Source: Actinomycetes bacterium (GTDB taxonomy: Bacteria > Actinomycetota > Actinomycetes > DATJPE01). From it: a DNA stretch of 55,086 nucleotides. Made by a program: the position numbers and the translations under genes. Below are positions 1 to 55,086 of this stretch, one piece after another. Under the pieces are notes generated by a model. The model did not search any database. It saw nothing but the letters and a program-made list of their open reading frames with translations, and was not told the DNA's origin. The stretch is from contig DATJPE010000068.1 in assembly GCA_035506535.1 (NCBI GenBank), positions 1 through 55,086 on the forward strand, written 5' to 3'. How positions within the stretch are numbered: the first letter of the stretch is position 1; the number at the start of each line of letters is the position of its first letter.

Positions 1-108
1 TGGTACACGGGCTCCGCCTGGACCAAGCCGGTCGGTGTCTACGCCGCCTACTTCCAGACCACCATGTCGTCCTACCGCGACACGGCCTCCAGCACCTGCT
101 ACCTGTGA
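1..108 (+). CDS. C-terminal fragment of a probable secreted protein
   Basis: Reading frame 1 is open from the first base and ends in TGA at 106-108, giving 35 residues. The fragment is rich in Trp, Tyr, Thr and Ser and has a Cys three residues before its end (STCYL), a composition common in exported actinomycete enzymes and inhibitors. The N-terminus lies outside the window and too little remains to name a family. It is separated by 76 bp from the next gene. Confidence 0.5.
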   Translation, partial: WYTGSAWTKPVGVYAAYFQTTMSSYRDTASSTCYL

Positions 109-171
109 CGCCGCCGCGGGGCCGGTCCCGAGAGGTTCGCCTTTCGAGACCGGTCCTTGGCCGCGCAGTCC

Positions 172-177
172 TACGAT
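172..177 (+). promoter_or_regulatory. -10 element (TACGAT) for a probably leaderless transcript
   Basis: TACGAT ends 7 nt before the ATG at 185, so transcription would start at or next to the start codon. No Shine-Dalgarno sequence is visible before that ATG. No clear -35 hexamer is seen. Confidence 0.45.
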
Positions 178-184
178 CCGAGCG

Positions 185-3100
185 ATGTCCGAGACGCCCG
201 CACCGACCTTCGACTTCCGGATGCTGGGGCCGCTGGCCGTCGAGCGGAACGACGTACCCGTCGCCCTCGCCGCGGAGAAGCCGCGGGCGCTGCTCGCGTT
301 CCTGCTGTTGCGGCGCAACCACGTCACTCCGATGGACTCCATCCTCGAGGCGCTGTGGGAGGACGCGCCCCCGCCGACCGCGCTGGCCGCCGCCCAGGTC
401 TACGTCTCCCAGCTGCGGCGGGCGCTGGCCGAGCCGCCGGGCCACCCGGTCACCATCGTCACCGCGCCGCCCGGGTACGTCCTGCGGGTCGACGAGCAGG
501 CGTGCGACATCGGACGCTTCGAGACCCTCCGCCGGCAAGCACGCGCCTGCGCGGATGCGCGGCAGACCGCGCGTCTGCTGCGTCTCGCCCTCGAGGAGTG
601 GAGCGGACCGGCGCTGGCGGACCTCCAGCAGTACCGGTTCGCAGCCGAGGTCGCCGCCGCCCTCGCCGAGGACCGGTTGACCACGCTCGAGGACCGAATC
701 GCCGCGGACCTGGCCTGCGGTGAGCACCGCGCTCTGGTCGGCGAGCTGACCGAGCTGACCTCGACGAACCCGTACCGCGAGACCCTGTGGGAGCAGCTCG
801 TGCTGGCCCTCTACCGGTCGGGGCGGCAGAGCGAGGCCCTGGCCGCGTACCAGCGCATGCGCGCCCTGCTTCAGGACGATCTGGGGATCGACCCGAGCCC
901 GCGGCTGCGCGACCTCGAGGCCGCGGTGCTCCGGCAGGACCCGGCGCTCGAGCGACCCGCCGATCTCCCGCCTTCGAGCCTGGCGGCAGTGGCGACCCCG
1001 GCCGCCCCGGAGCCGCCCACGATCTCCGACCCGCACGTCGTCGGTCTCCTGCTCACCGACGTCGAGGGCTCGACCCAGCTCTGGCATCGCTACGCCGACC
1101 AGATGCCGCAGGTGATGGTGGCCCACAACGACGTGGTCTCCGCGGTGGTCAGCGCCCACGAGGGACGGCTGCCACCCGACCAGGGCGAGGGCGACTCGCG
1201 CCTGGCGGTGTTCCCCTCGATCGTGCACGCCGTGGTCGCGGCCGGCGAGCTGCAGGACGCCCTGCAGGGCCACGAATGGCCGGAGGGCGTACGTCCGGCG
1301 GTGCGCATGGCGGTCCACGCGGGCAGCGTCGTCGAGGTCGCCGGGAACGTGTTCGGTTCCGCGGTACACCGCTGCGCCCGGCTGCGGGCTCTGGCCAACG
1401 GTCGCCAGGTCCTCGTGTCCGGCACCGCGGCTTCCCTCACGGGGGAGGCGCTGCCCGCGGCCTGGGAGCTGACCAGGCTCGGGCGATTCGCCTTGCGGGA
1501 CTTCGAGGACGAGGAGGAGGTGTTCCAGCTCGACCGTCGCGGCAAGGCGCTGGAGTTCCCGCCACTGCGCAGCTCGGTACGTCTTCCCGTCGACACGACG
1601 CCCTTCGTCGGGCGCCGCGACGAGGTCGAGGTGCTGGCCGGGGACGTCGCGCGGCACCGGCTCGTGACGCTGACCGGCCTCGGCGGCAGCGGCAAGACCA
1701 GATTGGCCGTCGAGTGTGCGCGGGTGTCCGTCGCGACCTTCCCAGTAGGCGTCACCTTTGTCGACCTGTCCTCCGCCACCTCGGAGACGGACTTCCGTCA
1801 AACGGTGCGGGACGCGGTCGAGAACGCGTCCCCTCACTCACTCGTCGTGCTGGACAACCTCGAGCAGATCCCGCGCGCCGGCGCGCTGGTCGCCGACCTG
1901 CTCGCACGGACACCGGCCCACGTGCTGGCCACCACCCGCCTGCCGCTCGGTGTGCCCGGCGAGGTCGTACGCCCGGTCGCCGCCATGCCCCGAGCGGACG
2001 CCGTCGCCCTGTTCCGGGAGCGAGCGATGGCCGCCGAGCCAGACGTGGAGATCGACCGCGACGTGGCCGGCGAACTGGTGGATCTGCTGGGCTGCGTCCC
2101 CTTGGCGCTCGAGCTCGCGGCGGCTCGGCTGCGCGTGGTCGACCTCGTCACGCTGCATGACACCCTCACCCGCGAGCTCAGCCTCCTCACCGACAGCGGC
2201 ACAGCGCGGCCGGAGCGGCAACGCTCGGTCACAGCGCTGCTCGTCGGCTCGTGGGACGAGCTGAGCGAGGCGCAGCGCCGGGTTCTCGGCGCCTTGGCGA
2301 CGTTCCGGACATGGACGACAGCGCAGCCACTGGCAACGACGACGGGGCTGCCCGGTGGCGACGTAATCGACGCCCTGGACCACCTCGTGTCGCGCGGGCT
2401 GGTCTCGCGCACGCGCGCAGACGGAGTCCCGACCTTCGGCGTGCTGGAGCTCGTTCGCGGCTTCGTGGAGCAGCACCTGGATCCGTCGCACGCCGAGCAG
2501 CTGCGAGCTGAGCACGCCCGGCTGTTCCTGACGCGGGCCCGGGACGCGTCCGGTGCGGCACGCGCGGAGCTGCGGGCGGCGCTGCGCTTCGTCGCGACGC
2601 AGAGCGCCGACCCGGGGCTGTCGACGGCGCAGCGGCTCGACCTCGGCCGGCTCGCCCTTCATCTGGGGTGGTACGAGGACGCCGTCGCGCTGCTGGAGCC
2701 AGTGGCCGCCGAGGCCGGCGCCGCGAACCCGCTCGGTCAGGCGCTGGTCCGTCGAGCCGGCCCGGGCGACCTCGCCCGCGGTCGCGACCTGTTGGCCGCC
2801 GCCGCGGACGGCGGCGACGCCGACGCGGCCGCGTCCCTCGGGGGGACGTACAAGGACAGCGATCCGGTTCAGTCGCGTCAGTGGTACGAGCGGGCCTTGA
2901 GCATCTCGCCCGAGGACCCCTACCCGCTGGGCAACCTCGTCGAGCTGGAGGTCCAGGAGACCGGGTCGCTCGCCTCTGTCGCGGCGCATCGCGCCCGACT
3001 CGAGGCAGGGCTTCGTCGTCGGCGCGGCGAGGCGGCGGGCCAGGAGGACCTGCCGTGGTCGTGGTTCGACGCCGGGAAGTTCGCCCTCCTGCTGGGCGAG

Positions 3101-3883
3101 GACGAGGCCGACGCGCTGCACTGCCTGCTGCGCGGGGTCACGACGGCCTCGCATCCGCAGCAGCTGCAGACGACGCTCGCGTCGATCCGCCGCCTGACCG
3201 TCCCCGGCGCCGACCCCGCGTGGGGGTTGGCAGCGCAGCTGCTCTCGCTCGCGCACGCCGCGCGCGTCGACTCCGGCGAGGGCCTGGCTGCGCCTGCCGT
3301 TACCCTGGCCGCGCCCGTCGTGGTTCTCGCCGGCGCCTCGGCGCGCGCCGACCACAAGCCGGTCATGGCCTGGCTGGAGCCGCTGGTCGCCGCGATGCCG
3401 GGCGGCGGCGGGACGATCGTCTCGGGCGGCACGAGCCAGGGGGTCAGCGCGCTGGCCGCCGCGGCTGGTCGTGAGCTGCCCGGCTGGCGCAGCGTCGGCT
3501 ACCTGCCGGCCCGGCTGCCCAGAGGTGTCACGTCGGACGACCGCTACGACCAGCTGCGCCGGACCCAAGCGGCCGGCTTCGGGCTGAGCGAGCCGCTGGC
3601 GTACTGGTCGGACCTGCTGGCCTCGCGCGTACGTCCTGCCGACGTCTACCTGCTCGGGATCGGCGGCTCGGTCCTCACCGGGCTGGAGCTGCACCTGGCC
3701 GCCGCGCTCGGCGCCGTGGTGGCCGTCGGGGGCGTGGAGTCCGCTGCCCTCGATGCGATCAGCCCGATCCCGACCGACATCCACGCCCAGCTCGTCCATC
3801 CTGAAGCTCGCAGCCTGCGCACCTGGCTGTCCACCACCGCTCCCTCTTGGAATGAACGCGGCGTTCTTCCAATAGGTCGGTAG
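185..3883 (+). CDS. SARP/BTAD regulator fused to cyclase-like, STAND NTPase, repeat and SLOG-like domains
   Basis: A 1232-residue cytoplasmic multidomain regulator. Residues about 5-90 form an OmpR-like winged helix and about 95-260 the bacterial transcriptional activator domain of SARP proteins. Residues about 285-440 match class III nucleotide cyclases: LTDVEGST and EGDSR keep the metal aspartates, but the usual NRAARL motif is HRCARL, so activity is uncertain. Residues about 480-750 are a STAND/NB-ARC-type NTPase with Walker A GLGGSGKT (near 500), Walker B VVLDNLEQ and VPLALELAAARL. Helical Sel1/TPR-like repeats follow (about 780-1000). The last 190 residues resemble the SLOG superfamily (LOG/DprA/TRPM), with SGGTSQGVS and LGIGGSVLTGLE. 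I chose the ATG at 185, not the in-frame ATG at 35, because homology begins at FRMLGPL and a -10 element sits 7 nt upstream. The SARP, cyclase and STAND calls are firm; the SLOG call is inferred from motif pattern. Target genes and ligand are unknown. Confidence 0.85.
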   Translation: MSETPAPTFDFRMLGPLAVERNDVPVALAAEKPRALLAFLLLRRNHVTPMDSILEALWEDAPPPTALAAAQVYVSQLRRALAEPPGHPVTIVTAPPGYVLRVDEQACDIGRFETLRRQARACADARQTARLLRLALEEWSGPALADLQQYRFAAEVAAALAEDRLTTLEDRIAADLACGEHRALVGELTELTSTNPYRETLWEQLVLALYRSGRQSEALAAYQRMRALLQDDLGIDPSPRLRDLEAAVLRQDPALERPADLPPSSLAAVATPAAPEPPTISDPHVVGLLLTDVEGSTQLWHRYADQMPQVMVAHNDVVSAVVSAHEGRLPPDQGEGDSRLAVFPSIVHAVVAAGELQDALQGHEWPEGVRPAVRMAVHAGSVVEVAGNVFGSAVHRCARLRALANGRQVLVSGTAASLTGEALPAAWELTRLGRFALRDFEDEEEVFQLDRRGKALEFPPLRSSVRLPVDTTPFVGRRDEVEVLAGDVARHRLVTLTGLGGSGKTRLAVECARVSVATFPVGVTFVDLSSATSETDFRQTVRDAVENASPHSLVVLDNLEQIPRAGALVADLLARTPAHVLATTRLPLGVPGEVVRPVAAMPRADAVALFRERAMAAEPDVEIDRDVAGELVDLLGCVPLALELAAARLRVVDLVTLHDTLTRELSLLTDSGTARPERQRSVTALLVGSWDELSEAQRRVLGALATFRTWTTAQPLATTTGLPGGDVIDALDHLVSRGLVSRTRADGVPTFGVLELVRGFVEQHLDPSHAEQLRAEHARLFLTRARDASGAARAELRAALRFVATQSADPGLSTAQRLDLGRLALHLGWYEDAVALLEPVAAEAGAANPLGQALVRRAGPGDLARGRDLLAAAADGGDADAAASLGGTYKDSDPVQSRQWYERALSISPEDPYPLGNLVELEVQETGSLASVAAHRARLEAGLRRRRGEAAGQEDLPWSWFDAGKFALLLGEDEADALHCLLRGVTTASHPQQLQTTLASIRRLTVPGADPAWGLAAQLLSLAHAARVDSGEGLAAPAVTLAAPVVVLAGASARADHKPVMAWLEPLVAAMPGGGGTIVSGGTSQGVSALAAAAGRELPGWRSVGYLPARLPRGVTSDDRYDQLRRTQAAGFGLSEPLAYWSDLLASRVRPADVYLLGIGGSVLTGLELHLAAALGAVVAVGGVESAALDAISPIPTDIHAQLVHPEARSLRTWLSTTAPSWNERGVLPIGR

Positions 3884-3905
3884 GAACGTCGCGTTCATTC
3901 CAAGA
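3845..3905. repeat. 22-bp inverted repeat spanning the stop codon of the SARP-STAND gene
   Basis: Arms at 3845-3866 and 3884-3905 are complementary over 22 bp with one mismatch. The 17-nt loop contains the stop codon at 3881-3883. Each arm also holds its own dyad, GAACG-N3-CGTTC. No T-run follows, so it is not a typical intrinsic terminator. It could be a factor-independent terminator, a cruciform, an operator pair or a relic of a small mobile element. Confidence 0.7.
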
Positions 3906-4006
3906 GTGGGGGCTGGGAACCCGCACGTCGTGCCCGTAGGTGCATAGGCCGTCGCGGAGGGTTACCTCGGGTGCCACCCCGGGACTACGTTGCGTGATCA
4001 TCCGCG

Positions 4007-4020
4007 CCTCCTCGAGGAGG
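4007..4020 (+). promoter_or_regulatory. Ribosome binding site embedded in a 14-bp palindrome
   Basis: CCTCCTCGAGGAGG is a perfect palindrome whose right half is the GAGGAGG Shine-Dalgarno for the ATG at 4026. Folded in RNA (5-bp stem, 4-nt loop) it would mask the ribosome binding site, which could limit translation. Confidence 0.45.
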
Positions 4021-4025
4021 GGACC

Positions 4026-5054
4026 ATGGCGTCGAACCGGGACCTCGAACAGCAAGTGGCGGAACTGACCCAGAAGCTGGAAGCACTGCAAGCCGCGGTG
4101 ATGCGGCGGGAGGACGTACCTGCCCCGGAGCAGCCCGCGGACCACGCCGCGGACCACGTCGTGTCGCGACGCGGCCTGCTCACCTCGTTGCCCGTCCTCG
4201 CCGCGGCCGGCGCCGGCGCGATGGCGCTGAGTGGGCTGACCGCGAGCCCGGCCGCCGCGGCCGCGGGCGACCCGTTGCTGCTCGGCCAGTCCAACGACCC
4301 CAGCGACCAGACCACGTCGCTGTTCATGACGAACAGCACCGACTACGCGCTCGACGTGACCACCGGCGGCATCCACGCCTCGACGATGCACATCGGCGAC
4401 GGCCAGGTGAACGACGACGGCGACCTCACCGTGCTGAGGTACGACGACTACACGCTGTACGTCGAGTGCCGCAACCAGGTCAGCAGCAGCGCGGACCACG
4501 GTGGCAGCGCGATCTACGCCGACGGCTTCATGGCGGCCGCCATCGTCGTCGACGGCTACGAGGGGCTACCGAACGGCCAGTCCCAGCCCAACAACGTCAC
4601 CCCCGGCCTGGGCCTCGACATCACCGGCCACGACTCCAGCCCGGGCATCCACGTCAAGACCGACGCGGCGGAACTGCTGCACGCCTCGCAGGGCGACACC
4701 TCGACCTCGACCGACGCGGCGCAGATCGTCACCCACGGCTTGGGCCGCGGCCTGTACGTCCAGTCGGTCAACACCTCCAACGCCAACGGCACGATCACCG
4801 GCGTCAACGCAGGCTCCGGTGCTGGCGTGTGGGGGACGAACTCCTCCTCCTCGCACGCCGGCATCGGCGTCGTCGGGGTCGGCGGGACCATCGGGCGGGG
4901 CGGGCGCTTCCGCGGCGGCGCCGCGGCCGTCCAGCTGCAGCCCTCCACCGCCTCGACCCACCCCGGCAGCGGCCAGGCCGGCGACCTGTTCGTCGACGCC
5001 AGCCACCGCCTGTGGTTCTGCAAGGGCGGCACCACCTGGCACCAGCTCGCCTGA
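4026..5054 (+). CDS. Tat-exported protein of unknown function, first of a tandem pair
   Basis: A 342-residue protein with an unusual N-terminus. Residues 1-30 form a short heptad-like coiled coil (LEQQVAELTQKLEALQ), followed by a linker and a twin-arginine signal SRRGLLTSL (Arg48-Arg49), a hydrophobic Ala-rich segment and an Ala-rich cleavage region near 80-90. The exported part is polar, rich in Asp, Thr, Gly and Ser and probably beta-structured. The last 60 residues (GVVGVGGTIGRGGRF through WFCKGGTTWHQLA) resemble C-terminal modules of surface or fibre-like actinobacterial proteins. The ATG at 4026 has a GAGGAGG ribosome site; an upstream in-frame start at 3990 would precede that site. It is followed 111 bp later by a paralogue. 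No enzymatic motif is seen and no function can be assigned. Confidence 0.8.
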   Translation: MASNRDLEQQVAELTQKLEALQAAVMRREDVPAPEQPADHAADHVVSRRGLLTSLPVLAAAGAGAMALSGLTASPAAAAAGDPLLLGQSNDPSDQTTSLFMTNSTDYALDVTTGGIHASTMHIGDGQVNDDGDLTVLRYDDYTLYVECRNQVSSSADHGGSAIYADGFMAAAIVVDGYEGLPNGQSQPNNVTPGLGLDITGHDSSPGIHVKTDAAELLHASQGDTSTSTDAAQIVTHGLGRGLYVQSVNTSNANGTITGVNAGSGAGVWGTNSSSSHAGIGVVGVGGTIGRGGRFRGGAAAVQLQPSTASTHPGSGQAGDLFVDASHRLWFCKGGTTWHQLA

Positions 5055-5165
5055 CACCGCTGGGTACCCCTTCGTACACGCAATCTTGCGGAACGTCACC
5101 GCACGCGCCCGTACGGGTTTACCGTGCCGCTGATCATCTTCCCCGGGGTGCCCAGGAGGTACGCG

Positions 5166-6188
5166 ATGGCGTCGACGCACGACCTCGAGCAGCAGGTGGC
5201 CGAGCTGACCCAGCAGGTGGCCGAGCTGAGGGAGTTGCTGGGCAGGCGGGAGGACGTACGCCCTCCCGCCGCTCCCGCGACCCGCGAAGCGAAGGTCTCC
5301 CGCCGAGGCCTGCTCACCTCCCTGCCGGCCCTCGCGGCCGCCGGTGCGGGCGCGGCGGCGCTGACCGGTCTCGCCGCGAGCCCCGCCCACGCCGCAGCCG
5401 GTGACCCGATGCTGCTCGGCCAGGTCAACGACCCCGGCGGCCAGACCACGTCACTGTCCATGCCGGACGAGACCGACGTCGCGATCGACGTCACGAACGG
5501 CGGAATCCACGCCAGCACCATGCACATCGGGGACCAGGCGGAGGGCGACAACGGCGACGTGTACGTCCTGCTGGAGGACCAGATCGCCCTCGCCGTCTAC
5601 TCCCGCAATCTGGTACGCAGCGCCGTGGAGTGGGGCGGCACAGCCATCTACGCCTCCGGCAAGATGGCGCCGGCCATCTCCCTCGACGCCTGGGACGGCG
5701 CCCCCAACGGCGTCGCCCCGCCGTTCGTCACGGTCCCCGGGATCGGCGTCCAGATCGTCGCGCACGACACCAGCCAGGGCATCGTCGCCTCCACCGAGAC
5801 CGCCGACGTGCTCGACCTCACCCAGTCCGACACGTCCACGACGACCGACGCCGCCCACCTCGTCACTCATGGGCTCGGACGAGGGGTGTACGTCGAGGCC
5901 GTCAACACCGCCAACGACAACGGCACCGTCACGGGCGTCAACTACGGCTCGGGCGCCGGCGTGTGGGGCACGAACGCCTCCGCCGTCCACGCCGGCATCG
6001 GCGTCGTCGGGGTCGGCGGGACCATCGGGCGGGGCGGGCGCTTCCGCGGCGGCGCCGCGGCCGTCCAGCTGCAGCCCTCTACCGCCTCGACCCACCCCAG
6101 CAGCGGCCAGGCCGGCGACCTGTTCGTCGACGCCAGCCACCGCCTGTGGTTCTGCAAGGGCGGCACCACCTGGCACCAGCTCGCCTGA
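5166..6188 (+). CDS. Tat-exported protein of unknown function, second of a tandem pair
   Basis: A 340-residue paralogue of the preceding gene with the same architecture: an N-terminal coiled coil (AELTQQVAELRELLG), linker, twin-arginine motif SRRGLLTSL (Arg46-Arg47), hydrophobic Ala-rich segment and an Asp/Thr/Gly-rich exported domain. The two proteins differ at many positions in the middle but are nearly identical in the last 65 residues. The corresponding DNA (4861-5054 against about 5995-6188) shows only two substitutions, which points to recent gene conversion or strong constraint. The ATG at 5166 follows AGGAGGT with good spacing. The gene ends 7 bp before the convergent acetyltransferase gene. 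Function unknown. Confidence 0.8.
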   Translation: MASTHDLEQQVAELTQQVAELRELLGRREDVRPPAAPATREAKVSRRGLLTSLPALAAAGAGAAALTGLAASPAHAAAGDPMLLGQVNDPGGQTTSLSMPDETDVAIDVTNGGIHASTMHIGDQAEGDNGDVYVLLEDQIALAVYSRNLVRSAVEWGGTAIYASGKMAPAISLDAWDGAPNGVAPPFVTVPGIGVQIVAHDTSQGIVASTETADVLDLTQSDTSTTTDAAHLVTHGLGRGVYVEAVNTANDNGTVTGVNYGSGAGVWGTNASAVHAGIGVVGVGGTIGRGGRFRGGAAAVQLQPSTASTHPSSGQAGDLFVDASHRLWFCKGGTTWHQLA

Positions 6189-6195
6189 CGCCTTA

Positions 6196-6675
6196 CTAGA
6201 GGGGGTGCCACATGTGGCGGTGCGGGAGGCCGGCGTCGTCGAACTCCGCGCCGAAGGCGACGTACCCGAGCCGCTCGTAGAACCCCAGCGCGTGCGTCTG
6301 CGCGCCGAGGTAGACCAGGTGCAGGCCGCGCTCGGCGGCGCGGGACTCCAGGGCGCGTACGAGCTGCGCGCCGACCCCCGCCCCGCGCAGCGAGCCCAGC
6401 ACGGCGATGCGGCCCAGGTGCCCGACGGGGCCCAGCGCCGCGTCGAGCCCGAGGAAGCCCGGCTCCTCGATGACGAGGCGCCCGGCGCCGACGTACTCCT
6501 CGCCACGCAGCGCCACCACGTGGTCCGCAGTCGCGTCCCGCTCGTCTCGTTCGAGGTCGAGCGGGACGCCCTGCTCCTCGACGAAGACGACGTAGCGCAC
6601 CCGCAGCGCACCCGCGAGGTCCAGCGAGGACTCGGCCAGTTTGACCGATACCTCGGGGAGGCCCACGTACGGCAT
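6196..6675 (-). CDS. GNAT-family N-acetyltransferase
   Basis: A 159-residue single-domain protein. The N-terminal part (ALRVRYVVFVEEQGVP) is the signature of the ElaA/YjcF-like GNAT branch. Acetyl-CoA binding is indicated by GRIAVLGSLRGAGVGAQLV (about residues 88-106), the RGAGVG pyrophosphate loop, and the C-terminal FYERLGYVAFG element. It probably transfers an acetyl group from acetyl-CoA to a small molecule or an amine; the substrate cannot be inferred. The ATG at 6675 is only 9 bp from the GTG start of the divergent membrane-protein gene, so promoters must overlap the coding starts and one or both messages may be leaderless. Confidence 0.85.
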   Translation of the reverse strand: MPYVGLPEVSVKLAESSLDLAGALRVRYVVFVEEQGVPLDLERDERDATADHVVALRGEEYVGAGRLVIEEPGFLGLDAALGPVGHLGRIAVLGSLRGAGVGAQLVRALESRAAERGLHLVYLGAQTHALGFYERLGYVAFGAEFDDAGLPHRHMWHPL

Positions 6676-6684
6676 CCTGCCAGC

Positions 6685-7236
6685 GTGACCCGGCGAGAGC
6701 GGCTGCGGTTCTGGGAGCACCCGCCAGGGCCGGTCTTCCACGCGCTGCTGGTCCCCCTCGGCCTGGCACTCCTCTGGAACGCCAGCCTGCCCGGCGACGA
6801 CTTCCTGCTCATCATGGTCGTGACGTTCCTCGTGGTGCTCGCCGCGGTGGTCTGGGCTGTCCGCGTCCTCGCCTTCATCGCGACCAGACGGCGCTTCTCC
6901 TGGTGGCTGGTCGTCGCGCCCGTGGCCGGTCTGGTCGTCCTGTCGCTCGACGTGACGAACCTGCCGCTTCAGGCACGCTTCCAGCTCAGCCGCACCGCGT
7001 TCGACCGGTCGGCGACGGCCTCGTCCCCGGAGACCGAGGCCCGCCAGCGGATCGGGCTGTACACGATCCAGTGGGTGTCCGACGAGGGCGACCAGATCCT
7101 GTACAGCGAGGTCCACGGCTGCGACATGCTCTGCGACGCCGGGTTCCTGTACGCCCCCCACGGTGCGCGCGCCGACGCCGGCATGACCGTCTCGCACCTC
7201 ACCGGGCCGTGGTACACCTACGTCGACGAGGGTTGA
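6685..7236 (+). CDS. Small membrane protein with an extracytoplasmic domain, unknown function
   Basis: A 183-residue protein starting at GTG 6685. Three hydrophobic segments are visible at roughly residues 13-30, 33-55 and 65-82, after a basic N-terminus (TRRERLRFW). The remaining 100 residues are hydrophilic and probably face the outside; they contain a closely spaced Cys pair (GCDMLCDAG) that could form a disulfide or bind a ligand. No family is recognised. The start is the only in-frame initiation codon before the first membrane segment. It is divergent from the GNAT gene with a 9-bp gap. Confidence 0.65.
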   Translation: MTRRERLRFWEHPPGPVFHALLVPLGLALLWNASLPGDDFLLIMVVTFLVVLAAVVWAVRVLAFIATRRRFSWWLVVAPVAGLVVLSLDVTNLPLQARFQLSRTAFDRSATASSPETEARQRIGLYTIQWVSDEGDQILYSEVHGCDMLCDAGFLYAPHGARADAGMTVSHLTGPWYTYVDEG

Positions 7237-7291
7237 GAGAGGACCTGCGGCCCTACCGCCGCGCCGAGCACCCGGCGCAGGCTGGACGGTC

Positions 7292-8554
7292 GTGAGCATC
7301 CGTGCCTGGATCCTGGTCGCGGCGACAGCCGTGGGGCTCGCCCTCGCTGTCTCGCCCGCGGCGGCGCAGCAGCCGCCGCCGAGCTCGCCCCAGGACGAGG
7401 GCAACGAGCCGAACATCACCTACCGCGACGCCAGCGGCGATGTCCACGTCGTGCGGTTCGTCGACTGGCGCATCGAGGACATCCGGCTCAACGCCGGCGA
7501 CCACGACATCAGCAGCCCGGGCTGGCCGAAGGCGACGGGGACGCCGTACGGGTACTCCAGTGCGATCGACCCGACCAAGCCCGAGGAGCACGTCGTCTAC
7601 CGCGCGGCCAACGGTCACGTCATCGAGCTCTGGAAGCAGGACTACGCCGAGACGACCTGGCACAAGACCGACCTGACCAGCGCCGCCGGCACCAAGGCAC
7701 GCAGCGCCGGCGACCCGCTGGGCTGGAGCTACGACACGTTGGGCCGGCAGTGGGTCGTCTACCGCGCGACCAACGGCCACCTCCACGGGCTCACGTGGAC
7801 CAGGGCCGGCGACCACTGGAAGGACCTCGACCTCACCCGGGCCGCCCGCACGAGGGTCAAGGCGTCGGCCGACCCCACCGAGTTCGTCGACAGCACGGGA
7901 GCCACCCCCCGGGCGGTGCTCGTCTACCGCGGCACCGACCGGCACGTCCACCTGCTCGCGTGGACCGTCGGCGGCGCCTGGACGGCCTGGCACGACAGCG
8001 ACGTGTCCGCACTCGCCCACTGGACGGGCAAGCCGTACGGACGTCCGTACGGCTGGGCCAGCGAGCCGTCGGCCACGACCCACGCGGTCCTCAACGTGAC
8101 GGTCCGGACCGTCACCGGTCACGTCGAGCAGCTCTTCGGCGGCCACGGCCAGGCCTGGCGGCGCCACGACCTGACCATCGCGTCGGGGGCGACCGTCCGC
8201 GCGGTCAGCGACGTCCAGGGCACCGTCGGCCAGGACACCAGCTTCGGATACGCCGCCCTCGTCCAGTACGTCGGCGCCGACAAGCACCTCTACCGGATGG
8301 TCCTGCCGGCCGACCTCACCGGCCACCCCAACAACCGTGCCCTGTTCGCGGCCAGTCGCGCCGGGCTGTGGTTCCAGGACGGCCGCAGCGGCTACACGAG
8401 CTTTCTCGTCGGCCGGCACCTGTGGGTGTCCCAGGACGAGTGGGACCAGGGCGTCACGCAGGCCCTGGACCTGTCCGCCGGGTACGGCCCGCCGAGCTAC
8501 CCGTACCCGGCCCCCGGGACCGGTACCGGCGGCTACTTCACGCCTGAGCCCTGA
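7292..8554 (+). CDS. Secreted beta-propeller lectin-like protein
   Basis: A 420-residue exported protein. A Sec signal peptide is clear: basic start, then [17 protein letters not shown] and an AAAQ cleavage region near residue 27. The mature part has recurring units of about 50-60 residues with the pattern Val-Tyr-Arg, Asn-Gly-His, Trp, Trp and Asp-Leu-Thr (for example [13 protein letters not shown] and [13 protein letters not shown]). This resembles fucose-binding lectin-like beta-propellers of fungi and actinomycetes, in which such repeats build sugar-binding blades. Ligand binding is inferred, not shown. The start is GTG at 7292, with CAGGCT at 7278-7283 as a possible -10 for a leaderless message. 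The 3' end overlaps the convergent rluD gene by 17 bp. Confidence 0.75.
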
Positions 8555-9476
8555 GCACGTCGAGGGCGTGCTGGAGGTCCGCCGGGTACGGCGAGCTGAA
8601 GGACACCGGCTCCCCCGTCGTGGGGTGCGCGAACGACAGGCGTACCGCGTGCAGCCACTGCCGCTGCAGCCCCAGCCGGGCTGCCAGTGCGGGGTCGGCG
8701 CCGTAGGTGAGGTCGCCGACGCAGGGGTGGCGCAGGGCGGCCAGGTGCACCCGGATCTGGTGCGTGCGCCCGGTCTCGAGGTGGATCTCCAGCAGGGACG
8801 CCCCCCGGAACGCCTCGAGGGTGTCGTAGTGGGTCACGCTCGGCTTGCCGCCCGCCACGACCGCCCAGCGGTAGTCGTGCACCGGGTGCCGGTCGATCGG
8901 CGCGTCGATCGTCCCGCGCGACGGGTCGAGGTGACCCTGCGCCAGCGCGTGGTAGACCTTGTCGACGCTGCGCTGCCGGAAGGCGTCCTTGAGCACCGAG
9001 TACGCCCGCTCGCTCTTGGCCACCACCATGACCCCCGACGTCCCGACGTCGAGGCGGTGGACGACCCCCTGCCGCTCGGCGGCGCCCGACGTCGACACCC
9101 GGTACCCGGCGGCCGCCAGCCCCTGGACGACGGTCGGCCCCGTCCAGCCCGGGCTCGGGTGCACCGCGACCCCGACCGGCTTGTCGACGACCACGATGTC
9201 CGGGTCGTCGTAGAGGATGGCGAGCCCGGGTACGTCCTGCGGCACGGCGACCTCGACCGCCGGCGCGGCGGGGAGCGTCACCTCCAGCCAGGCGCCGGCG
9301 TGCAGCCGCTCGCTCTTGCCCACCGGCGCACCGTCGAGGAGCACCAGCCCCTGACCGGCGAGCTCGGCGGCGCGCGTACGGCTCAGCCCGAACAGCCGCG
9401 CCAGCCCCGCGTCGACCCGCTCCCCCTCGAGCCCGTCGGGCACCGGCAGCGCGCGTACGTCGGGCCCGTCACTCAT
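8538..9476 (-). CDS. rluD: RluD-family 23S rRNA pseudouridine synthase
   Basis: A 312-residue enzyme that isomerises uridines to pseudouridine in large-subunit rRNA. An N-terminal S4 RNA-binding domain spans about residues 15-75 ([19 protein letters not shown]). The catalytic domain carries [15 protein letters not shown] with the essential Asp, about residues 138-152, and [20 protein letters not shown] near residue 240. Length fits the RluA/RluD group. The ATG at 9476 overlaps the end of lspA by 8 bp, so it is likely cotranscribed and coupled with lspA, an arrangement widespread in bacteria. I cannot tell from sequence alone which uridines are modified. Confidence 0.93.
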
Positions 9477-9978
9477 GCGCCGCACCCCGCCGGGACCCGT
9501 CGAACTCCACCCCGAACAGCGCGAGCAGGACCATCCCGATCGCCGAGCAGGTGATGGCGGAGTCGGCAAGGTTGAACACCGCGAAGTGCTGGGGGTGGAT
9601 GAAGTCCACGACGTGTCCCTGGAAGAGCCCCGGCGCGCGGAAGATGCGGTCGGTGAGGTTCCCGACGGCGCCGCCGAGCAGGCCGCCGAGGCAGAGCGCC
9701 CACAACGTCGAGCCGAGGTTGCGGCTGCTGCGCAGGATGACCACGACGACGACCACGGCGATGAGCGTGAACAGCCAGGTCGAGCCCGTGCCCAGCGAGA
9801 ACGCCGCGCCCGGGTTGCGCGTGTAGGTGATGGTGAGCCAGCCCCCGAGCAGGCGGATGTCCGCGTGCGTCGCCATGACGTGCACGACGATCGCCTTGCT
9901 GACCTGGTCGAGCACCCACACCGCGGCGGCGACCCCGAGGACGACCGGCAGGAGGGTGCCCCGCTTGTCGGTGGTCAC
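9469..9978 (-). CDS. lspA: Lipoprotein signal peptidase II
   Basis: A 169-residue membrane aspartyl protease that removes the signal peptide from diacylglyceryl-modified prolipoproteins. Four membrane segments are visible. The conserved N-terminal [10 protein letters not shown], the TRNPGAAFS loop, and the two catalytic aspartates in VGNLTDRI and FNLADSAI are all present. The start is GTG at 9978, 3 nt after the stop of the DksA-like gene and 8 bp overlapping rluD at the other end, so all three probably form one transcript. Confidence 0.96.
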
Positions 9979-9981
9979 GCT

Positions 9982-11025
9982 CTAGCGGCGCTCCTCGCGC
10001 TGCTTGTCCTCCTTGCACAGGGTCGCCCGCGGGAACGCCTGCAGCCGGCGCTTCCCGATCGGGTTCCCGCAGACCTCGCACACGCCGTACGTCCCGTCGG
10101 CGATCCGCTTGAGCGCCCGCTCGGTCTGGTCGAGCATGTCGCGGCTGTTCGCCGCGAGCGACATCTCGTGCTCCCGCTCGAAGGTCTTCGTCCCGGCGTC
10201 GGCCTGGTCGTCGCCCGCCCCGTCGCCGGAGTCGCGCAGCAGGTCCGCGAGGCCCTCCTCCGCGACGGCGATCTCACTGCGCAGCCGGGCCAGCTCGCTC
10301 TCGAGCTCGGTACGTACCTCCGCGAGCTCCGCCGCCGTCCACGGTGACTCGTCCTCGCGCACGACCAGCGCCTGGGGGGCGACCTTCTTCGCCGGCGCAG
10401 CCTTCGCCGGGGCAGCCTTCGCCGGGGTGGTCTTGGCCGGGGCCTTCGCGGGCGCAGTCTTGGCCGCCGCCTTGGTCGCCGTCTTGGTCGCCGCCTTGGC
10501 CGGCGCTGCCTTCGCGGGAGCCTTGGCAGCAGTCTTCGTTGCTGCCGACTTCGTTGCTGCCGACTTCGCGGGGGCCTTGGCCGCCGTCTTGGCGGGAGCC
10601 TTCGCTGGGGACTTCACCGGGGTCTTGGCGGCCTTCGCTGCCGTCTTTGTCGCCGTCTTTGCCGCCGTCTTCGCGGGAGCCTTCGCGGCCGCCTTTGCCG
10701 CTGCCTTGGCAGGCGCCTTGACCGCAGCCTTTGCCGTCTTGGTCCCTGCCTTCTTCGCCGGCGCCTTCGCGGCCTTCGCGGGGGCCTTCGCCGCCGTGGC
10801 GGCGGGAGCCTTGGCCGCCTTCGCGGCCGGCGCCTTCGCGGCCTTCGCCGCAGCCTTTGCCGCCGTCTTCGGCGGGGCCTTGGCGGGGGTCTTGGCCGCC
10901 TTGGCGGGGGTCTTGGCCGCAGACGCGGTGGCCGTGCGCTTGGCCGGGGACGTACGGGTGGCCGCCTTGACGACCTCGCCCAGGGCTCGCCGGACCCGCC
11001 CAGCGGCGCTGGTGCTCTCGGCCAT
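9982..11025 (-). CDS. DksA/TraR-type zinc-finger protein with histone H1-like Lys/Ala/Pro N-terminal region
   Basis: A 347-residue protein. Residues about 20-220 are almost entirely Lys, Ala, Pro and Thr in KAPAK/AKAAK units, like histone H1 tails and the basic tails of actinobacterial nucleoid proteins; this part should bind DNA or RNA non-specifically. The C-terminal 120 residues are DksA/TraR-like: an alpha-helical coiled region (ELAEVRTELESELARLRSE) and a zinc finger CEVC-x17-C. The expected fourth ligand Cys is replaced: the last pair reads CKED instead of CxxC. Proteins of this class bind the RNA polymerase secondary channel or DNA; neither is proven here. The ATG at 11025 follows a GAGGGGA ribosome site. 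It is the first gene of the unit with lspA and rluD and is divergent from ileS. Confidence 0.88.
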   Translation of the reverse strand: MAESTSAAGRVRRALGEVVKAATRTSPAKRTATASAAKTPAKAAKTPAKAPPKTAAKAAAKAAKAPAAKAAKAPAATAAKAPAKAAKAPAKKAGTKTAKAAVKAPAKAAAKAAAKAPAKTAAKTATKTAAKAAKTPVKSPAKAPAKTAAKAPAKSAATKSAATKTAAKAPAKAAPAKAATKTATKAAAKTAPAKAPAKTTPAKAAPAKAAPAKKVAPQALVVREDESPWTAAELAEVRTELESELARLRSEIAVAEEGLADLLRDSGDGAGDDQADAGTKTFEREHEMSLAANSRDMLDQTERALKRIADGTYGVCEVCGNPIGKRRLQAFPRATLCKEDKQREERR

Positions 11026-11122
11026 CGACGTGTCCCCTCGTGCCGATCATGATCACGTACGGTTGCGGAAGGATAGGTTGCTCACACGTTCAACGGCAAT
11101 CCGACGCGCTGCCGTCCGCCGG

Positions 11123-11235
11123 GTTAGGCGTCGGAGGGTCGATCGACCGACGGACGCCTAACAGGTCCGAGGAGGCCAGCGGGCCCGGTCCAGCTGTTAG
11201 GCGTGGGAGGGTCGATCGACCGACGGACGCCTAAC
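11123..11235. repeat. Two near-identical 40-bp palindromes in direct repeat
   Basis: Copies at 11123-11162 and 11196-11235 differ at one base and are separated by 33 bp. Each is an imperfect palindrome beginning GTTAGGCGT, centred on GGGTCGATCGACC and ending ACGCCTAAC. They lie between divergent promoters, so a terminator role is unlikely. Operators for a dimeric regulator, topology-sensitive cruciforms or REP-like elements are possible. Confidence 0.85.
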
Positions 11236-11263
11236 ACCTGGGCCAGGGAGCGGGCGGCTCGCT

Positions 11264-11269
11264 TACGAT
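11264..11269 (+). promoter_or_regulatory. Probable -10 element (TACGAT) of the ileS leader transcript
   Basis: TACGAT would place the transcript start near 11276, just upstream of the T-box. No good -35 is visible. Confidence 0.4.
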
Positions 11270-11284
11270 AGGTGACCGACCTGT

Positions 11285-11480
11285 ACGGCGTTGACGGGGC
11301 CATCACCTCCGAGCCGCCGGAAGAACGGGCGCCGGGTGAGAGCCGGGCGCCTCACTAGACCCGGCAGCAGGCGACCTCGAGTGGGGTGCGCGTGCGCACC
11401 CAAGGAGGGTGGTACCGCGGGACCCGGGCGCGGCACGGGGCTCGTCCCTCCGCCGAGACGAGCCACCCCGAGGGGCCCGC
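11285..11480 (+). ncRNA. Ile T-box riboswitch, actinobacterial translational type
   Basis: The leader has the hallmark T-box segment AAGGAGGGTGGTACCGCGG at 11402-11420, which pairs with the uncharged tRNA CCA end, and the antiterminator partner CTCGTCCCTC at 11441-11450. The region upstream is too short for a full Stem I, matching the ultrashort class known for actinobacterial ileS. An ATC at 11302-11304 in a purine/pyrimidine loop context is the likely specifier for isoleucine. An 8-bp hairpin (11439-11446 with 11457-11464) lacks a T-run, and CCCCGAGGGG at 11466-11475 can mask the ribosome site. Control is therefore probably at translation initiation: uncharged tRNA-Ile would open the ribosome site. 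Confidence 0.9.
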
Positions 11481-11481
11481 T

Positions 11482-14400
11482 GTGGCGAAGGACCACCCGA
11501 TGTACGCCGCCGTCCCGGCGCAGGTCGACCTGCCCGCCCTGGACCAGCAGGTGCTGGCCTTCTGGGACGCCCACGACGTGTTCCGGCGCAGCGTGGCCGC
11601 CTCGGCGGGCCGTCCGCCGTGGATCTTCTACGAGGGCCCGCCGACCGCCAACGGGATGCCCGGCACCCACCACGTCGAGGCGCGCGTCTTCAAGGACCTC
11701 TTCCCGCGCTACCGGACGATGAAGGGCTACCACGTCCCCCGCAAGGCCGGCTGGGACTGCCACGGCCTGCCGGTCGAGCTCGCCGTCGAGCAGGAGCTCG
11801 GCTTTCGCGTGAAGGGCGACATCGAGGCGTACGGCGTCGCCGAGTTCAACGCCCGCTGCCGCGAGAGCGTCGTGCGCCACGTCGACGCCTTCGTCGAGAT
11901 GACCCGGCGGATGGGCTACTGGGTCGACCTCTCCCAGGCGTACTGGACGATGGACCCCTCCTACGTCGAGTCGGTGTGGTGGTCTCTCAAGCGGATCTGG
12001 GACGCCGGGCTGCTGGTCCAGGACCATCGCGTGACGCCGTACTGCCCCCGCTGCGGCACCGGCCTGTCCGACCACGAGCTGGCCCAGGGCTACGAGACCG
12101 TGGTCGACCCCTCGGTCTACGTCCGCTTCCCGCTCACCTCCGGGCCGCTGGCCGGCCGGGCGTCGCTGCTGGTGTGGACCACGACGCCGTGGACGCTGGT
12201 CTCCAACACCGCGGTCGCCGTGCACCCGGACGTGACCTACGTGGTCGCGACCGACGGCGAGGAGCGCCTCGTCGTCGCCGAGCCGCTGCTGGGGGCCGCC
12301 CTCGGCGAGGGGTGGACCATCGAGACGACGTACGCCGGCCGCGACCTCGAGCGCTGGACCTACGACCCCCCGTTCGGCCTCGTCGACATCCCGGACGCGC
12401 ACTACGTCGTGCTCGCCGACTACGTGACGACCGACGACGGCTCCGGCCTGGTCCACCAGGCGCCGGCCTTCGGTGCGGACGACCTCGCGGTCTCGCGGGC
12501 GTACGGCCTGCCCGTCGTCAACCCCGTCCTGCCGGACGGCCGCTTCGCCGAGGACGTGCCGCTGGTCGGCGGGACGTTCTTCAAGAAGGCCGATCAGGCC
12601 CTGGTGGCCGACCTCCAGCAGCGCGGGCTGCTGGTCAAGCACCAGCCCTACGAGCACGCCTACCCGCACTGCTGGCGCTGCCACACCGTCCTCATCTACT
12701 ACGCGCAGCCGTCCTGGTACATCCGCACCACCGCGATCAAGGACGCGCTGCTGCGCGAGAACGAGCGCACCAACTGGTACCCCGACACCATCAAGTGGGG
12801 CCGCTACGGCGACTGGCTGCACAACAACATCGACTGGGCGCTCTCGCGCAACCGCTACTGGGGCACCCCGCTGCCCATCTGGGTCTGCGGCGAGGGCCAC
12901 CAGACATGCGTCGCCTCCCGTGCCGAGCTCGGCGAGCTCGCCGGCCGGGACCTCTCCGAGCTCGACCCGCACCGGCCCTACGTCGACGACGTGACCCTCC
13001 CCTGCCCGCAGTGCGGCGAGCAGGCCCGCCGCGTACCCGAGGTGATCGACGCCTGGTACGACTCCGGGTCGATGCCCTTCGCCCAGTGGGGGTACCCGCA
13101 CGCCGAGGGCAGCGCCGAGGCGTTCGAGGCGGCGTACCCGGCGAACTACATCTGCGAGGCGATCGACCAGACCCGCGGCTGGTTCTACACGCTGATGGCG
13201 GTCGGCACGCTCGTCTTCGACCGCTCCAGCTACGAGGACGTCGTCTGCCTCGGCCACATCCTCGCCGAGGACGGCCGCAAGATGAGCAAGCACCTCGGCA
13301 ACATCCTCGAGCCGATCCCGCTGATGGACACCCACGGCGCGGACGCCGTGCGCTGGTTCATGGCCGCCACCGGCTCGCCGTGGCTGCCGCGGCGCATCGG
13401 GCACACGGCGCTGCAGGACATCGTGCGCAAGGTGCTGCTGACGTACTGGAACACGGTCGCGTTCCAGTCGCTGTACGCCCGCGCGGCCGGCTGGTCGCCC
13501 GCCGACGGCGCGCCCCCCCTCGCCGAGCGCGGCGTCCTCGACCGCTGGGCGCTGTCCGAGGCGCACCGCCTCGCGCGCGACGTCGACGCGGCGCTGGAGG
13601 TCTACGACACCCAGAAGGCGGGCCGGCTGCTGACCGCCTTCGTCGACGACCTGTCCAACTGGTACGTGCGCCGCTCCCGGCGACGCTTCTGGCGCGGCGA
13701 GCCCGCCGCGCTGGCCACCCTGCACGAGTGCCTGCGCACCCTCACCCTGGTGCTCGCCCCGCTGACCCCGTTCGTCACCGAGCGGGTGTGGCAGGACCTG
13801 TTCGCGGCCACCTCGGCCGACGAGCCCGCCTCGGTGCACCTCGCGGCGTGGCCCGCGACCGACCCTGCCGTGGTCGACGACACCCTGGCCGCCCGGGTGG
13901 GTCTGGTCCGCCGCCTCGTCGAGCTCGGCCGCTCGGCGCGGGCGGAGTCGCGCATCCCGACCCGCCAGCCGCTCGGGCGCGCCCTCGTCGCCTCGCCCGG
14001 CTGGGCCGACCTGCCCGCGGACCTGCGCGCCGAGGTCGCCGAGGAGCTCAACGTCGCCTCGCTGGAGAGCCTGTCCGGGGCCGCCGGCGAGCTCGTGGAC
14101 GTCAGCGCCAAGGGCAACTTCCGCTCCCTCGGCAAGCGTTTCGGCCAGCGCACGCCGCTGGTCGCTGCCGCCATCGCCGCCGCCGACGCGGGAGCGCTCG
14201 CCGCCGCGCTGCGCTCCACCGGCTCGGCCACGGTGACCGTGGACGGCGGGCCGGTCGAGGTCGGCACCGACGACGTGGTCCTGTCGGAGACGCCGCGCTC
14301 GGGCTGGGCCGTTGCCGCCGACGCCGCCGACACGGTCGCGCTCGACCTCACCATCACGCCGGCGCTGCGCCGGGCCGGGCTCGCCCGCGAGGCCGTACGG

Positions 14401-14616
14401 CTGATCCAAGATGCCCGCAAGGCGAGCGGCCTCGACGTCTCCGACCGGATCTCGCTGTCCTGGCTGGCCGAGGGCGAGACCGCGGAGGCGATGCGCGAGC
14501 ACGGCGGGCTGGTCGCCGAGGAGGTCCTCGCCACCTCGATGGCCGAGCAGGTGGGCGGCGGCGGCGAGTTCGGCGACCCCGACCTCGGCCTGCGCTTCTG
14601 GCTCGCCAGGGCGTGA
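11482..14616 (+). CDS. ileS: Isoleucyl-tRNA synthetase, IleS2 type
   Basis: A 1044-residue cytoplasmic class I synthetase that charges tRNA-Ile. The HIGH motif is the non-canonical GTHH (residues 61-64) in PPTANGMPGTHHVEAR and the KMSKS loop is KMSKH (600-604). Both features and the length place it in the IleS2 (eukaryote-like) group, which is known for tolerance to mupirocin. The CP1 editing domain lies between about 190 and 400 (LVWTTTPWTLVSNTAVAV), flanked by zinc-like CPRC (from 188) and CWRC (from 397) motifs. The anticodon-binding domain and a C-terminal domain follow. I chose GTG at 11482 with GAGGGG upstream because the T-box lies directly before it; the frame is open further upstream, but those codons fall inside the riboswitch. 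Confidence 0.96.
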   Translation: MAKDHPMYAAVPAQVDLPALDQQVLAFWDAHDVFRRSVAASAGRPPWIFYEGPPTANGMPGTHHVEARVFKDLFPRYRTMKGYHVPRKAGWDCHGLPVELAVEQELGFRVKGDIEAYGVAEFNARCRESVVRHVDAFVEMTRRMGYWVDLSQAYWTMDPSYVESVWWSLKRIWDAGLLVQDHRVTPYCPRCGTGLSDHELAQGYETVVDPSVYVRFPLTSGPLAGRASLLVWTTTPWTLVSNTAVAVHPDVTYVVATDGEERLVVAEPLLGAALGEGWTIETTYAGRDLERWTYDPPFGLVDIPDAHYVVLADYVTTDDGSGLVHQAPAFGADDLAVSRAYGLPVVNPVLPDGRFAEDVPLVGGTFFKKADQALVADLQQRGLLVKHQPYEHAYPHCWRCHTVLIYYAQPSWYIRTTAIKDALLRENERTNWYPDTIKWGRYGDWLHNNIDWALSRNRYWGTPLPIWVCGEGHQTCVASRAELGELAGRDLSELDPHRPYVDDVTLPCPQCGEQARRVPEVIDAWYDSGSMPFAQWGYPHAEGSAEAFEAAYPANYICEAIDQTRGWFYTLMAVGTLVFDRSSYEDVVCLGHILAEDGRKMSKHLGNILEPIPLMDTHGADAVRWFMAATGSPWLPRRIGHTALQDIVRKVLLTYWNTVAFQSLYARAAGWSPADGAPPLAERGVLDRWALSEAHRLARDVDAALEVYDTQKAGRLLTAFVDDLSNWYVRRSRRRFWRGEPAALATLHECLRTLTLVLAPLTPFVTERVWQDLFAATSADEPASVHLAAWPATDPAVVDDTLAARVGLVRRLVELGRSARAESRIPTRQPLGRALVASPGWADLPADLRAEVAEELNVASLESLSGAAGELVDVSAKGNFRSLGKRFGQRTPLVAAAIAAADAGALAAALRSTGSATVTVDGGPVEVGTDDVVLSETPRSGWAVAADAADTVALDLTITPALRRAGLAREAVRLIQDARKASGLDVSDRISLSWLAEGETAEAMREHGGLVAEEVLATSMAEQVGGGGEFGDPDLGLRFWLARA

Positions 14617-14623
14617 GGCCGGC

Positions 14624-16642
14624 TCAGCTGCCCAGGGCTCGGAACACCTCGAGCTCCTCGACCGAGACGGCGGTGGAGCACCACGACGACGTCGAGGACA
14701 ACCGCACCCAGCGAGCGTTGACCGTCGGGAAGACCACCTGGCCCGGGCCCTCGGTGTTGGGGAGGTCGACCGAGGCGACGGTCGTGTAGGAGCTGCCGGT
14801 CGTGCTCACGAGGACGTTGGTGTGGTGCGGCCCGCAGCCCGCCCGCGAGAACACCCGCACGGTGTCGACCGGGGTGCTCGCCCCGAGGTCGACGAGCAGG
14901 CTCTGGGGGGCGCTGGTCGTCGGCGCGCTCGCCGAGGACCACCACGTCGCCGAGCTGCCGTCGGTCGCCGCCGTCGCAGGGTGGCCGGACGCGGTCATCG
15001 AGCCGGCCGTCGGGTGCGCCCGAGCGAGGTCGACGCGCGGTGCGAACCGGTCGTACACCGCGAACTCCTGGATGCTCACCCAGTCGGTGCTCACCCCGTA
15101 GACCCCGGTCACGGTCAGCCGGACGTAGCGCGCGCTCACCGTCGTGGCGAAGTCGTCGAGGCGGACCCCCGTCGCGGTGTTCGTCGTCCGGTCGACGACG
15201 GTGGTCCACGTCTTGTTGTCCGTGGACGTCTGCACGCGGTAGCGATAGGCCCGGTCCTGATAGGGGACGAGCATCGAGTTGCTCAGGCGGTACGTCGACC
15301 CGAGGTCGATCGTCACCGACTGCGGGAAGGTCTCCGCCGACCACCGCGTCGTGACGTTGCCGTCGTCGACGTGGGTGGCCTCGTTGCCGGTCTGCTGGGC
15401 CGTCGCGGTGACCGGGCGGCCGGTCGAGGGGCTGCTCGTCAGGCCGGCGACCGCGCTGCCGGCCATCAGGAACGCCCCGACGCAGAACGGCTGGGAGTCG
15501 GTGTTGACCGTGCCCGACGAGGTCGACGTCGGCGCCGTGCGCGGGGCGGTGCCCGTATAGGACGCGCCCGGTCCGGAGGCCGCGGCCTGGCAGTCGGTCA
15601 CGAACCCGCTGGGCTGCAGGGCGATCGAGGTCAGCCCCTGCCACGCCTTCGCGACGACCGGCAGGTACGTCGGCGCGTCCAAGATGCCCGCCCTGATGCC
15701 GTACGCGAGCGCGTAGGTGATCAGCGCCGTACCACTCGTCTCCGGCGTCGGGAACAGCGCCGCGTCCTCGAGGCTGGAGCGCCACATGCCGTCGCTGCCC
15801 TGCAGCGGGCGCAGGTGGGCGGCCATCGTCTGGAGCATCGAGGAGTACATGGCGCGATGCGGGTCGTTCGCGGGCAGCGCCTCGAGGACGTTCGCCATGG
15901 CGGCGATCACCCAGCCGTTGCCCCGCGACCAGAAGACGAGCTTGCCGTTGGCGTCCTTCGCCCCGATGAACGTGCAGTCGCGGTACCAGAGGCCCTGCGA
16001 GGCGTCGTACAGGCCCGGCTGCGCCACGGTGCGCCCGCTGCAGCGGCTGCTCGTGCCGCCCGAGTCACGGGCCCAGGTGTAGAAGGCGTCCATCTTGGCC
16101 AGGTAGGCGCTGTTGCCGGTGCGGACCGCCCACCGCGGGAAGTCCGGCAGCCCCATGAACAACGCGTCGATCCAGTCGTAGCGCGACACCGGCAGGTTCG
16201 TGAGATCCGCGGCCATGGTCGCGTCGGCGGCCGTCAGCGAGGCGGCCGAGTTGATCGCGTGCAGGTCGTAGTACGTCTCGGCCGCCTTGATCGAGTTCGG
16301 GTCGATCTCGTAGACGTTCGTCGAGATGCCCCACGCGTTCGACGTACCCCAGGCCATGCCGTCGGACAGGTAGCGCGAGTCGCCGGACGCGCGGTAGAGC
16401 GCCTGAACGCCCTGGAAGTACGTCGCCCACGACCACCCGTTCTTGGGCGTCAGCGTCGTGGTGGCGTACGTCCCCCGGTAGTAGTCGGCAGCCCGCATCG
16501 TCGCCGCGAGGACCTGGGAGTGACGGGGCAGGTCGACGGTGGCCGACACGGCGGCCGCCGAGGCCGCGGGTGCTGCGAACGGGGCCACGAGCGCCGCGGC
16601 GGCCAGCACGACGAGCCCTGCATGCAAGCGTCGGACAGCCAT
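14624..16642 (-). CDS. Secreted GH88/GH105-like glycoside hydrolase with two discoidin (F5/8C) modules
   Basis: A 672-residue exported protein. A Sec signal (LVVLAAAALVAPFAAPAASA) ends near residue 30. Residues about 45-380 form an alpha/alpha-barrel like unsaturated rhamnogalacturonyl or glucuronyl hydrolases: SRYDWIDALFMGLP with the candidate catalytic Asp, FWSRGNGWV (about 233-241) and SGTALITYALAYGIR. These enzymes hydrate the unsaturated uronic acid left by polysaccharide lyases. Two discoidin/CBM32-like sandwiches follow (about 395-530 and 535-672), each with VTIDLG or LLVDLG and a YVRL or WVRL end. The substrate is probably a plant or microbial polyuronide; no lyase is nearby. ATG 16642 has a GGGGGTG ribosome site. 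It is convergent with ileS, 7 bp apart. Confidence 0.85.
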   Translation of the reverse strand: MAVRRLHAGLVVLAAAALVAPFAAPAASAAAVSATVDLPRHSQVLAATMRAADYYRGTYATTTLTPKNGWSWATYFQGVQALYRASGDSRYLSDGMAWGTSNAWGISTNVYEIDPNSIKAAETYYDLHAINSAASLTAADATMAADLTNLPVSRYDWIDALFMGLPDFPRWAVRTGNSAYLAKMDAFYTWARDSGGTSSRCSGRTVAQPGLYDASQGLWYRDCTFIGAKDANGKLVFWSRGNGWVIAAMANVLEALPANDPHRAMYSSMLQTMAAHLRPLQGSDGMWRSSLEDAALFPTPETSGTALITYALAYGIRAGILDAPTYLPVVAKAWQGLTSIALQPSGFVTDCQAAASGPGASYTGTAPRTAPTSTSSGTVNTDSQPFCVGAFLMAGSAVAGLTSSPSTGRPVTATAQQTGNEATHVDDGNVTTRWSAETFPQSVTIDLGSTYRLSNSMLVPYQDRAYRYRVQTSTDNKTWTTVVDRTTNTATGVRLDDFATTVSARYVRLTVTGVYGVSTDWVSIQEFAVYDRFAPRVDLARAHPTAGSMTASGHPATAATDGSSATWWSSASAPTTSAPQSLLVDLGASTPVDTVRVFSRAGCGPHHTNVLVSTTGSSYTTVASVDLPNTEGPGQVVFPTVNARWVRLSSTSSWCSTAVSVEELEVFRALGS

Positions 16643-16800
16643 GGGGCACCCCCTTCGCGCAGGCTACGCGCGCGCCGCCGAGGCGCCCAGGGACCAAGGG
16701 CCCGGGGTCGATTCAAGTTCGGCATTCGCGCTGCCGAAACGGGAGGAAGGTCGGAGGATCCGGACGCCCCCGGGATCCACGGCCACCAGTGGAGGACCGC

Positions 16801-17268
16801 ATGTCGATCAACACCATGCCCCTCGGCGGGCCGAGCCTTGCTGGGCTCACGCTCAAGGCGCACGCCGTGGCCGTCCCCGCGCTGTCCAGCCACGTCCGTC
16901 CTGCTCTGGTGCTGGCCGAGCAGGACGCGCGACGGCTGCTGGACGCCGCTCGCTCCCACGAGGTCACCCGTGGCGGGCTCTTCGCCTGCTCCCCCGCAGG
17001 CGTCCAGGTCTGGGACCGCCCCTGGACCGCTCCCGACTCACCGGGCGACGCCGTCCATCTCGGGTCGGTCGACTGGAGCTACGACACCCCGGTCAAGCAC
17101 TACGTGACGATCTACCGCGCGATGGTGACCGCCGCCGGCGTCGAGCGTGGCGTCACGACCGAGACCGTGCTCAAGGCCGTGCTCGACCTGACCGGGATCC
17201 CCCTCGATGGCGCGCGGATCACGATGGCGATCCCGCCGCCGCGCGACCCCTTCCGCCGTACCGCCTGA
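16801..17268 (+). CDS. Hypothetical protein, 155 residues
   Basis: No family is recognised. The ATG at 16801 has a strong ribosome site (GGAGGA). The protein has no signal peptide or membrane segment and looks like a compact soluble alpha/beta domain. Visible features are an internal DWSYDTPVKHYVTIYRAMVT segment with several aromatic residues and a C-terminal half ending in PPPRDPFRRTA. It stands alone between the divergent hydrolase gene and the convergent divIVA gene and is followed by a hairpin at 17303. The reading frame extends upstream, but the ribosome site decides the start. Confidence 0.6.
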   Translation: MSINTMPLGGPSLAGLTLKAHAVAVPALSSHVRPALVLAEQDARRLLDAARSHEVTRGGLFACSPAGVQVWDRPWTAPDSPGDAVHLGSVDWSYDTPVKHYVTIYRAMVTAAGVERGVTTETVLKAVLDLTGIPLDGARITMAIPPPRDPFRRTA

Positions 17269-17302
17269 CACCCGGCCGGCTCAAGCCCCTCCACCGCTGG
17301 AC

Positions 17303-17341
17303 CACTGTCGGGACCCCGGCCTGCCCCGGGTCCCGACAGTG
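17303..17341 (+). terminator. Terminator-like hairpin after the 155-residue hypothetical gene
   Basis: CACTGTCGGGACCC (17303-17316) pairs perfectly with GGGTCCCGACAGTG (17328-17341) across an 11-nt loop. There is no T-run. It lies 35 bp after the stop codon of the plus-strand gene and may act in both directions between convergent genes. Confidence 0.75.
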
Positions 17342-17363
17342 TCGGCTGCCACCTCAATCCATG

Positions 17364-17429
17364 CCCACCTGTGGCGGCCAGTACGTCACTCCCCGCCCCC
17401 CGAGTGACGGACAACCCGCCACATGTGGG
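17364..17429 (-). terminator. Nested hairpin downstream of divIVA
   Basis: Outer arms 17364-17377 and 17416-17429 match over 14 bp with one mismatch; inner arms 17384-17391 and 17402-17409 match over 8 bp. It begins 12 bp after the divIVA stop and probably ends the dcw transcript, again without a T-run. Confidence 0.65.
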
Positions 17430-17441
17430 AGGTGGGTGGGT

Positions 17442-18329
17442 TCAGTCGGCCTGGGCCGGCGGTCCGGACGGGGCGTCCGGGACCGGGGCCGGCGCGGGAG
17501 CGGGCGCGAACGGGCGGGGCTGGGGCACCGGCTGCGCGGGCGGCGCGACCTGGACGCCGGGCTGGGCCGGGGGCGCGGAAGGCGCCTGGACCGGCGGCGC
17601 GGAAGGCGCCTGAACCGGCGGCGCGGACGGCGGCTGAGCCTGGGGGGCCGACGGCGGCGAAGCCGGGGGGGCCGACGGGGCCTGGGTGGACGGTGCCGGC
17701 GCGGACGGCGGCGGGGCAGGGGGCGCGGGAGGTGGCGCGCTGGGTGGGGTCGCCGACGGCGGGGTCGAGGGCGCCGGCGCGGTCTGCGTGGCGACCGACG
17801 GCGGGATGGGCGGGGCGGCCGTGCCGCGCGAGTCCAGCTCGCGCAGCTGGCCCTCGAGGTAGCTGCGCAGGCGAGTCCGGTACTCGCGCTCGAAGGCGCG
17901 CAGCTCGTCCACCTTGGCCTGCAGGACGCTGCGCTGGGCCTCCAGGTCCGCCGTGAGCCGGGCCTGCTCCCCCCGGGCCTCGTCGAGGATGCGCTGCGCC
18001 TCGACCTTGGCCAGGTTCACGTGCTCGTCGGCGGTCTTCTGGGCCAGCTCGAGCATGCGGACGGCGGCGTCGGTCGGGGGCGGCCCGGCGGGAGCCGCGA
18101 CCGGGGGCGCCATGGGCGCCGGCGCGGGCGCCTCCGGGGCCGGGGCGGGGGCCGCCACCGCGCCCGGACGCGCCGCGGCCGTGCGCAGCTCCTCGTTGTC
18201 CCGCAGGAGCCGGCCGAGCTCCCCCTCGACCTCGTCGAGGAAGGCGTCGACCTCGTCCATCTTGTAGCCCTGGGTGAGCCGGACGACCGTGAACTGCTTG
18301 GCGGCGACGTCCGCAGGAGTGAGAGGCAT
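17442..18329 (-). CDS. divIVA: DivIVA (Wag31-type) polar growth and division protein
   Basis: A 295-residue peripheral membrane-curvature protein that marks poles and septa and directs peptidoglycan synthesis in actinobacteria. The N-terminal DivIVA domain is clear (GYKMDEVDAFLDEVEGELG, about residues 21-39), followed by a Pro/Ala linker (about 53-85) and a coiled coil at about 86-170 (RMLELAQKTADEHVNLAKVE). The last 125 residues are low-complexity Pro/Ala/Ser/Gln with repeated APSAPPVQ units, encoded by 24-bp tandem repeats around 17580-17630. ATG 18329 follows GGAG. It is the last gene of the dcw run; TAGGCT at 18371-18376 (minus strand) may give it its own promoter. Confidence 0.96.
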   Translation of the reverse strand: MPLTPADVAAKQFTVVRLTQGYKMDEVDAFLDEVEGELGRLLRDNEELRTAAARPGAVAAPAPAPEAPAPAPMAPPVAAPAGPPPTDAAVRMLELAQKTADEHVNLAKVEAQRILDEARGEQARLTADLEAQRSVLQAKVDELRAFEREYRTRLRSYLEGQLRELDSRGTAAPPIPPSVATQTAPAPSTPPSATPPSAPPPAPPAPPPSAPAPSTQAPSAPPASPPSAPQAQPPSAPPVQAPSAPPVQAPSAPPAQPGVQVAPPAQPVPQPRPFAPAPAPAPVPDAPSGPPAQAD

Positions 18330-18370
18330 GGCGCGTGCTCCAGAGGGTCGGGAGGGGCTTCCGGGCGCAA

Positions 18371-18376
18371 AGCCTA
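18371..18376 (-). promoter_or_regulatory. Possible -10 element (TAGGCT) upstream of divIVA
   Basis: TAGGCT on the minus strand, 41 bp before the divIVA start codon in the 76-bp gap after yggT. A -35 is not convincing. Confidence 0.3.
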
Positions 18377-18405
18377 CTGAACGTCACCCTGCGATCGACG
18401 GGATG

Positions 18406-18705
18406 TCACACACTCATGAGGGTTCCCGCGATGATCCCGATCACCACGATCTGCACGAACAGCAGCAGGATCAGCATCGAGAGGTCGAGCACGACCCCCC
18501 CGAGGCGCAGCGGCGGGACGATGCGCCGCACGAACTTCACGGCCGGATCGGTGACCGTGTACGTCACCTCGACAACGATGAGCATGATCCCGCGGGGGGT
18601 GTAGTCCCGCGCGAACATGAACACCCAGTCCATGACGAAGCGGAAGAGCAGGAAGAGGAAGAAGATCCAGCCGACGTAGCTGATGATCTCGCCGAGCAGC
18701 CTCAC
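18406..18705 (-). CDS. yggT: YggT-family membrane protein
   Basis: A 99-residue protein with two hydrophobic hairpins (about residues 5-25 and 70-95) and the family pattern VTDPAVKFVRRIVPPLRLGGVVLD between them. YggT proteins sit in the inner membrane between sepF and divIVA in most actinobacteria; a role in division or in osmotic and cell-envelope homeostasis is suggested but not settled. It starts 19 bp after the sepF stop and is likely cotranscribed. Confidence 0.92.
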   Translation of the reverse strand: MRLLGEIISYVGWIFFLFLLFRFVMDWVFMFARDYTPRGIMLIVVEVTYTVTDPAVKFVRRIVPPLRLGGVVLDLSMLILLLFVQIVVIGIIAGTLMSV

Positions 18706-18724
18706 CGACCGCGCACCTGTGGGC

Positions 18725-19228
18725 TCACGACTGGTTGAAGAAACCGCCCTCGGCGAGGCGCGCCTTCTCCTCGGCCGTCACGGTGACGTTGGCCGGGGAC
18801 AGCAGGAACACCTTGGCCGTGACCCGCTCGATGGTCCCGTGCAGGCCGAACACCAGGCCCGCCGCGAAGTCGACCAGCCGCTTGGCGTCGGTGTCGTCCA
18901 TGTCGGTGAGGTTCATGATCACCGGCGTGCCGTCGCGGTAGTACTCCCCGACCGTACGGGCGTCGTTGTAGTTGCGCGGGTGCAGCGTCGTGATGCGGTA
19001 GGAGTCGACGACGTCGCGCCCCTCCGGGCGCGGGGCGCGCGAGGCGGGGGCGGGCGCCGGCCGCGCAGCGACGTAGGGCTTGTCCTCGCGCACGGGAGTC
19101 AGGGTGCGGGTGGGACGGGTCTCGTGGGCCTCGTGGACGTCCTCGTCATAGCCGTCGTCGTAGACGTCGGCGGCCTCGTCCTCGACGAGTCCGAGGTACA
19201 CGCCCATCTTGCGCATCGCGCCGGCCAT
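18725..19228 (-). CDS. sepF: SepF cell-division protein
   Basis: A 167-residue membrane anchor for FtsZ. The N-terminal amphipathic segment ([14 protein letters not shown]) should bind the membrane, an acidic then Pro/Ala-rich linker follows, and the C-terminal 85 residues are the SepF core ([20 protein letters not shown], residues about 97-116) that forms dimers and binds the FtsZ tail. Actinobacteria lack FtsA, so SepF is the main FtsZ anchor. ATG 19228 has AAAGGG upstream; an ATG four codons later is a weaker alternative. Confidence 0.96.
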
Positions 19229-19274
19229 GGTGACCCTTTCGACCTGCTCTGGCGAGCCGTTACCGCGGTCGAGA

Positions 19275-19976
19275 CTACCCGAGCGCGGGCCGGGGCCCGA
19301 GAAGCGCCGTCCCGATCCGCAGGTGTGTCGCACCCGCCCGGACCGCCTGCTCCAGGTCGCCCGACATCCCTGCCGAGCGCCAGGTCGCGGCGGGATGAGT
19401 CCGCAGCAGGTGCTCGTGCACCTCGGCCAGCCGGGCGAAGGCCGCCGCCGGGTCCGCCCCCAGCGGCGCGACGGCCATCACCCCGCGCAGCCGCAGCCGC
19501 TCGCTGCCGGCGACGGCGGCGGCGAGGGCGGGTACGTCGGCCGCCGAGGCCCCGCCGCGCCCCTCGACGTCCTCGAGCCCGACCTGGACGAGCACGTCGA
19601 GGTCGCGCCCCGCGCGAGCCGCCCCGTGCTCCAGCGCGGCCACCAGGCGCATCCGGTCGACCGACTGCACGACGTGGGCGTAGCGGGCCACGGACGCCGC
19701 CTTGTTGGCCTGCAGCTGCCCGACGAAGTGCCAGGTGAGGTCGAGGTCGGCCAGCGCGGCGGCCTTCGGGGCCGCCTCCTGGTCGCGGTTCTCGCCGACG
19801 TCGCGGACACCGAGCGCGGCGAGACGGCGGACGTCCTCGGCCGGCCAGGTCTTGGTGATGGCGACCAGGGTCAGCTCCGCCGGGTCACGTCCGGCATCGG
19901 CGCAGGCCCGGGCGATCCGCTCCCGTACGTCGGCCAGGTTGGCGGCGAGCTCGTCCCGCCGGGCGTCCTCGCTCAT
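19275..19976 (-). CDS. yggS: YggS/PLPBP pyridoxal-phosphate homeostasis protein
   Basis: A 233-residue fold-type III PLP-binding protein that buffers pyridoxal phosphate and influences amino-acid metabolism. The PLP lysine lies in [13 protein letters not shown] (about residue 37). The YggS signatures [28 protein letters not shown] and [20 protein letters not shown] are present. The ATG overlaps the pgeF stop by 4 bp (ATGA), so translation is coupled. Confidence 0.96.
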
Positions 19977-20635
19977 GGCGCCCGCCACACGAGGCCGGCG
20001 AAGCGGCCGGTGTCCTTGTCGCGGCGATAGGAGAAGTACCGCTCGTCCTCCAGCGTGCACACCGGGCTGACCTCGACCGACGCGACCCGGCCGGCGAGGT
20101 GCGCGGCGAGACCGGCCCGCAGGTCCAGCGACGGCGTCCCCCACCGGGTGGTGGCGGCGCTGCCCGGGACGGCGGCGTCCACCGCGTCGCGCAGGTCCGC
20201 GGGGACCTCGTAGCAGCCGCCGCAGATGGCCGGGCCGAGCCGTACGTCGACCCGCGCGGGGTCTGCACCGAGCCCGGCCATCGCGTCCAGGGCCGCGTCG
20301 ACGACGCCGAGCCGTACGCCCTCCCGCCCGGCGTGCGCCACCCCCACGACCCCGGCGGCGGGGTCGGCCAGCAGGACCGGCACGCAGTCGGCGACGAGGA
20401 CGGCGAGGGCCAGCCCCGGGCGGTCGGTGACGAGCGCGTCGACCTCCGGGGCGGCGGCGGGCACCTCGCGCACGACGGCGACGCCGCGCCCGTGCACCTG
20501 GCGCATGAAGGCCAGCGCCGCGGCGTCGATGGAGCCGAGCAGCGCGGCGCGGTTGGCCGCGACGTTGCGCGGGTCATCGCCGACGTGCTCGGCGAGGTTG
20601 CCGTCGGAGGCGTCGGTGAACCGGTACCCGCTCAC
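19973..20635 (-). CDS. pgeF: PgeF/YfiH-family peptidoglycan editing or purine nucleoside phosphorylase-type protein
   Basis: About 220 residues, multicopper oxidase-like fold of the YfiH/LACC1 family. The metal-type ligands are in MRQVHG, ADCVPVLLA and GVAHAGREG, and the family end GPAICGGCYEV is clear. Members have been reported to remove L-Ser-containing mistakes from peptidoglycan precursors (PgeF) or to phosphorolyse adenosine; which applies is not visible. Two starts are possible: GTG at 20635, chosen here, or TTG at 20644, 9 bp after ftsZ; neither has a strong ribosome site. Confidence 0.9.
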   Translation of the reverse strand: MSGYRFTDASDGNLAEHVGDDPRNVAANRAALLGSIDAAALAFMRQVHGRGVAVVREVPAAAPEVDALVTDRPGLALAVLVADCVPVLLADPAAGVVGVAHAGREGVRLGVVDAALDAMAGLGADPARVDVRLGPAICGGCYEVPADLRDAVDAAVPGSAATTRWGTPSLDLRAGLAAHLAGRVASVEVSPVCTLEDERYFSYRRDKDTGRFAGLVWRAP

Positions 20636-20653
20636 CCGGCTCAACGCTGTCAG

Positions 20654-21844
20654 CTACTTGAGGAAGTCGGGCACGTCCAGGTCGTCCTCGGCGCCGGCCG
20701 TGTCGTCGAAGACGATCGGGCGGCGCACCCGGGCCGGCTCGCTCGGCAGCTGGACGGTGCGCTCCGGCTGCCCCGTCTCCTCGCCCGCTTCCCCGGCGGG
20801 CGAGGCCGGCGGCTCGGTGGCCGGGGCCGGCGACAGCGCCGGCGCCGGGACCGGCAGGTCCTCGTCGGAGCGCAGCGGCTTGGTACGCGCCTTCGGCTCC
20901 CCGCCGTCGAACCCCGCGGCGATGACCGTCACCCGGACCTCATCGCCCAACGCGTCGTCGATGACCGCACCGAAGATGATGTTCGCCTCGGGGTGCGCCG
21001 CCTGCTGGACCAGGCCGGCGGCCTCGTGGATCTCGAAGAGGCCGAGGTCGGAGCCGCCGGAGATCGACAGCAGCACGCCGCGCGCTCCCTCGATGGAGGC
21101 CTCGAGCAGCGGGCTGGACACGGCCATCTCGGCGGCGGCCGCGGAGCGGCCCTCGCCGCGGGCGTGGCCGATGCCCATGAGCGCCGAGCCCGCGCCGCTC
21201 ATGATCGACTTCACGTCGGCGAAGTCGAGGTTGATCAGCCCCGCGGTCGTGATGAGGTCGGTGATGCCCTGCACACCCGAGAGCAGGACCTGGTCGGCGG
21301 AGCGGAAGGCGTCGAGCGCGCTCACGTTGCGGTCGCTGATCGACAGCAGGCGGTCGTTGGGGATGACGATGAGCGTGTCGACCTCGGCCCGCAGGTCCTC
21401 GATGCCGGACTCGGCCTGGGTCTGGCGGCGGCGTCCCTCGAAGGAGAAGGGTCGAGTGACGACGCCGACGGTCAGGGCGCCCAGCTCTCGGGCGATGCGC
21501 GCGACGACCGGCGCGCCCCCGGTGCCGGTCCCGCCACCCTCGCCGGCGGTGACGAAGACCATGTCGGCCCCCTTGAGGACCTCCTCGATCTCATCGGCGT
21601 GGTCCTCGGCGGCGCGCCGGCCGATCTCGGGGTCGGCCCCGGCCCCGAGACCGCGGGTCAGGTCGCGGCCGACGTCGAGCTTGACGTCGGCGTCGCTCAT
21701 GAGCAGCGCCTGGGCGTCGGTGTTCACCGCGATGAACTCCACGCCGCGCAGGCCCACCTCGATCATCCGGTTCACCGCGTTGACGCCGCCTCCGCCGATC
21801 CCGACGACCTTGATGACCGCGATGTAGTTCTGCGGAGCTGCCAT
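20654..21844 (-). CDS. ftsZ: Cell-division GTPase FtsZ
   Basis: A 396-residue tubulin-like GTPase that forms the Z-ring. The GTP signature [12 protein letters not shown] is at about residues 100-111, the T7 synergy loop [11 protein letters not shown] near 201-211, and the first loop [13 protein letters not shown] near 15-27. After the globular core (about 315 residues) a Pro/Ala/Glu linker leads to the conserved C-terminal peptide [10 protein letters not shown] that binds SepF and other partners. ATG 21844 has a GGAGG ribosome site. It is preceded by a 199-bp leader region with its own promoter signals, so it need not depend on read-through from ftsQ. Confidence 0.98.
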
Positions 21845-21865
21845 CCCACGCCTCCGAACAGCCTC

Positions 21866-21908
21866 ACCCTCAGGTTGAGGGTAATAGTTATGTCATGTTG
21901 AGGGTTAG
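21866..21908 (-). promoter_or_regulatory. Repeats and hairpin in the ftsZ 5' leader
   Basis: TTGAGGGT occurs at 21875-21882 and 21899-21906 (direct repeat, 24 bp apart), and ACCCTCA (21866-21872) with TGAGGGT (21876-21882) forms a 7-bp dyad. On the minus strand these lie just after the predicted transcript start and 22 bp before the ftsZ start codon. They could bind a regulator or fold in the RNA. Confidence 0.55.
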
Positions 21909-21913
21909 GGAGG

Positions 21914-21943
21914 ACCGTAGGGGACTCGGGGCGCGAGAGGCAA
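21914..21943 (-). promoter_or_regulatory. ftsZ: Predicted ftsZ promoter
   Basis: On the minus strand, TTGCCT (21938-21943) and TACGGT (21914-21919) are separated by 18 bp, predicting a start near 21907 and a leader of about 63 nt. Confidence 0.5.
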
Positions 21944-22043
21944 GTTCCCGGGCCACCTTGGGCGGCCAGGAACCATGCTGCACACCCGATCTGGGCCGCA
22001 TCTGTGACGAATCAGACGAATCAGACGCTCGACCGGTGCGGTG

Positions 22044-22778
22044 TCACGGCGTGACGGTCGGTGCCGTCGGCGCGCTGACGTCGAAGGTCCTCGCACTCGG
22101 GTGCAGCCGCTGCAGCGCCGCAAGGACCCGCGCCTTGAGCGCGACGTCGCTCGGACCGCCCCAGAACACGGTGGCGCCGCTCTTGAGGTCCAGGCGCATG
22201 TCGGTGGGGTCGAACACCGCGATCTGGGTGGTCGTGCGCAGCAGCGGGACGGGGAGGGTCTGCGCCACGCTCAGTGCCGCGCTCACCTCCTGCGGGGTCG
22301 CGTCGGTCATGTCCAGGCCGACGTGCGGATAGGGCGCCCCCGGCGAGGCGTTCGCGAAGTCGACCCCCGAGGCGTCGATGAGCCGCGGCTGACCGGCGCG
22401 CATGACGACGGCGACCGGCACCCGGTCGGTGACGACGATGCGCACGGTGTGCGGCCAGGACTGGCGCACGTCGACGTCGGCGACGGTCGGCAGCTGCGCC
22501 ACCCGGTGCGCGATCGCGCGCAGCCGCACCTTCAGCAGCGGCCGCCCGAGTGGGACCCGCGCGACCTGGCGGACCTCGGCCGCGCTGGTGCGCTTGCCGG
22601 TGACCACCTCGACGGAGCTGACGGAGAAGTAGCGCGACCAGCCCACGGCCCACACCGCGACGAGCACGACGGCGAGCACGAGCACGATGACGCTGCGCCG
22701 GACCCGTCGCCGGCGGCGCTCGCGCCGGGCTCGCTCGCTCGAGCGCTGCACGAAGGGACGTACGTCGGTCGCGGTCAT
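22044..22778 (-). CDS. ftsQ: Cell-division protein FtsQ
   Basis: A 244-residue single-pass division protein of the FtsQ/DivIB family. The N-terminus is very basic (RARRERRRRRVRRS), followed by one membrane helix (about 29-48) and the outer POTRA domain (YFSVSSVEVVTGKRTSAAEV) and beta domain. It recruits FtsL and FtsB/DivIC and regulates septal peptidoglycan synthesis. ATG 22778 overlaps the murC stop by ATGA. Sequence after the stop has a 9-bp tandem repeat GACGAATCA at 22006-22023. Confidence 0.92.
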   Translation of the reverse strand: MTATDVRPFVQRSSERARRERRRRRVRRSVIVLVLAVVLVAVWAVGWSRYFSVSSVEVVTGKRTSAAEVRQVARVPLGRPLLKVRLRAIAHRVAQLPTVADVDVRQSWPHTVRIVVTDRVPVAVVMRAGQPRLIDASGVDFANASPGAPYPHVGLDMTDATPQEVSAALSVAQTLPVPLLRTTTQIAVFDPTDMRLDLKSGATVFWGGPSDVALKARVLAALQRLHPSARTFDVSAPTAPTVTP

Positions 22779-24160
22779 CAGCCCTCCGCCTGCAGCAGGG
22801 CCACGACCTCGGGCCCGATCATGGTCACGTCCCCGGCGCCGAGGGTGAGCACGAGGTCCCCCGGTCGCGCCCGCTGCGCCAGCCGCGGCGCCACGGCCGA
22901 CCACGACGGCTCGAAGCTCACCCGCTCCGGCGGCAGGGGCACGGCAGCCGCCACCGACTCCCCCGACGCCCCCGGCACCGGGTCCTCCCCCGCCGGGTAG
23001 ACCTCGAGCACCGTGACGTCGTCGGCGAGCGCCAGGGCCTGGCCGAACTCCTGCCGGAACGCGGCGGTCCGCGAGTAGCGGTGCGGCTGGAAGGCCACGA
23101 CCAGCCGCCCCTCCCCCGCCACCTGGCGCGCCGCGGTCAGCGTCGCGCGGATCTCGGTCGGGTGGTGGGCGTAGTCGTCGTAGACACGTACGCCGCGCCC
23201 GGACCCCTTGAGCTCGAAGCGGCGGCGGGTCCCGGTGAAGCCGGCGAGTCCGTCGCGCAGGTCCGGCCACGGCAGCCCCAGCCCGAGGCCGGCCGAGAGG
23301 GCGGCGGCGGCGTTGGCCGCGTTGTGCCGGCCGGCGAGGCGCAAGGTGAGGCTGCCGAGGCGGCGACCGTGGTGCACGACCTCGCAGCGCGACCCCGGTC
23401 CGGGACTCTCCAGCGTCAGGCTCTCCAGCCGCAGGTCGGCGTCGGGGCTCTCGCCGTAGGTGCGCACGTCGATCCCGGCGCCCCGGGCGAAGCGCGCCAA
23501 GCGCAGCGCGCCCGGGTCGTCCGCGCAGAGCACGACGAACCCCTCGGAGTGCACCCGCAGCAGGAACGCCTCGAACGCGGCATCGACGGCGTCGCTGTCG
23601 GCGTAGTGGTCGAGGTGGTCGGGCTCGACGTTGGTGACGACGGCGACCAGCGGGTCGAGGGCGAGGAAGGAGCCGTCGCTCTCGTCGGCCTCGGCGATGA
23701 ACAGGTCGCCGCTGCCGTCGTGGGCGTTGACGCCGGACTCGGCGAGGTTGCCGCCGATGGCGAAGGACGGGTCCACGCCGCAGTGCTGGGCGGCCACGGT
23801 CATCATCGACGTCGTCGTCGTCTTGCCGTGCGTGCCGGCGATCGCCACGCCGCGACGCCCGCGCATCACCTCCGCCAGGGCCTCCGCCCGCGGCAGCACC
23901 GCGATCCCCTGCCGCCGCGCCTCGACGACCTCGGGATTGTCCGGGCGGATCGCGGAGGACACCACGACCGCGTCGGCGCCGGAGACGTACGTCGCGTCGT
24001 GCCCGACGTGGACCCGCGCCCCGAGCGCCCGCAGCGCGCTGACCTCGCGGCCCTCCTTGGCGTCACTGCCCGACACCTCGATGCCGCGCGCGAGCATGAT
24101 GCGCGCGATCCCGGACATGCCGGCACCGCCGATGCCGACGAAGTGGACGTGCCGGCTCAT
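22778..24160 (-). CDS. murC: UDP-N-acetylmuramate-L-alanine ligase MurC
   Basis: A 460-residue cytoplasmic Mur ligase that adds L-Ala to UDP-MurNAc using ATP. The N-terminal Rossmann motif [16 protein letters not shown] (residues 5-20), the ATP loop [12 protein letters not shown] (about 110-121), ADESDGSFL and the family [12 protein letters not shown] segment near 327-338 are all present. Length is typical. It overlaps murG by 4 bp and ftsQ by 1 bp at ATGA. Confidence 0.97.
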
Positions 24161-25245
24161 CGCGCCGCCGCCTCGACGACCAGGTCCACCAGCTGCTCGT
24201 CGGCGTCGCGGCGGCCGAACGCCGCGGCCGCGCGGCCCATCGCCGCGAGCCGTTGCGGGTCGCGCAGCAAGGCGACCACGTCCGTGGCGACGTAGTCAGG
24301 GGTGCACGCGGCATCGTCGACGAGCACCCCGCCGCCCGCGTCGACGACCGGGCGCGCGTTGAGCCGCTGCTCCCCGTTGCCGATCGGCAGGGGCACGTAG
24401 ACCGCGGGCAGCCCGACGGCGGCGAGCTCCGCGCACGTGTTGGCGCCGGCGCGGGCCAGCATGAGGTCGGCGGCGGCGTAGCCGAGCTCCATGCGCTCGA
24501 GATAGGGCACGACGACGTACGGCGGGTCGTCGGGGCGGGGGTCGATGCGCACCGTGTTCGCGGGGCCGGTCGCGTGCAGCACCTGCACACCGGCGTCCGC
24601 CAGGGCGCGAGCCGCGCCGGCGACGGCCTCGTTGAGCCGGCGCGAGCCCTGCGACCCGCCGCTCACGAGCAGGGTCGGCCGGTCCGGGTCCAGCCCGAAC
24701 CCGGCGCGCGCGGCGGCGCGCTCGGCGTCGCGGTCGAGGTGGGCGACGGCCGGCCGCAGCGGGAGCCCGACGTAGCGGCCGCGGGCGAGCACGCCGGGGA
24801 CCGCGACGGCGACGTACGGCGTGAAGCGCGCGCCCAGGCGGTTGGCGAGCCCCGCCCGGACATTGGCCTCGTGGACGACGTAGGGCACCTTGCGCGCACG
24901 CGCCGCGAGGTACGCCGGCCCGGCGACGTAGCCACCGAAGCCGACGAGCGCGTCCGCGTGCGTGCGGTCGAGCACGCCCTCCGCGGCGCGGACCGCGGCC
25001 CGCATCCGGGTGGGCACACGCAACAGGTCAGGGCTCGGGCGCCGGGGCACGGGCACGGCGGGGATGAGCGCCAGGTCGTAGCCGCGCTCGGGGACCAGCC
25101 TGGTCTCCAGCCCACGCTCGGTGCCGAGCATCGTGATGCCGACGTCGGGGAAGCGGCGACGCAGCGCGTCGGCCAGCGCGAGGGCGGGCGAGATGTGACC
25201 TGCCGTCCCCCCGCCGGCGAGCACGACGTGCTGCAGCGGTTCCAC
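24157..25245 (-). CDS. murG: MurG UDP-GlcNAc:lipid I N-acetylglucosaminyltransferase
   Basis: A 362-residue peripheral membrane GT28 enzyme that converts lipid I to lipid II. The N-terminal G-loop [16 protein letters not shown] (about 10-25) and the C-terminal donor motifs [36 protein letters not shown] and [14 protein letters not shown] are clear. GTG start at 25245, 4 bp after the ftsW stop. Confidence 0.97.
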
Positions 25246-25249
25246 GGGA

Positions 25250-26515
25250 TCAGATCCTGCGCAGCATCGCCCAGGCCCGCCGCATCCGGTCGCGCCGGTG
25301 GGCCCGGTGCGCGGCGAGCGCCTCCGCCGCTCCGGGCTCGGAGCGGGCCAGGGACATGAGGACGCCGAGCGCCACCAAGGTGACGAGCAGGGCGGAGCCG
25401 CCGTAGGACACCAGCGGCAGCGGCAGGCCGGCGATCGGCAGCAGGCCCAGCACGGCGCCGATGTTGATGAGCGCCTGCCCGGTGATCCACACGGTGATTC
25501 CCGCGGCGGCGAGGCGCACGAAGGGGTCGCCGCAGCGCAGCGCGATCCGGATGCCGGCGTAGGCGAGCAGCCCGAACAGCGCGAGCACCGTGAGGGTGCC
25601 GATCAGGCCGAGCTCCTCGCCGATGACCGCGAAGATGAAGTCGGTGTGCGCCTCCGGCAGAGCCCCCCACTTCTCCCGGCCGGCACCGAGCCCGAGGCCC
25701 CACCAGCCGCCGGAGCCGAGCGCGTACTTGCCGTGCAGGGCCTGCCAGCCGGTGCTCGTGGGGTCGGCCTGGTTGGGGTGCAGCCAGTCGGTGAAGCGCG
25801 TCGAGCGGTGGGTCGCCGAGACCGACAGGTAGGTCACCATCGCGATGGCCGCCCCGCCGAGCAGCACGAACAGCCGCATCGGCGCACCCGTGACGAAGAG
25901 CACGACCAGGGTCACCATGACGATGATCACCGCTGTGCCCAGGTCGTCCTCGGCGAGCACCAGCGCCACCACCGCGAGCGCCGCGGGCAGCACGGGGATC
26001 AGCAGGTGCCGCCAGGTGTCGAGCAGCTTGCGCTTGCGGGCCAGCACGTCGGCGGCGTAGAGGATCAGCGCCAGCTTCGCGGCCTCCGACGGCTGCAGCC
26101 GGAACGGGCCGCCGATGTTGATCCAGTTGCGGTTGCCGTTCACCGCCACGCCGATGCCGGGCACCATGACGAGCGCCAGCAGCGCGAGGGAGCCGATGAG
26201 CGCCGGCAGCGCGAGGATGCGCCACGTGCGCACCGGCATCCGCGAGGCGAGCAGCATCGCGGGAACGCCGACGGCCGCCCACATGAGCTGACGCGCGACG
26301 ATGCCGAAGGCCGAGCCGGTGTCGGCGTACTCGATGACCGAGCTGGCGGAGAACACCATGACCACGCCGAGCCCGAGCAGCAGCGTCGTGCAGCCCATCA
26401 CGATGAGATAGGACGCCAGCGGCTGGTCGAGGACGGCGGCGACTCGCGCCGACATCCCCCCGTGGTGCTCGGCGTCGGCGACGACCAGCGGCCGCGGGCG
26501 CACGGACTGCGTCAC
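25250..26515 (-). CDS. ftsW: SEDS-family septal glycosyltransferase FtsW
   Basis: A 421-residue integral membrane protein with about ten hydrophobic segments. It is the lipid II polymerase that works with FtsI at the septum. Typical SEDS sequences are [13 protein letters not shown] (about 139-151), [28 protein letters not shown] region near 276-303, and [12 protein letters not shown] near 372. The N-terminal 30 and C-terminal 40 residues are cytoplasmic and basic. The GTG start overlaps the murD stop (GTGA). Confidence 0.96.
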
Positions 26516-27930
26516 GGAGCGGCCTCCGTGGCGAGAGCCCGTACCGCCTCGGCGAACGCGTCACCGCGGTGCGCGTAGTCACGGAAGAGGTCCATCGACG
26601 CCGCCGCGGGGGCGAGCAGCACGGTGTCACCGGGCCGCGCGAGGGCGGCGGCGCGACGGACGACGTCGGTCATGACGTCAGTCTCCGTGCTGGCCACGTC
26701 CACGACGGGGACCTCGGGCGCGTGTCGCGCCAGCGCGTCGGCGATGACCGCGCGGTCGGCGCCGAGCACCACGACGCCGCGCAGCCGCGAGCGTACCGCC
26801 GGCACGAGCTCGTCGAAGGTCGCGCCTTTGACCAGGCCTCCCGCGATCCAGACGACCGAGTCGTAGGCGCGAAGCGACGCAGCGGCTGCGTGCGGGTTCG
26901 TCGCCTTGCTGTCGTCGACATAGGAGACCCCGTCGACGACGGCGACGAGCTCGATGCGGTGGTGCCCTGGGCGGAAGCCGCGCAGCCCGTCGCGGACCGC
27001 CACCGGCGGGACGCCGTACGCACGCGCCAGTGCCGCCGCGGCGAGGGCGTTCGCCACGTTGTGCGGGGCGTTCGGGATGACGTCGCGCAGGGTCGCGAGC
27101 TCGGCCGCCGACGTCGCCCGCTCCTCGACGAACGCGCGGTCGACGAGGATGTCGTCGACGACGCCGACCATGCCCACCGAGGGCACCCCGAGGGTGAAGC
27201 CGATGGCACGGCAGCCCTCCACGACGTCGGCCTCGACGACCAGCCGCTCGGTCCACGGGTCCGCGACGTTGTACACGCACGCGACCTGGGCTCGCTGGTA
27301 GATCCGGCCCTTGTCGCGCGCATAGGCCTCCATCGAGGAGTGCCAGTCGACGTGGTCCTCGGCGATGTTGAGCACCGCCGATGCCAGCGCTGACATCGAG
27401 AACGTCCGGTGCAGCTGGAAGCTGGACAGCTCGACCGCGATGACGTCGTACGGCTGCTCGGCCGTGACCGCGTCGACGAGGGCGAGCCCGACGTTCCCGG
27501 CGGCCACCGCGCGTTTCCCCGACGCGACGAGCATCGCGGCGAGCATCTCCACCGTCGTGGTCTTGCCGTTGGTCCCGGTGAGCGCGAGCCACGGTGCGGC
27601 GCCCTCGGGCCGCAGGTGCCACGCCAGCTCGATCTCGCTCCACACCGGGATGCCGGCTGCCTCGGCCGCGACGAGCAGCGGCGCGTCGGGCCGCCAGCCG
27701 GGGCTCGCGACGACGAGGGTGATCGCGTCGGGCACCGCCTCGATCGCCCCCGCACCGAGCCGTACGTCGGCGCCGAGGACCTCGAGCACGCCCGCGCGCT
27801 CGCTCGTCGGCCCGGCCTCGCTGCGGTCCACGACGACGACCCGGGCGCCGCGACGCAGCAGCGCGTCGGCCGCCGCGAAGCCGGAGACGCCGACGCCGGC
27901 GACGAGGACGCGGGCGTCCTCCCACCTCAC
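26512..27930 (-). CDS. murD: UDP-N-acetylmuramoyl-L-alanine-D-glutamate ligase MurD
   Basis: A 472-residue Mur ligase that adds D-Glu. Visible motifs: N-terminal [18 protein letters not shown]-loop [14 protein letters not shown] (about 123-136), [10 protein letters not shown] and the C-terminal [15 protein letters not shown] typical of MurD. GTG at 27930 was chosen because it overlaps the mraY stop as GTGA and is directly before the Rossmann motif. The frame is open further upstream inside mraY, but that extension has no MurD homology. Confidence 0.96.
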
Positions 27931-29006
27931 CGGGAGACCCCTCCCCCGCCGACCCACTCGGCATAGAACAGGCCGAGGCCGAGGCCGGCGCACAGCCCCG
28001 CGATGACCCAGAACCGGATGACGATGGTGACCTCGCCCCAGCCCTTGAGCTCGAAGTGGTGCTGCAGCGGCGCCATCAGGAACAGTCGTTTCTTGGTCAG
28101 CTTGTAGCCGCCGACCTGCAGGATCACCGACATCGTGATGACCACGAACAGGCCGCCGAGAACGAGGAGAAGCAGCTCGGTGCGCGACAGGATCGCGATG
28201 CCGGACAGCAGCCCGCCGAGGGCGAGCGAGCCGGTGTCGCCCATGAAGATCTGGGCCGGCGACGCGTTCCACCACAGGAACCCGAAGCAGGCACCCAGCG
28301 CGCCGGCCGCCACGACCGCGAGGTCGAGCGGGTCGCCGACGGTGTAGCAGCGCGGTGCGACCGCGGCCTCGCAGGAGTTGCCGAACTCCCAGACGCAGAT
28401 GACGACGTAGGCGCCGAGCACCATGACCGAGGCGCCGGTCGCGAGGCCGTCGAGCCCGTCGGTGAGGTTCACGCCGTTCGAGGCGGCGATGATCATCGCG
28501 AGGACCCACAGGAAGAACAGCGCGGTGGGCAGCACCACCGGGGTGTCGCGGACGAAGGAGACCGCGCGTGAGGCCGGTGAGATGCCCGCGTCGTCGTGGG
28601 TGTTGAGGGCCACGACGGCGAACACGAACGCCACCAGCGTCTGGCCGCCCAGCTTGACGCGGGCGCGCAGCCCGGCGCTGCGCTGCCGGAAGATCTTGAT
28701 GTAGTCGTCGAGGAAGCCGACCGCGGCCAGGCCGGTCATGAGGAAGAGCACGAGCAGCCCGGAGGGCGAGGGGGCGCTGACGGTGTAGAGGTGCGCGGCG
28801 ACGTACCCGGCGAGCGTCCCGCCGACGATGACCAGCCCGCCCATCGACGGCGTACCGCGCTTTCCGGAGTGCGCCGGGTAGTGGCCGTGGGACTCGTCAC
28901 GGATCGCCTGCGCGTAGCCGTGCCGCTTCAGCGTCCGGATGAGCAAGGGCGTCGCGAACAGGCCGATGACGAGGCCGACCGCGGCGGCGATGAGGACGAG
29001 CCTCAC
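27927..29006 (-). CDS. mraY: Phospho-N-acetylmuramoyl-pentapeptide transferase MraY
   Basis: A 359-residue integral membrane enzyme with about ten helices that transfers phospho-MurNAc-pentapeptide to undecaprenyl phosphate, giving lipid I. The catalytic regions [15 protein letters not shown] (about 99-113) and [12 protein letters not shown] (about 175-186), with the conserved aspartates, and [12 protein letters not shown] (about 255-266) are present, as is [11 protein letters not shown] near the end. GTG start at 29006 overlaps murF stop by GTGA. Confidence 0.97.
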
Positions 29007-30373
29007 GACGCCGCCTCCGCGAGCAGCGCGGCGACGACGCGCTCGAGGCCGATCGAGCGCGACGCCTTGACGAGCACGACGTCGCCGGGCCGGACCTGGG
29101 CGTCGAGGAGGGCCACCGCCGCGTCGACGTCGGGCACGACCTCGCCGGACCCGGCACCGCGCACGATGGCGGCCGCGTCATCGCCGACGACGACGAGACG
29201 GTCGATGCCGAGCTTCGCCGCGTGCCGACCCACGTCGGCGTGCTCGACCTCGCTCGACTCCCCCAGCTCGAGCATCTCGCCCAGGACCGCCCACGTCCGC
29301 CGGTCCGCGCCGAGCGCCGCGAGCGCGTCGAGGGCGGCGCGCATCGAGTCGGGGCTGGCGTTGTACGCGTCGTTGACCACGGTGACGCCGTCCGCGCGCT
29401 CGCGAACCTCCATCCGCCACCGGCTCGCGGGACGGGCCGCCGACAGCGCCGCGGCGACGGCCGCGACGTCCATCCCGAGCTCGCGGGCGACGGCCGCCGC
29501 GGCGAGCGCGTTGCCCACCTGGTGCGCGCCGACGTAGGCCAGCTCGACCGGTGCGACGCCCTCGGGGGTCAGCAGCGTGAAGGCGGGACGGGCGCCGGCG
29601 AGAAGGCGGATGTCCGTCGCGCGCACGTCGGCGCCGTCGGCGCGACCGACGAGAACCACGCGTGCCGCGGTCCGGGCCGCCATCGCCCGCACGCGGGGGT
29701 CGTCAGCGTTGAGCACCGCCACGCCGTCGGCGGGCAGCGCCTCGACCAGCTCGCCCTTGGCGAGCGCGATCCCCTCGACCGAGGCGAACTCGCCGAGGTG
29801 GGCGCTCCCCACGTTGAGCACCGCGCCGATGCGCGGAGGCGCGATCTCGGTGAGCGCCCGGATGTGCCCGATCCCCCGGGCCCCCATCTCGGCGACGAGC
29901 GCGCGGGTCTCCTCGCTGACCCGCAGCACGGTGAGCGGCAGGCCGATCTCGTTGTTGTTGTTGCCTCTCGCGGCGACGGTCGGCATCGCCGGGGCGAGCG
30001 TCGACGCGAGCAGGTCCTTGGTCGAGGTCTTGCCGGCCGACCCGGTGATGCCGACCACGACGAGGTCCGGCGACCGCCCGACGACGGCACGTGCGAGGTG
30101 GCCGAGCGCCACGACGGTGTCGGGGACGATGACGGCCGGTACGCCCACCGGGTAGTGCGCCAGCACCGCGGCCGCGCCGGATCGCCGGACGGCGTCGACG
30201 GCGAAGTCGTGGCCGTCGTGCCGCGTTCCCGGGATCGCGACGAACAGCCCGCCCGGTCCCACCTCCCGCGAGTCGACCGACACCTCGCCGGTGACCACCG
30301 CCTCGGGGTCCGGCACCGCGTCCAGGGTGCCGCCGACGGCGCGGGCGACGTCGGCGAGCCGGGTCGGGATCAC
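29003..30373 (-). CDS. murF: UDP-MurNAc-tripeptide-D-alanyl-D-alanine ligase MurF
   Basis: A 456-residue Mur ligase that adds D-Ala-D-Ala to the tripeptide. N-terminal [31 protein letters not shown]-loop [16 protein letters not shown] (about 103-118), [11 protein letters not shown] and [12 protein letters not shown] are diagnostic. I chose GTG at 30373 because it makes a GTGA overlap with the murE stop, like the other junctions in this operon; a TTG at 30385 would add four residues. Confidence 0.96.
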
Positions 30374-31887
30374 CGTGCCCCCCAAGACGCCGGTGCGGCC
30401 AGCAGCTCGCGGAGCACGACCCGGTCGTCGAAGGCGCGCACCTCGCCGTGGACCTCCTGGCCCTGCTCGTGACCCTTGCCGGCCACCACGACCGCGTCAC
30501 CGGAGACGGCGAGGGAGACCGCGAAGGCGATCGCCTCCGCCCGGTCGAGCTCGGCGTGCACCTGCGCGGCGCCCGCGACCTCGCGCGCGCCGGCGAGCAT
30601 CGCGGCGACGATCTCCGCCGGGTCCTCCGAGCGCGGGTTGTCACTCGTGAGCACCACCACGTCGGCGAGCTCGGCAGCGACCCGGCCCATCGGCGCGCGC
30701 TTGGAGGCGTCGCGGTCGCCACCGCACCCGAGCACCACGATCACCCGGCCCTCGGTGATCTCGCGCACGGTCTCCAGCAGCCGCCGCACGGCCTCGGGCG
30801 TGTGCGCGTAGTCGACGACGGCCAGGTAGCCCTGCCCGGCGTCGACCCGTTCCATGCGCCCGGGCACCCCGGGGAGGTCGGCGATCCCCTCGGCGGCGGC
30901 GTCGAGCGGCACCCCGGCCGCGTCGAGCGCCGCCACGGCGAGCAGGGCGTTGGAGACGTTGAAGCTGCCCGGCAGCGCGACCGACACCTCGACCTCCCGA
31001 CCGGCCGGACCGGCCGCCCGGAAGCGCGACCCGACCGCGGTCGCGTCCACCGCGACCGCGCGCCAGTCCGCCGGGACGTCGGGCGCCAGGGCAACGGTCG
31101 TGACCGGCACCCCCGCCTCGCGGGCCAGGCGCCGACCCCACTCGTCGTCGACGGCGACGACACCGAGCCGGCTGCGCTCGGCACGGAACAGCGAGGCCTT
31201 GGCGGCGAAGTAGTCCTGCATGCTCGGGTGGAAGTCGAGGTGGTCCTGGCTGAGGTTGGTGAACACCGCGACGTCGTACGTCGTGCCGTCCACCCGGCCG
31301 AGGGCGAGCGCGTGCGAGCTCACCTCCATGGTGACCGCCGAGCACCCGCGCTGCACCATGAGGGCGAGCAGCGCCTGCACCTGAGGCGCCTCGGGCGTGG
31401 TGCGCACGCTCGGCAGGACCTCGCCGGCGACGCGGGTCTCCACGGTCCCGACCAACCCGGTGCGCCGCCCCGCCGCCCGCAGGCCGGCGTCGAGCAGGAA
31501 CGCCGTCGTCGTCTTGCCGTTGGTGCCCGTCACCCCGAGCAGCAGCAGCTGCTCGTCGGGATGCCCGTACACCTGGGCCGCCAGCCCGCCGAGGACCGCG
31601 CGCGGGTCGGCGACGACGAGACACGGCAGTCCGGCGGCCGCCGCGTCGTCGACCCCGGCGGAGTCGGTGAGGACGGCCACGGCGCCACGCGCCGCGGCCT
31701 GGCCGGCGAAGCGCGCGCCGTGGGTGTGAGCGCCCGGCAGCGCCGCGTACAGGTCGCCCGGCTCGACGTCGCGGGAGTCCAGGCAGACCCCGGTCACGGC
31801 CACATCCGCGGGCGGCGGCTCGGCGCCCAGTCGAGCGGCCAGGGAGCGCAGCGGGACCGGCGGCACGACCGGGCGGGCGTCGGGCAC
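30370..31887 (-). CDS. murE: UDP-MurNAc-tripeptide synthetase MurE (diaminopimelate-adding)
   Basis: A 505-residue Mur ligase adding the third amino acid. Motifs: DSRDVEPGDLYAALPG near 38-53, P-loop [15 protein letters not shown] (about 116-130), MEVSSHALALGRV and the substrate motif SDNPRSEDP, in which DNPR is the signature for diaminopimelate rather than lysine. The peptidoglycan is therefore expected to contain DAP. GTG at 31887 lies 7 nt after a TAGCCT -10 element, so a separate leaderless transcript within the operon is likely. Confidence 0.97.
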   Translation of the reverse strand: MPDARPVVPPVPLRSLAARLGAEPPPADVAVTGVCLDSRDVEPGDLYAALPGAHTHGARFAGQAAARGAVAVLTDSAGVDDAAAAGLPCLVVADPRAVLGGLAAQVYGHPDEQLLLLGVTGTNGKTTTAFLLDAGLRAAGRRTGLVGTVETRVAGEVLPSVRTTPEAPQVQALLALMVQRGCSAVTMEVSSHALALGRVDGTTYDVAVFTNLSQDHLDFHPSMQDYFAAKASLFRAERSRLGVVAVDDEWGRRLAREAGVPVTTVALAPDVPADWRAVAVDATAVGSRFRAAGPAGREVEVSVALPGSFNVSNALLAVAALDAAGVPLDAAAEGIADLPGVPGRMERVDAGQGYLAVVDYAHTPEAVRRLLETVREITEGRVIVVLGCGGDRDASKRAPMGRVAAELADVVVLTSDNPRSEDPAEIVAAMLAGAREVAGAAQVHAELDRAEAIAFAVSLAVSGDAVVVAGKGHEQGQEVHGEVRAFDDRVVLRELLAAPASWGAR

Positions 31888-31894
31888 GGCTGGC

Positions 31895-31900
31895 AGGCTA
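31895..31900 (-). promoter_or_regulatory. murE: Internal -10 element (TAGCCT) for a leaderless murE transcript
   Basis: On the minus strand TAGCCT ends exactly 7 nt before the GTG of murE and there is no ribosome site in between. No convincing -35 is seen. Confidence 0.5.
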
Positions 31901-31905
31901 CGCGG

Positions 31906-33738
31906 TCAGTGCGAGTAGATCGGGTACGGCGTCGCGCGGGTCGACGTCGGCGGCACCTTCATCGTGGCCAGTGCGAACTCCATGATCTGCTTGAAGACCG
32001 GGCCGGCCAGCCGGCCGCCGAAGTGGCCGTTGCGCGGGTTCTGCAGGGTGACGGCCACGACCAGCCGGGGATGGTCGGCCGGCGCCATCCCGATGAAGGA
32101 GGCGGTGTAGCCGCGGTAGCAGTGGCAGGCGTCGTCGACCCGGTTGGCCGTACCCGTCTTGCCCGCCACCCGGTAGCCGGGGATCTCCGCCATCGGCGCG
32201 GTGCCCTGCTCGGAGACGACCGACTCGAGCATCCGGCGCACCTCGGCCGCCACCTTCGGGCTGACCACCCGCGTCGTCGTCGGTGCCGGTGCCGGGTGGT
32301 AGGTCCCGTCCGGCGAGGTCGTCCCGGCGACGAGTGACGGCTCGACCCGCAGGCCGTTGTTGGCGATGGTGGCGTACACGGAGGCGGCCTGGACGGCATT
32401 GACGGACAGGCCCTGACCGAAGGCGATCGTGTAGAACTGCGTGCCCGACCAGCGCCAGGGCGGGGGCAGGATGCCGCTGCTCTCGCCCGGGAAGTTCATC
32501 CCGGTCGGGTCGCCGATCCCGAACTTCTTCAGGTAGCGGTACAGCGTCTGCGGTCCGATCCGCTCGGCGGTGAGGATCGCGCCGAGGTTGCTCGACTTCG
32601 CGAGCACGCCGGTGAGGGTGAGGTGCTCGGTGCCGTGCGCGACGTCGTCGTGGAAGGTCGCGTCCGAGCGGTGCAGGAAGGGCGGCACCACGATCGCGCT
32701 GGTCGGGGTGACCTTGCCCTCCTGCAACGCGGCCGCCGCGGTCATGACCTTGCTCGTCGAGCCGGGCTCGTAGACGTCGGAGAGCGCGGAGTTCCCGCGG
32801 TTGGCGGCCGAGGCCGCCCCGGGGTTGTTGGGGTCGAACGTCGGCACCACGGCCAGCGCCAGGATGTGCCCGGTCGTCGGGTCCATGACGACGGCCACCC
32901 CCGAGTCGGCCTTGGCCCGCTTGACCTGCGCGGCCAGCGCGTCCTGGGCCGCCCACTGGATGTCGCGGTCGATGGTCAGCCGGACGTCGCTGCCCGGGAC
33001 CGGCTCGGTCGTGTGGTCCTGCGGCGTCGGGATCTCGCTGCCGTCGAGCCCCTCCTGGTACGTGGCCTTGCCGGGCGTGCCGGCCAGCCCCTTGTTGTAC
33101 TCCAGCTCGATCCCGCCGAGACCGACGTCGTCGATGCCGGTGAAGCCGATGGTGTTGGCCGCGACGGTCCCGGACGGGTAGACCCGCTTGGTCGTCTGCT
33201 GCCCGTAGATCCCGGCGAGGTCGAGGGCGGCCACCTGCTTCCACGTCTGGGGGCTCACCTCGCGCGCGACGTAGGCGAAGCGGTGCTGGCCGGTGAGGAT
33301 CTCGGTCAGCGTCGTGACGTCCATGTGCAGCACTGGGGCGAGCTTGGCCGCCGTGCCGGCCGGGTCGACGACGAGGGTCTGGTCCGTGGTGACGTCGACC
33401 GCGGGGACGCTGGTGGCGAGGACCACGCCGTGCACGTCGGTGATGGCGCCGCGGTCGGCGAGCAGGGTCACGTCCTGGGTCCGGCCGGCGCTGGCCTGCT
33501 CCGCGTACACCGGCGCGTCGACGCCCTGCAGCTGGAAGAGCCGCAGGACGTAGACGGCGAGCAGCAGGGCCAGGCAGACCAGCGAGGCCTTCAGCCGCAG
33601 GCCGGGACGGCCGAGGCGGACGTTGCCCCTGCGCCGGCGGCGCGGCGGTGCCGGTGGCCGGCGCTGCACCGGGGGGCGGCGCGCCGGAGCCGGCCGGACG
33701 GGGCGCCGGGTGGTCACCCCACCGCGTGGCGGCGTCAC
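31906..33738 (-). CDS. ftsI: Septal transpeptidase FtsI (PBP3-type class B penicillin-binding protein)
   Basis: A 610-residue membrane-anchored class B PBP that cross-links septal peptidoglycan. A long basic, Pro-rich cytoplasmic tail (about 45 residues) precedes one membrane helix (LVCLALLLAVYVLRL). The PBP dimerisation domain starts near 80. The transpeptidase domain has SxxK as GSTSKVMT (near 325), SxN as KSSN (near 380) and KTG as GKTGTANR (near 525). No PASTA domain follows. GTG start overlaps the ftsL stop (GTGA). Confidence 0.96.
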   Translation of the reverse strand: MTPPRGGVTTRRPVRPAPARRPPVQRRPPAPPRRRRRGNVRLGRPGLRLKASLVCLALLLAVYVLRLFQLQGVDAPVYAEQASAGRTQDVTLLADRGAITDVHGVVLATSVPAVDVTTDQTLVVDPAGTAAKLAPVLHMDVTTLTEILTGQHRFAYVAREVSPQTWKQVAALDLAGIYGQQTTKRVYPSGTVAANTIGFTGIDDVGLGGIELEYNKGLAGTPGKATYQEGLDGSEIPTPQDHTTEPVPGSDVRLTIDRDIQWAAQDALAAQVKRAKADSGVAVVMDPTTGHILALAVVPTFDPNNPGAASAANRGNSALSDVYEPGSTSKVMTAAAALQEGKVTPTSAIVVPPFLHRSDATFHDDVAHGTEHLTLTGVLAKSSNLGAILTAERIGPQTLYRYLKKFGIGDPTGMNFPGESSGILPPPWRWSGTQFYTIAFGQGLSVNAVQAASVYATIANNGLRVEPSLVAGTTSPDGTYHPAPAPTTTRVVSPKVAAEVRRMLESVVSEQGTAPMAEIPGYRVAGKTGTANRVDDACHCYRGYTASFIGMAPADHPRLVVAVTLQNPRNGHFGGRLAGPVFKQIMEFALATMKVPPTSTRATPYPIYSH

Positions 33739-34091
33739 GACCCGCCGCCCAGCCGCAGGAAGCGCGGCCGGCCGCCGGGCACCATGCCCAGCGCGCGCGC
33801 CTTGGCGGCGAGCTCCTCGGGCGACTGCAGCACGGCCACCTGCTGCTGCAGCTGCTGCTCCTGGTCCTCCAGCGCCGCTTGGTGGCGCTGGAGGTCCTGG
33901 ACGGTGAAGGAGTCCTGCGCGAGGGCGGTGTTGAGCGCGAGCAGGGTGAGCAGCCCACCGACGAGCAGGAGGAGCAGCAGCAGCGCGAAGGCGCCCCGCT
34001 TCGCGTGCGGCCGCGGCTGCGGGACCACCCGCAGCGAGGAGGGGGCGCTGCCCGGCCGCGCCTGGGTCCGAGCGATGGCGGCGCCGCTCAC
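33735..34091 (-). CDS. ftsL: FtsL-like septum formation protein
   Basis: A 118-residue bitopic protein: basic N-terminus ([10 protein letters not shown]), one membrane helix ([19 protein letters not shown], about 35-53) and a coiled coil with Gln/Leu heptads (about 63-92), ending with the FtsL-type ALGMVPGG. Position between rsmH and ftsI is the standard place for ftsL. It would form a complex with FtsQ and a DivIC-type partner. GTG start overlaps rsmH by GTGA. Confidence 0.9.
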
Positions 34092-35035
34092 GCCGCCTCC
34101 CTGATCCGCTCGGCGGCGCGCAGTCGCGCCGACGCCGCCCGAGGATTGGCGGCGACCTCGTCCGCCCCTGGCGTCTCCGCGCCCCGGGTGAGCAGCCGCA
34201 GCCTCGGCGCGAGCTCCTCGGGGACGACGGGCAGGTCCACGGGAGCCTGGCTGGTGGCGAGGGCGGCGAAGGCCCGCTTCACGAGGCGGTCCTCGAGGGA
34301 GTGGTAGGAGAGGACGACGATCCGGCCGCCGACGGCCAGGGCGTCGATCGCGGCGGGCAGCGCGCGCTCCAACGCGCGCAGCTCACCGTTGACCTCGATG
34401 CGCAGCGCCTGGAAGGTCCGCTTGCTCGGGTTGCCACCGCTGCGGCGTGTGGCCGCGGGGATCGCCTCGCGCACGACCTCGACCAGCCGGGCGGTCGAGC
34501 TGAACTCCTCGATGCTGCGCTCCCGCACCACGCGCTCGGCGATGCGGCGTGCGAAGCGCTCCTCTCCGTACTCCGAGAGCACCCGGGCGAGCTCCTCGGC
34601 GGGATAGGTGTTGAGCACCTCCGCGGCCGTGATGCCGCTCGTCGCGTCCATCCGCATGTCCAGCGGGGCGTCCTTGGCGTAGGAGAAGCCGCGGCGCGAC
34701 TCGTCGAGCTGGAGGGAGGACACGCCCAGGTCGAAGAGCACGCCCTGCACGTGGGACAGGCCGAGCCGGGCGAGCACCGCCGGCAGCTCGTCGTAGACCG
34801 CGTGGACGAGCGTGGTGCGCTCGGCGAAGGGGGCCAGCCGCTCCTGGGAGCGGGCGATCGCCTCGGTGTCGCGGTCCAGGCCGACCAGGCGCAGGCTCGG
34901 GTGGGCGGCCAGCAGGGCGTCGCTGTGCCCGCCGAGGCCGACGGTGGCGTCCACCACGACCGCTCCCGGCTCCCGTACGGCCGGCGCGAGCAGCGCCAGA
35001 CAGCGCTCCAGCAGGACGGGCACGTGCTCGCTCAT
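34088..35035 (-). CDS. rsmH: 16S rRNA (cytosine1402-N4)-methyltransferase RsmH
   Basis: A 315-residue SAM-dependent methyltransferase acting on 16S rRNA C1402. The start [12 protein letters not shown], the SAM motif [14 protein letters not shown] (about 31-44), [18 protein letters not shown] and the conserved [16 protein letters not shown] near 245 are present. ATG 35035 was chosen over a long upstream extension of the same frame that runs through mraZ without homology. It is the second gene of the dcw cluster. Confidence 0.97.
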
Positions 35036-35105
35036 CTGGACCTTTCGGGCGGTGGGATTCGGGTGGGGGGCCGTGGGGGCGGGTCCCCGCCCGCTCGAGG
35101 GGGCT

Positions 35106-35131
35106 CCCGGCACCGGGGAAGGTGCGCCGGG
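35106..35131. other. Stem-loop between mraZ and rsmH
   Basis: CCCGGCACC (35106-35114) and GGTGCGCCGGG (35121-35131) form an interrupted stem in the 146-bp gap between mraZ and rsmH, about 70 bp before the rsmH start. It may attenuate or stabilise the mRNA; no T-run. Confidence 0.4.
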
Positions 35132-35181
35132 AACTGAGCGGGAGGAGACCGACCACCACGGACGCGGGGTCGGCGGTCCGG

Positions 35182-35619
35182 TCAGGGGCCGGGCACCACC
35201 TCCGCGGAGGAGAGCGCGGAGAAGGCGTCCTCGTTGGTGGCCAGCCACGCGTCCCAGGTCGGGGCGTCCCACACCTCGAGCCGGTCGCCGGCGCCGATGA
35301 CCATGACGTCGCGGTCGAGGTCGGCGTACGCGCGCAGCTGGGCCGGGACCGTCACGCGGCCGGTCTTGTCGGGCACCTCGTCGAAGGCCCCGGAGAAGAA
35401 CAGCCGGTGCAGGTCGCGCGCTGGGGCGGAGGTGAACGGCGCGGCGGAGAAGCCTTCGGCGAGGCGCGCGAAGTGGGCGGCCGTGAAGACGTAGAGGCAG
35501 TGCTCCTGGCCGCGCGTCACCACGAGGCCCGCCGCCAGGTCGTCGCGGTACTTGGCCGGGAGGAACAGCCGGCCCTTGTCGTCCAGGCGCAGCGGGTGGG
35601 TGCCCAGGAAGAGCGGCAT
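35182..35619 (-). CDS. mraZ: MraZ transcriptional regulator
   Basis: A 145-residue protein with two AbrB-like MraZ repeats: [19 protein letters not shown] (about 5-23) and [18 protein letters not shown] (about 80-97). MraZ is a DNA-binding ring-forming repressor of its own dcw operon. ATG 35619 was chosen because homology starts at [16 protein letters not shown] lies about 14 nt upstream, a long spacing. A longer frame from 35688 would run across the operator. Confidence 0.95.
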
Positions 35620-35668
35620 CGGTGCAACGCGCTCCTCCCACTCCCACAGAGGCCCCTCTTGCCTCCAG

Positions 35669-35698
35669 TTCGCGCCACCGTACTCCACTTAGTCCCAC
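35669..35698 (-). promoter_or_regulatory. MraZ box: three 10-bp spaced GTGG repeats
   Basis: On the minus strand three consecutive 10-mers start with GTGGGA, GTGGAG and GTGGCG (35698-35669). MraZ is known to bind such TGGGN direct repeats at 10-bp spacing. The site lies 50-79 bp upstream of the mraZ start and should mediate autoregulation of the dcw cluster; it is also 60 bp from moxR, divergent. Confidence 0.85.
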
Positions 35699-35757
35699 CT
35701 GGCCAAGCATTCTCGGCCCGTCGCGCGGCATGGCGTCGGTAGGTGAAAATGGGGCGC

Positions 35758-36738
35758 ATGACGACGGAGACCCGGCCCGCCGCCCCGGCCTCATCCCTGG
35801 AGGAGGTCCGGGCCACCTCGCGCGAGATCGCGCGCAGCGTGGAGTCGGTGGTGGAGGGTGGGAGCGACGTCGTCCGGATCGCCCTGACGGTCCTGCTCGC
35901 CGAGGGCCACCTGCTCATCGAGGACGTACCCGGCGTCGGCAAGACCACCCTCGCCAAGGCCCTGGCCCGCACCATCGACTGCACCGTCCGGCGCATCCAG
36001 TTCACCCCGGACCTGCTGCCCTCGGACGTCACCGGCGTGAGCGTCTTCAACCAGGAGAGCCGGGAGTTCGAGTTCAAGCCCGGCGCGGTCTTCGCGAACA
36101 TCGTGCTCGGGGACGAGATCAACCGGGCCTCGCCGAAGACCCAGTCCGCGCTGCTGGAGGCGATGGAGGAGCGGCACGTCACCGTCGACGGGACCACCTA
36201 CGAGCTGTCCCCGCCCTTCATGGTGGTCGCGACCCAGAACCCGATCGAGATGGAGGGGACCTACCCGCTGCCCGAGGCGCAGCGGGACCGGTTCATGGCC
36301 CGGATCTCCATGGGCTACCCCGACACCCGCGCCGAGCTGGAGATGCTCGACACCCACGGGCGGGTCTCGCCGCTGGCCGACCTGGTGCCGGTCACCGACG
36401 CCGCCCAGGTGGTCCGGATGATCGCCGAGGTGCGCGAGGTGCACGTGGCGCCGGCGGTGCGCCAGTACGCCGTCGCGCTGGCCAATGCCACTCGTACCTG
36501 CGCCGAGCTGCGCCTCGGCGCGTCCCCGCGGGCGACCCTGCAGCTGGTCCGCGCGGCCCGGGCGTGGGCCGCCCTGGACGACCGCGACTACGTCACGCCC
36601 GACGACATCCAGCGGCTGGCGGTGCCGGTGCTCGCCCACCGCCTGCTGACCACCGGCGAGGCCCAGATCGCCCGCCGCCGCCCGGAGGCCGTCCTCGCCG
36701 ACATCCTCCGTACGCTCTCCCTGCCGAGCGGACCCTGA
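35758..36738 (+). CDS. MoxR-family AAA+ ATPase
   Basis: A 326-residue AAA+ ATPase. Walker [14 protein letters not shown] (about 57-69), Walker [22 protein letters not shown] (from about 116, shown in part here as LGDEINRAS), sensor 1 [12 protein letters not shown] and the C-terminal lid ([17 protein letters not shown]) are present. MoxR ATPases are thought to act as chaperones for maturation of partner complexes. It is the first gene of a MoxR-DUF58-transglutaminase operon, an arrangement frequent in actinobacteria. ATG 35758 is chosen; GTG 35743 and ATG 35749 are also in frame. Confidence 0.93.
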
Positions 36739-36742
36739 CGCC

Positions 36743-37978
36743 ATGCGCGAAGCCCTCCGCGGGCTGACCACACGGGGCCGCTGCTTCCTCTCCGCCGGCA
36801 TCGCCGCGGGTCTCTCGGCGGTGCTGCTCGGGCAGGACGACCTGTTCCGGGTGGCGATCCTCGTGGTCGCCCTCCCCCTGGTGAGCGCCGCGGTCGTGAG
36901 CCGTACCCGCTACCGGCTGGCCAGCCAGCGCCACCTGGAGCCGGCCCGCGTCCCGGTCGGCCAGGAGGCCCGGGTCTACATCGAGCTGCAGAACGTCTCC
37001 AGGCTGCCGACCGGGCTGATGCTCGTCGAGGACCGGCTGCCGTACGTGCTCGGCGTACGCCCCCGCTTCGTGCTCGACCGGGTGCCGCCCCGCGGCCGCC
37101 GGCGGCTGAGCTACACGGTGCGCTCGGAGGCGCGTGGGCGCTACAGCCTCGGCCCGCTCACCCTGCGCCTGTCCGACCCGTTCGGCATGTGCGAGCTGGT
37201 CCGCGCCTTCCAGGCGACCGACGTCCTGCTCGTCACCCCCGCGGTGGTCCGGCTGCCCTCGACCCCGCTGGGCGGTGAGTGGGCCGGCGCCGGCGAGAGC
37301 CGGACGCGCTCGGTCGCGACCGCCGGTGAGGACGACGTCGCCACCCGGGAGTACCGGCAAGGCGATGAGCTGCGGCGCGTGCACTGGCGCTCCACCGCCC
37401 GCCGGGGCGAGCTCATGGTCCGCCGCGAGGAGCAGCCGTGGGAGAGCCACTGCACGGTGGTGCTCGACACCCGCTGGGACGCCCACCGCGGCGAGGGTCC
37501 GGCCTCCTCCTTCGAGTGGGCGGTCTCCGCGGCCGCCTCGGTCGCGCTGCACGCCGCGCGGTCCGGCTACGTCGTGGCGCTGCAGGCCGTCGACGGCCGG
37601 ATGCTGACCGTCCCCGGCGACATCGAGGGCTCGCAGGCCGTCATCGACGCCCTCGCCGTCGTCCAGGCCGACGCCGCCGGCGCGATCCCGCCGGGCGTGC
37701 GGGTGCTGGCGCCCGACGGACTGCTCGTCGCTGTCCTCGGGCGGCTCTCGACCGACGACGCCGAGACGCTGCTGCGCGCGCACCGCCGGGCCAGCTCGGC
37801 CGTCGCGGTCGTGCTCGACGTCGAGACCTGGCGGGCCGGTGACGCCGGCGGTGACACGGGACCGGCCGCGCTGCTGCAGGCGGCCGGCTGGCGGGTCGTC
37901 GTGGCCCGCGCCGGCGACGACCTGGCGGCGCTGTGGCCGCAGGTCGCACGCGGCTCCCGGGTCGGGGTGGGCAGATGA
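36743..37978 (+). CDS. DUF58 domain protein
   Basis: A 411-residue protein with two N-terminal membrane segments (about 14-30 and 33-52), a beta-rich outer or cytosolic region (about 55-195) and the DUF58 core TREYRQGDELRRVHWRSTAR (about 203-222) followed by a VWA-like domain (VVLDTRWDAH with Asp). DUF58 proteins are the usual partners of MoxR ATPases; the cellular role is not established. It begins 4 bp after moxR and overlaps the next gene by ATGA. Confidence 0.9.
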   Translation: MREALRGLTTRGRCFLSAGIAAGLSAVLLGQDDLFRVAILVVALPLVSAAVVSRTRYRLASQRHLEPARVPVGQEARVYIELQNVSRLPTGLMLVEDRLPYVLGVRPRFVLDRVPPRGRRRLSYTVRSEARGRYSLGPLTLRLSDPFGMCELVRAFQATDVLLVTPAVVRLPSTPLGGEWAGAGESRTRSVATAGEDDVATREYRQGDELRRVHWRSTARRGELMVRREEQPWESHCTVVLDTRWDAHRGEGPASSFEWAVSAAASVALHAARSGYVVALQAVDGRMLTVPGDIEGSQAVIDALAVVQADAAGAIPPGVRVLAPDGLLVAVLGRLSTDDAETLLRAHRRASSAVAVVLDVETWRAGDAGGDTGPAALLQAAGWRVVVARAGDDLAALWPQVARGSRVGVGR

Positions 37979-40263
37979 GGCTCACCCTGGTCGGCCTCGT
38001 CGCGACCCTGCTCACCGCGGTCGGGATGCACGCCGTGATCGAGGGCGGCTGGTGGTTTTGGGCCTCGGCGCTGTGCGCCGGCGCCGCGGTCGGGTTCTGC
38101 GCGCTCGCCCGGCTCGCCGGGATGGCGCGCCCGATGGTCCCGCTGGCCGGGTTCGTCGGCCTGGTGCTGGCGGTCACCCAGCTGTCCTCGACCCAGACCG
38201 CGGTGCTCGGCGTCCTGCCCGGGCCGGCCGCGGTCCGCCAGTACGTGGACCTCATGCACCGGGCCGGCCACTGGATCCAGGTCAGCGTCCCCCCGGCTCC
38301 GAACAAGGCGTCCCTGGTCGCGATGGTCGCCGGCGGCGTGGGCCTGATCGCGCTGCTCGTCGACACCTTCGCGGTGACCTACCGGGCGGCGGCGCTGGCC
38401 GGCCTACCGCTGCTCGCGCTCTACGGCGTACCCGTCGCGGTGGCGCACGACGGCGTCCCGTGGCCGTACTTCGCCGTCGCCGCCATCGGCTGGCTGGCCC
38501 TGCTGCTGGCCGACGGCCAGGAGCGACTGGGCCGCTGGGGACGGGCGGTGCGGCGCGAGACCGAGGAGCCGCGCACCGGGCGGATGGTCACCGGACGACG
38601 CATCGGCGCCGCTGCCCTCGGCCTGGCGCTGGTCGTCCCCGCGCTGCTGCCCGGTCTCGGCAACGGCGTCATCGACACCCACCGGGCCAAGCGCACCGGT
38701 GGCGGGAGCGGCAAGGTCCTCACCATCAACCCGCTGGTGTCGATCGGGGCCACCCTGAACCAGGCGAGCAACACCGAGCTGCTCGAGTACCGCACGAGCA
38801 CGACCGACCCGGGCTACCTCACCCTCGTCGTCGCCGACACCTTCGACGGGACGACGTGGCAGCCGGCCACCTTGCACCCGAACGGCTCGGTGGACGACCA
38901 CCGCCTCCCCGCGCTGGACGTCGACTCCGACGTCAGCCGCCAGAGCGTGAGCACTTCGCTGCAGTCAGTGGGCCTGGGTCGCAGCACCTGGCTGCCCACC
39001 CCGACCCCGCTGGTCGCCGTCGACGCCGACTCCTCCTGGGTCTACGACGACGCGCACCGCATCCCCTGGTCGGCGTCGGGCGACATCGACAACCTGGCCT
39101 GGCGCGCCATCAGCCTCGACGTGCAGCCGACCGCCGACCAGCTCAAGCGCGCCCCGGCGCCCTCCTCGACCGTGCTGGACACCTATACGAAGCTGCCCGG
39201 CGGCATCGACGCCTCGGTGCCGGCCCTGGCCCGTGAGGTCACCAAGGGCGCCACCACCGAGTACGAGAAGGCGTTGGCGCTGCAGACGTTCTTCCGCGAC
39301 GGCACGTTCTCCTACAACGCCGCGTACCGCTCACCCCGGACCGACCCGCTGGGCGCCTTCCTCGCGGCCAAGCAGGGCTTCTGCCAGCAGTTCGCCACCG
39401 CCTACGCGGTGATGGCCCGCGAGCTCGGCATCCCGACCCGGGTGGCGGTCGGCTTCCTGCCGGGACACCGCACCGACACGACCGACCCGACCAGCTCGTG
39501 GGTCGTGTACTCCCACGACATGCACGCCTGGCCCGAGGTCTACTTCTCCGGGGTCGGCTGGGTGCGCTTCGAGCCGACGCCCCGCGCCGACAACGCGGCG
39601 CTGACCCTGCCGGCGTACGCCGTCCCGAACGCCTCGGCGAGCGTCGGCTCCAGCGCCTCGGCGACGGCCAGTCTCGGCAAGGGTGGGCCCAGCGCCACGA
39701 GCCAGGCCAGCGCCTCCTCGGCGGTGGCCGGCGCCGGCTGGAGCCCGGGCCACCTGCTCCCCCACCTCCCGTGGACCTGGGTCGTCGGCCTGCTCGCCCT
39801 GCTGGTCCTGCTCGCGGCCCCCTGGCTGGCGCGACGGGTCCTGCTGCGCCGACGGCTGGCCCGGGCGGGGACGGGCGACCCGGTGGCCGCGGCGGCGGCG
39901 GCGTGGGCGGAGCTGGAGGCGACGTGCGTCGACCTCGGCCTCGAGTGGCCGTCCTCGCGCACCCCGCGGCAGACCGCGGCGGCGCTGTCCGGCGCCGTGG
40001 AGGGGGACGCAGTCCCTGCGCTCTCGCGGATCGGCCTGGCCACCGAGCGGGCTCGCTACGCGGCGACGCCCGCGCCCGCCGACGGGTTGGACGCCGACGT
40101 GGCGGCGGTCCGGGTCGCGCTCATGGAGCGGGCCACCCCGACCGAGCGGCTGCGCGCCGACGTGCTCCCGCGCTCGGTGCTGCGCCGGGCGGGGACGTGG
40201 GTCGCGGACGCGCTGGACCGGGTGGACGACCTGCTGGCGACCCGGCCGGTCAGCCGGAAGTGA
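37975..40263 (+). CDS. TgpA-like membrane transglutaminase
   Basis: A 762-residue membrane protein: about six hydrophobic segments in the first 230 residues (TgpA N-terminal domain), an extracytoplasmic transglutaminase-like core with Cys in KQGFCQQFATAYAVMAREL (Cys near 468), His in SHDMHAWPEV (near 515) and the following Asp/Glu region, then a Ser/Ala linker, another membrane helix (WVVGLLALLVLLAAPWLA) and a cytosolic DUF4129-type tail. The Cys-His pair suggests a catalytic cysteine enzyme, a transglutaminase or protease, on the outer face. ATG 37975 overlaps the DUF58 stop. Substrate unknown. Confidence 0.92.
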   Translation: MRLTLVGLVATLLTAVGMHAVIEGGWWFWASALCAGAAVGFCALARLAGMARPMVPLAGFVGLVLAVTQLSSTQTAVLGVLPGPAAVRQYVDLMHRAGHWIQVSVPPAPNKASLVAMVAGGVGLIALLVDTFAVTYRAAALAGLPLLALYGVPVAVAHDGVPWPYFAVAAIGWLALLLADGQERLGRWGRAVRRETEEPRTGRMVTGRRIGAAALGLALVVPALLPGLGNGVIDTHRAKRTGGGSGKVLTINPLVSIGATLNQASNTELLEYRTSTTDPGYLTLVVADTFDGTTWQPATLHPNGSVDDHRLPALDVDSDVSRQSVSTSLQSVGLGRSTWLPTPTPLVAVDADSSWVYDDAHRIPWSASGDIDNLAWRAISLDVQPTADQLKRAPAPSSTVLDTYTKLPGGIDASVPALAREVTKGATTEYEKALALQTFFRDGTFSYNAAYRSPRTDPLGAFLAAKQGFCQQFATAYAVMARELGIPTRVAVGFLPGHRTDTTDPTSSWVVYSHDMHAWPEVYFSGVGWVRFEPTPRADNAALTLPAYAVPNASASVGSSASATASLGKGGPSATSQASASSAVAGAGWSPGHLLPHLPWTWVVGLLALLVLLAAPWLARRVLLRRRLARAGTGDPVAAAAAAWAELEATCVDLGLEWPSSRTPRQTAAALSGAVEGDAVPALSRIGLATERARYAATPAPADGLDADVAAVRVALMERATPTERLRADVLPRSVLRRAGTWVADALDRVDDLLATRPVSRK

Positions 40264-40264
40264 T

Positions 40265-40654
40265 CTAGCGGCCGTCGTTCTCGCGACGGCGCCGCCAGCG
40301 TTCCTCGAGGCGCTCCATCATGCGCGGTCGGGTCCGGGCGGCGCGGGCCTGGCGGCCACGGGGGCCGGCGGGAGCGACCACGCTCGGGCGCGCGCGCCAG
40401 CCGGTGAGCACCCACCACGCCGAGGCGAGCATGAGCACGAAGCCGGCCAGCCCCACCGGCACGATCGAGATGGCGACCCCGCCGACGAGGGCGGCCACGC
40501 CGACGATGAACCCGAGGAGGCCGAGGACGATGCGCCGCCGGTGGTGTGCGCGAAGGTCAGCGCCGCGAAGCGTGGAGGCGAGCTTCGGATCCTCGGCATA
40601 GAGGGCTCGCTCCATCTGCTCGAGCAGGCGCTGCTCGTGCTCGGAGAGCGGCAC
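40265..40654 (-). CDS. DUF3040 membrane protein
   Basis: A 129-residue protein with the DUF3040 start MPLSEHEQRLLEQMERALYA (a helix of about 20 residues), then two hydrophobic helices (about 42-62 and 66-86) and a basic tail. Members are common small membrane proteins of actinobacteria near the dcw region; function unknown. GTG 40654 follows GAGGAGG. It is convergent with the transglutaminase gene with a 1-bp gap. Confidence 0.9.
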   Translation of the reverse strand: MPLSEHEQRLLEQMERALYAEDPKLASTLRGADLRAHHRRRIVLGLLGFIVGVAALVGGVAISIVPVGLAGFVLMLASAWWVLTGWRARPSVVAPAGPRGRQARAARTRPRMMERLEERWRRRRENDGR

Positions 40655-40773
40655 GGCTCCTCCTCGTCGCGAGCCTCCCTCAGGAGGCGACCCCCATTAC
40701 ACCCCCAGCATAAGCAGGCATCGGCGGGTACGAAACCCGTCCTGAGCCTCTTGTGGGGCGAAGCGGTGAGAGT

Positions 40774-41946
40774 TCACCCTTCGTCCAGCAATGTGGCCGG
40801 CCGCACGGCCCCCGGGCCGAACCGGCGGGCGGCCGCGTCGACCGCGAGCTCGGCCTCGCGCCGGCCGCGCTCGGGAGCGTCGAGCAGCAGCTGGCGGGGC
40901 CTCGTCTCGGCGTCCACCAGCCCCTCCACCCGCACCCCCACGAGCCGCAGCCGGGCCCGTTGGAGCCCGAGGGCGTCGAAGAGCCCGCGGGCGCCGGCGT
41001 AGACCTCCTGGGCCACGTCAGTGGGTTCGCGCAGGGTCCGCGCCCGGGTGATCGTCGTGAAGTCGGCGAAGCGCACCTTGATCGAGACGGTGCGCCCGGC
41101 GTACCCGGCCGCGCGCAGCCGGGAGGCGACCTTCGTGGACAGCCGCAGCAGCTCGCGGTGGATGACGGCGGGGTCGTCGACGTCGGTGCCGAAGGTCTCC
41201 TCGGCGCCGATGCTGCGGTCGGGCTCGTGCGGGACGACCACCCGCTCGTCGCGGCCCCAGGCCAGCGCGGCCAGATGGGCGCCGGCGGCCGGGCCGAGCG
41301 CGCGCTCGAGGGTGCTGCGCGGGGTCCGGGCCAGGTCGCCGACGCTGCGCAGGCCGAGTCGGGCCAGCGCCTCCTCGGTCTTGTCCCCCACCCCCCAGAG
41401 CGCGCCCACCGGCAGCGGGTGGAGGAAGGCCACCACCTCCGAGGGCGGGACGACGAGCAGGCCGTCCGGCTTGGCCCTGGTCGAGGCCAGCTTGGCGAGG
41501 AACTTGTTCGCCGCCACGCCCACCGAGCAGGTGATGCGCTGCTCGTCGTGGATGCGCGCCCGGATCGTCTCCCCGATGAGGGTGGGCGGCCCGAGCCGGC
41601 GTACCGACCCCGCGACGTCGAGGAAGGCCTCGTCGAGGGACAGCGGCTCGACGAGCGGGGTGACCGAGGCGAAGACCTCCATGACCGCGGCGGAGACCTC
41701 GGCGTAGCGGCGGAAGTCCGGCGGCAGGACGGTGGCCGACGGGCACAGCCGCCGGGCCCTGGTCATCGGCATCGCCGAGGTGACGCCGAAGCGGCGGGCC
41801 TCGTAGGTGGCGGAGAGCACCACCGAGCGGCTGCCACCGCCCACGATCACCGGCGTCCCGCGCAGCTCGGGGCGGTCGATGAGCGACACGGAGGCGTAGA
41901 AGGCGTCCATGTCCACGTGCAGGACCGTGCAGGCGGTGTCATCCAC
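40774..41946 (-). CDS. dinB: DNA polymerase IV (Y-family)
   Basis: A 390-residue translesion polymerase. Catalytic motifs are intact: HVDMDAFYASVS with two acids (about 10-20) and SLDEAFLDVAG (about 105-115), plus YEARRFGVTSAMPM and ITCSVGVAANKFLAKLAS. It is therefore a real DinB and not the inactive ImuB form. A possible clamp-binding segment is RQLLLDAPE near 355. GTG at 41946 is selected since it precedes the polymerase start and overlaps dnaE2 by 8 bp; an extension to 42003 would run well into dnaE2. It is the last gene of the SOS operon. Confidence 0.93.
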   Translation of the reverse strand: MDDTACTVLHVDMDAFYASVSLIDRPELRGTPVIVGGGSRSVVLSATYEARRFGVTSAMPMTRARRLCPSATVLPPDFRRYAEVSAAVMEVFASVTPLVEPLSLDEAFLDVAGSVRRLGPPTLIGETIRARIHDEQRITCSVGVAANKFLAKLASTRAKPDGLLVVPPSEVVAFLHPLPVGALWGVGDKTEEALARLGLRSVGDLARTPRSTLERALGPAAGAHLAALAWGRDERVVVPHEPDRSIGAEETFGTDVDDPAVIHRELLRLSTKVASRLRAAGYAGRTVSIKVRFADFTTITRARTLREPTDVAQEVYAGARGLFDALGLQRARLRLVGVRVEGLVDAETRPRQLLLDAPERGRREAELAVDAAARRFGPGAVRPATLLDEG

Positions 41947-44900
41947 CGGGGCTGCCCGGGCTGGAGTGCCACAGCTTGCGCGGGGCCCGCTTGGCGTCCT
42001 CACCCGGCGCCTTGACGTCGGCGTAGGGGGACTGGCGGAAACCGCTGGCGTGGACGAGGACCCGTCGCTGACCCATGCCGCCGGCGCGGGTGCGCTCCGG
42101 CTCGGGCGCGCGAGCCGGTACCGGGCGCGTCGAGCGCGACTGCGCCCAGCCCTGCGTCGCCGGGTCGTCCTGGTCCGCCAGCACGCTGCCCTCCGCGAGG
42201 TGGGCGTACGCCGCCTCGAGACCGCCCCGCTCCCAGGCCGCGTGCAGGCCGGCCAGCTCCCAGGCGCCGGTCGCGCGGATGCTCACCCCGCGCGGCCCGG
42301 TACGCCGGACGTGGCCGCGCACGACGAGCAGCCAGGAGTGGAACACCGTCGCAGCGTAGGGGCCCTGGGCGTCCTCGAAGAACGTCGCGTCGACCGGCCC
42401 GGTCGCGTCGTCGAGGGTGAGGAAGACGACGCGCCGCCCGGAGCGAACGGGCGGGGTCTGGGTGGCGACCTTGACCCCGGCGACGAGCACCTCCGCCTCG
42501 GAGCGGCAGCGCAGCAGGTCGCGGGAGCGGGTGACGCCGAGAGCAGCGAGCAGCGGGGTGTAGAAGTCGACGACGTGGCGGCTCACGTCCAGGCCGAGGA
42601 CGTCGAGCTCGGCGCGGACGCGTTCCGCCCCGGTCATCTCGGGCAGCCCGGAGGGGTTGACCAGCTCCGGAGCGTCGCCGAGGTCGAGGGCGAGCTGGGC
42701 CGGGGACGCCCGCCGCTGCGAGCGGCTCCAACGGTCCAGGTCCCCGACCTGCAGCAGCAGGTCGCGCCGGGTGACCCGGCCACGCCGACGGGGCAGGCCC
42801 GCCCCGAGGCCGTACAGGCCGTCGAAGGCGCCCGCGACGACCAGCCGCTCCACCACCGGCCGCGAGGTCCGGCTCCGCTGCCAGAAGTCCGCGAGGGCGG
42901 CGTACGGGCGTCCCGCGACGATGCGGTCCACCTCCTCCTCGCTGATCCCCTTGACGTCGGCCAGCGACAGCCGGATGCCGTAGCCAGGCTCCGGTCCACC
43001 CGGCACCGGCTCGACCCGGTAGACCCCGTCGGAGCGGTTGACGTCCAGGCCGAGGATCGTGACGCCGCACTGCCGGGCGTCGTCGAGGATCAGCCGCTTC
43101 GGGTACATGCCGGGGTCGTGGGTGAGCACGCCGGCGAGGAACGCCGCCGGGTGGTGCGCCTTGAGCCAGGCGGACTGATAGGTGGGCAGCGCGAAGGCCG
43201 CCGCGTGGGCCTTGCAGAACCCGAACGAGGCGAAGGCCTGCAGCACCGCCCAGACGCTCTCCACCTCGGGCAGGGTGAACCCGCGGGCGAGGGCGGGCGG
43301 GTAGAGCCACTCGCGGACCGCCGCCTGGCCGTCCGGCGAGCCCAGCTCGCGGCGGGCCTCGTCGGCCTCGTCGAGCGCGCAGCCGGTGAGCTCGGCGATG
43401 ACCCGGATCACCTGCTCGTGGAAGACGACGACGCCGCAGGTCTCCTCCAGCGCGGGGCGCAGCCGCTCGTGCAGGTAGCTCGCCGGGCTCCAGCCCTGCC
43501 GGGCGAGCAGGAACGGGGTGACCATGTCGGACTTCACCGGGCCGGGGCGGAACAGCGAGATGTCGGTGATCAGGTCGTCGAAGGTCTCCGGGCCGAACTT
43601 GCCGATCAGCTCGCGCTGCCCGGGGGACTCGATCTGGAAGCAGCCGAGGGTGCGGGCCGAGGCGATGAGGGCGAAGGTCGCCGGGTCGTCCCGCGGCACG
43701 CAGTCCTCGTCGTCGAGCCGGATCGGCACGCCCTCGACCCGGCGGACCTCCTCGACCGCATGGGCCATCGAGGACTGCATGCGGATGCCCAGCACGTCGA
43801 GCTTGAGCAGCCCGAGGTCCTCGACGTCGTCCTTGTCGAACTGGCTCATCGGGAAGCCGAGCAGGCTCGCCTCCACCGGGGTCCGGTCGAGCAGCCCGGT
43901 GTCGGAGAGCAGCACCCCGCAGGGGTGCAGCGCGATGTGGCGCGGCAGCCCGTCGAGGGACTCGACGAGGCCGAAGAAGGTGTCCAGCCCGGCGCCGGCC
44001 AGCCCGCTGCGGCGCAGCTCCGGCAGGTCGTGCAGGGCGGCCCGGGCGTCACGGGCGCGGATGTGCGGGAACGCCTTGGCGATGCTGTCGATCTCGCCGG
44101 GGGGCAGGCCGAGGGCGGCGCCGACGTCGCGGACGGCGTGGCGGACCCGGTAGGTGTCGGTCATCGACACGCACGCGCAGCGGGAGTCGCCGAAGCGCTC
44201 GAAGATGCGCTCGTAGACCTCGGTCCGTCGGGCGGACTCGACGTCGACGTCGACATCCGGCAGCGCCTGGCGCCGGACGGTGAGGAAGCGCTCCATGAGC
44301 AGCCCGTGGCGCAGCGGGTCGACCCCGGAGACGCCGAGCAGGTGCAGGACCAGGCTGCCCGCGCCGGACCCCCGTGCCGCGACCCGGACCCCCATCGAGC
44401 GGATGAGGTCGCAGACCTCGGCGACGGTGAGGAAGTAGGTCCAGTAGCCCAGGGTGTCGATGACCTCCAGCTCCGCGGCCAGCCGCTCGCGGGCCGCCCG
44501 CTCCTGCCCGCGGTAGCGGGTCTCCAGGGCCGCCTCGCAGCGGGCGCGGAGCACCACTGCCGGGGGCGTCCCGCTGGTGTCCGCCGGTTCATCGGCTCGA
44601 TAGAGGTCGGGCTCGGGGAGGTGGACCAGGCCGAGGCCGAGGTCGGCGGCCGGGTCGAGCAGGCAGTCCGCCGCCACCGCCTCGGTCGTGGCGAGCAGCC
44701 GGCGGGCCGCGGCGGGGTCCTCGGCGATGCGCGCCGCCACCGCCCGCATGGCCGCCGCGTCCTTGAGGTGGGCCTCGGCGCTGCGCCGGTCGACGTGGCG
44801 GGTCCCGAGGGGGACCAGGCGGCGGGTCGCGTCGAGGACGTCGGCCGTCGCGGCCCCCGCCGGGGTGGCGTAGCGCACGGCGTTGGTGAGGACCGCCGGT

Positions 44901-45616
44901 ACGCCGTGCTCGCGGGCGAAGCCGAGCAGGCGGGCGGCGAGGACGTCGGAGGGGGCGCTCGCCTGCTCCAGCGGGGAGCCGTCGGGCGAGCCGTGGTGGG
45001 AGACCACCTCGAGGAGCACCCGGTCGCCGCCGAGCCGGTCGCGCCAGGCGTCGAGCACCGCCCGGGCGCGGTCGGGGCGGCGGGCCGCGAGCGCCCGCCC
45101 GACCTCCGAGCCCGGTCCGAGCAGGACGAGGAGCTCACCCCCCGCGGCGTGCTCGGCGACCAGGTCGAGGTCGGCCACCGGGTGGCCGCGCTCCCCCGCG
45201 GCGTGGACCGCGCTGACCAGCCGGTTGACCGCGGCCCAGCCGGCCCCGACCCGCGAGCGGGTACGCCGGCCCGCCCGGGCCAGCACGAGGACCCGCGGGA
45301 GGCGCAGGTCGACGTCGGCGCCGCCCCGGACCGGCGTACGGCGCCGGGGGGCCGACGCGCCCCGGCGGTCCCGCTCGGGAGGAGCGAGCGGCTGGACGGC
45401 GAGGTCGACCCCGAGGACGGGGCGCACGCCGTGGACCAGCCCCGCCTTGGCGAACTTCACCGCGCCGTAGACCCCGTCGCGGTCGGTGAGGGCGAGACCG
45501 GCCATGCCCAGCTCGGCGGCGCGCTCGACGAGGGCCTGCGGGTGGGCGGCGCCGTGGCGCAGCGACCAGCCGGAGGCCACGTGGAGGTGGACGAAGTCCC
45601 CCTGGTCGAAGGCCAC
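41939..45616 (-). CDS. dnaE2: Error-prone DNA polymerase DnaE2 (ImuC)
   Basis: A 1225-residue C-family polymerase for damage-induced mutagenesis. The N-terminal PHP domain (VHLHVASGWSLRHG from about residue 9) is followed by the polymerase core: RGSGAGSLVLHLLG near 415, PDVDVDVESARR (catalytic aspartates, near 460), LGCFQIESPGQREL, and the helix-hairpin-helix and OB regions near the C-terminus. DnaE2 acts with a Y-family partner and the clamp to copy past lesions. Start GTG at 45616, 4 bp after the HEPN gene; the cassette is downstream of an SOS box. Confidence 0.95.
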   Translation of the reverse strand: MAFDQGDFVHLHVASGWSLRHGAAHPQALVERAAELGMAGLALTDRDGVYGAVKFAKAGLVHGVRPVLGVDLAVQPLAPPERDRRGASAPRRRTPVRGGADVDLRLPRVLVLARAGRRTRSRVGAGWAAVNRLVSAVHAAGERGHPVADLDLVAEHAAGGELLVLLGPGSEVGRALAARRPDRARAVLDAWRDRLGGDRVLLEVVSHHGSPDGSPLEQASAPSDVLAARLLGFAREHGVPAVLTNAVRYATPAGAATADVLDATRRLVPLGTRHVDRRSAEAHLKDAAAMRAVAARIAEDPAAARRLLATTEAVAADCLLDPAADLGLGLVHLPEPDLYRADEPADTSGTPPAVVLRARCEAALETRYRGQERAARERLAAELEVIDTLGYWTYFLTVAEVCDLIRSMGVRVAARGSGAGSLVLHLLGVSGVDPLRHGLLMERFLTVRRQALPDVDVDVESARRTEVYERIFERFGDSRCACVSMTDTYRVRHAVRDVGAALGLPPGEIDSIAKAFPHIRARDARAALHDLPELRRSGLAGAGLDTFFGLVESLDGLPRHIALHPCGVLLSDTGLLDRTPVEASLLGFPMSQFDKDDVEDLGLLKLDVLGIRMQSSMAHAVEEVRRVEGVPIRLDDEDCVPRDDPATFALIASARTLGCFQIESPGQRELIGKFGPETFDDLITDISLFRPGPVKSDMVTPFLLARQGWSPASYLHERLRPALEETCGVVVFHEQVIRVIAELTGCALDEADEARRELGSPDGQAAVREWLYPPALARGFTLPEVESVWAVLQAFASFGFCKAHAAAFALPTYQSAWLKAHHPAAFLAGVLTHDPGMYPKRLILDDARQCGVTILGLDVNRSDGVYRVEPVPGGPEPGYGIRLSLADVKGISEEEVDRIVAGRPYAALADFWQRSRTSRPVVERLVVAGAFDGLYGLGAGLPRRRGRVTRRDLLLQVGDLDRWSRSQRRASPAQLALDLGDAPELVNPSGLPEMTGAERVRAELDVLGLDVSRHVVDFYTPLLAALGVTRSRDLLRCRSEAEVLVAGVKVATQTPPVRSGRRVVFLTLDDATGPVDATFFEDAQGPYAATVFHSWLLVVRGHVRRTGPRGVSIRATGAWELAGLHAAWERGGLEAAYAHLAEGSVLADQDDPATQGWAQSRSTRPVPARAPEPERTRAGGMGQRRVLVHASGFRQSPYADVKAPGEDAKRAPRKLWHSSPGSPGG

Positions 45617-45620
45617 GCAC

Positions 45621-46025
45621 TCACCCCGTGAGGGCCGGCTGGTGGGTGTAGCCGAGGGTGGTCTCGACGAGGGCGAGGAAGCTCGCGGCGTCGCGCAGGA
45701 GGTCGTCGGCCTCGCGGGAGGTCACCGCCAGCCCCGCCTCGGCCGCGGCCCGCTTCCCGGCGCCCGCGGCGAAGAAGGCCGCCCACTCCCGCAGGTGCGG
45801 CGCCACCGCGGGCAGCAGGACCCACACGCTGGACAGCCGGCGCCGCGCGGACGAGGGCCGGGCGCGGGCGGCGAGCACGGCGGCCGCGGCCCGCAGCGCC
45901 GCCAGGTGCGCGGCCGCGTAGCGCTCCGCCGGGGTGGCGGCCACGGCGGCATCGGCCAGCCCGTGGGCGGAGAGCCGCAGCAGCTCCTCCACCGCGGGGA
46001 CGCGGGCCGGCCTAGTCGTGGGCAC
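45621..46025 (-). CDS. SAV_6107-like HEPN protein
   Basis: A 134-residue, mostly helical, Ala/Arg/Leu-rich protein. Position (directly before dnaE2) and sequence (LRLSAHGLADAAVAATPAERYAAAHLAALR region) match the SAV_6107-type HEPN family associated with actinobacterial SOS mutagenesis genes. Function is not known; some HEPN proteins are RNases, others bind nucleic acids or regulators. Start GTG at 46025 overlaps the DUF6504 stop by 14 bp. Confidence 0.75.
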   Translation of the reverse strand: MPTTRPARVPAVEELLRLSAHGLADAAVAATPAERYAAAHLAALRAAAAVLAARARPSSARRRLSSVWVLLPAVAPHLREWAAFFAAGAGKRAAAEAGLAVTSREADDLLRDAASFLALVETTLGYTHQPALTG

Positions 46026-46341
46026 GGGTCAGGCTCCACGTGCCGGTCGCCTCGTCGTAGGCGAGGTCGAAGACGCCGTCCGTCGCGCCGGCGCGCGCCT
46101 CGACCCGCCAGACGTAGCGGCCCTGGCCGTCGAGGTGGACGGGCAGGCCCTCCCGGTCGCGCCGGCGCCACCAGGCGCCGAGCTCCACCCAGTGGGCGAG
46201 CACCGCGTGCACGACGTAGCGCCGCCGCCGCCACCGGAACCGGGCCGGTGGCCCGGCCGGGTCGACGGCTGGGTCGACGGCAGAGTCGACGGCAGAGTCG
46301 ACGGCTGGCTCGACGCTGATCGGCTCGTCGTACCGGCGCAC
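46012..46341 (-). CDS. DUF6504 family protein, first gene of the SOS operon
   Basis: A 109-residue protein. Core pattern VRRYDEPISVEP, then WRRRRYVVHAVLAHWVELGAWWRRRD, YVWRVEA and the end TWSLTRAHD match the DUF6504 family, common next to dnaE2/dinB in actinobacteria. GTG at 46341 was selected for its GGAGGT ribosome site; upstream codons run into the LexA box. Residues about 12-27 are a four-copy VDSA/VDPA repeat encoded by a 12-bp tandem repeat at 46261-46308. Role unknown. Confidence 0.8.
   Translation of the reverse strand: MRRYDEPISVEPAVDSAVDSAVDPAVDPAGPPARFRWRRRRYVVHAVLAHWVELGAWWRRRDREGLPVHLDGQGRYVWRVEARAGATDGVFDLAYDEATGTWSLTRAHD
46261..46308. repeat. 12-bp tandem repeat, 4 copies, in the 5' part of the DUF6504 gene
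   Basis: Four units of GTCGACGGCWGR (variants GTCGACGGCTGG and GTCGACGGCAGA). On the minus strand they encode Val-Asp-Pro/Ser-Ala repeats. Because the unit is a multiple of three, copy-number changes would alter length, not frame. Confidence 0.9.
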
Positions 46342-46368
46342 GCCCCCCACCTCCCCGCCTGGTGCACT

Positions 46369-46386
46369 TTCGAACGTGTGTTCGAA
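46369..46386. promoter_or_regulatory. SOS box (LexA binding site)
   Basis: TTCGAACGTGTGTTCGAA is a perfect actinobacterial SOS box, TCGAAC-N4-GTTCGA with one extra matching base on each side. It lies 28 bp upstream of the DUF6504 start and 57 bp upstream of the divergent YbaK-type gene, so it may repress both transcription units until DNA damage. Confidence 0.92.
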
Positions 46387-46431
46387 CACCGCCGAGACTA
46401 GCCCGCCCCCCCGAGAAGTCAAGCCCCGGGC

Positions 46432-46437
46432 TAACCT
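46432..46437 (+). promoter_or_regulatory. -10 element (TAACCT) for a probably leaderless transcript
   Basis: TAACCT ends 6 nt before the GTG at 46444; there is no ribosome site between. The SOS box is about 45-60 bp upstream of the predicted start. Confidence 0.45.
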
Positions 46438-46443
46438 CGCCCG

Positions 46444-46488
46444 GTGGACGAGGCGAGCGTGGACGAGGCGAGCGTGGACGAGCCGACG
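46444..46488 (+). repeat. 15-bp tandem repeat, 3 copies, at the start of the YbaK-type gene
   Basis: GTGGACGAGGCGAGC occurs twice exactly and a third time with two changes. It encodes VDEAS, VDEAS, VDEPT. Copy-number change would keep frame. Confidence 0.9.
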
Positions 46489-46956
46489 CTGGAGCACCCC
46501 AGCGTGCGCCGCGTGCGCGAGGCGCTGGCTGCCGCCGGGGCCACCGGCAGCCCGATCGTCCTCGACGAGCACGCCCCCACCGCGGTGAGCGCCGCCGCCC
46601 AGCTCGGCTGCCCGGTGGACGCCATCGCCAACTCGCTGGTCTTCGCCGCCGACGGCGAGCCGGTGCTCGTGCTCACCTCGGGCGGGCACCGGGTCGACAC
46701 GGCCAAGGTCGCCGACCTGCTGGGCGTGGCCAAGGTCCGCCGCGCGGACCCCGACCTCGTACGGGCCGCCACCGGCATGGTCATCGGCGGGGTCGCCCCG
46801 GTGGGCCACACCACCCCCCTGCGCACCCTCGTCGACGTGGCGCTGGCCGACTACGACGTCGTGTGGGCCGCCGGCGGGCATCCGCGCACGGTGTTCCCCA
46901 CCAGCTTCAGCGAGCTCGTCCGCGTCACCGGCGGGACCCCCGCCGAGGTCGCGTGA
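46444..46956 (+). CDS. YbaK/ProX-type aminoacyl-tRNA deacylase
   Basis: A 170-residue protein of the YbaK/EbsC superfamily, which hydrolyses mischarged aminoacyl-tRNA in trans. Family features are NSLVFAADGEPVLVLTSG (about residues 62-79), the AKVADLLG helix, MVIGGVAPVGH (conserved GxxxPxGH, about 103-113) and the C-terminal VWAAGGHPRTVFPTSFSELVR. Length is typical. The N-terminus is a three-copy VDEAS-type repeat encoded by a 15-bp tandem repeat (46444-46488). GTG start; the stop overlaps the CrtA-like gene (GTGA), so it is probably cotranscribed with the carotenoid genes. Confidence 0.9.
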   Translation: MDEASVDEASVDEPTLEHPSVRRVREALAAAGATGSPIVLDEHAPTAVSAAAQLGCPVDAIANSLVFAADGEPVLVLTSGGHRVDTAKVADLLGVAKVRRADPDLVRAATGMVIGGVAPVGHTTPLRTLVDVALADYDVVWAAGGHPRTVFPTSFSELVRVTGGTPAEVA

Positions 46957-47651
46957 GCCCCACCGTCACCTTCCACCTCTGGGGCGTGCCCGTCCGAGGC
47001 GTCCCCGCCGCGGTGCTCGCGATGGCCCGCGAGCGCCGCCCGCTGCGCAGCGCCCCCGGGCTGCGCTTCGCGAAGCTGCTGGGCACCGGGTCGGGTGAGT
47101 CCTTCGGCCTGCGTGACGCCGACGTGCGGCACTGGGCGGTCCTCGCGTCCTGGACGAGCCCCGAGGCCGCGCGCGCCTTCGAGGGCCACCCGGTGGTCCG
47201 TCGCTTCGACGCCCGCAGCCAGGAGCGGCTGCGGCTGACCCTGGAGCCGCTCGCCAGCCGGGGCCGCTGGTCGGGACGGGAGCCCTTCGGCGACGCGGGG
47301 CCGCCGCGCACGTACGCCGGCCCGGTCGCCGCCCTCACCCGGGCCCGCGTGCGCCCCACGCGGTGGCGGGAGTTCTGGCGGTCGGTGCCGGCGGTGTCCG
47401 CGGACCTCGCGCAGGCGCCGGGGCTGCTGCTGCGGCTCGGCGTCGGCGAGGCACCGGTCGGCCTCCAGGGAACCGTCAGCCTGTGGCGCGACGCATCCGA
47501 CCTCACCGCCTTCGCGTATCGGCGCGCGCCCCACGCGGAGGTGGTCCGGCGCACCCGCGAACGCGGGTGGTACGCCGAGGAGCTCTTCGCGCGCTTCGCG
47601 GTCCACGAGGTCGAGGGCACCTATCGGGGCAGCGCACCGCGCGGCGGGTGA
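46953..47651 (+). CDS. crtA: CrtA-like (spheroidene monooxygenase family) carotenoid oxygenase
   Basis: A 232-residue protein of the CrtA family. The pattern GLRFAKLLGTGSGESF, SRGRWSGREPF, FWRSVPAVSADL, LRLGVGEAPVG and RERGWYAEELFARF matches spheroidene monooxygenases, which introduce oxygen at C-2 of acyclic carotenoids. The membrane-free length is typical. It overlaps the YbaK-type gene by GTGA and is followed by cruF. Substrate and regiochemistry are inferred from the cluster. Confidence 0.82.
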   Translation: MSPTVTFHLWGVPVRGVPAAVLAMARERRPLRSAPGLRFAKLLGTGSGESFGLRDADVRHWAVLASWTSPEAARAFEGHPVVRRFDARSQERLRLTLEPLASRGRWSGREPFGDAGPPRTYAGPVAALTRARVRPTRWREFWRSVPAVSADLAQAPGLLLRLGVGEAPVGLQGTVSLWRDASDLTAFAYRRAPHAEVVRRTRERGWYAEELFARFAVHEVEGTYRGSAPRGG

Positions 47652-47667
47652 GCCCCCCGTGCCCCCT

Positions 47668-47673
47668 TAGGCT
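47668..47673 (+). promoter_or_regulatory. -10 element (TAGGCT) for a possible leaderless cruF transcript
   Basis: TAGGCT ends 8 nt before the GTG at 47682 and no ribosome site is present. It suggests a second promoter within the carotenoid operon. Confidence 0.35.
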
Positions 47674-47681
47674 CACCCCTC

Positions 47682-48485
47682 GTGAGCGTGCGCATCTACA
47701 CCGGGCCGCACGCGGACCGCCACCGCGGTGGTGGTCCGCGTCTGATGCGGCTGTTGGTGTGGCTGCTCACCCTCGGGGTCGTCGGCCTCGAGATCGCCTA
47801 CGCCCTCGCCGAGGGGGCCCAGCGGCGCGACCTGACGATCGCGGTGGTGGTCACGTTCTTCCTGGCGAGCACCCTGCACGCGCTGACCTCGCGCGGGTTC
47901 TGGTGGACCGCCGGCTTCCTCGTCGTCACCGTCGGCGGCGGGCTCGCGGTCGAGGCGATCGGGGTCCGGACCGGCTGGCCGTTCGGGGACTACGTCTACG
48001 CATCGGGACGGCTCGGGCCGACCGTGCTCGGCGTACCGGTCGTCATCCCGTTGGCGTGGTCGATGATGGCCTACCCCACGCTGATCGCCGCACGGACGCT
48101 GTGCCGAGGTGCGCTGACGACGCCGCTGGTGGGCGCGTGGGCGCTGGCCTCGTGGGACCTCTTCCTCGACCCGATGATGACCGGGCAAGGCTTCTGGCGC
48201 TTCACGCAGAAGGGCGTGGCGCTGCCGAGATCCCCCGGCGTCCCCCTGTCGAACTACGCCGGCTGGCTGCTCGTGGCGTTCGCGATGATGCTGCTGCTCG
48301 ACCAGCTGCCTCGCAAGCACGCGCGCGACGGCGCACCCGCGGTGCTGTTCCTGTGGACCTACGTCTCCTCGGTCGTCGGCAACGCGTTCGTCTTCGACCG
48401 GCCGTGGGTCGCCTTCTACGGCGGCGTCGCGATGGGTCTCGTGGCGATCCCGTACGCGTGGGTGCTGTGGTCCGGTCGGCCGTAG
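47682..48485 (+). CDS. cruF: CruF-family carotenoid 1,2-hydratase
   Basis: A 267-residue integral membrane protein with about seven hydrophobic segments. Conserved features are GWPFGDYVYASGRLGP (about 103-118), ALASWDLFLDPMM (acidic pair, about 162-174) and SNYAGWLLVAF. CruF proteins hydrate the C-1',2' double bond of acyclic or monocyclic carotenoids, giving the 1'-hydroxyl group. The GTG start lies 30 bp after the CrtA-like gene; the end overlaps the glycosyltransferase gene. Confidence 0.9.
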   Translation: MSVRIYTGPHADRHRGGGPRLMRLLVWLLTLGVVGLEIAYALAEGAQRRDLTIAVVVTFFLASTLHALTSRGFWWTAGFLVVTVGGGLAVEAIGVRTGWPFGDYVYASGRLGPTVLGVPVVIPLAWSMMAYPTLIAARTLCRGALTTPLVGAWALASWDLFLDPMMTGQGFWRFTQKGVALPRSPGVPLSNYAGWLLVAFAMMLLLDQLPRKHARDGAPAVLFLWTYVSSVVGNAFVFDRPWVAFYGGVAMGLVAIPYAWVLWSGRP

Positions 48486-49597
48486 CGCTGCGCGCGGCGA
48501 CCTACGCCGGTACGGCGCTGGCGCTGCTCGGCACCGGGCACCTCGCCGTGAACCTGCGCCTGTTGCGCCGGCCGGACGAGGACGGGCGCGAGGTGGGCGA
48601 GCCCGTGTCGGTGCTGCTGCCCGTCCGCGACGAGGCGGGCCGCGTGGCCACGTGTCTCGCCGCGTTGATGGCCCAGGAACGCTTGGCGTCACTGGAGATC
48701 CTTGTCCTCGACGACGGCTCCTCGGACGGCACGGCCGACATCGCGCGCACGGTCGCCGGAGACGACCCGCGGGTGCGGGTGCTCACCGGGCAGCCGCCGC
48801 CCGACGGCTGGCTGGGCAAGCCCTTCGCGTGCGCCCAGCTGGCCGCTCACGCGCACGGGCGCGTGCTCGTGTTCGTCGACGCCGACGTCGTCGCGGCTCC
48901 GGGCGCGGTGGCCGCGACGGTGGCCCTGCTCCGCGACCTCGGGTGGCAGCTGGTGAGTCCGTACCCGCGCCAGCTCGCCGACACGGCGTTGCCGCGGCTG
49001 GTGCAACCGCTCCTGCAGTGGTCGTGGCTGACGTTCCTGCCGCTGCGGCTTGCCGAGCGCTCGCGGCGGACGTCCCTGGTCGCGGCGAACGGCCAGCTGC
49101 TCGCCGTCGACGCCGACGCCTACCGCGCCGCGGGCGGTCACGAGGCGGTCAGGGACTGCGTGCTGGAGGACCTCGAGCTGCTGAAGGCGTTGAAGCGCAA
49201 CGGCTTTCGCGGTGGAGTGGTGGACGGCTCGACGATCGCGACGTGCCGGATGTACGACACCGGCGCGCAGCTGCGCGAGGGCTACACGAAGTCGCTGTGG
49301 GCCGCGTTCGGCTCGCCCGCCGGGGCAGTCGCGGTGTGCGCGGCACTGCTGGGCGCGTACGTGCTGCCGCCGGTCGTGGCCCTGACCGACCGGGACGCCG
49401 GCATCCGGCGGGTGGCGCTGGCGGGCACCGCGGCCGGCGTGCTCGGCAGGGTGCTCGCGGGACGGCGTACCGGCGCGCGCGTCTGGCCAGACGCCCTCGC
49501 GCACCCGGCATCCGTGGTGGCGTTCGTCGCCCTGACCGTCGAGTCCTTCCGCCGGCGCCGGGTCGGGTCGCTTCGGTGGAAGGGGCGCCCGCTGTGA
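48467..49597 (+). CDS. Family 2 glycosyltransferase (CruG/CruC-like carotenoid glycosyltransferase)
   Basis: A 376-residue membrane-bound inverting GT2 enzyme. An N-terminal membrane anchor (about 4-25) precedes the GT-A domain: VSVLLPVRDEAGRVA, LEILVLDDGSSDGTADI, GKPFACAQLA, VFVDADVVAAPGA (DXD) and EDLELLKALKRNG. At least two C-terminal helices follow. Next to cruF such enzymes glycosylate the 1'- or 2'-hydroxyl of carotenoids. GTG at 48467 overlaps cruF by 19 bp; GTG 48458 is an alternative. Confidence 0.85.
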   Translation: MVRSAVALRAATYAGTALALLGTGHLAVNLRLLRRPDEDGREVGEPVSVLLPVRDEAGRVATCLAALMAQERLASLEILVLDDGSSDGTADIARTVAGDDPRVRVLTGQPPPDGWLGKPFACAQLAAHAHGRVLVFVDADVVAAPGAVAATVALLRDLGWQLVSPYPRQLADTALPRLVQPLLQWSWLTFLPLRLAERSRRTSLVAANGQLLAVDADAYRAAGGHEAVRDCVLEDLELLKALKRNGFRGGVVDGSTIATCRMYDTGAQLREGYTKSLWAAFGSPAGAVAVCAALLGAYVLPPVVALTDRDAGIRRVALAGTAAGVLGRVLAGRRTGARVWPDALAHPASVVAFVALTVESFRRRRVGSLRWKGRPL

Positions 49598-51087
49598 GCC
49601 GCGTCGTGGTGGTCGGGGCGGGCATGGGGGGTCTCGCGGTCGCTGCCCGCCTGGCGGTGAAGGGCCACCGGGTGGTGGTGTGCGAGCAGGCGGAGACCTA
49701 CGGCGGGAAGCTCGGCTGGTACGAGCGCGACGGATTCGCCTTCGACACCGGGCCCTCGCTGCTGACCCTCCCCGCGGTGTGGCGCGACACCTTCCTCAAG
49801 ACCGGCCGGCCGATGGAGGAGTGCGTGGACCTCGTCGAGGTCGACCCGGTCGCGCACTACCGCTTCCCCGACGGCACCGAGCTCGACGTCCCCAACGACC
49901 GGCTCCGGGCGTGCGCCGCCTTCCAGGACGCCTTCGGCGGCACGGCCGGTGAGGACTGGCGCCGCTTCCTCGCCCACGCCGGCGAGGTGTGGGCGGTGAC
50001 CCGCAAGCCCTTCCTCGAGTCCGCGCTGTCCGGCCCCCGCGACCTTCTCGGCTGGTCCCGCCGCGTCTCCGACGTGCGCACCGTCGCGCCGTGGCGCAGC
50101 CTCGACCACGTCGCCCGACGGTTCCTGCGCGACCCCCGTCAGCGGCAGTTCCTGTGGCGCTACGCGACCTACACCGGCTCCGACCCGCGGCGCACACCGG
50201 CGGCGCTGTGCGTCGTGCCGTGGGTGGAGCAGACCTTCGGCGCGTGGTACGTGCTCGGCGGCCTGCGCCGCCTCGGCGACGCCCTGTACCAGCGGTGCGT
50301 GGAGCGTAAGGTCGACGTCCGCCTGGGCGCCGACGTCGTCGCCATCACCGTCGACGGCGCCGGGCGGGTCGACGGGGTGCGACTGGCCGACGGCGAGCAG
50401 CTGCCGGCCGACGTCGTCGTCTCCGACGCCGACGCGAGCGAGGTCTACGGGCGGCTGCTGCCGAGGCGGCTGGCCACCGCCCGCGGCCCGTCGCGGCGGC
50501 TGGCCGCGTCGACACCGTCGCTGTCCGGCTTCGTCCTCCTGCTGGCCCTCGACGGGCGCACGGCGGGGCTGCGGCACCACACCGTCACCTTCCCCGCCGA
50601 CTACTCCGCCGAGTTCGACGCGATCTTCGGGCGCGCGCCCCAGCCGGTCCCCGACCCGACGGTGTACGTCTCCGCCCCCGACGACCCCGCCCTGCGCCCC
50701 TCGCCGGACACCGAGGCGTGGTTCGTCCTCGTCAACGCCCCGCGCCACGACCCGAGCCGAGGCGTCGACTGGGACCGCGAGGGGCTCGCCGACGGCTACG
50801 CCGACCACGTGCTCGCCGTGCTGGCCGCGCGCGGGCTCGACGTGCGCGAGCGGGTGCGCTGGCGCGTCGTGCGCACCCCCGCCGACCTCGCCCGAGACAC
50901 CCGTGCCCCCGGCGGGTCGATCTACGGGACCTCCTCGAACGGGGCGCGCGCGGCGTTCCTGCGCGCGGCCAACGTCTCGCCGGTGCGTGGGCTCTACCTC
51001 GTCGGCGGCTCCGCGCATCCCGGTGGTGGGCTCCCCCTGGTCGGGCTGTCCGCCGAGATCGTGGCCGACCTGGTGGGCCGCGCCTGA
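49594..51087 (+). CDS. CrtI/CrtD-type carotenoid desaturase
   Basis: A 497-residue FAD-dependent desaturase. The N-terminal dinucleotide loop VVVVGAGMGGLAVAARLAVKG (positions 4-24; key glycines 8, 10 and 13), GGKLGWYERDGFAFDTGPSL, and the C-terminal LYLVGGSAHPGGGLPLVGLS are typical of CrtI relatives. Because a second CrtI is encoded at 53815 beside the GGPP synthase and this one sits with cruF, I infer it is the CrtD-like C-3',4'-desaturase acting after hydration. GTG overlaps the glycosyltransferase stop (GTGA). Confidence 0.85.
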   Translation: MSRVVVVGAGMGGLAVAARLAVKGHRVVVCEQAETYGGKLGWYERDGFAFDTGPSLLTLPAVWRDTFLKTGRPMEECVDLVEVDPVAHYRFPDGTELDVPNDRLRACAAFQDAFGGTAGEDWRRFLAHAGEVWAVTRKPFLESALSGPRDLLGWSRRVSDVRTVAPWRSLDHVARRFLRDPRQRQFLWRYATYTGSDPRRTPAALCVVPWVEQTFGAWYVLGGLRRLGDALYQRCVERKVDVRLGADVVAITVDGAGRVDGVRLADGEQLPADVVVSDADASEVYGRLLPRRLATARGPSRRLAASTPSLSGFVLLLALDGRTAGLRHHTVTFPADYSAEFDAIFGRAPQPVPDPTVYVSAPDDPALRPSPDTEAWFVLVNAPRHDPSRGVDWDREGLADGYADHVLAVLAARGLDVRERVRWRVVRTPADLARDTRAPGGSIYGTSSNGARAAFLRAANVSPVRGLYLVGGSAHPGGGLPLVGLSAEIVADLVGRA

Positions 51088-51098
51088 CCCCGGCGGCC

Positions 51099-51761
51099 TC
51101 AGCGCAGCCGGCGTCGCACGACGGGGAGCAGCTGGGCGAGCCCCACCACGCCGAGCACGAGCCAGGCCCAGGTCCCGGCGGCGGCCCACGCCGCGGCGTG
51201 GGCCGGGTAGACGGCGGCGCCGAGCAGGAACATCGCGGTCACGATCACGCGCGTGGGGCGCTCGAAGACGGTGACGACGCCGACCTCCGCCATGCCGGCG
51301 GCGGCGGCCCGCGCGCGCACGTACTCCAGCAGCACCATGACGGCACCCGCGGCGGCCGCCACCGTCCCGGCGGCGCCGACCGCCCAGAGCGCCACGAGGT
51401 AGAGCAGGTCGCTCACCCGGTCGAGGGCGGAGTCGAGCACGTGCCCCCACGCGCTGACCCGGTCGGTCATGACCGCCACCGCGCCGTCGAGGTTGTCCAG
51501 CACGCCGGAGACCACGACCAGCACGACGGCCAGCCAGAGCCACGCCCCGCCGGCGGCGGCGGCGCCCGCGGCGCCGCCGGCGACCAGCGGGCCGACCGCG
51601 GTGAGCGCGTCCGGTGGCACCCCCAGAGACGCGAACGGGCGCGCGAGCACGTACACGACGGCGAGCCAGCCCCCCACCAGGCGAGACGACGCCGGGTCGT
51701 ACCCCCCGTGCAGCCGGGACCAGCGGGCGAAGTACTCGGCCCGGCCCGCCGGGGCTGCCAT
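51099..51761 (-). CDS. CDP-alcohol phosphatidyltransferase
   Basis: A 220-residue integral membrane enzyme with about six helices. The CDP-alcohol motif is present as DNLDGAVAVMTDRVSAWGHV followed by LDSALD: the D..DG..A and G...D...D pattern is kept, but the usual Arg after Ala is Val. It joins a CDP-activated diacylglycerol or alcohol to a second alcohol to make a phospholipid such as phosphatidylinositol phosphate or phosphatidylglycerol phosphate; the acceptor cannot be told. ATGA overlap with metF suggests cotranscription. Confidence 0.88.
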   Translation of the reverse strand: MAAPAGRAEYFARWSRLHGGYDPASSRLVGGWLAVVYVLARPFASLGVPPDALTAVGPLVAGGAAGAAAAGGAWLWLAVVLVVVSGVLDNLDGAVAVMTDRVSAWGHVLDSALDRVSDLLYLVALWAVGAAGTVAAAAGAVMVLLEYVRARAAAAGMAEVGVVTVFERPTRVIVTAMFLLGAAVYPAHAAAWAAAGTWAWLVLGVVGLAQLLPVVRRRLR

Positions 51762-52663
51762 CAGCTCCGGTGGCCCAGGTCCAGGGCGGCGTAGACCTCA
51801 CGCGTGGCCATGGACCGGTTGAGCGTGTAGAAGTGCAGGCCCGGGGCGCCGCCGTCGAGCAGCTCCCCCGCGAGCTCGCTGGCCGCCGCCACGCCGACCG
51901 CGCGGACCGCCGCCGGGTCGTCGCGCACCGCATGGAGGCGCTCGGCGAGGGCCGGGGGGACCGGTGCGCCGGACAGCTGCGCGAAGCGCTCGACCTGCGC
52001 GACGTTCGTGACCGGCATGATCCCGGGGATCACCGGCAGGGCGCAGCCGAGCGCGGAGAGCCGGTCGACCAGACGGAAGTACGCCGCTGCGTCGAAGAAG
52101 AACTGGGTGACCGCGAAGTCGGCCCCGGCGAGCGCCTTGTCGCGCAGCACGCGTGCGTCCGAGTCGAAGTCGAGCGCCTCCGGGTGCTTGTCGGGGAAGG
52201 CGGCGACGCCGACGCAGAAGTCGCCGAGGGAGCGCACGAGCTCGACCAGCTCGACCGCGTGACGAAGGCCCTGCGGGTGCTGCTCCCACGGGGCGCCCGG
52301 CCCGCCGGGCGGGTCCCCGCGCAGGGCGAGGACGTTGCGCACGCCCGCGGCGGCGTAGCCCCCGACGACCTGGCGAAGCTCGGCCCGCGAGGAGCCCACG
52401 CAGGTCAGGTGGGCCGTCGGGGTCAGCGTCGTCTCGGTCGCGATGCGCTCGGTCACCCGGATCGTCCGGTCCCGCGTCGACCCGCCCGCGCCGTAGGTCA
52501 CCGACACGAAGGTCGGCGCCAGGCCCTCCAGCTCGCGCAGGGTCTGCCACAGCTGGCGCTCCCCCGCGTCGTCCTTCGGCGGGAAGAACTCGAAGGACCA
52601 CGACCGACGCCCCGTCGCCAACAGGTCGCGCACGGTCGCTGCCTTCGGGACCTGCGAAGCCAT
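51761..52663 (-). CDS. metF: 5,10-methylenetetrahydrofolate reductase MetF
   Basis: A 300-residue flavin-dependent TIM-barrel reductase producing 5-methyl-tetrahydrofolate for methionine synthesis. SFEFFPPKDDAGERQL (about 22-37), FVSVTYGAGGSTRDRT, AHLTCVGSSRAEL, VLALRGDPP and FAVTQFFFDAAAYF are the family motifs, including the conserved Glu and Asp. ATG 52663 diverges from the GGPP synthase gene with an 80-bp gap. No methionine or SAM riboswitch is visible. Confidence 0.96.
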   Translation of the reverse strand: MASQVPKAATVRDLLATGRRSWSFEFFPPKDDAGERQLWQTLRELEGLAPTFVSVTYGAGGSTRDRTIRVTERIATETTLTPTAHLTCVGSSRAELRQVVGGYAAAGVRNVLALRGDPPGGPGAPWEQHPQGLRHAVELVELVRSLGDFCVGVAAFPDKHPEALDFDSDARVLRDKALAGADFAVTQFFFDAAAYFRLVDRLSALGCALPVIPGIMPVTNVAQVERFAQLSGAPVPPALAERLHAVRDDPAAVRAVGVAAASELAGELLDGGAPGLHFYTLNRSMATREVYAALDLGHRS

Positions 52664-52730
52664 GGGTCAAGCCTAGGGGCGGCCGGTGCCCGGTCGAGAC
52701 GCTCGCGCTGCGGGACGCCGCGAGCGCGCC

Positions 52731-52736
52731 TACGCT
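52731..52736 (+). promoter_or_regulatory. -10 element (TACGCT) for a probably leaderless GGPP synthase transcript
   Basis: TACGCT ends 7 nt before the ATG at 52744 and no ribosome site is present between them. Confidence 0.45.
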
Positions 52737-52743
52737 GGCCAGG

Positions 52744-53811
52744 ATGGAGCCCAGCCCGCTCGACGTCGAGGACCTCCGCGTACGCGTGCAGAAGCACCTG
52801 GACGCCTTCCTCGGCGCGCAGGTCGCGCGGCTGGACGACGTCGACCCGGACGTCGAGCCGCTGATGGACGCGCTCACCGACCTGCTCGTCGGCGGCAAAC
52901 GGCTGCGGCCGGCGTTCTGCTGGTGGGGCTGGCGCGGCGCCGGTGGGCCAGACGACGAGGCGGCGATGGTCGCGGCGACGTCGCTGGAGCTGCTGCAGGC
53001 CTGCGCCCTGGTGCATGACGACGTGATGGACGGCTCGGACACCCGGCGCGGCCGGCCGGCGGCGCACCGGCGCTTCGCGGCGCTGCACCGGGTGTCGGCC
53101 TGGCTCGGCTCGTCCGAGACCTTCGGGGTCGGCGCGGCGATCCTGCTCGGGGACCTGTGCCTGTCCTGGGCGGACCAGCTGCTGAGCACCTGCGGCCTCC
53201 CCGACCCGGCCCTTCGACGCGCCAAACCGGTCTTCGACGTCATGCGCACGGAGCTGATGGCCGGCCAGTACCTCGACCTGCTCGAGCAGGCGCGCGGCGG
53301 CGGCTCGGTCGGGTCGGCGCTGCGGGTCGTGCGGTTCAAGTCGGCGAAGTACACCGTGGAGCGCCCGCTGCACCTCGGCATCGCCCTCGCGGGCGGCGGG
53401 CCGGAGCTGATGGAGGCGTCGAGCCGGTACGGGCTACCGCTCGGCGAGGCCTTCCAGCTGCGCGACGACGTCCTCGGGGTCTTCGGCGACCCCCAGGAGA
53501 CCGGAAAGCCGGCCGGCGACGACCTGCGCGAGGGCAAGCGGACCGTGCTCGTCGCCCTCGCCCTCGAGGCCGCCTCGCCCGCCCAGGCCGGGCTGCTCCG
53601 CCGGGACCTGGGCGACCCCGCGCTCACCCCCGACGGTGTCGCGGGCCTGCGCGAGGTGATCACCGAGACCGGGGCGCTGGCCCGGGTGGAGCAGCTGATC
53701 ACCGCCCGGACCGAGGAGGCCGTCGACGCGCTCGCCACCAGCGGCCTGGCCGAGCCGGCCCGAGCGGTGCTCGCCGACCTCGCGGTCGCCGCGACCGCCC
53801 GGCGCGGCTGA
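52744..53811 (+). CDS. Geranylgeranyl diphosphate synthase (CrtE-type polyprenyl synthase)
   Basis: A 355-residue trans-prenyltransferase. The first aspartate-rich motif is VHDDVMDGSD (about 95-104) and the second RDDVLGVFGDPQ (about 239-250), with GGKRLRPAF near 53 and GQYLDL. The two bulky residues before the first motif (Leu-Val) are small to medium, consistent with C20 product. It would feed phytoene synthesis; the downstream gene is crtI, 3 bp away. ATG 52744 is chosen over the much longer open frame since homology begins here and a -10 lies 7 nt upstream. Confidence 0.93.
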   Translation: MEPSPLDVEDLRVRVQKHLDAFLGAQVARLDDVDPDVEPLMDALTDLLVGGKRLRPAFCWWGWRGAGGPDDEAAMVAATSLELLQACALVHDDVMDGSDTRRGRPAAHRRFAALHRVSAWLGSSETFGVGAAILLGDLCLSWADQLLSTCGLPDPALRRAKPVFDVMRTELMAGQYLDLLEQARGGGSVGSALRVVRFKSAKYTVERPLHLGIALAGGGPELMEASSRYGLPLGEAFQLRDDVLGVFGDPQETGKPAGDDLREGKRTVLVALALEAASPAQAGLLRRDLGDPALTPDGVAGLREVITETGALARVEQLITARTEEAVDALATSGLAEPARAVLADLAVAATARRG

Positions 53812-53814
53812 GCC

Positions 53815-55086
53815 GTGCGCACGGTCAGCGGGCCGACCGACCGCGTCGTCATCGTCGGGGCCGGCCTCGCCGGGCTGTCCGCGGCCCTCCGCCTGGCCGC
53901 CGCCGGCCGGGACGTGGTCGTGCTCGAACGGGAGGACGTACCCGGTGGCCGGGCCGGCCTGCTGGAGGTCGACGGCTATCGCTTCGACACCGGACCGACT
54001 GTGCTCACCATGCCGGACCTCATCGCGGACGCGCTGGGCTGCGTCGGGGAGCGGCTGGAGGACTGGCTGGACCTGGTCCCGCTGGCGCCCCTGTACCGGG
54101 CGTACTTCCCGGACGGCAGCGCCCTCGACGTGCACGCCGACGTCGACGCCATGGCCGACGAGGTCGCGACGGTGTGCGGCGCGGCGGAGGCCGACGGATA
54201 CCGGCGCTACGTGGACTTCGTGACCCGGCTGTACCGCTACGAGATGGCCGACTTCATCGACCGGAACATTGACTCCCCCCTCGGCCTGGTCACCCCGTCG
54301 CTGGCGCGCCTGGTCGCGACCGGTGGGTTCCGCCGGCTCGGCCCCAAGGTCGGGTCGTACCTGCGGGACCCGCGGACGCGCCGGGTGTTCTCCTTCCAGG
54401 CGATGTACGCCGGGCTCGCCCCGGGCGACGCGCTCGCGCTCTACGCCGTCATCGCCTACATGGACTCCGTCGCGGGGGTGTCCTTCCCGCGGGGGGGCAT
54501 GCACGCCGTCCCCCGGGCGCTCGCCGGCGCCGCGGCCAAGCACGGGGTCGACCTGCGCTATGGGGAGACCGTCACGCGGGTCGAGGTCTCGGGCTCGCGC
54601 GCGGTCGCCGTGCACACCGAGCACGAGCGCATCCCGTGCGACGCCGTGGTCCTCACCCCTGACCTGCCGGTGGCGATGCGGGACCTGCTGGGTCGCGAGC
54701 CGCGCAGGATGACGTACTCGCCGTCCTGCTTCCTGCTGCTCGCCGGCTCCCGCGCCCGCTACACCCGGACCGCGCACCACACGATCCACTTCGGCTCCGC
54801 CTGGGACGGCGTCTTCCGCGAGCTGATCCGCGACGGGCGCCTGATGTCCGACCCGTCGTTCCTCGTGACGAACCCGACGCGGACCGACCCCTCCCTCGCT
54901 CCGGCGGGGCGGGAGTCGTACTACGTCCTGTTCCCCACGCCGAACCTGGACGCCGGGCTGTCGTGGTCGGCCGGGTCCGTCCGGGCGTACCGGGACGAGG
55001 TGCTGCGCGTGCTCGAGGACCGCGGCTACGTGGGGTTCGGCGAGGCCATCGAGGTGGAGTCGGTGACCACCCCCGCGGACTGGGCG
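53815..55086 (+). CDS. crtI: Phytoene desaturase CrtI, 3' end outside the window
   Basis: The first 424 residues of a FAD-dependent phytoene desaturase; the frame runs off the right edge. VVIVGAGLAGLSAALRLAAAG (residues 11-31; key glycines 15, 17 and 20), ERE-DVPGGRAGLLEVDGY and FDTGPTVLTMPDL match CrtI. Further SFQAMYAGLAPGDALALY and SVAGVSFPRGGMHAVPRAL are typical of the lycopene-forming bacterial CrtI type. GTG at 53815 lies 3 bp after the GGPP synthase stop, so both are cotranscribed. Phytoene synthase is expected just beyond. Confidence 0.93.
   Translation, partial: MRTVSGPTDRVVIVGAGLAGLSAALRLAAAGRDVVVLEREDVPGGRAGLLEVDGYRFDTGPTVLTMPDLIADALGCVGERLEDWLDLVPLAPLYRAYFPDGSALDVHADVDAMADEVATVCGAAEADGYRRYVDFVTRLYRYEMADFIDRNIDSPLGLVTPSLARLVATGGFRRLGPKVGSYLRDPRTRRVFSFQAMYAGLAPGDALALYAVIAYMDSVAGVSFPRGGMHAVPRALAGAAAKHGVDLRYGETVTRVEVSGSRAVAVHTEHERIPCDAVVLTPDLPVAMRDLLGREPRRMTYSPSCFLLLAGSRARYTRTAHHTIHFGSAWDGVFRELIRDGRLMSDPSFLVTNPTRTDPSLAPAGRESYYVLFPTPNLDAGLSWSAGSVRAYRDEVLRVLEDRGYVGFGEAIEVESVTTPADWA

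Follow-up and report, generated by a model that had tools for sequence, protein, structure and literature searches.

A gene near one end of a 55,086-nucleotide stretch of actinomycete DNA (contig DATJPE010000068.1; hereafter the window) encodes P0001, a 1232-residue protein in which a SARP-type activator, a cyclase-like domain, a STAND NTPase, a TPR array and a SLOG domain follow one another in one chain. Judged by sequence, the fusion is made of known parts in a new order. It is so far a singleton, as none of the relatives found for its C-terminal end carries a SARP head and 394 other same-class genomes lacked the TPR-SLOG module except for one weak SLOG match (2e-6). With moderate confidence, we lean towards the reading that P0001 is a large SARP activator of the AfsR kind with a mobile TPR-SLOG sensor end, and that a nucleotide gates it through STAND autoinhibition.

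SARP head and STAND switch

An earlier note, made from the sequence alone, had proposed a SARP-cyclase-STAND-repeat-SLOG architecture, and Pfam, matches to solved structures and AlphaFold support all five parts within the single open reading frame (Table 1). The N-terminal region has the order of a SARP regulator, an OmpR-type helix-turn-helix domain followed by BTAD, with both Pfam models above their cut-offs, in line with the SARP/BTAD head read in the note. It also matches the solved structures of EmbR (7e-58) and AfsR (1e-43). Against the AfsR equivalog model (NF053617, NCBIfam), P0001 scored 180 bits, below the cut-off of 1430.

The Walker motifs described as intact are indeed present. 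They lie in a region (residues 465-800) with many homologs among actinobacterial cyclase-STAND and SARP-STAND proteins, and the AAA match of this region in Pfam is weak. Walker A, Walker B, homology across the winged-helix region and TPR helices in the position of a repeat sensor together identify a STAND NTPase.

Streptomyces AfsR (SARP-NOD/STAND-arm-TPR; PMC10936776) resembles P0001 in its SARP head, STAND switch and C-terminal TPR sensor region, but has neither a cyclase nor a SLOG domain. In AfsR, the SARP is inhibited by the NOD and TPR domains, and ATP binding relieves the inhibition (PMC10936776). By analogy, the two proteins likely share this autoinhibition logic.

Table 1. Features of P0001, with positions in the window
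Feature	Residues	Position	Strand	Basis
Whole gene P0001, SARP-cyclase-STAND-TPR-SLOG protein	1232 aa	185..3883	+	single open frame
OmpR-type DNA-binding domain (Trans_reg_C)	31-99	275..481	+	Pfam PF00486, 4e-8
Bacterial transcriptional activator domain (BTAD)	107-249	503..931	+	Pfam PF03704, 1e-40
Class III cyclase-like domain	286-448	1040..1528	+	PDB Ma1120, 1e-8; alignment of relatives
HRCARL, His at transition-state Asn position, Arg399 kept	395-400	1367..1384	+	alignment with cyclase-STAND relatives
STAND NTPase with winged-helix region	about 470-800	1592..2584	+	homology to cyclase-STAND and SARP-STAND proteins; AAA_22, 1.4e-3
Walker A, GLGGSGKT	498-505	1676..1699	+	read from sequence
Walker B, LVVLDN	553-558	1841..1858	+	read from sequence
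TPR array (helices), including TPR-S match at 830-920	814-1028	2624..3268	+	Pfam PF20308, 3e-6, above cut-off; AlphaFold helices
Predicted SLOG domain, LSDAT/TRPM-like	about 1044-1215	3314..3829	+	AlphaFold, Foldseek, homologs
Glycine loop SGGTSQG	1080-1086	3422..3442	+	alignment with relatives
LGIGGSVLTGLE loop	1157-1168	3653..3688	+	alignment with relatives

The TPR-SLOG end and its relatives

AlphaFold modelling of residues 806-1232 (43 sequences; pLDDT 90.9, pTM 0.89) produced an array of thirteen helices, in keeping with the helical repeats seen earlier, followed by an alpha/beta domain. Because TPR proteins, O-GlcNAc transferase among them, dominated Foldseek searches with the whole module, the SLOG domain was folded alone (pLDDT 86.2). 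Its best matches in the PDB were Moco carrier proteins (TMt 0.72), TRPM4, TRPM8, TRPM2 and a mycobacterial LOG (Rv1205), at 1e-6 to 2e-4. The C-terminal Rossmann-like domain that the note had read from its two loops is thereby confirmed, at the level of a predicted structure, as a SLOG fold of Rossmann type and not plain TPR or HEAT repeats. The MHR1/2 regions of TRPM2 and TRPM4 share this fold (Foldseek about 6e-6 to 2e-4), although identity to P0001 is 11-17% and those proteins are ion channels, not transcription factors. Profile searching, as the note had suggested in another form, gave a divided result: 41 of the 43 aligned SLOG domains matched LSDAT_prok (PF18171) at E<=0.01, whereas P0001 itself reached 14.6 bits against a cut-off of 25.4, and its match to the Pfam YAcAr SLOG model (residues 1044-1097) was also weak and below cut-off.

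The SLOG assignment can be sharpened to a TRPM/LSDAT-like type that forms a single module together with the TPR array. In BLASTP against a complete RelA_SpoT-TPR-SLOG-RyR homolog, residues 806-1232 gave an alignment of 410 residues with 35% identity (E 4e-46). Compared separately, the TPR part was 35% identical to relative L076 (3e-19), which argues that TPR and SLOG were acquired together. By homology, residues ~820-1200 are one mobile module common to the RelA/SpoT-TPR-SLOG(LSDAT_prok)-RyR proteins (L068-L108). P0001 contains the whole of this module, with SARP-cyclase-STAND in place of RelA/SpoT; neither the RelA/SpoT head nor the RyR tail was found in it by Pfam. Thoeris ThsA (sirtuin-SLOG; PMC7272460) likewise has a SLOG domain C-terminal to an N-terminal output domain, but its SLOG belongs to the STALD family, not the LSDAT-like type, and its output is an NADase and not transcription.

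A phylum-wide search recovered true homologs of the module in three genomes. Two of these have LSDAT_prok and RyR behind the TPR array; one of the pair carries a complete RelA_SpoT head, and its counterpart is clipped by a contig end. The third consists of a truncated SLOG. Class-level matches (33% identity, E to 4e-9) were rejected as SLOG homologs, being PLP-dependent decarboxylases that share TSGGTxSN by convergence or chance, and most other weak matches at the phylum level may be chance likenesses of a similar kind. The decarboxylases (L021-L028, L031) have SGGTxSNxxALAAAxERxLPG in common with the SLOG loop and are a trap for sequence searches. A tblastn search of plasmids gave no match, and no relative was found among viral contigs.

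Scanning of one genome for each of 84,980 species with the module alignment, by way of two conserved peptide patterns, identified 41 loci in many phyla, all in metagenome-assembled genomes. Since P0001 itself fits both patterns, a close sister fusion should have surfaced, but more diverged sisters may have escaped. Among 42 proteins scanned for domains, that of the window included, RelA_SpoT was present in 37, RyR in 36 and LSDAT_prok in 36; BTAD was present in P0001 only.

Three clusters recur among the genes flanking the 41 loci: one containing Nudix (19 loci), one of TIR/WD40/NACHT type (20 loci) and one resembling TrkA_N-RyR channels (15 loci). About half of the loci adjoin TIR/STAND-type or Nudix genes. 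As clusters were built by single BLAST linkage, the numbers are only approximate and unrelated genes may have been grouped together; cluster representatives were confirmed by Pfam. In an Akkermansiaceae metagenome-assembled genome, Nudix, RelA_SpoT, TPR, SLOG and RyR are combined in one chain (L088:6432-9518). Phage RyR-domain proteins sequester or cleave cADPR signals (PMC13232231). Taken with the Nudix and TIR neighbours and the Nudix fusion, this points, by analogy, to NAD/ADP-ribose-type ligands for the RelA/SpoT-TPR-SLOG-RyR family. By appearance, L068-L108 constitute a putative nucleotide-signalling conflict system. The RelA domains of three members (L068:7239-9725, L070:1805-4321 and L088:6432-9518) match the PADLOC candidate family PDC-S33; PADLOC found no match in P0001.

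Much of the SLOG core is conserved in P0001. Within SGGTSQG, G1081 and G1086 are invariant among relatives and G1082 and T1083 are at least 95% conserved. In the LGIGGSVLTGLE loop, G1158, G1161 and E1168 are kept, and G1162, invariant in relatives, is Ser. Other strongly conserved residues are retained (Tyr1106, Trp1141, Asp1143); besides G1162, P0001 departs from its relatives at Y1169, which is Leu, and in a shortened SGR loop. With family-invariant residues changed, the ligand specificity of P0001, or even binding itself, may differ from that of its relatives. In a tree, the nearest SLOG was that of a Thermoleophilia protein (L105), on a placement that bootstrap left unsettled, and the branch to P0001 was long. 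The Thermoleophilia SLOG, from a metagenome-assembled genome (L105:7830-8492 and L034), has no RelA or TPR region ahead of it in the same frame, adjoins a nitroreductase-like gene and is clipped by a contig end.

The genomic setting of P0001 appears to differ from that of the module loci. Downstream lie two similar secreted-type proteins, followed by what we take from the translations to be lspA, an rluA-type gene, an ileS-like gene and cell-wall and division genes. The first two, encoded in tandem (window 3990-5054 and 5124-6188), are 354 residues long, carry a signal of twin-arginine type (SRRGLLTSLP) and are nearly identical at their C-termini. A cluster at 20657-35688, presumably FtsZ, MurC, MurG, FtsW, MraY, MurF, MurE, FtsI and MraZ by its translations, places P0001 in the core chromosome. 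No Nudix, TIR or RyR gene is apparent in the gene list just downstream, and the contig ends upstream. A search of the source genome for TIR_2 was negative with positive controls; a search for RyR gave no match, and none of its controls was positive either. The cADPR-type context of the relatives thus appears to be missing, and P0001 stands, as far as seen, without TIR, Nudix or TrkA-RyR neighbours.

The absence of module-typical partners from the downstream gene list and of TIR_2 from the genome, together with the long branch, the shortened SGR loop and the loss of several residues invariant in 42 relatives, is what would be expected if the SLOG domain were a degenerate structural end piece with no ligand and the regulator answered to ATP or to a protein partner through its TPR array. 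We consider this rather unlikely, as the fold, the glycine loops, Trp1141, Asp1143 and Glu1168 are kept and roughly two in three strongly conserved SLOG positions are unchanged.

The cyclase-like domain, SLOG chemistry and integrity of the gene

Against Pfam PF00211, the cyclase-like domain taken alone scored 4.5e-4, below the cut-off; it is clear against solved cyclases, both Ma1120 and the trypanosomal Gresag (2.5e-9). The two metal aspartates noticed earlier are Asp292 and Asp337. The substrate-specifying Lys and Asp are replaced by Gln and Asn, and the transition-state Asn by His, at positions that we assigned by the pattern of Rv1625c-type cyclases; Arg399 is kept. Such replacements alone are no proof of inactivity. 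The actinobacterial cyclase-STAND proteins (for example L110-L129) are 31-44% identical to P0001 over the cyclase domain. When 60 same-class genomes were searched and the alignable cyclase relatives compared, His was the commonest residue at the Asn position of NxxxR (about 12 of 19 in a visual count that includes P0001). HRCARL, which the note had contrasted with the usual NRAARL, is therefore a family trait and was rejected as the mark of an unusual cyclase. With 11 cyclase matches above cut-off, the source genome is cyclase-rich. The domain in P0001 is a candidate either for a second output or for a structural linker.

Having both domains in one chain, with the metal aspartates and Arg399 retained, would also suit a closed loop of the kind raised in the note, with cAMP or a related nucleotide produced by the cyclase and sensed by the SLOG domain. 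We regard this as improbable: the substrate and transition-state positions are altered, and cAMP binding is known for none of the SLOG relatives encountered. Because cyclase-STAND proteins lacking SLOG are common, the union of the two domains probably reflects accretion and not their joining as a pair.

Slightly less probable still is that the SLOG domain is itself an enzyme, a LOG-like nucleotide hydrolase that consumes the signal while the STAND switch reports turnover. The fold matches do include a LOG (Rv1205), but the LOG-type PGGxGTxxE signature is absent from P0001, and the relatives match LSDAT_prok, a sensor-type family. The domain looks like a sensor, and the suggestion in the note that it might process a nucleotide found no support.

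P0001 is one intact gene with a real open reading frame. The frame runs from an ATG at 185, which is 184 bases from the contig end, to a stop at 3883. It is open upstream to the contig edge, and ATG 185 is a sensible start given that the SARP core begins at residue 9; a separate gene in another frame terminates at base 108. The sequence contains no N, and codon-position GC is similar across the five domains (0.77-0.81, 0.46-0.59 and 0.86-0.93), which makes an assembly join unlikely. An artefactual union of a SARP-cyclase-STAND gene with an unrelated TPR-SLOG gene, which the single draft assembly of 102 contigs and the failure to find a second full fusion might suggest, is highly improbable in light of these features, the more so as the join would fall within a TPR array that SARP-STAND proteins can carry anyway.

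Proposed gating and its implications

From the domain order, STAND motifs, predicted SLOG fold and module homology, we infer a ligand class, a mode of gating and activation of genes as follows. At rest, the TPR-SLOG end would keep the STAND NTPase autoinhibited. Binding of a small nucleotide in the SLOG cleft, with the ADP-ribose, NAD or adenine-nucleotide class as the likeliest candidate, would close the domain, much as MHR1/2 of TRPM2, its ADPR site, closes like a clamshell on binding (PMC6759353). The TPR array would relay this closure so that the STAND domain takes ATP, and the freed SARP head could then engage its site on the DNA and bring in RNA polymerase. SLOG is proposed as the ligand site by analogy with the release of AfsR by ATP, and from AfsR (PMC10936776) it is a reasonable inference that a SLOG ligand would gate the STAND and SARP domains. 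Such an arrangement suggests that P0001 may place transcription under the direct control of a nucleotide signal.

A more specific version, which we find possible but doubtful, is that P0001 converts alarm into transcription within one protein, its TRPM-like SLOG domain sensing an ADP-ribose-type signal of stress or infection and its STAND switch directly activating SARP targets.

An open question for AfsR is whether any inducer binds at its sensor end (PMC10936776); for this question, the sensor end of P0001 offers a recognisable ligand-binding fold, as predicted, and a candidate ligand class. P0001 also indicates that a transcription factor can acquire a TPR-SLOG module of the RelA/SpoT-SLOG-RyR type, and its predicted fold connects sensors of bacteria with the ADP-ribose site found in TRPM channels. 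If the alarm-to-transcription reading is true, a sensor module of conflict systems would have been wired into the scaffold of an antibiotic regulator.
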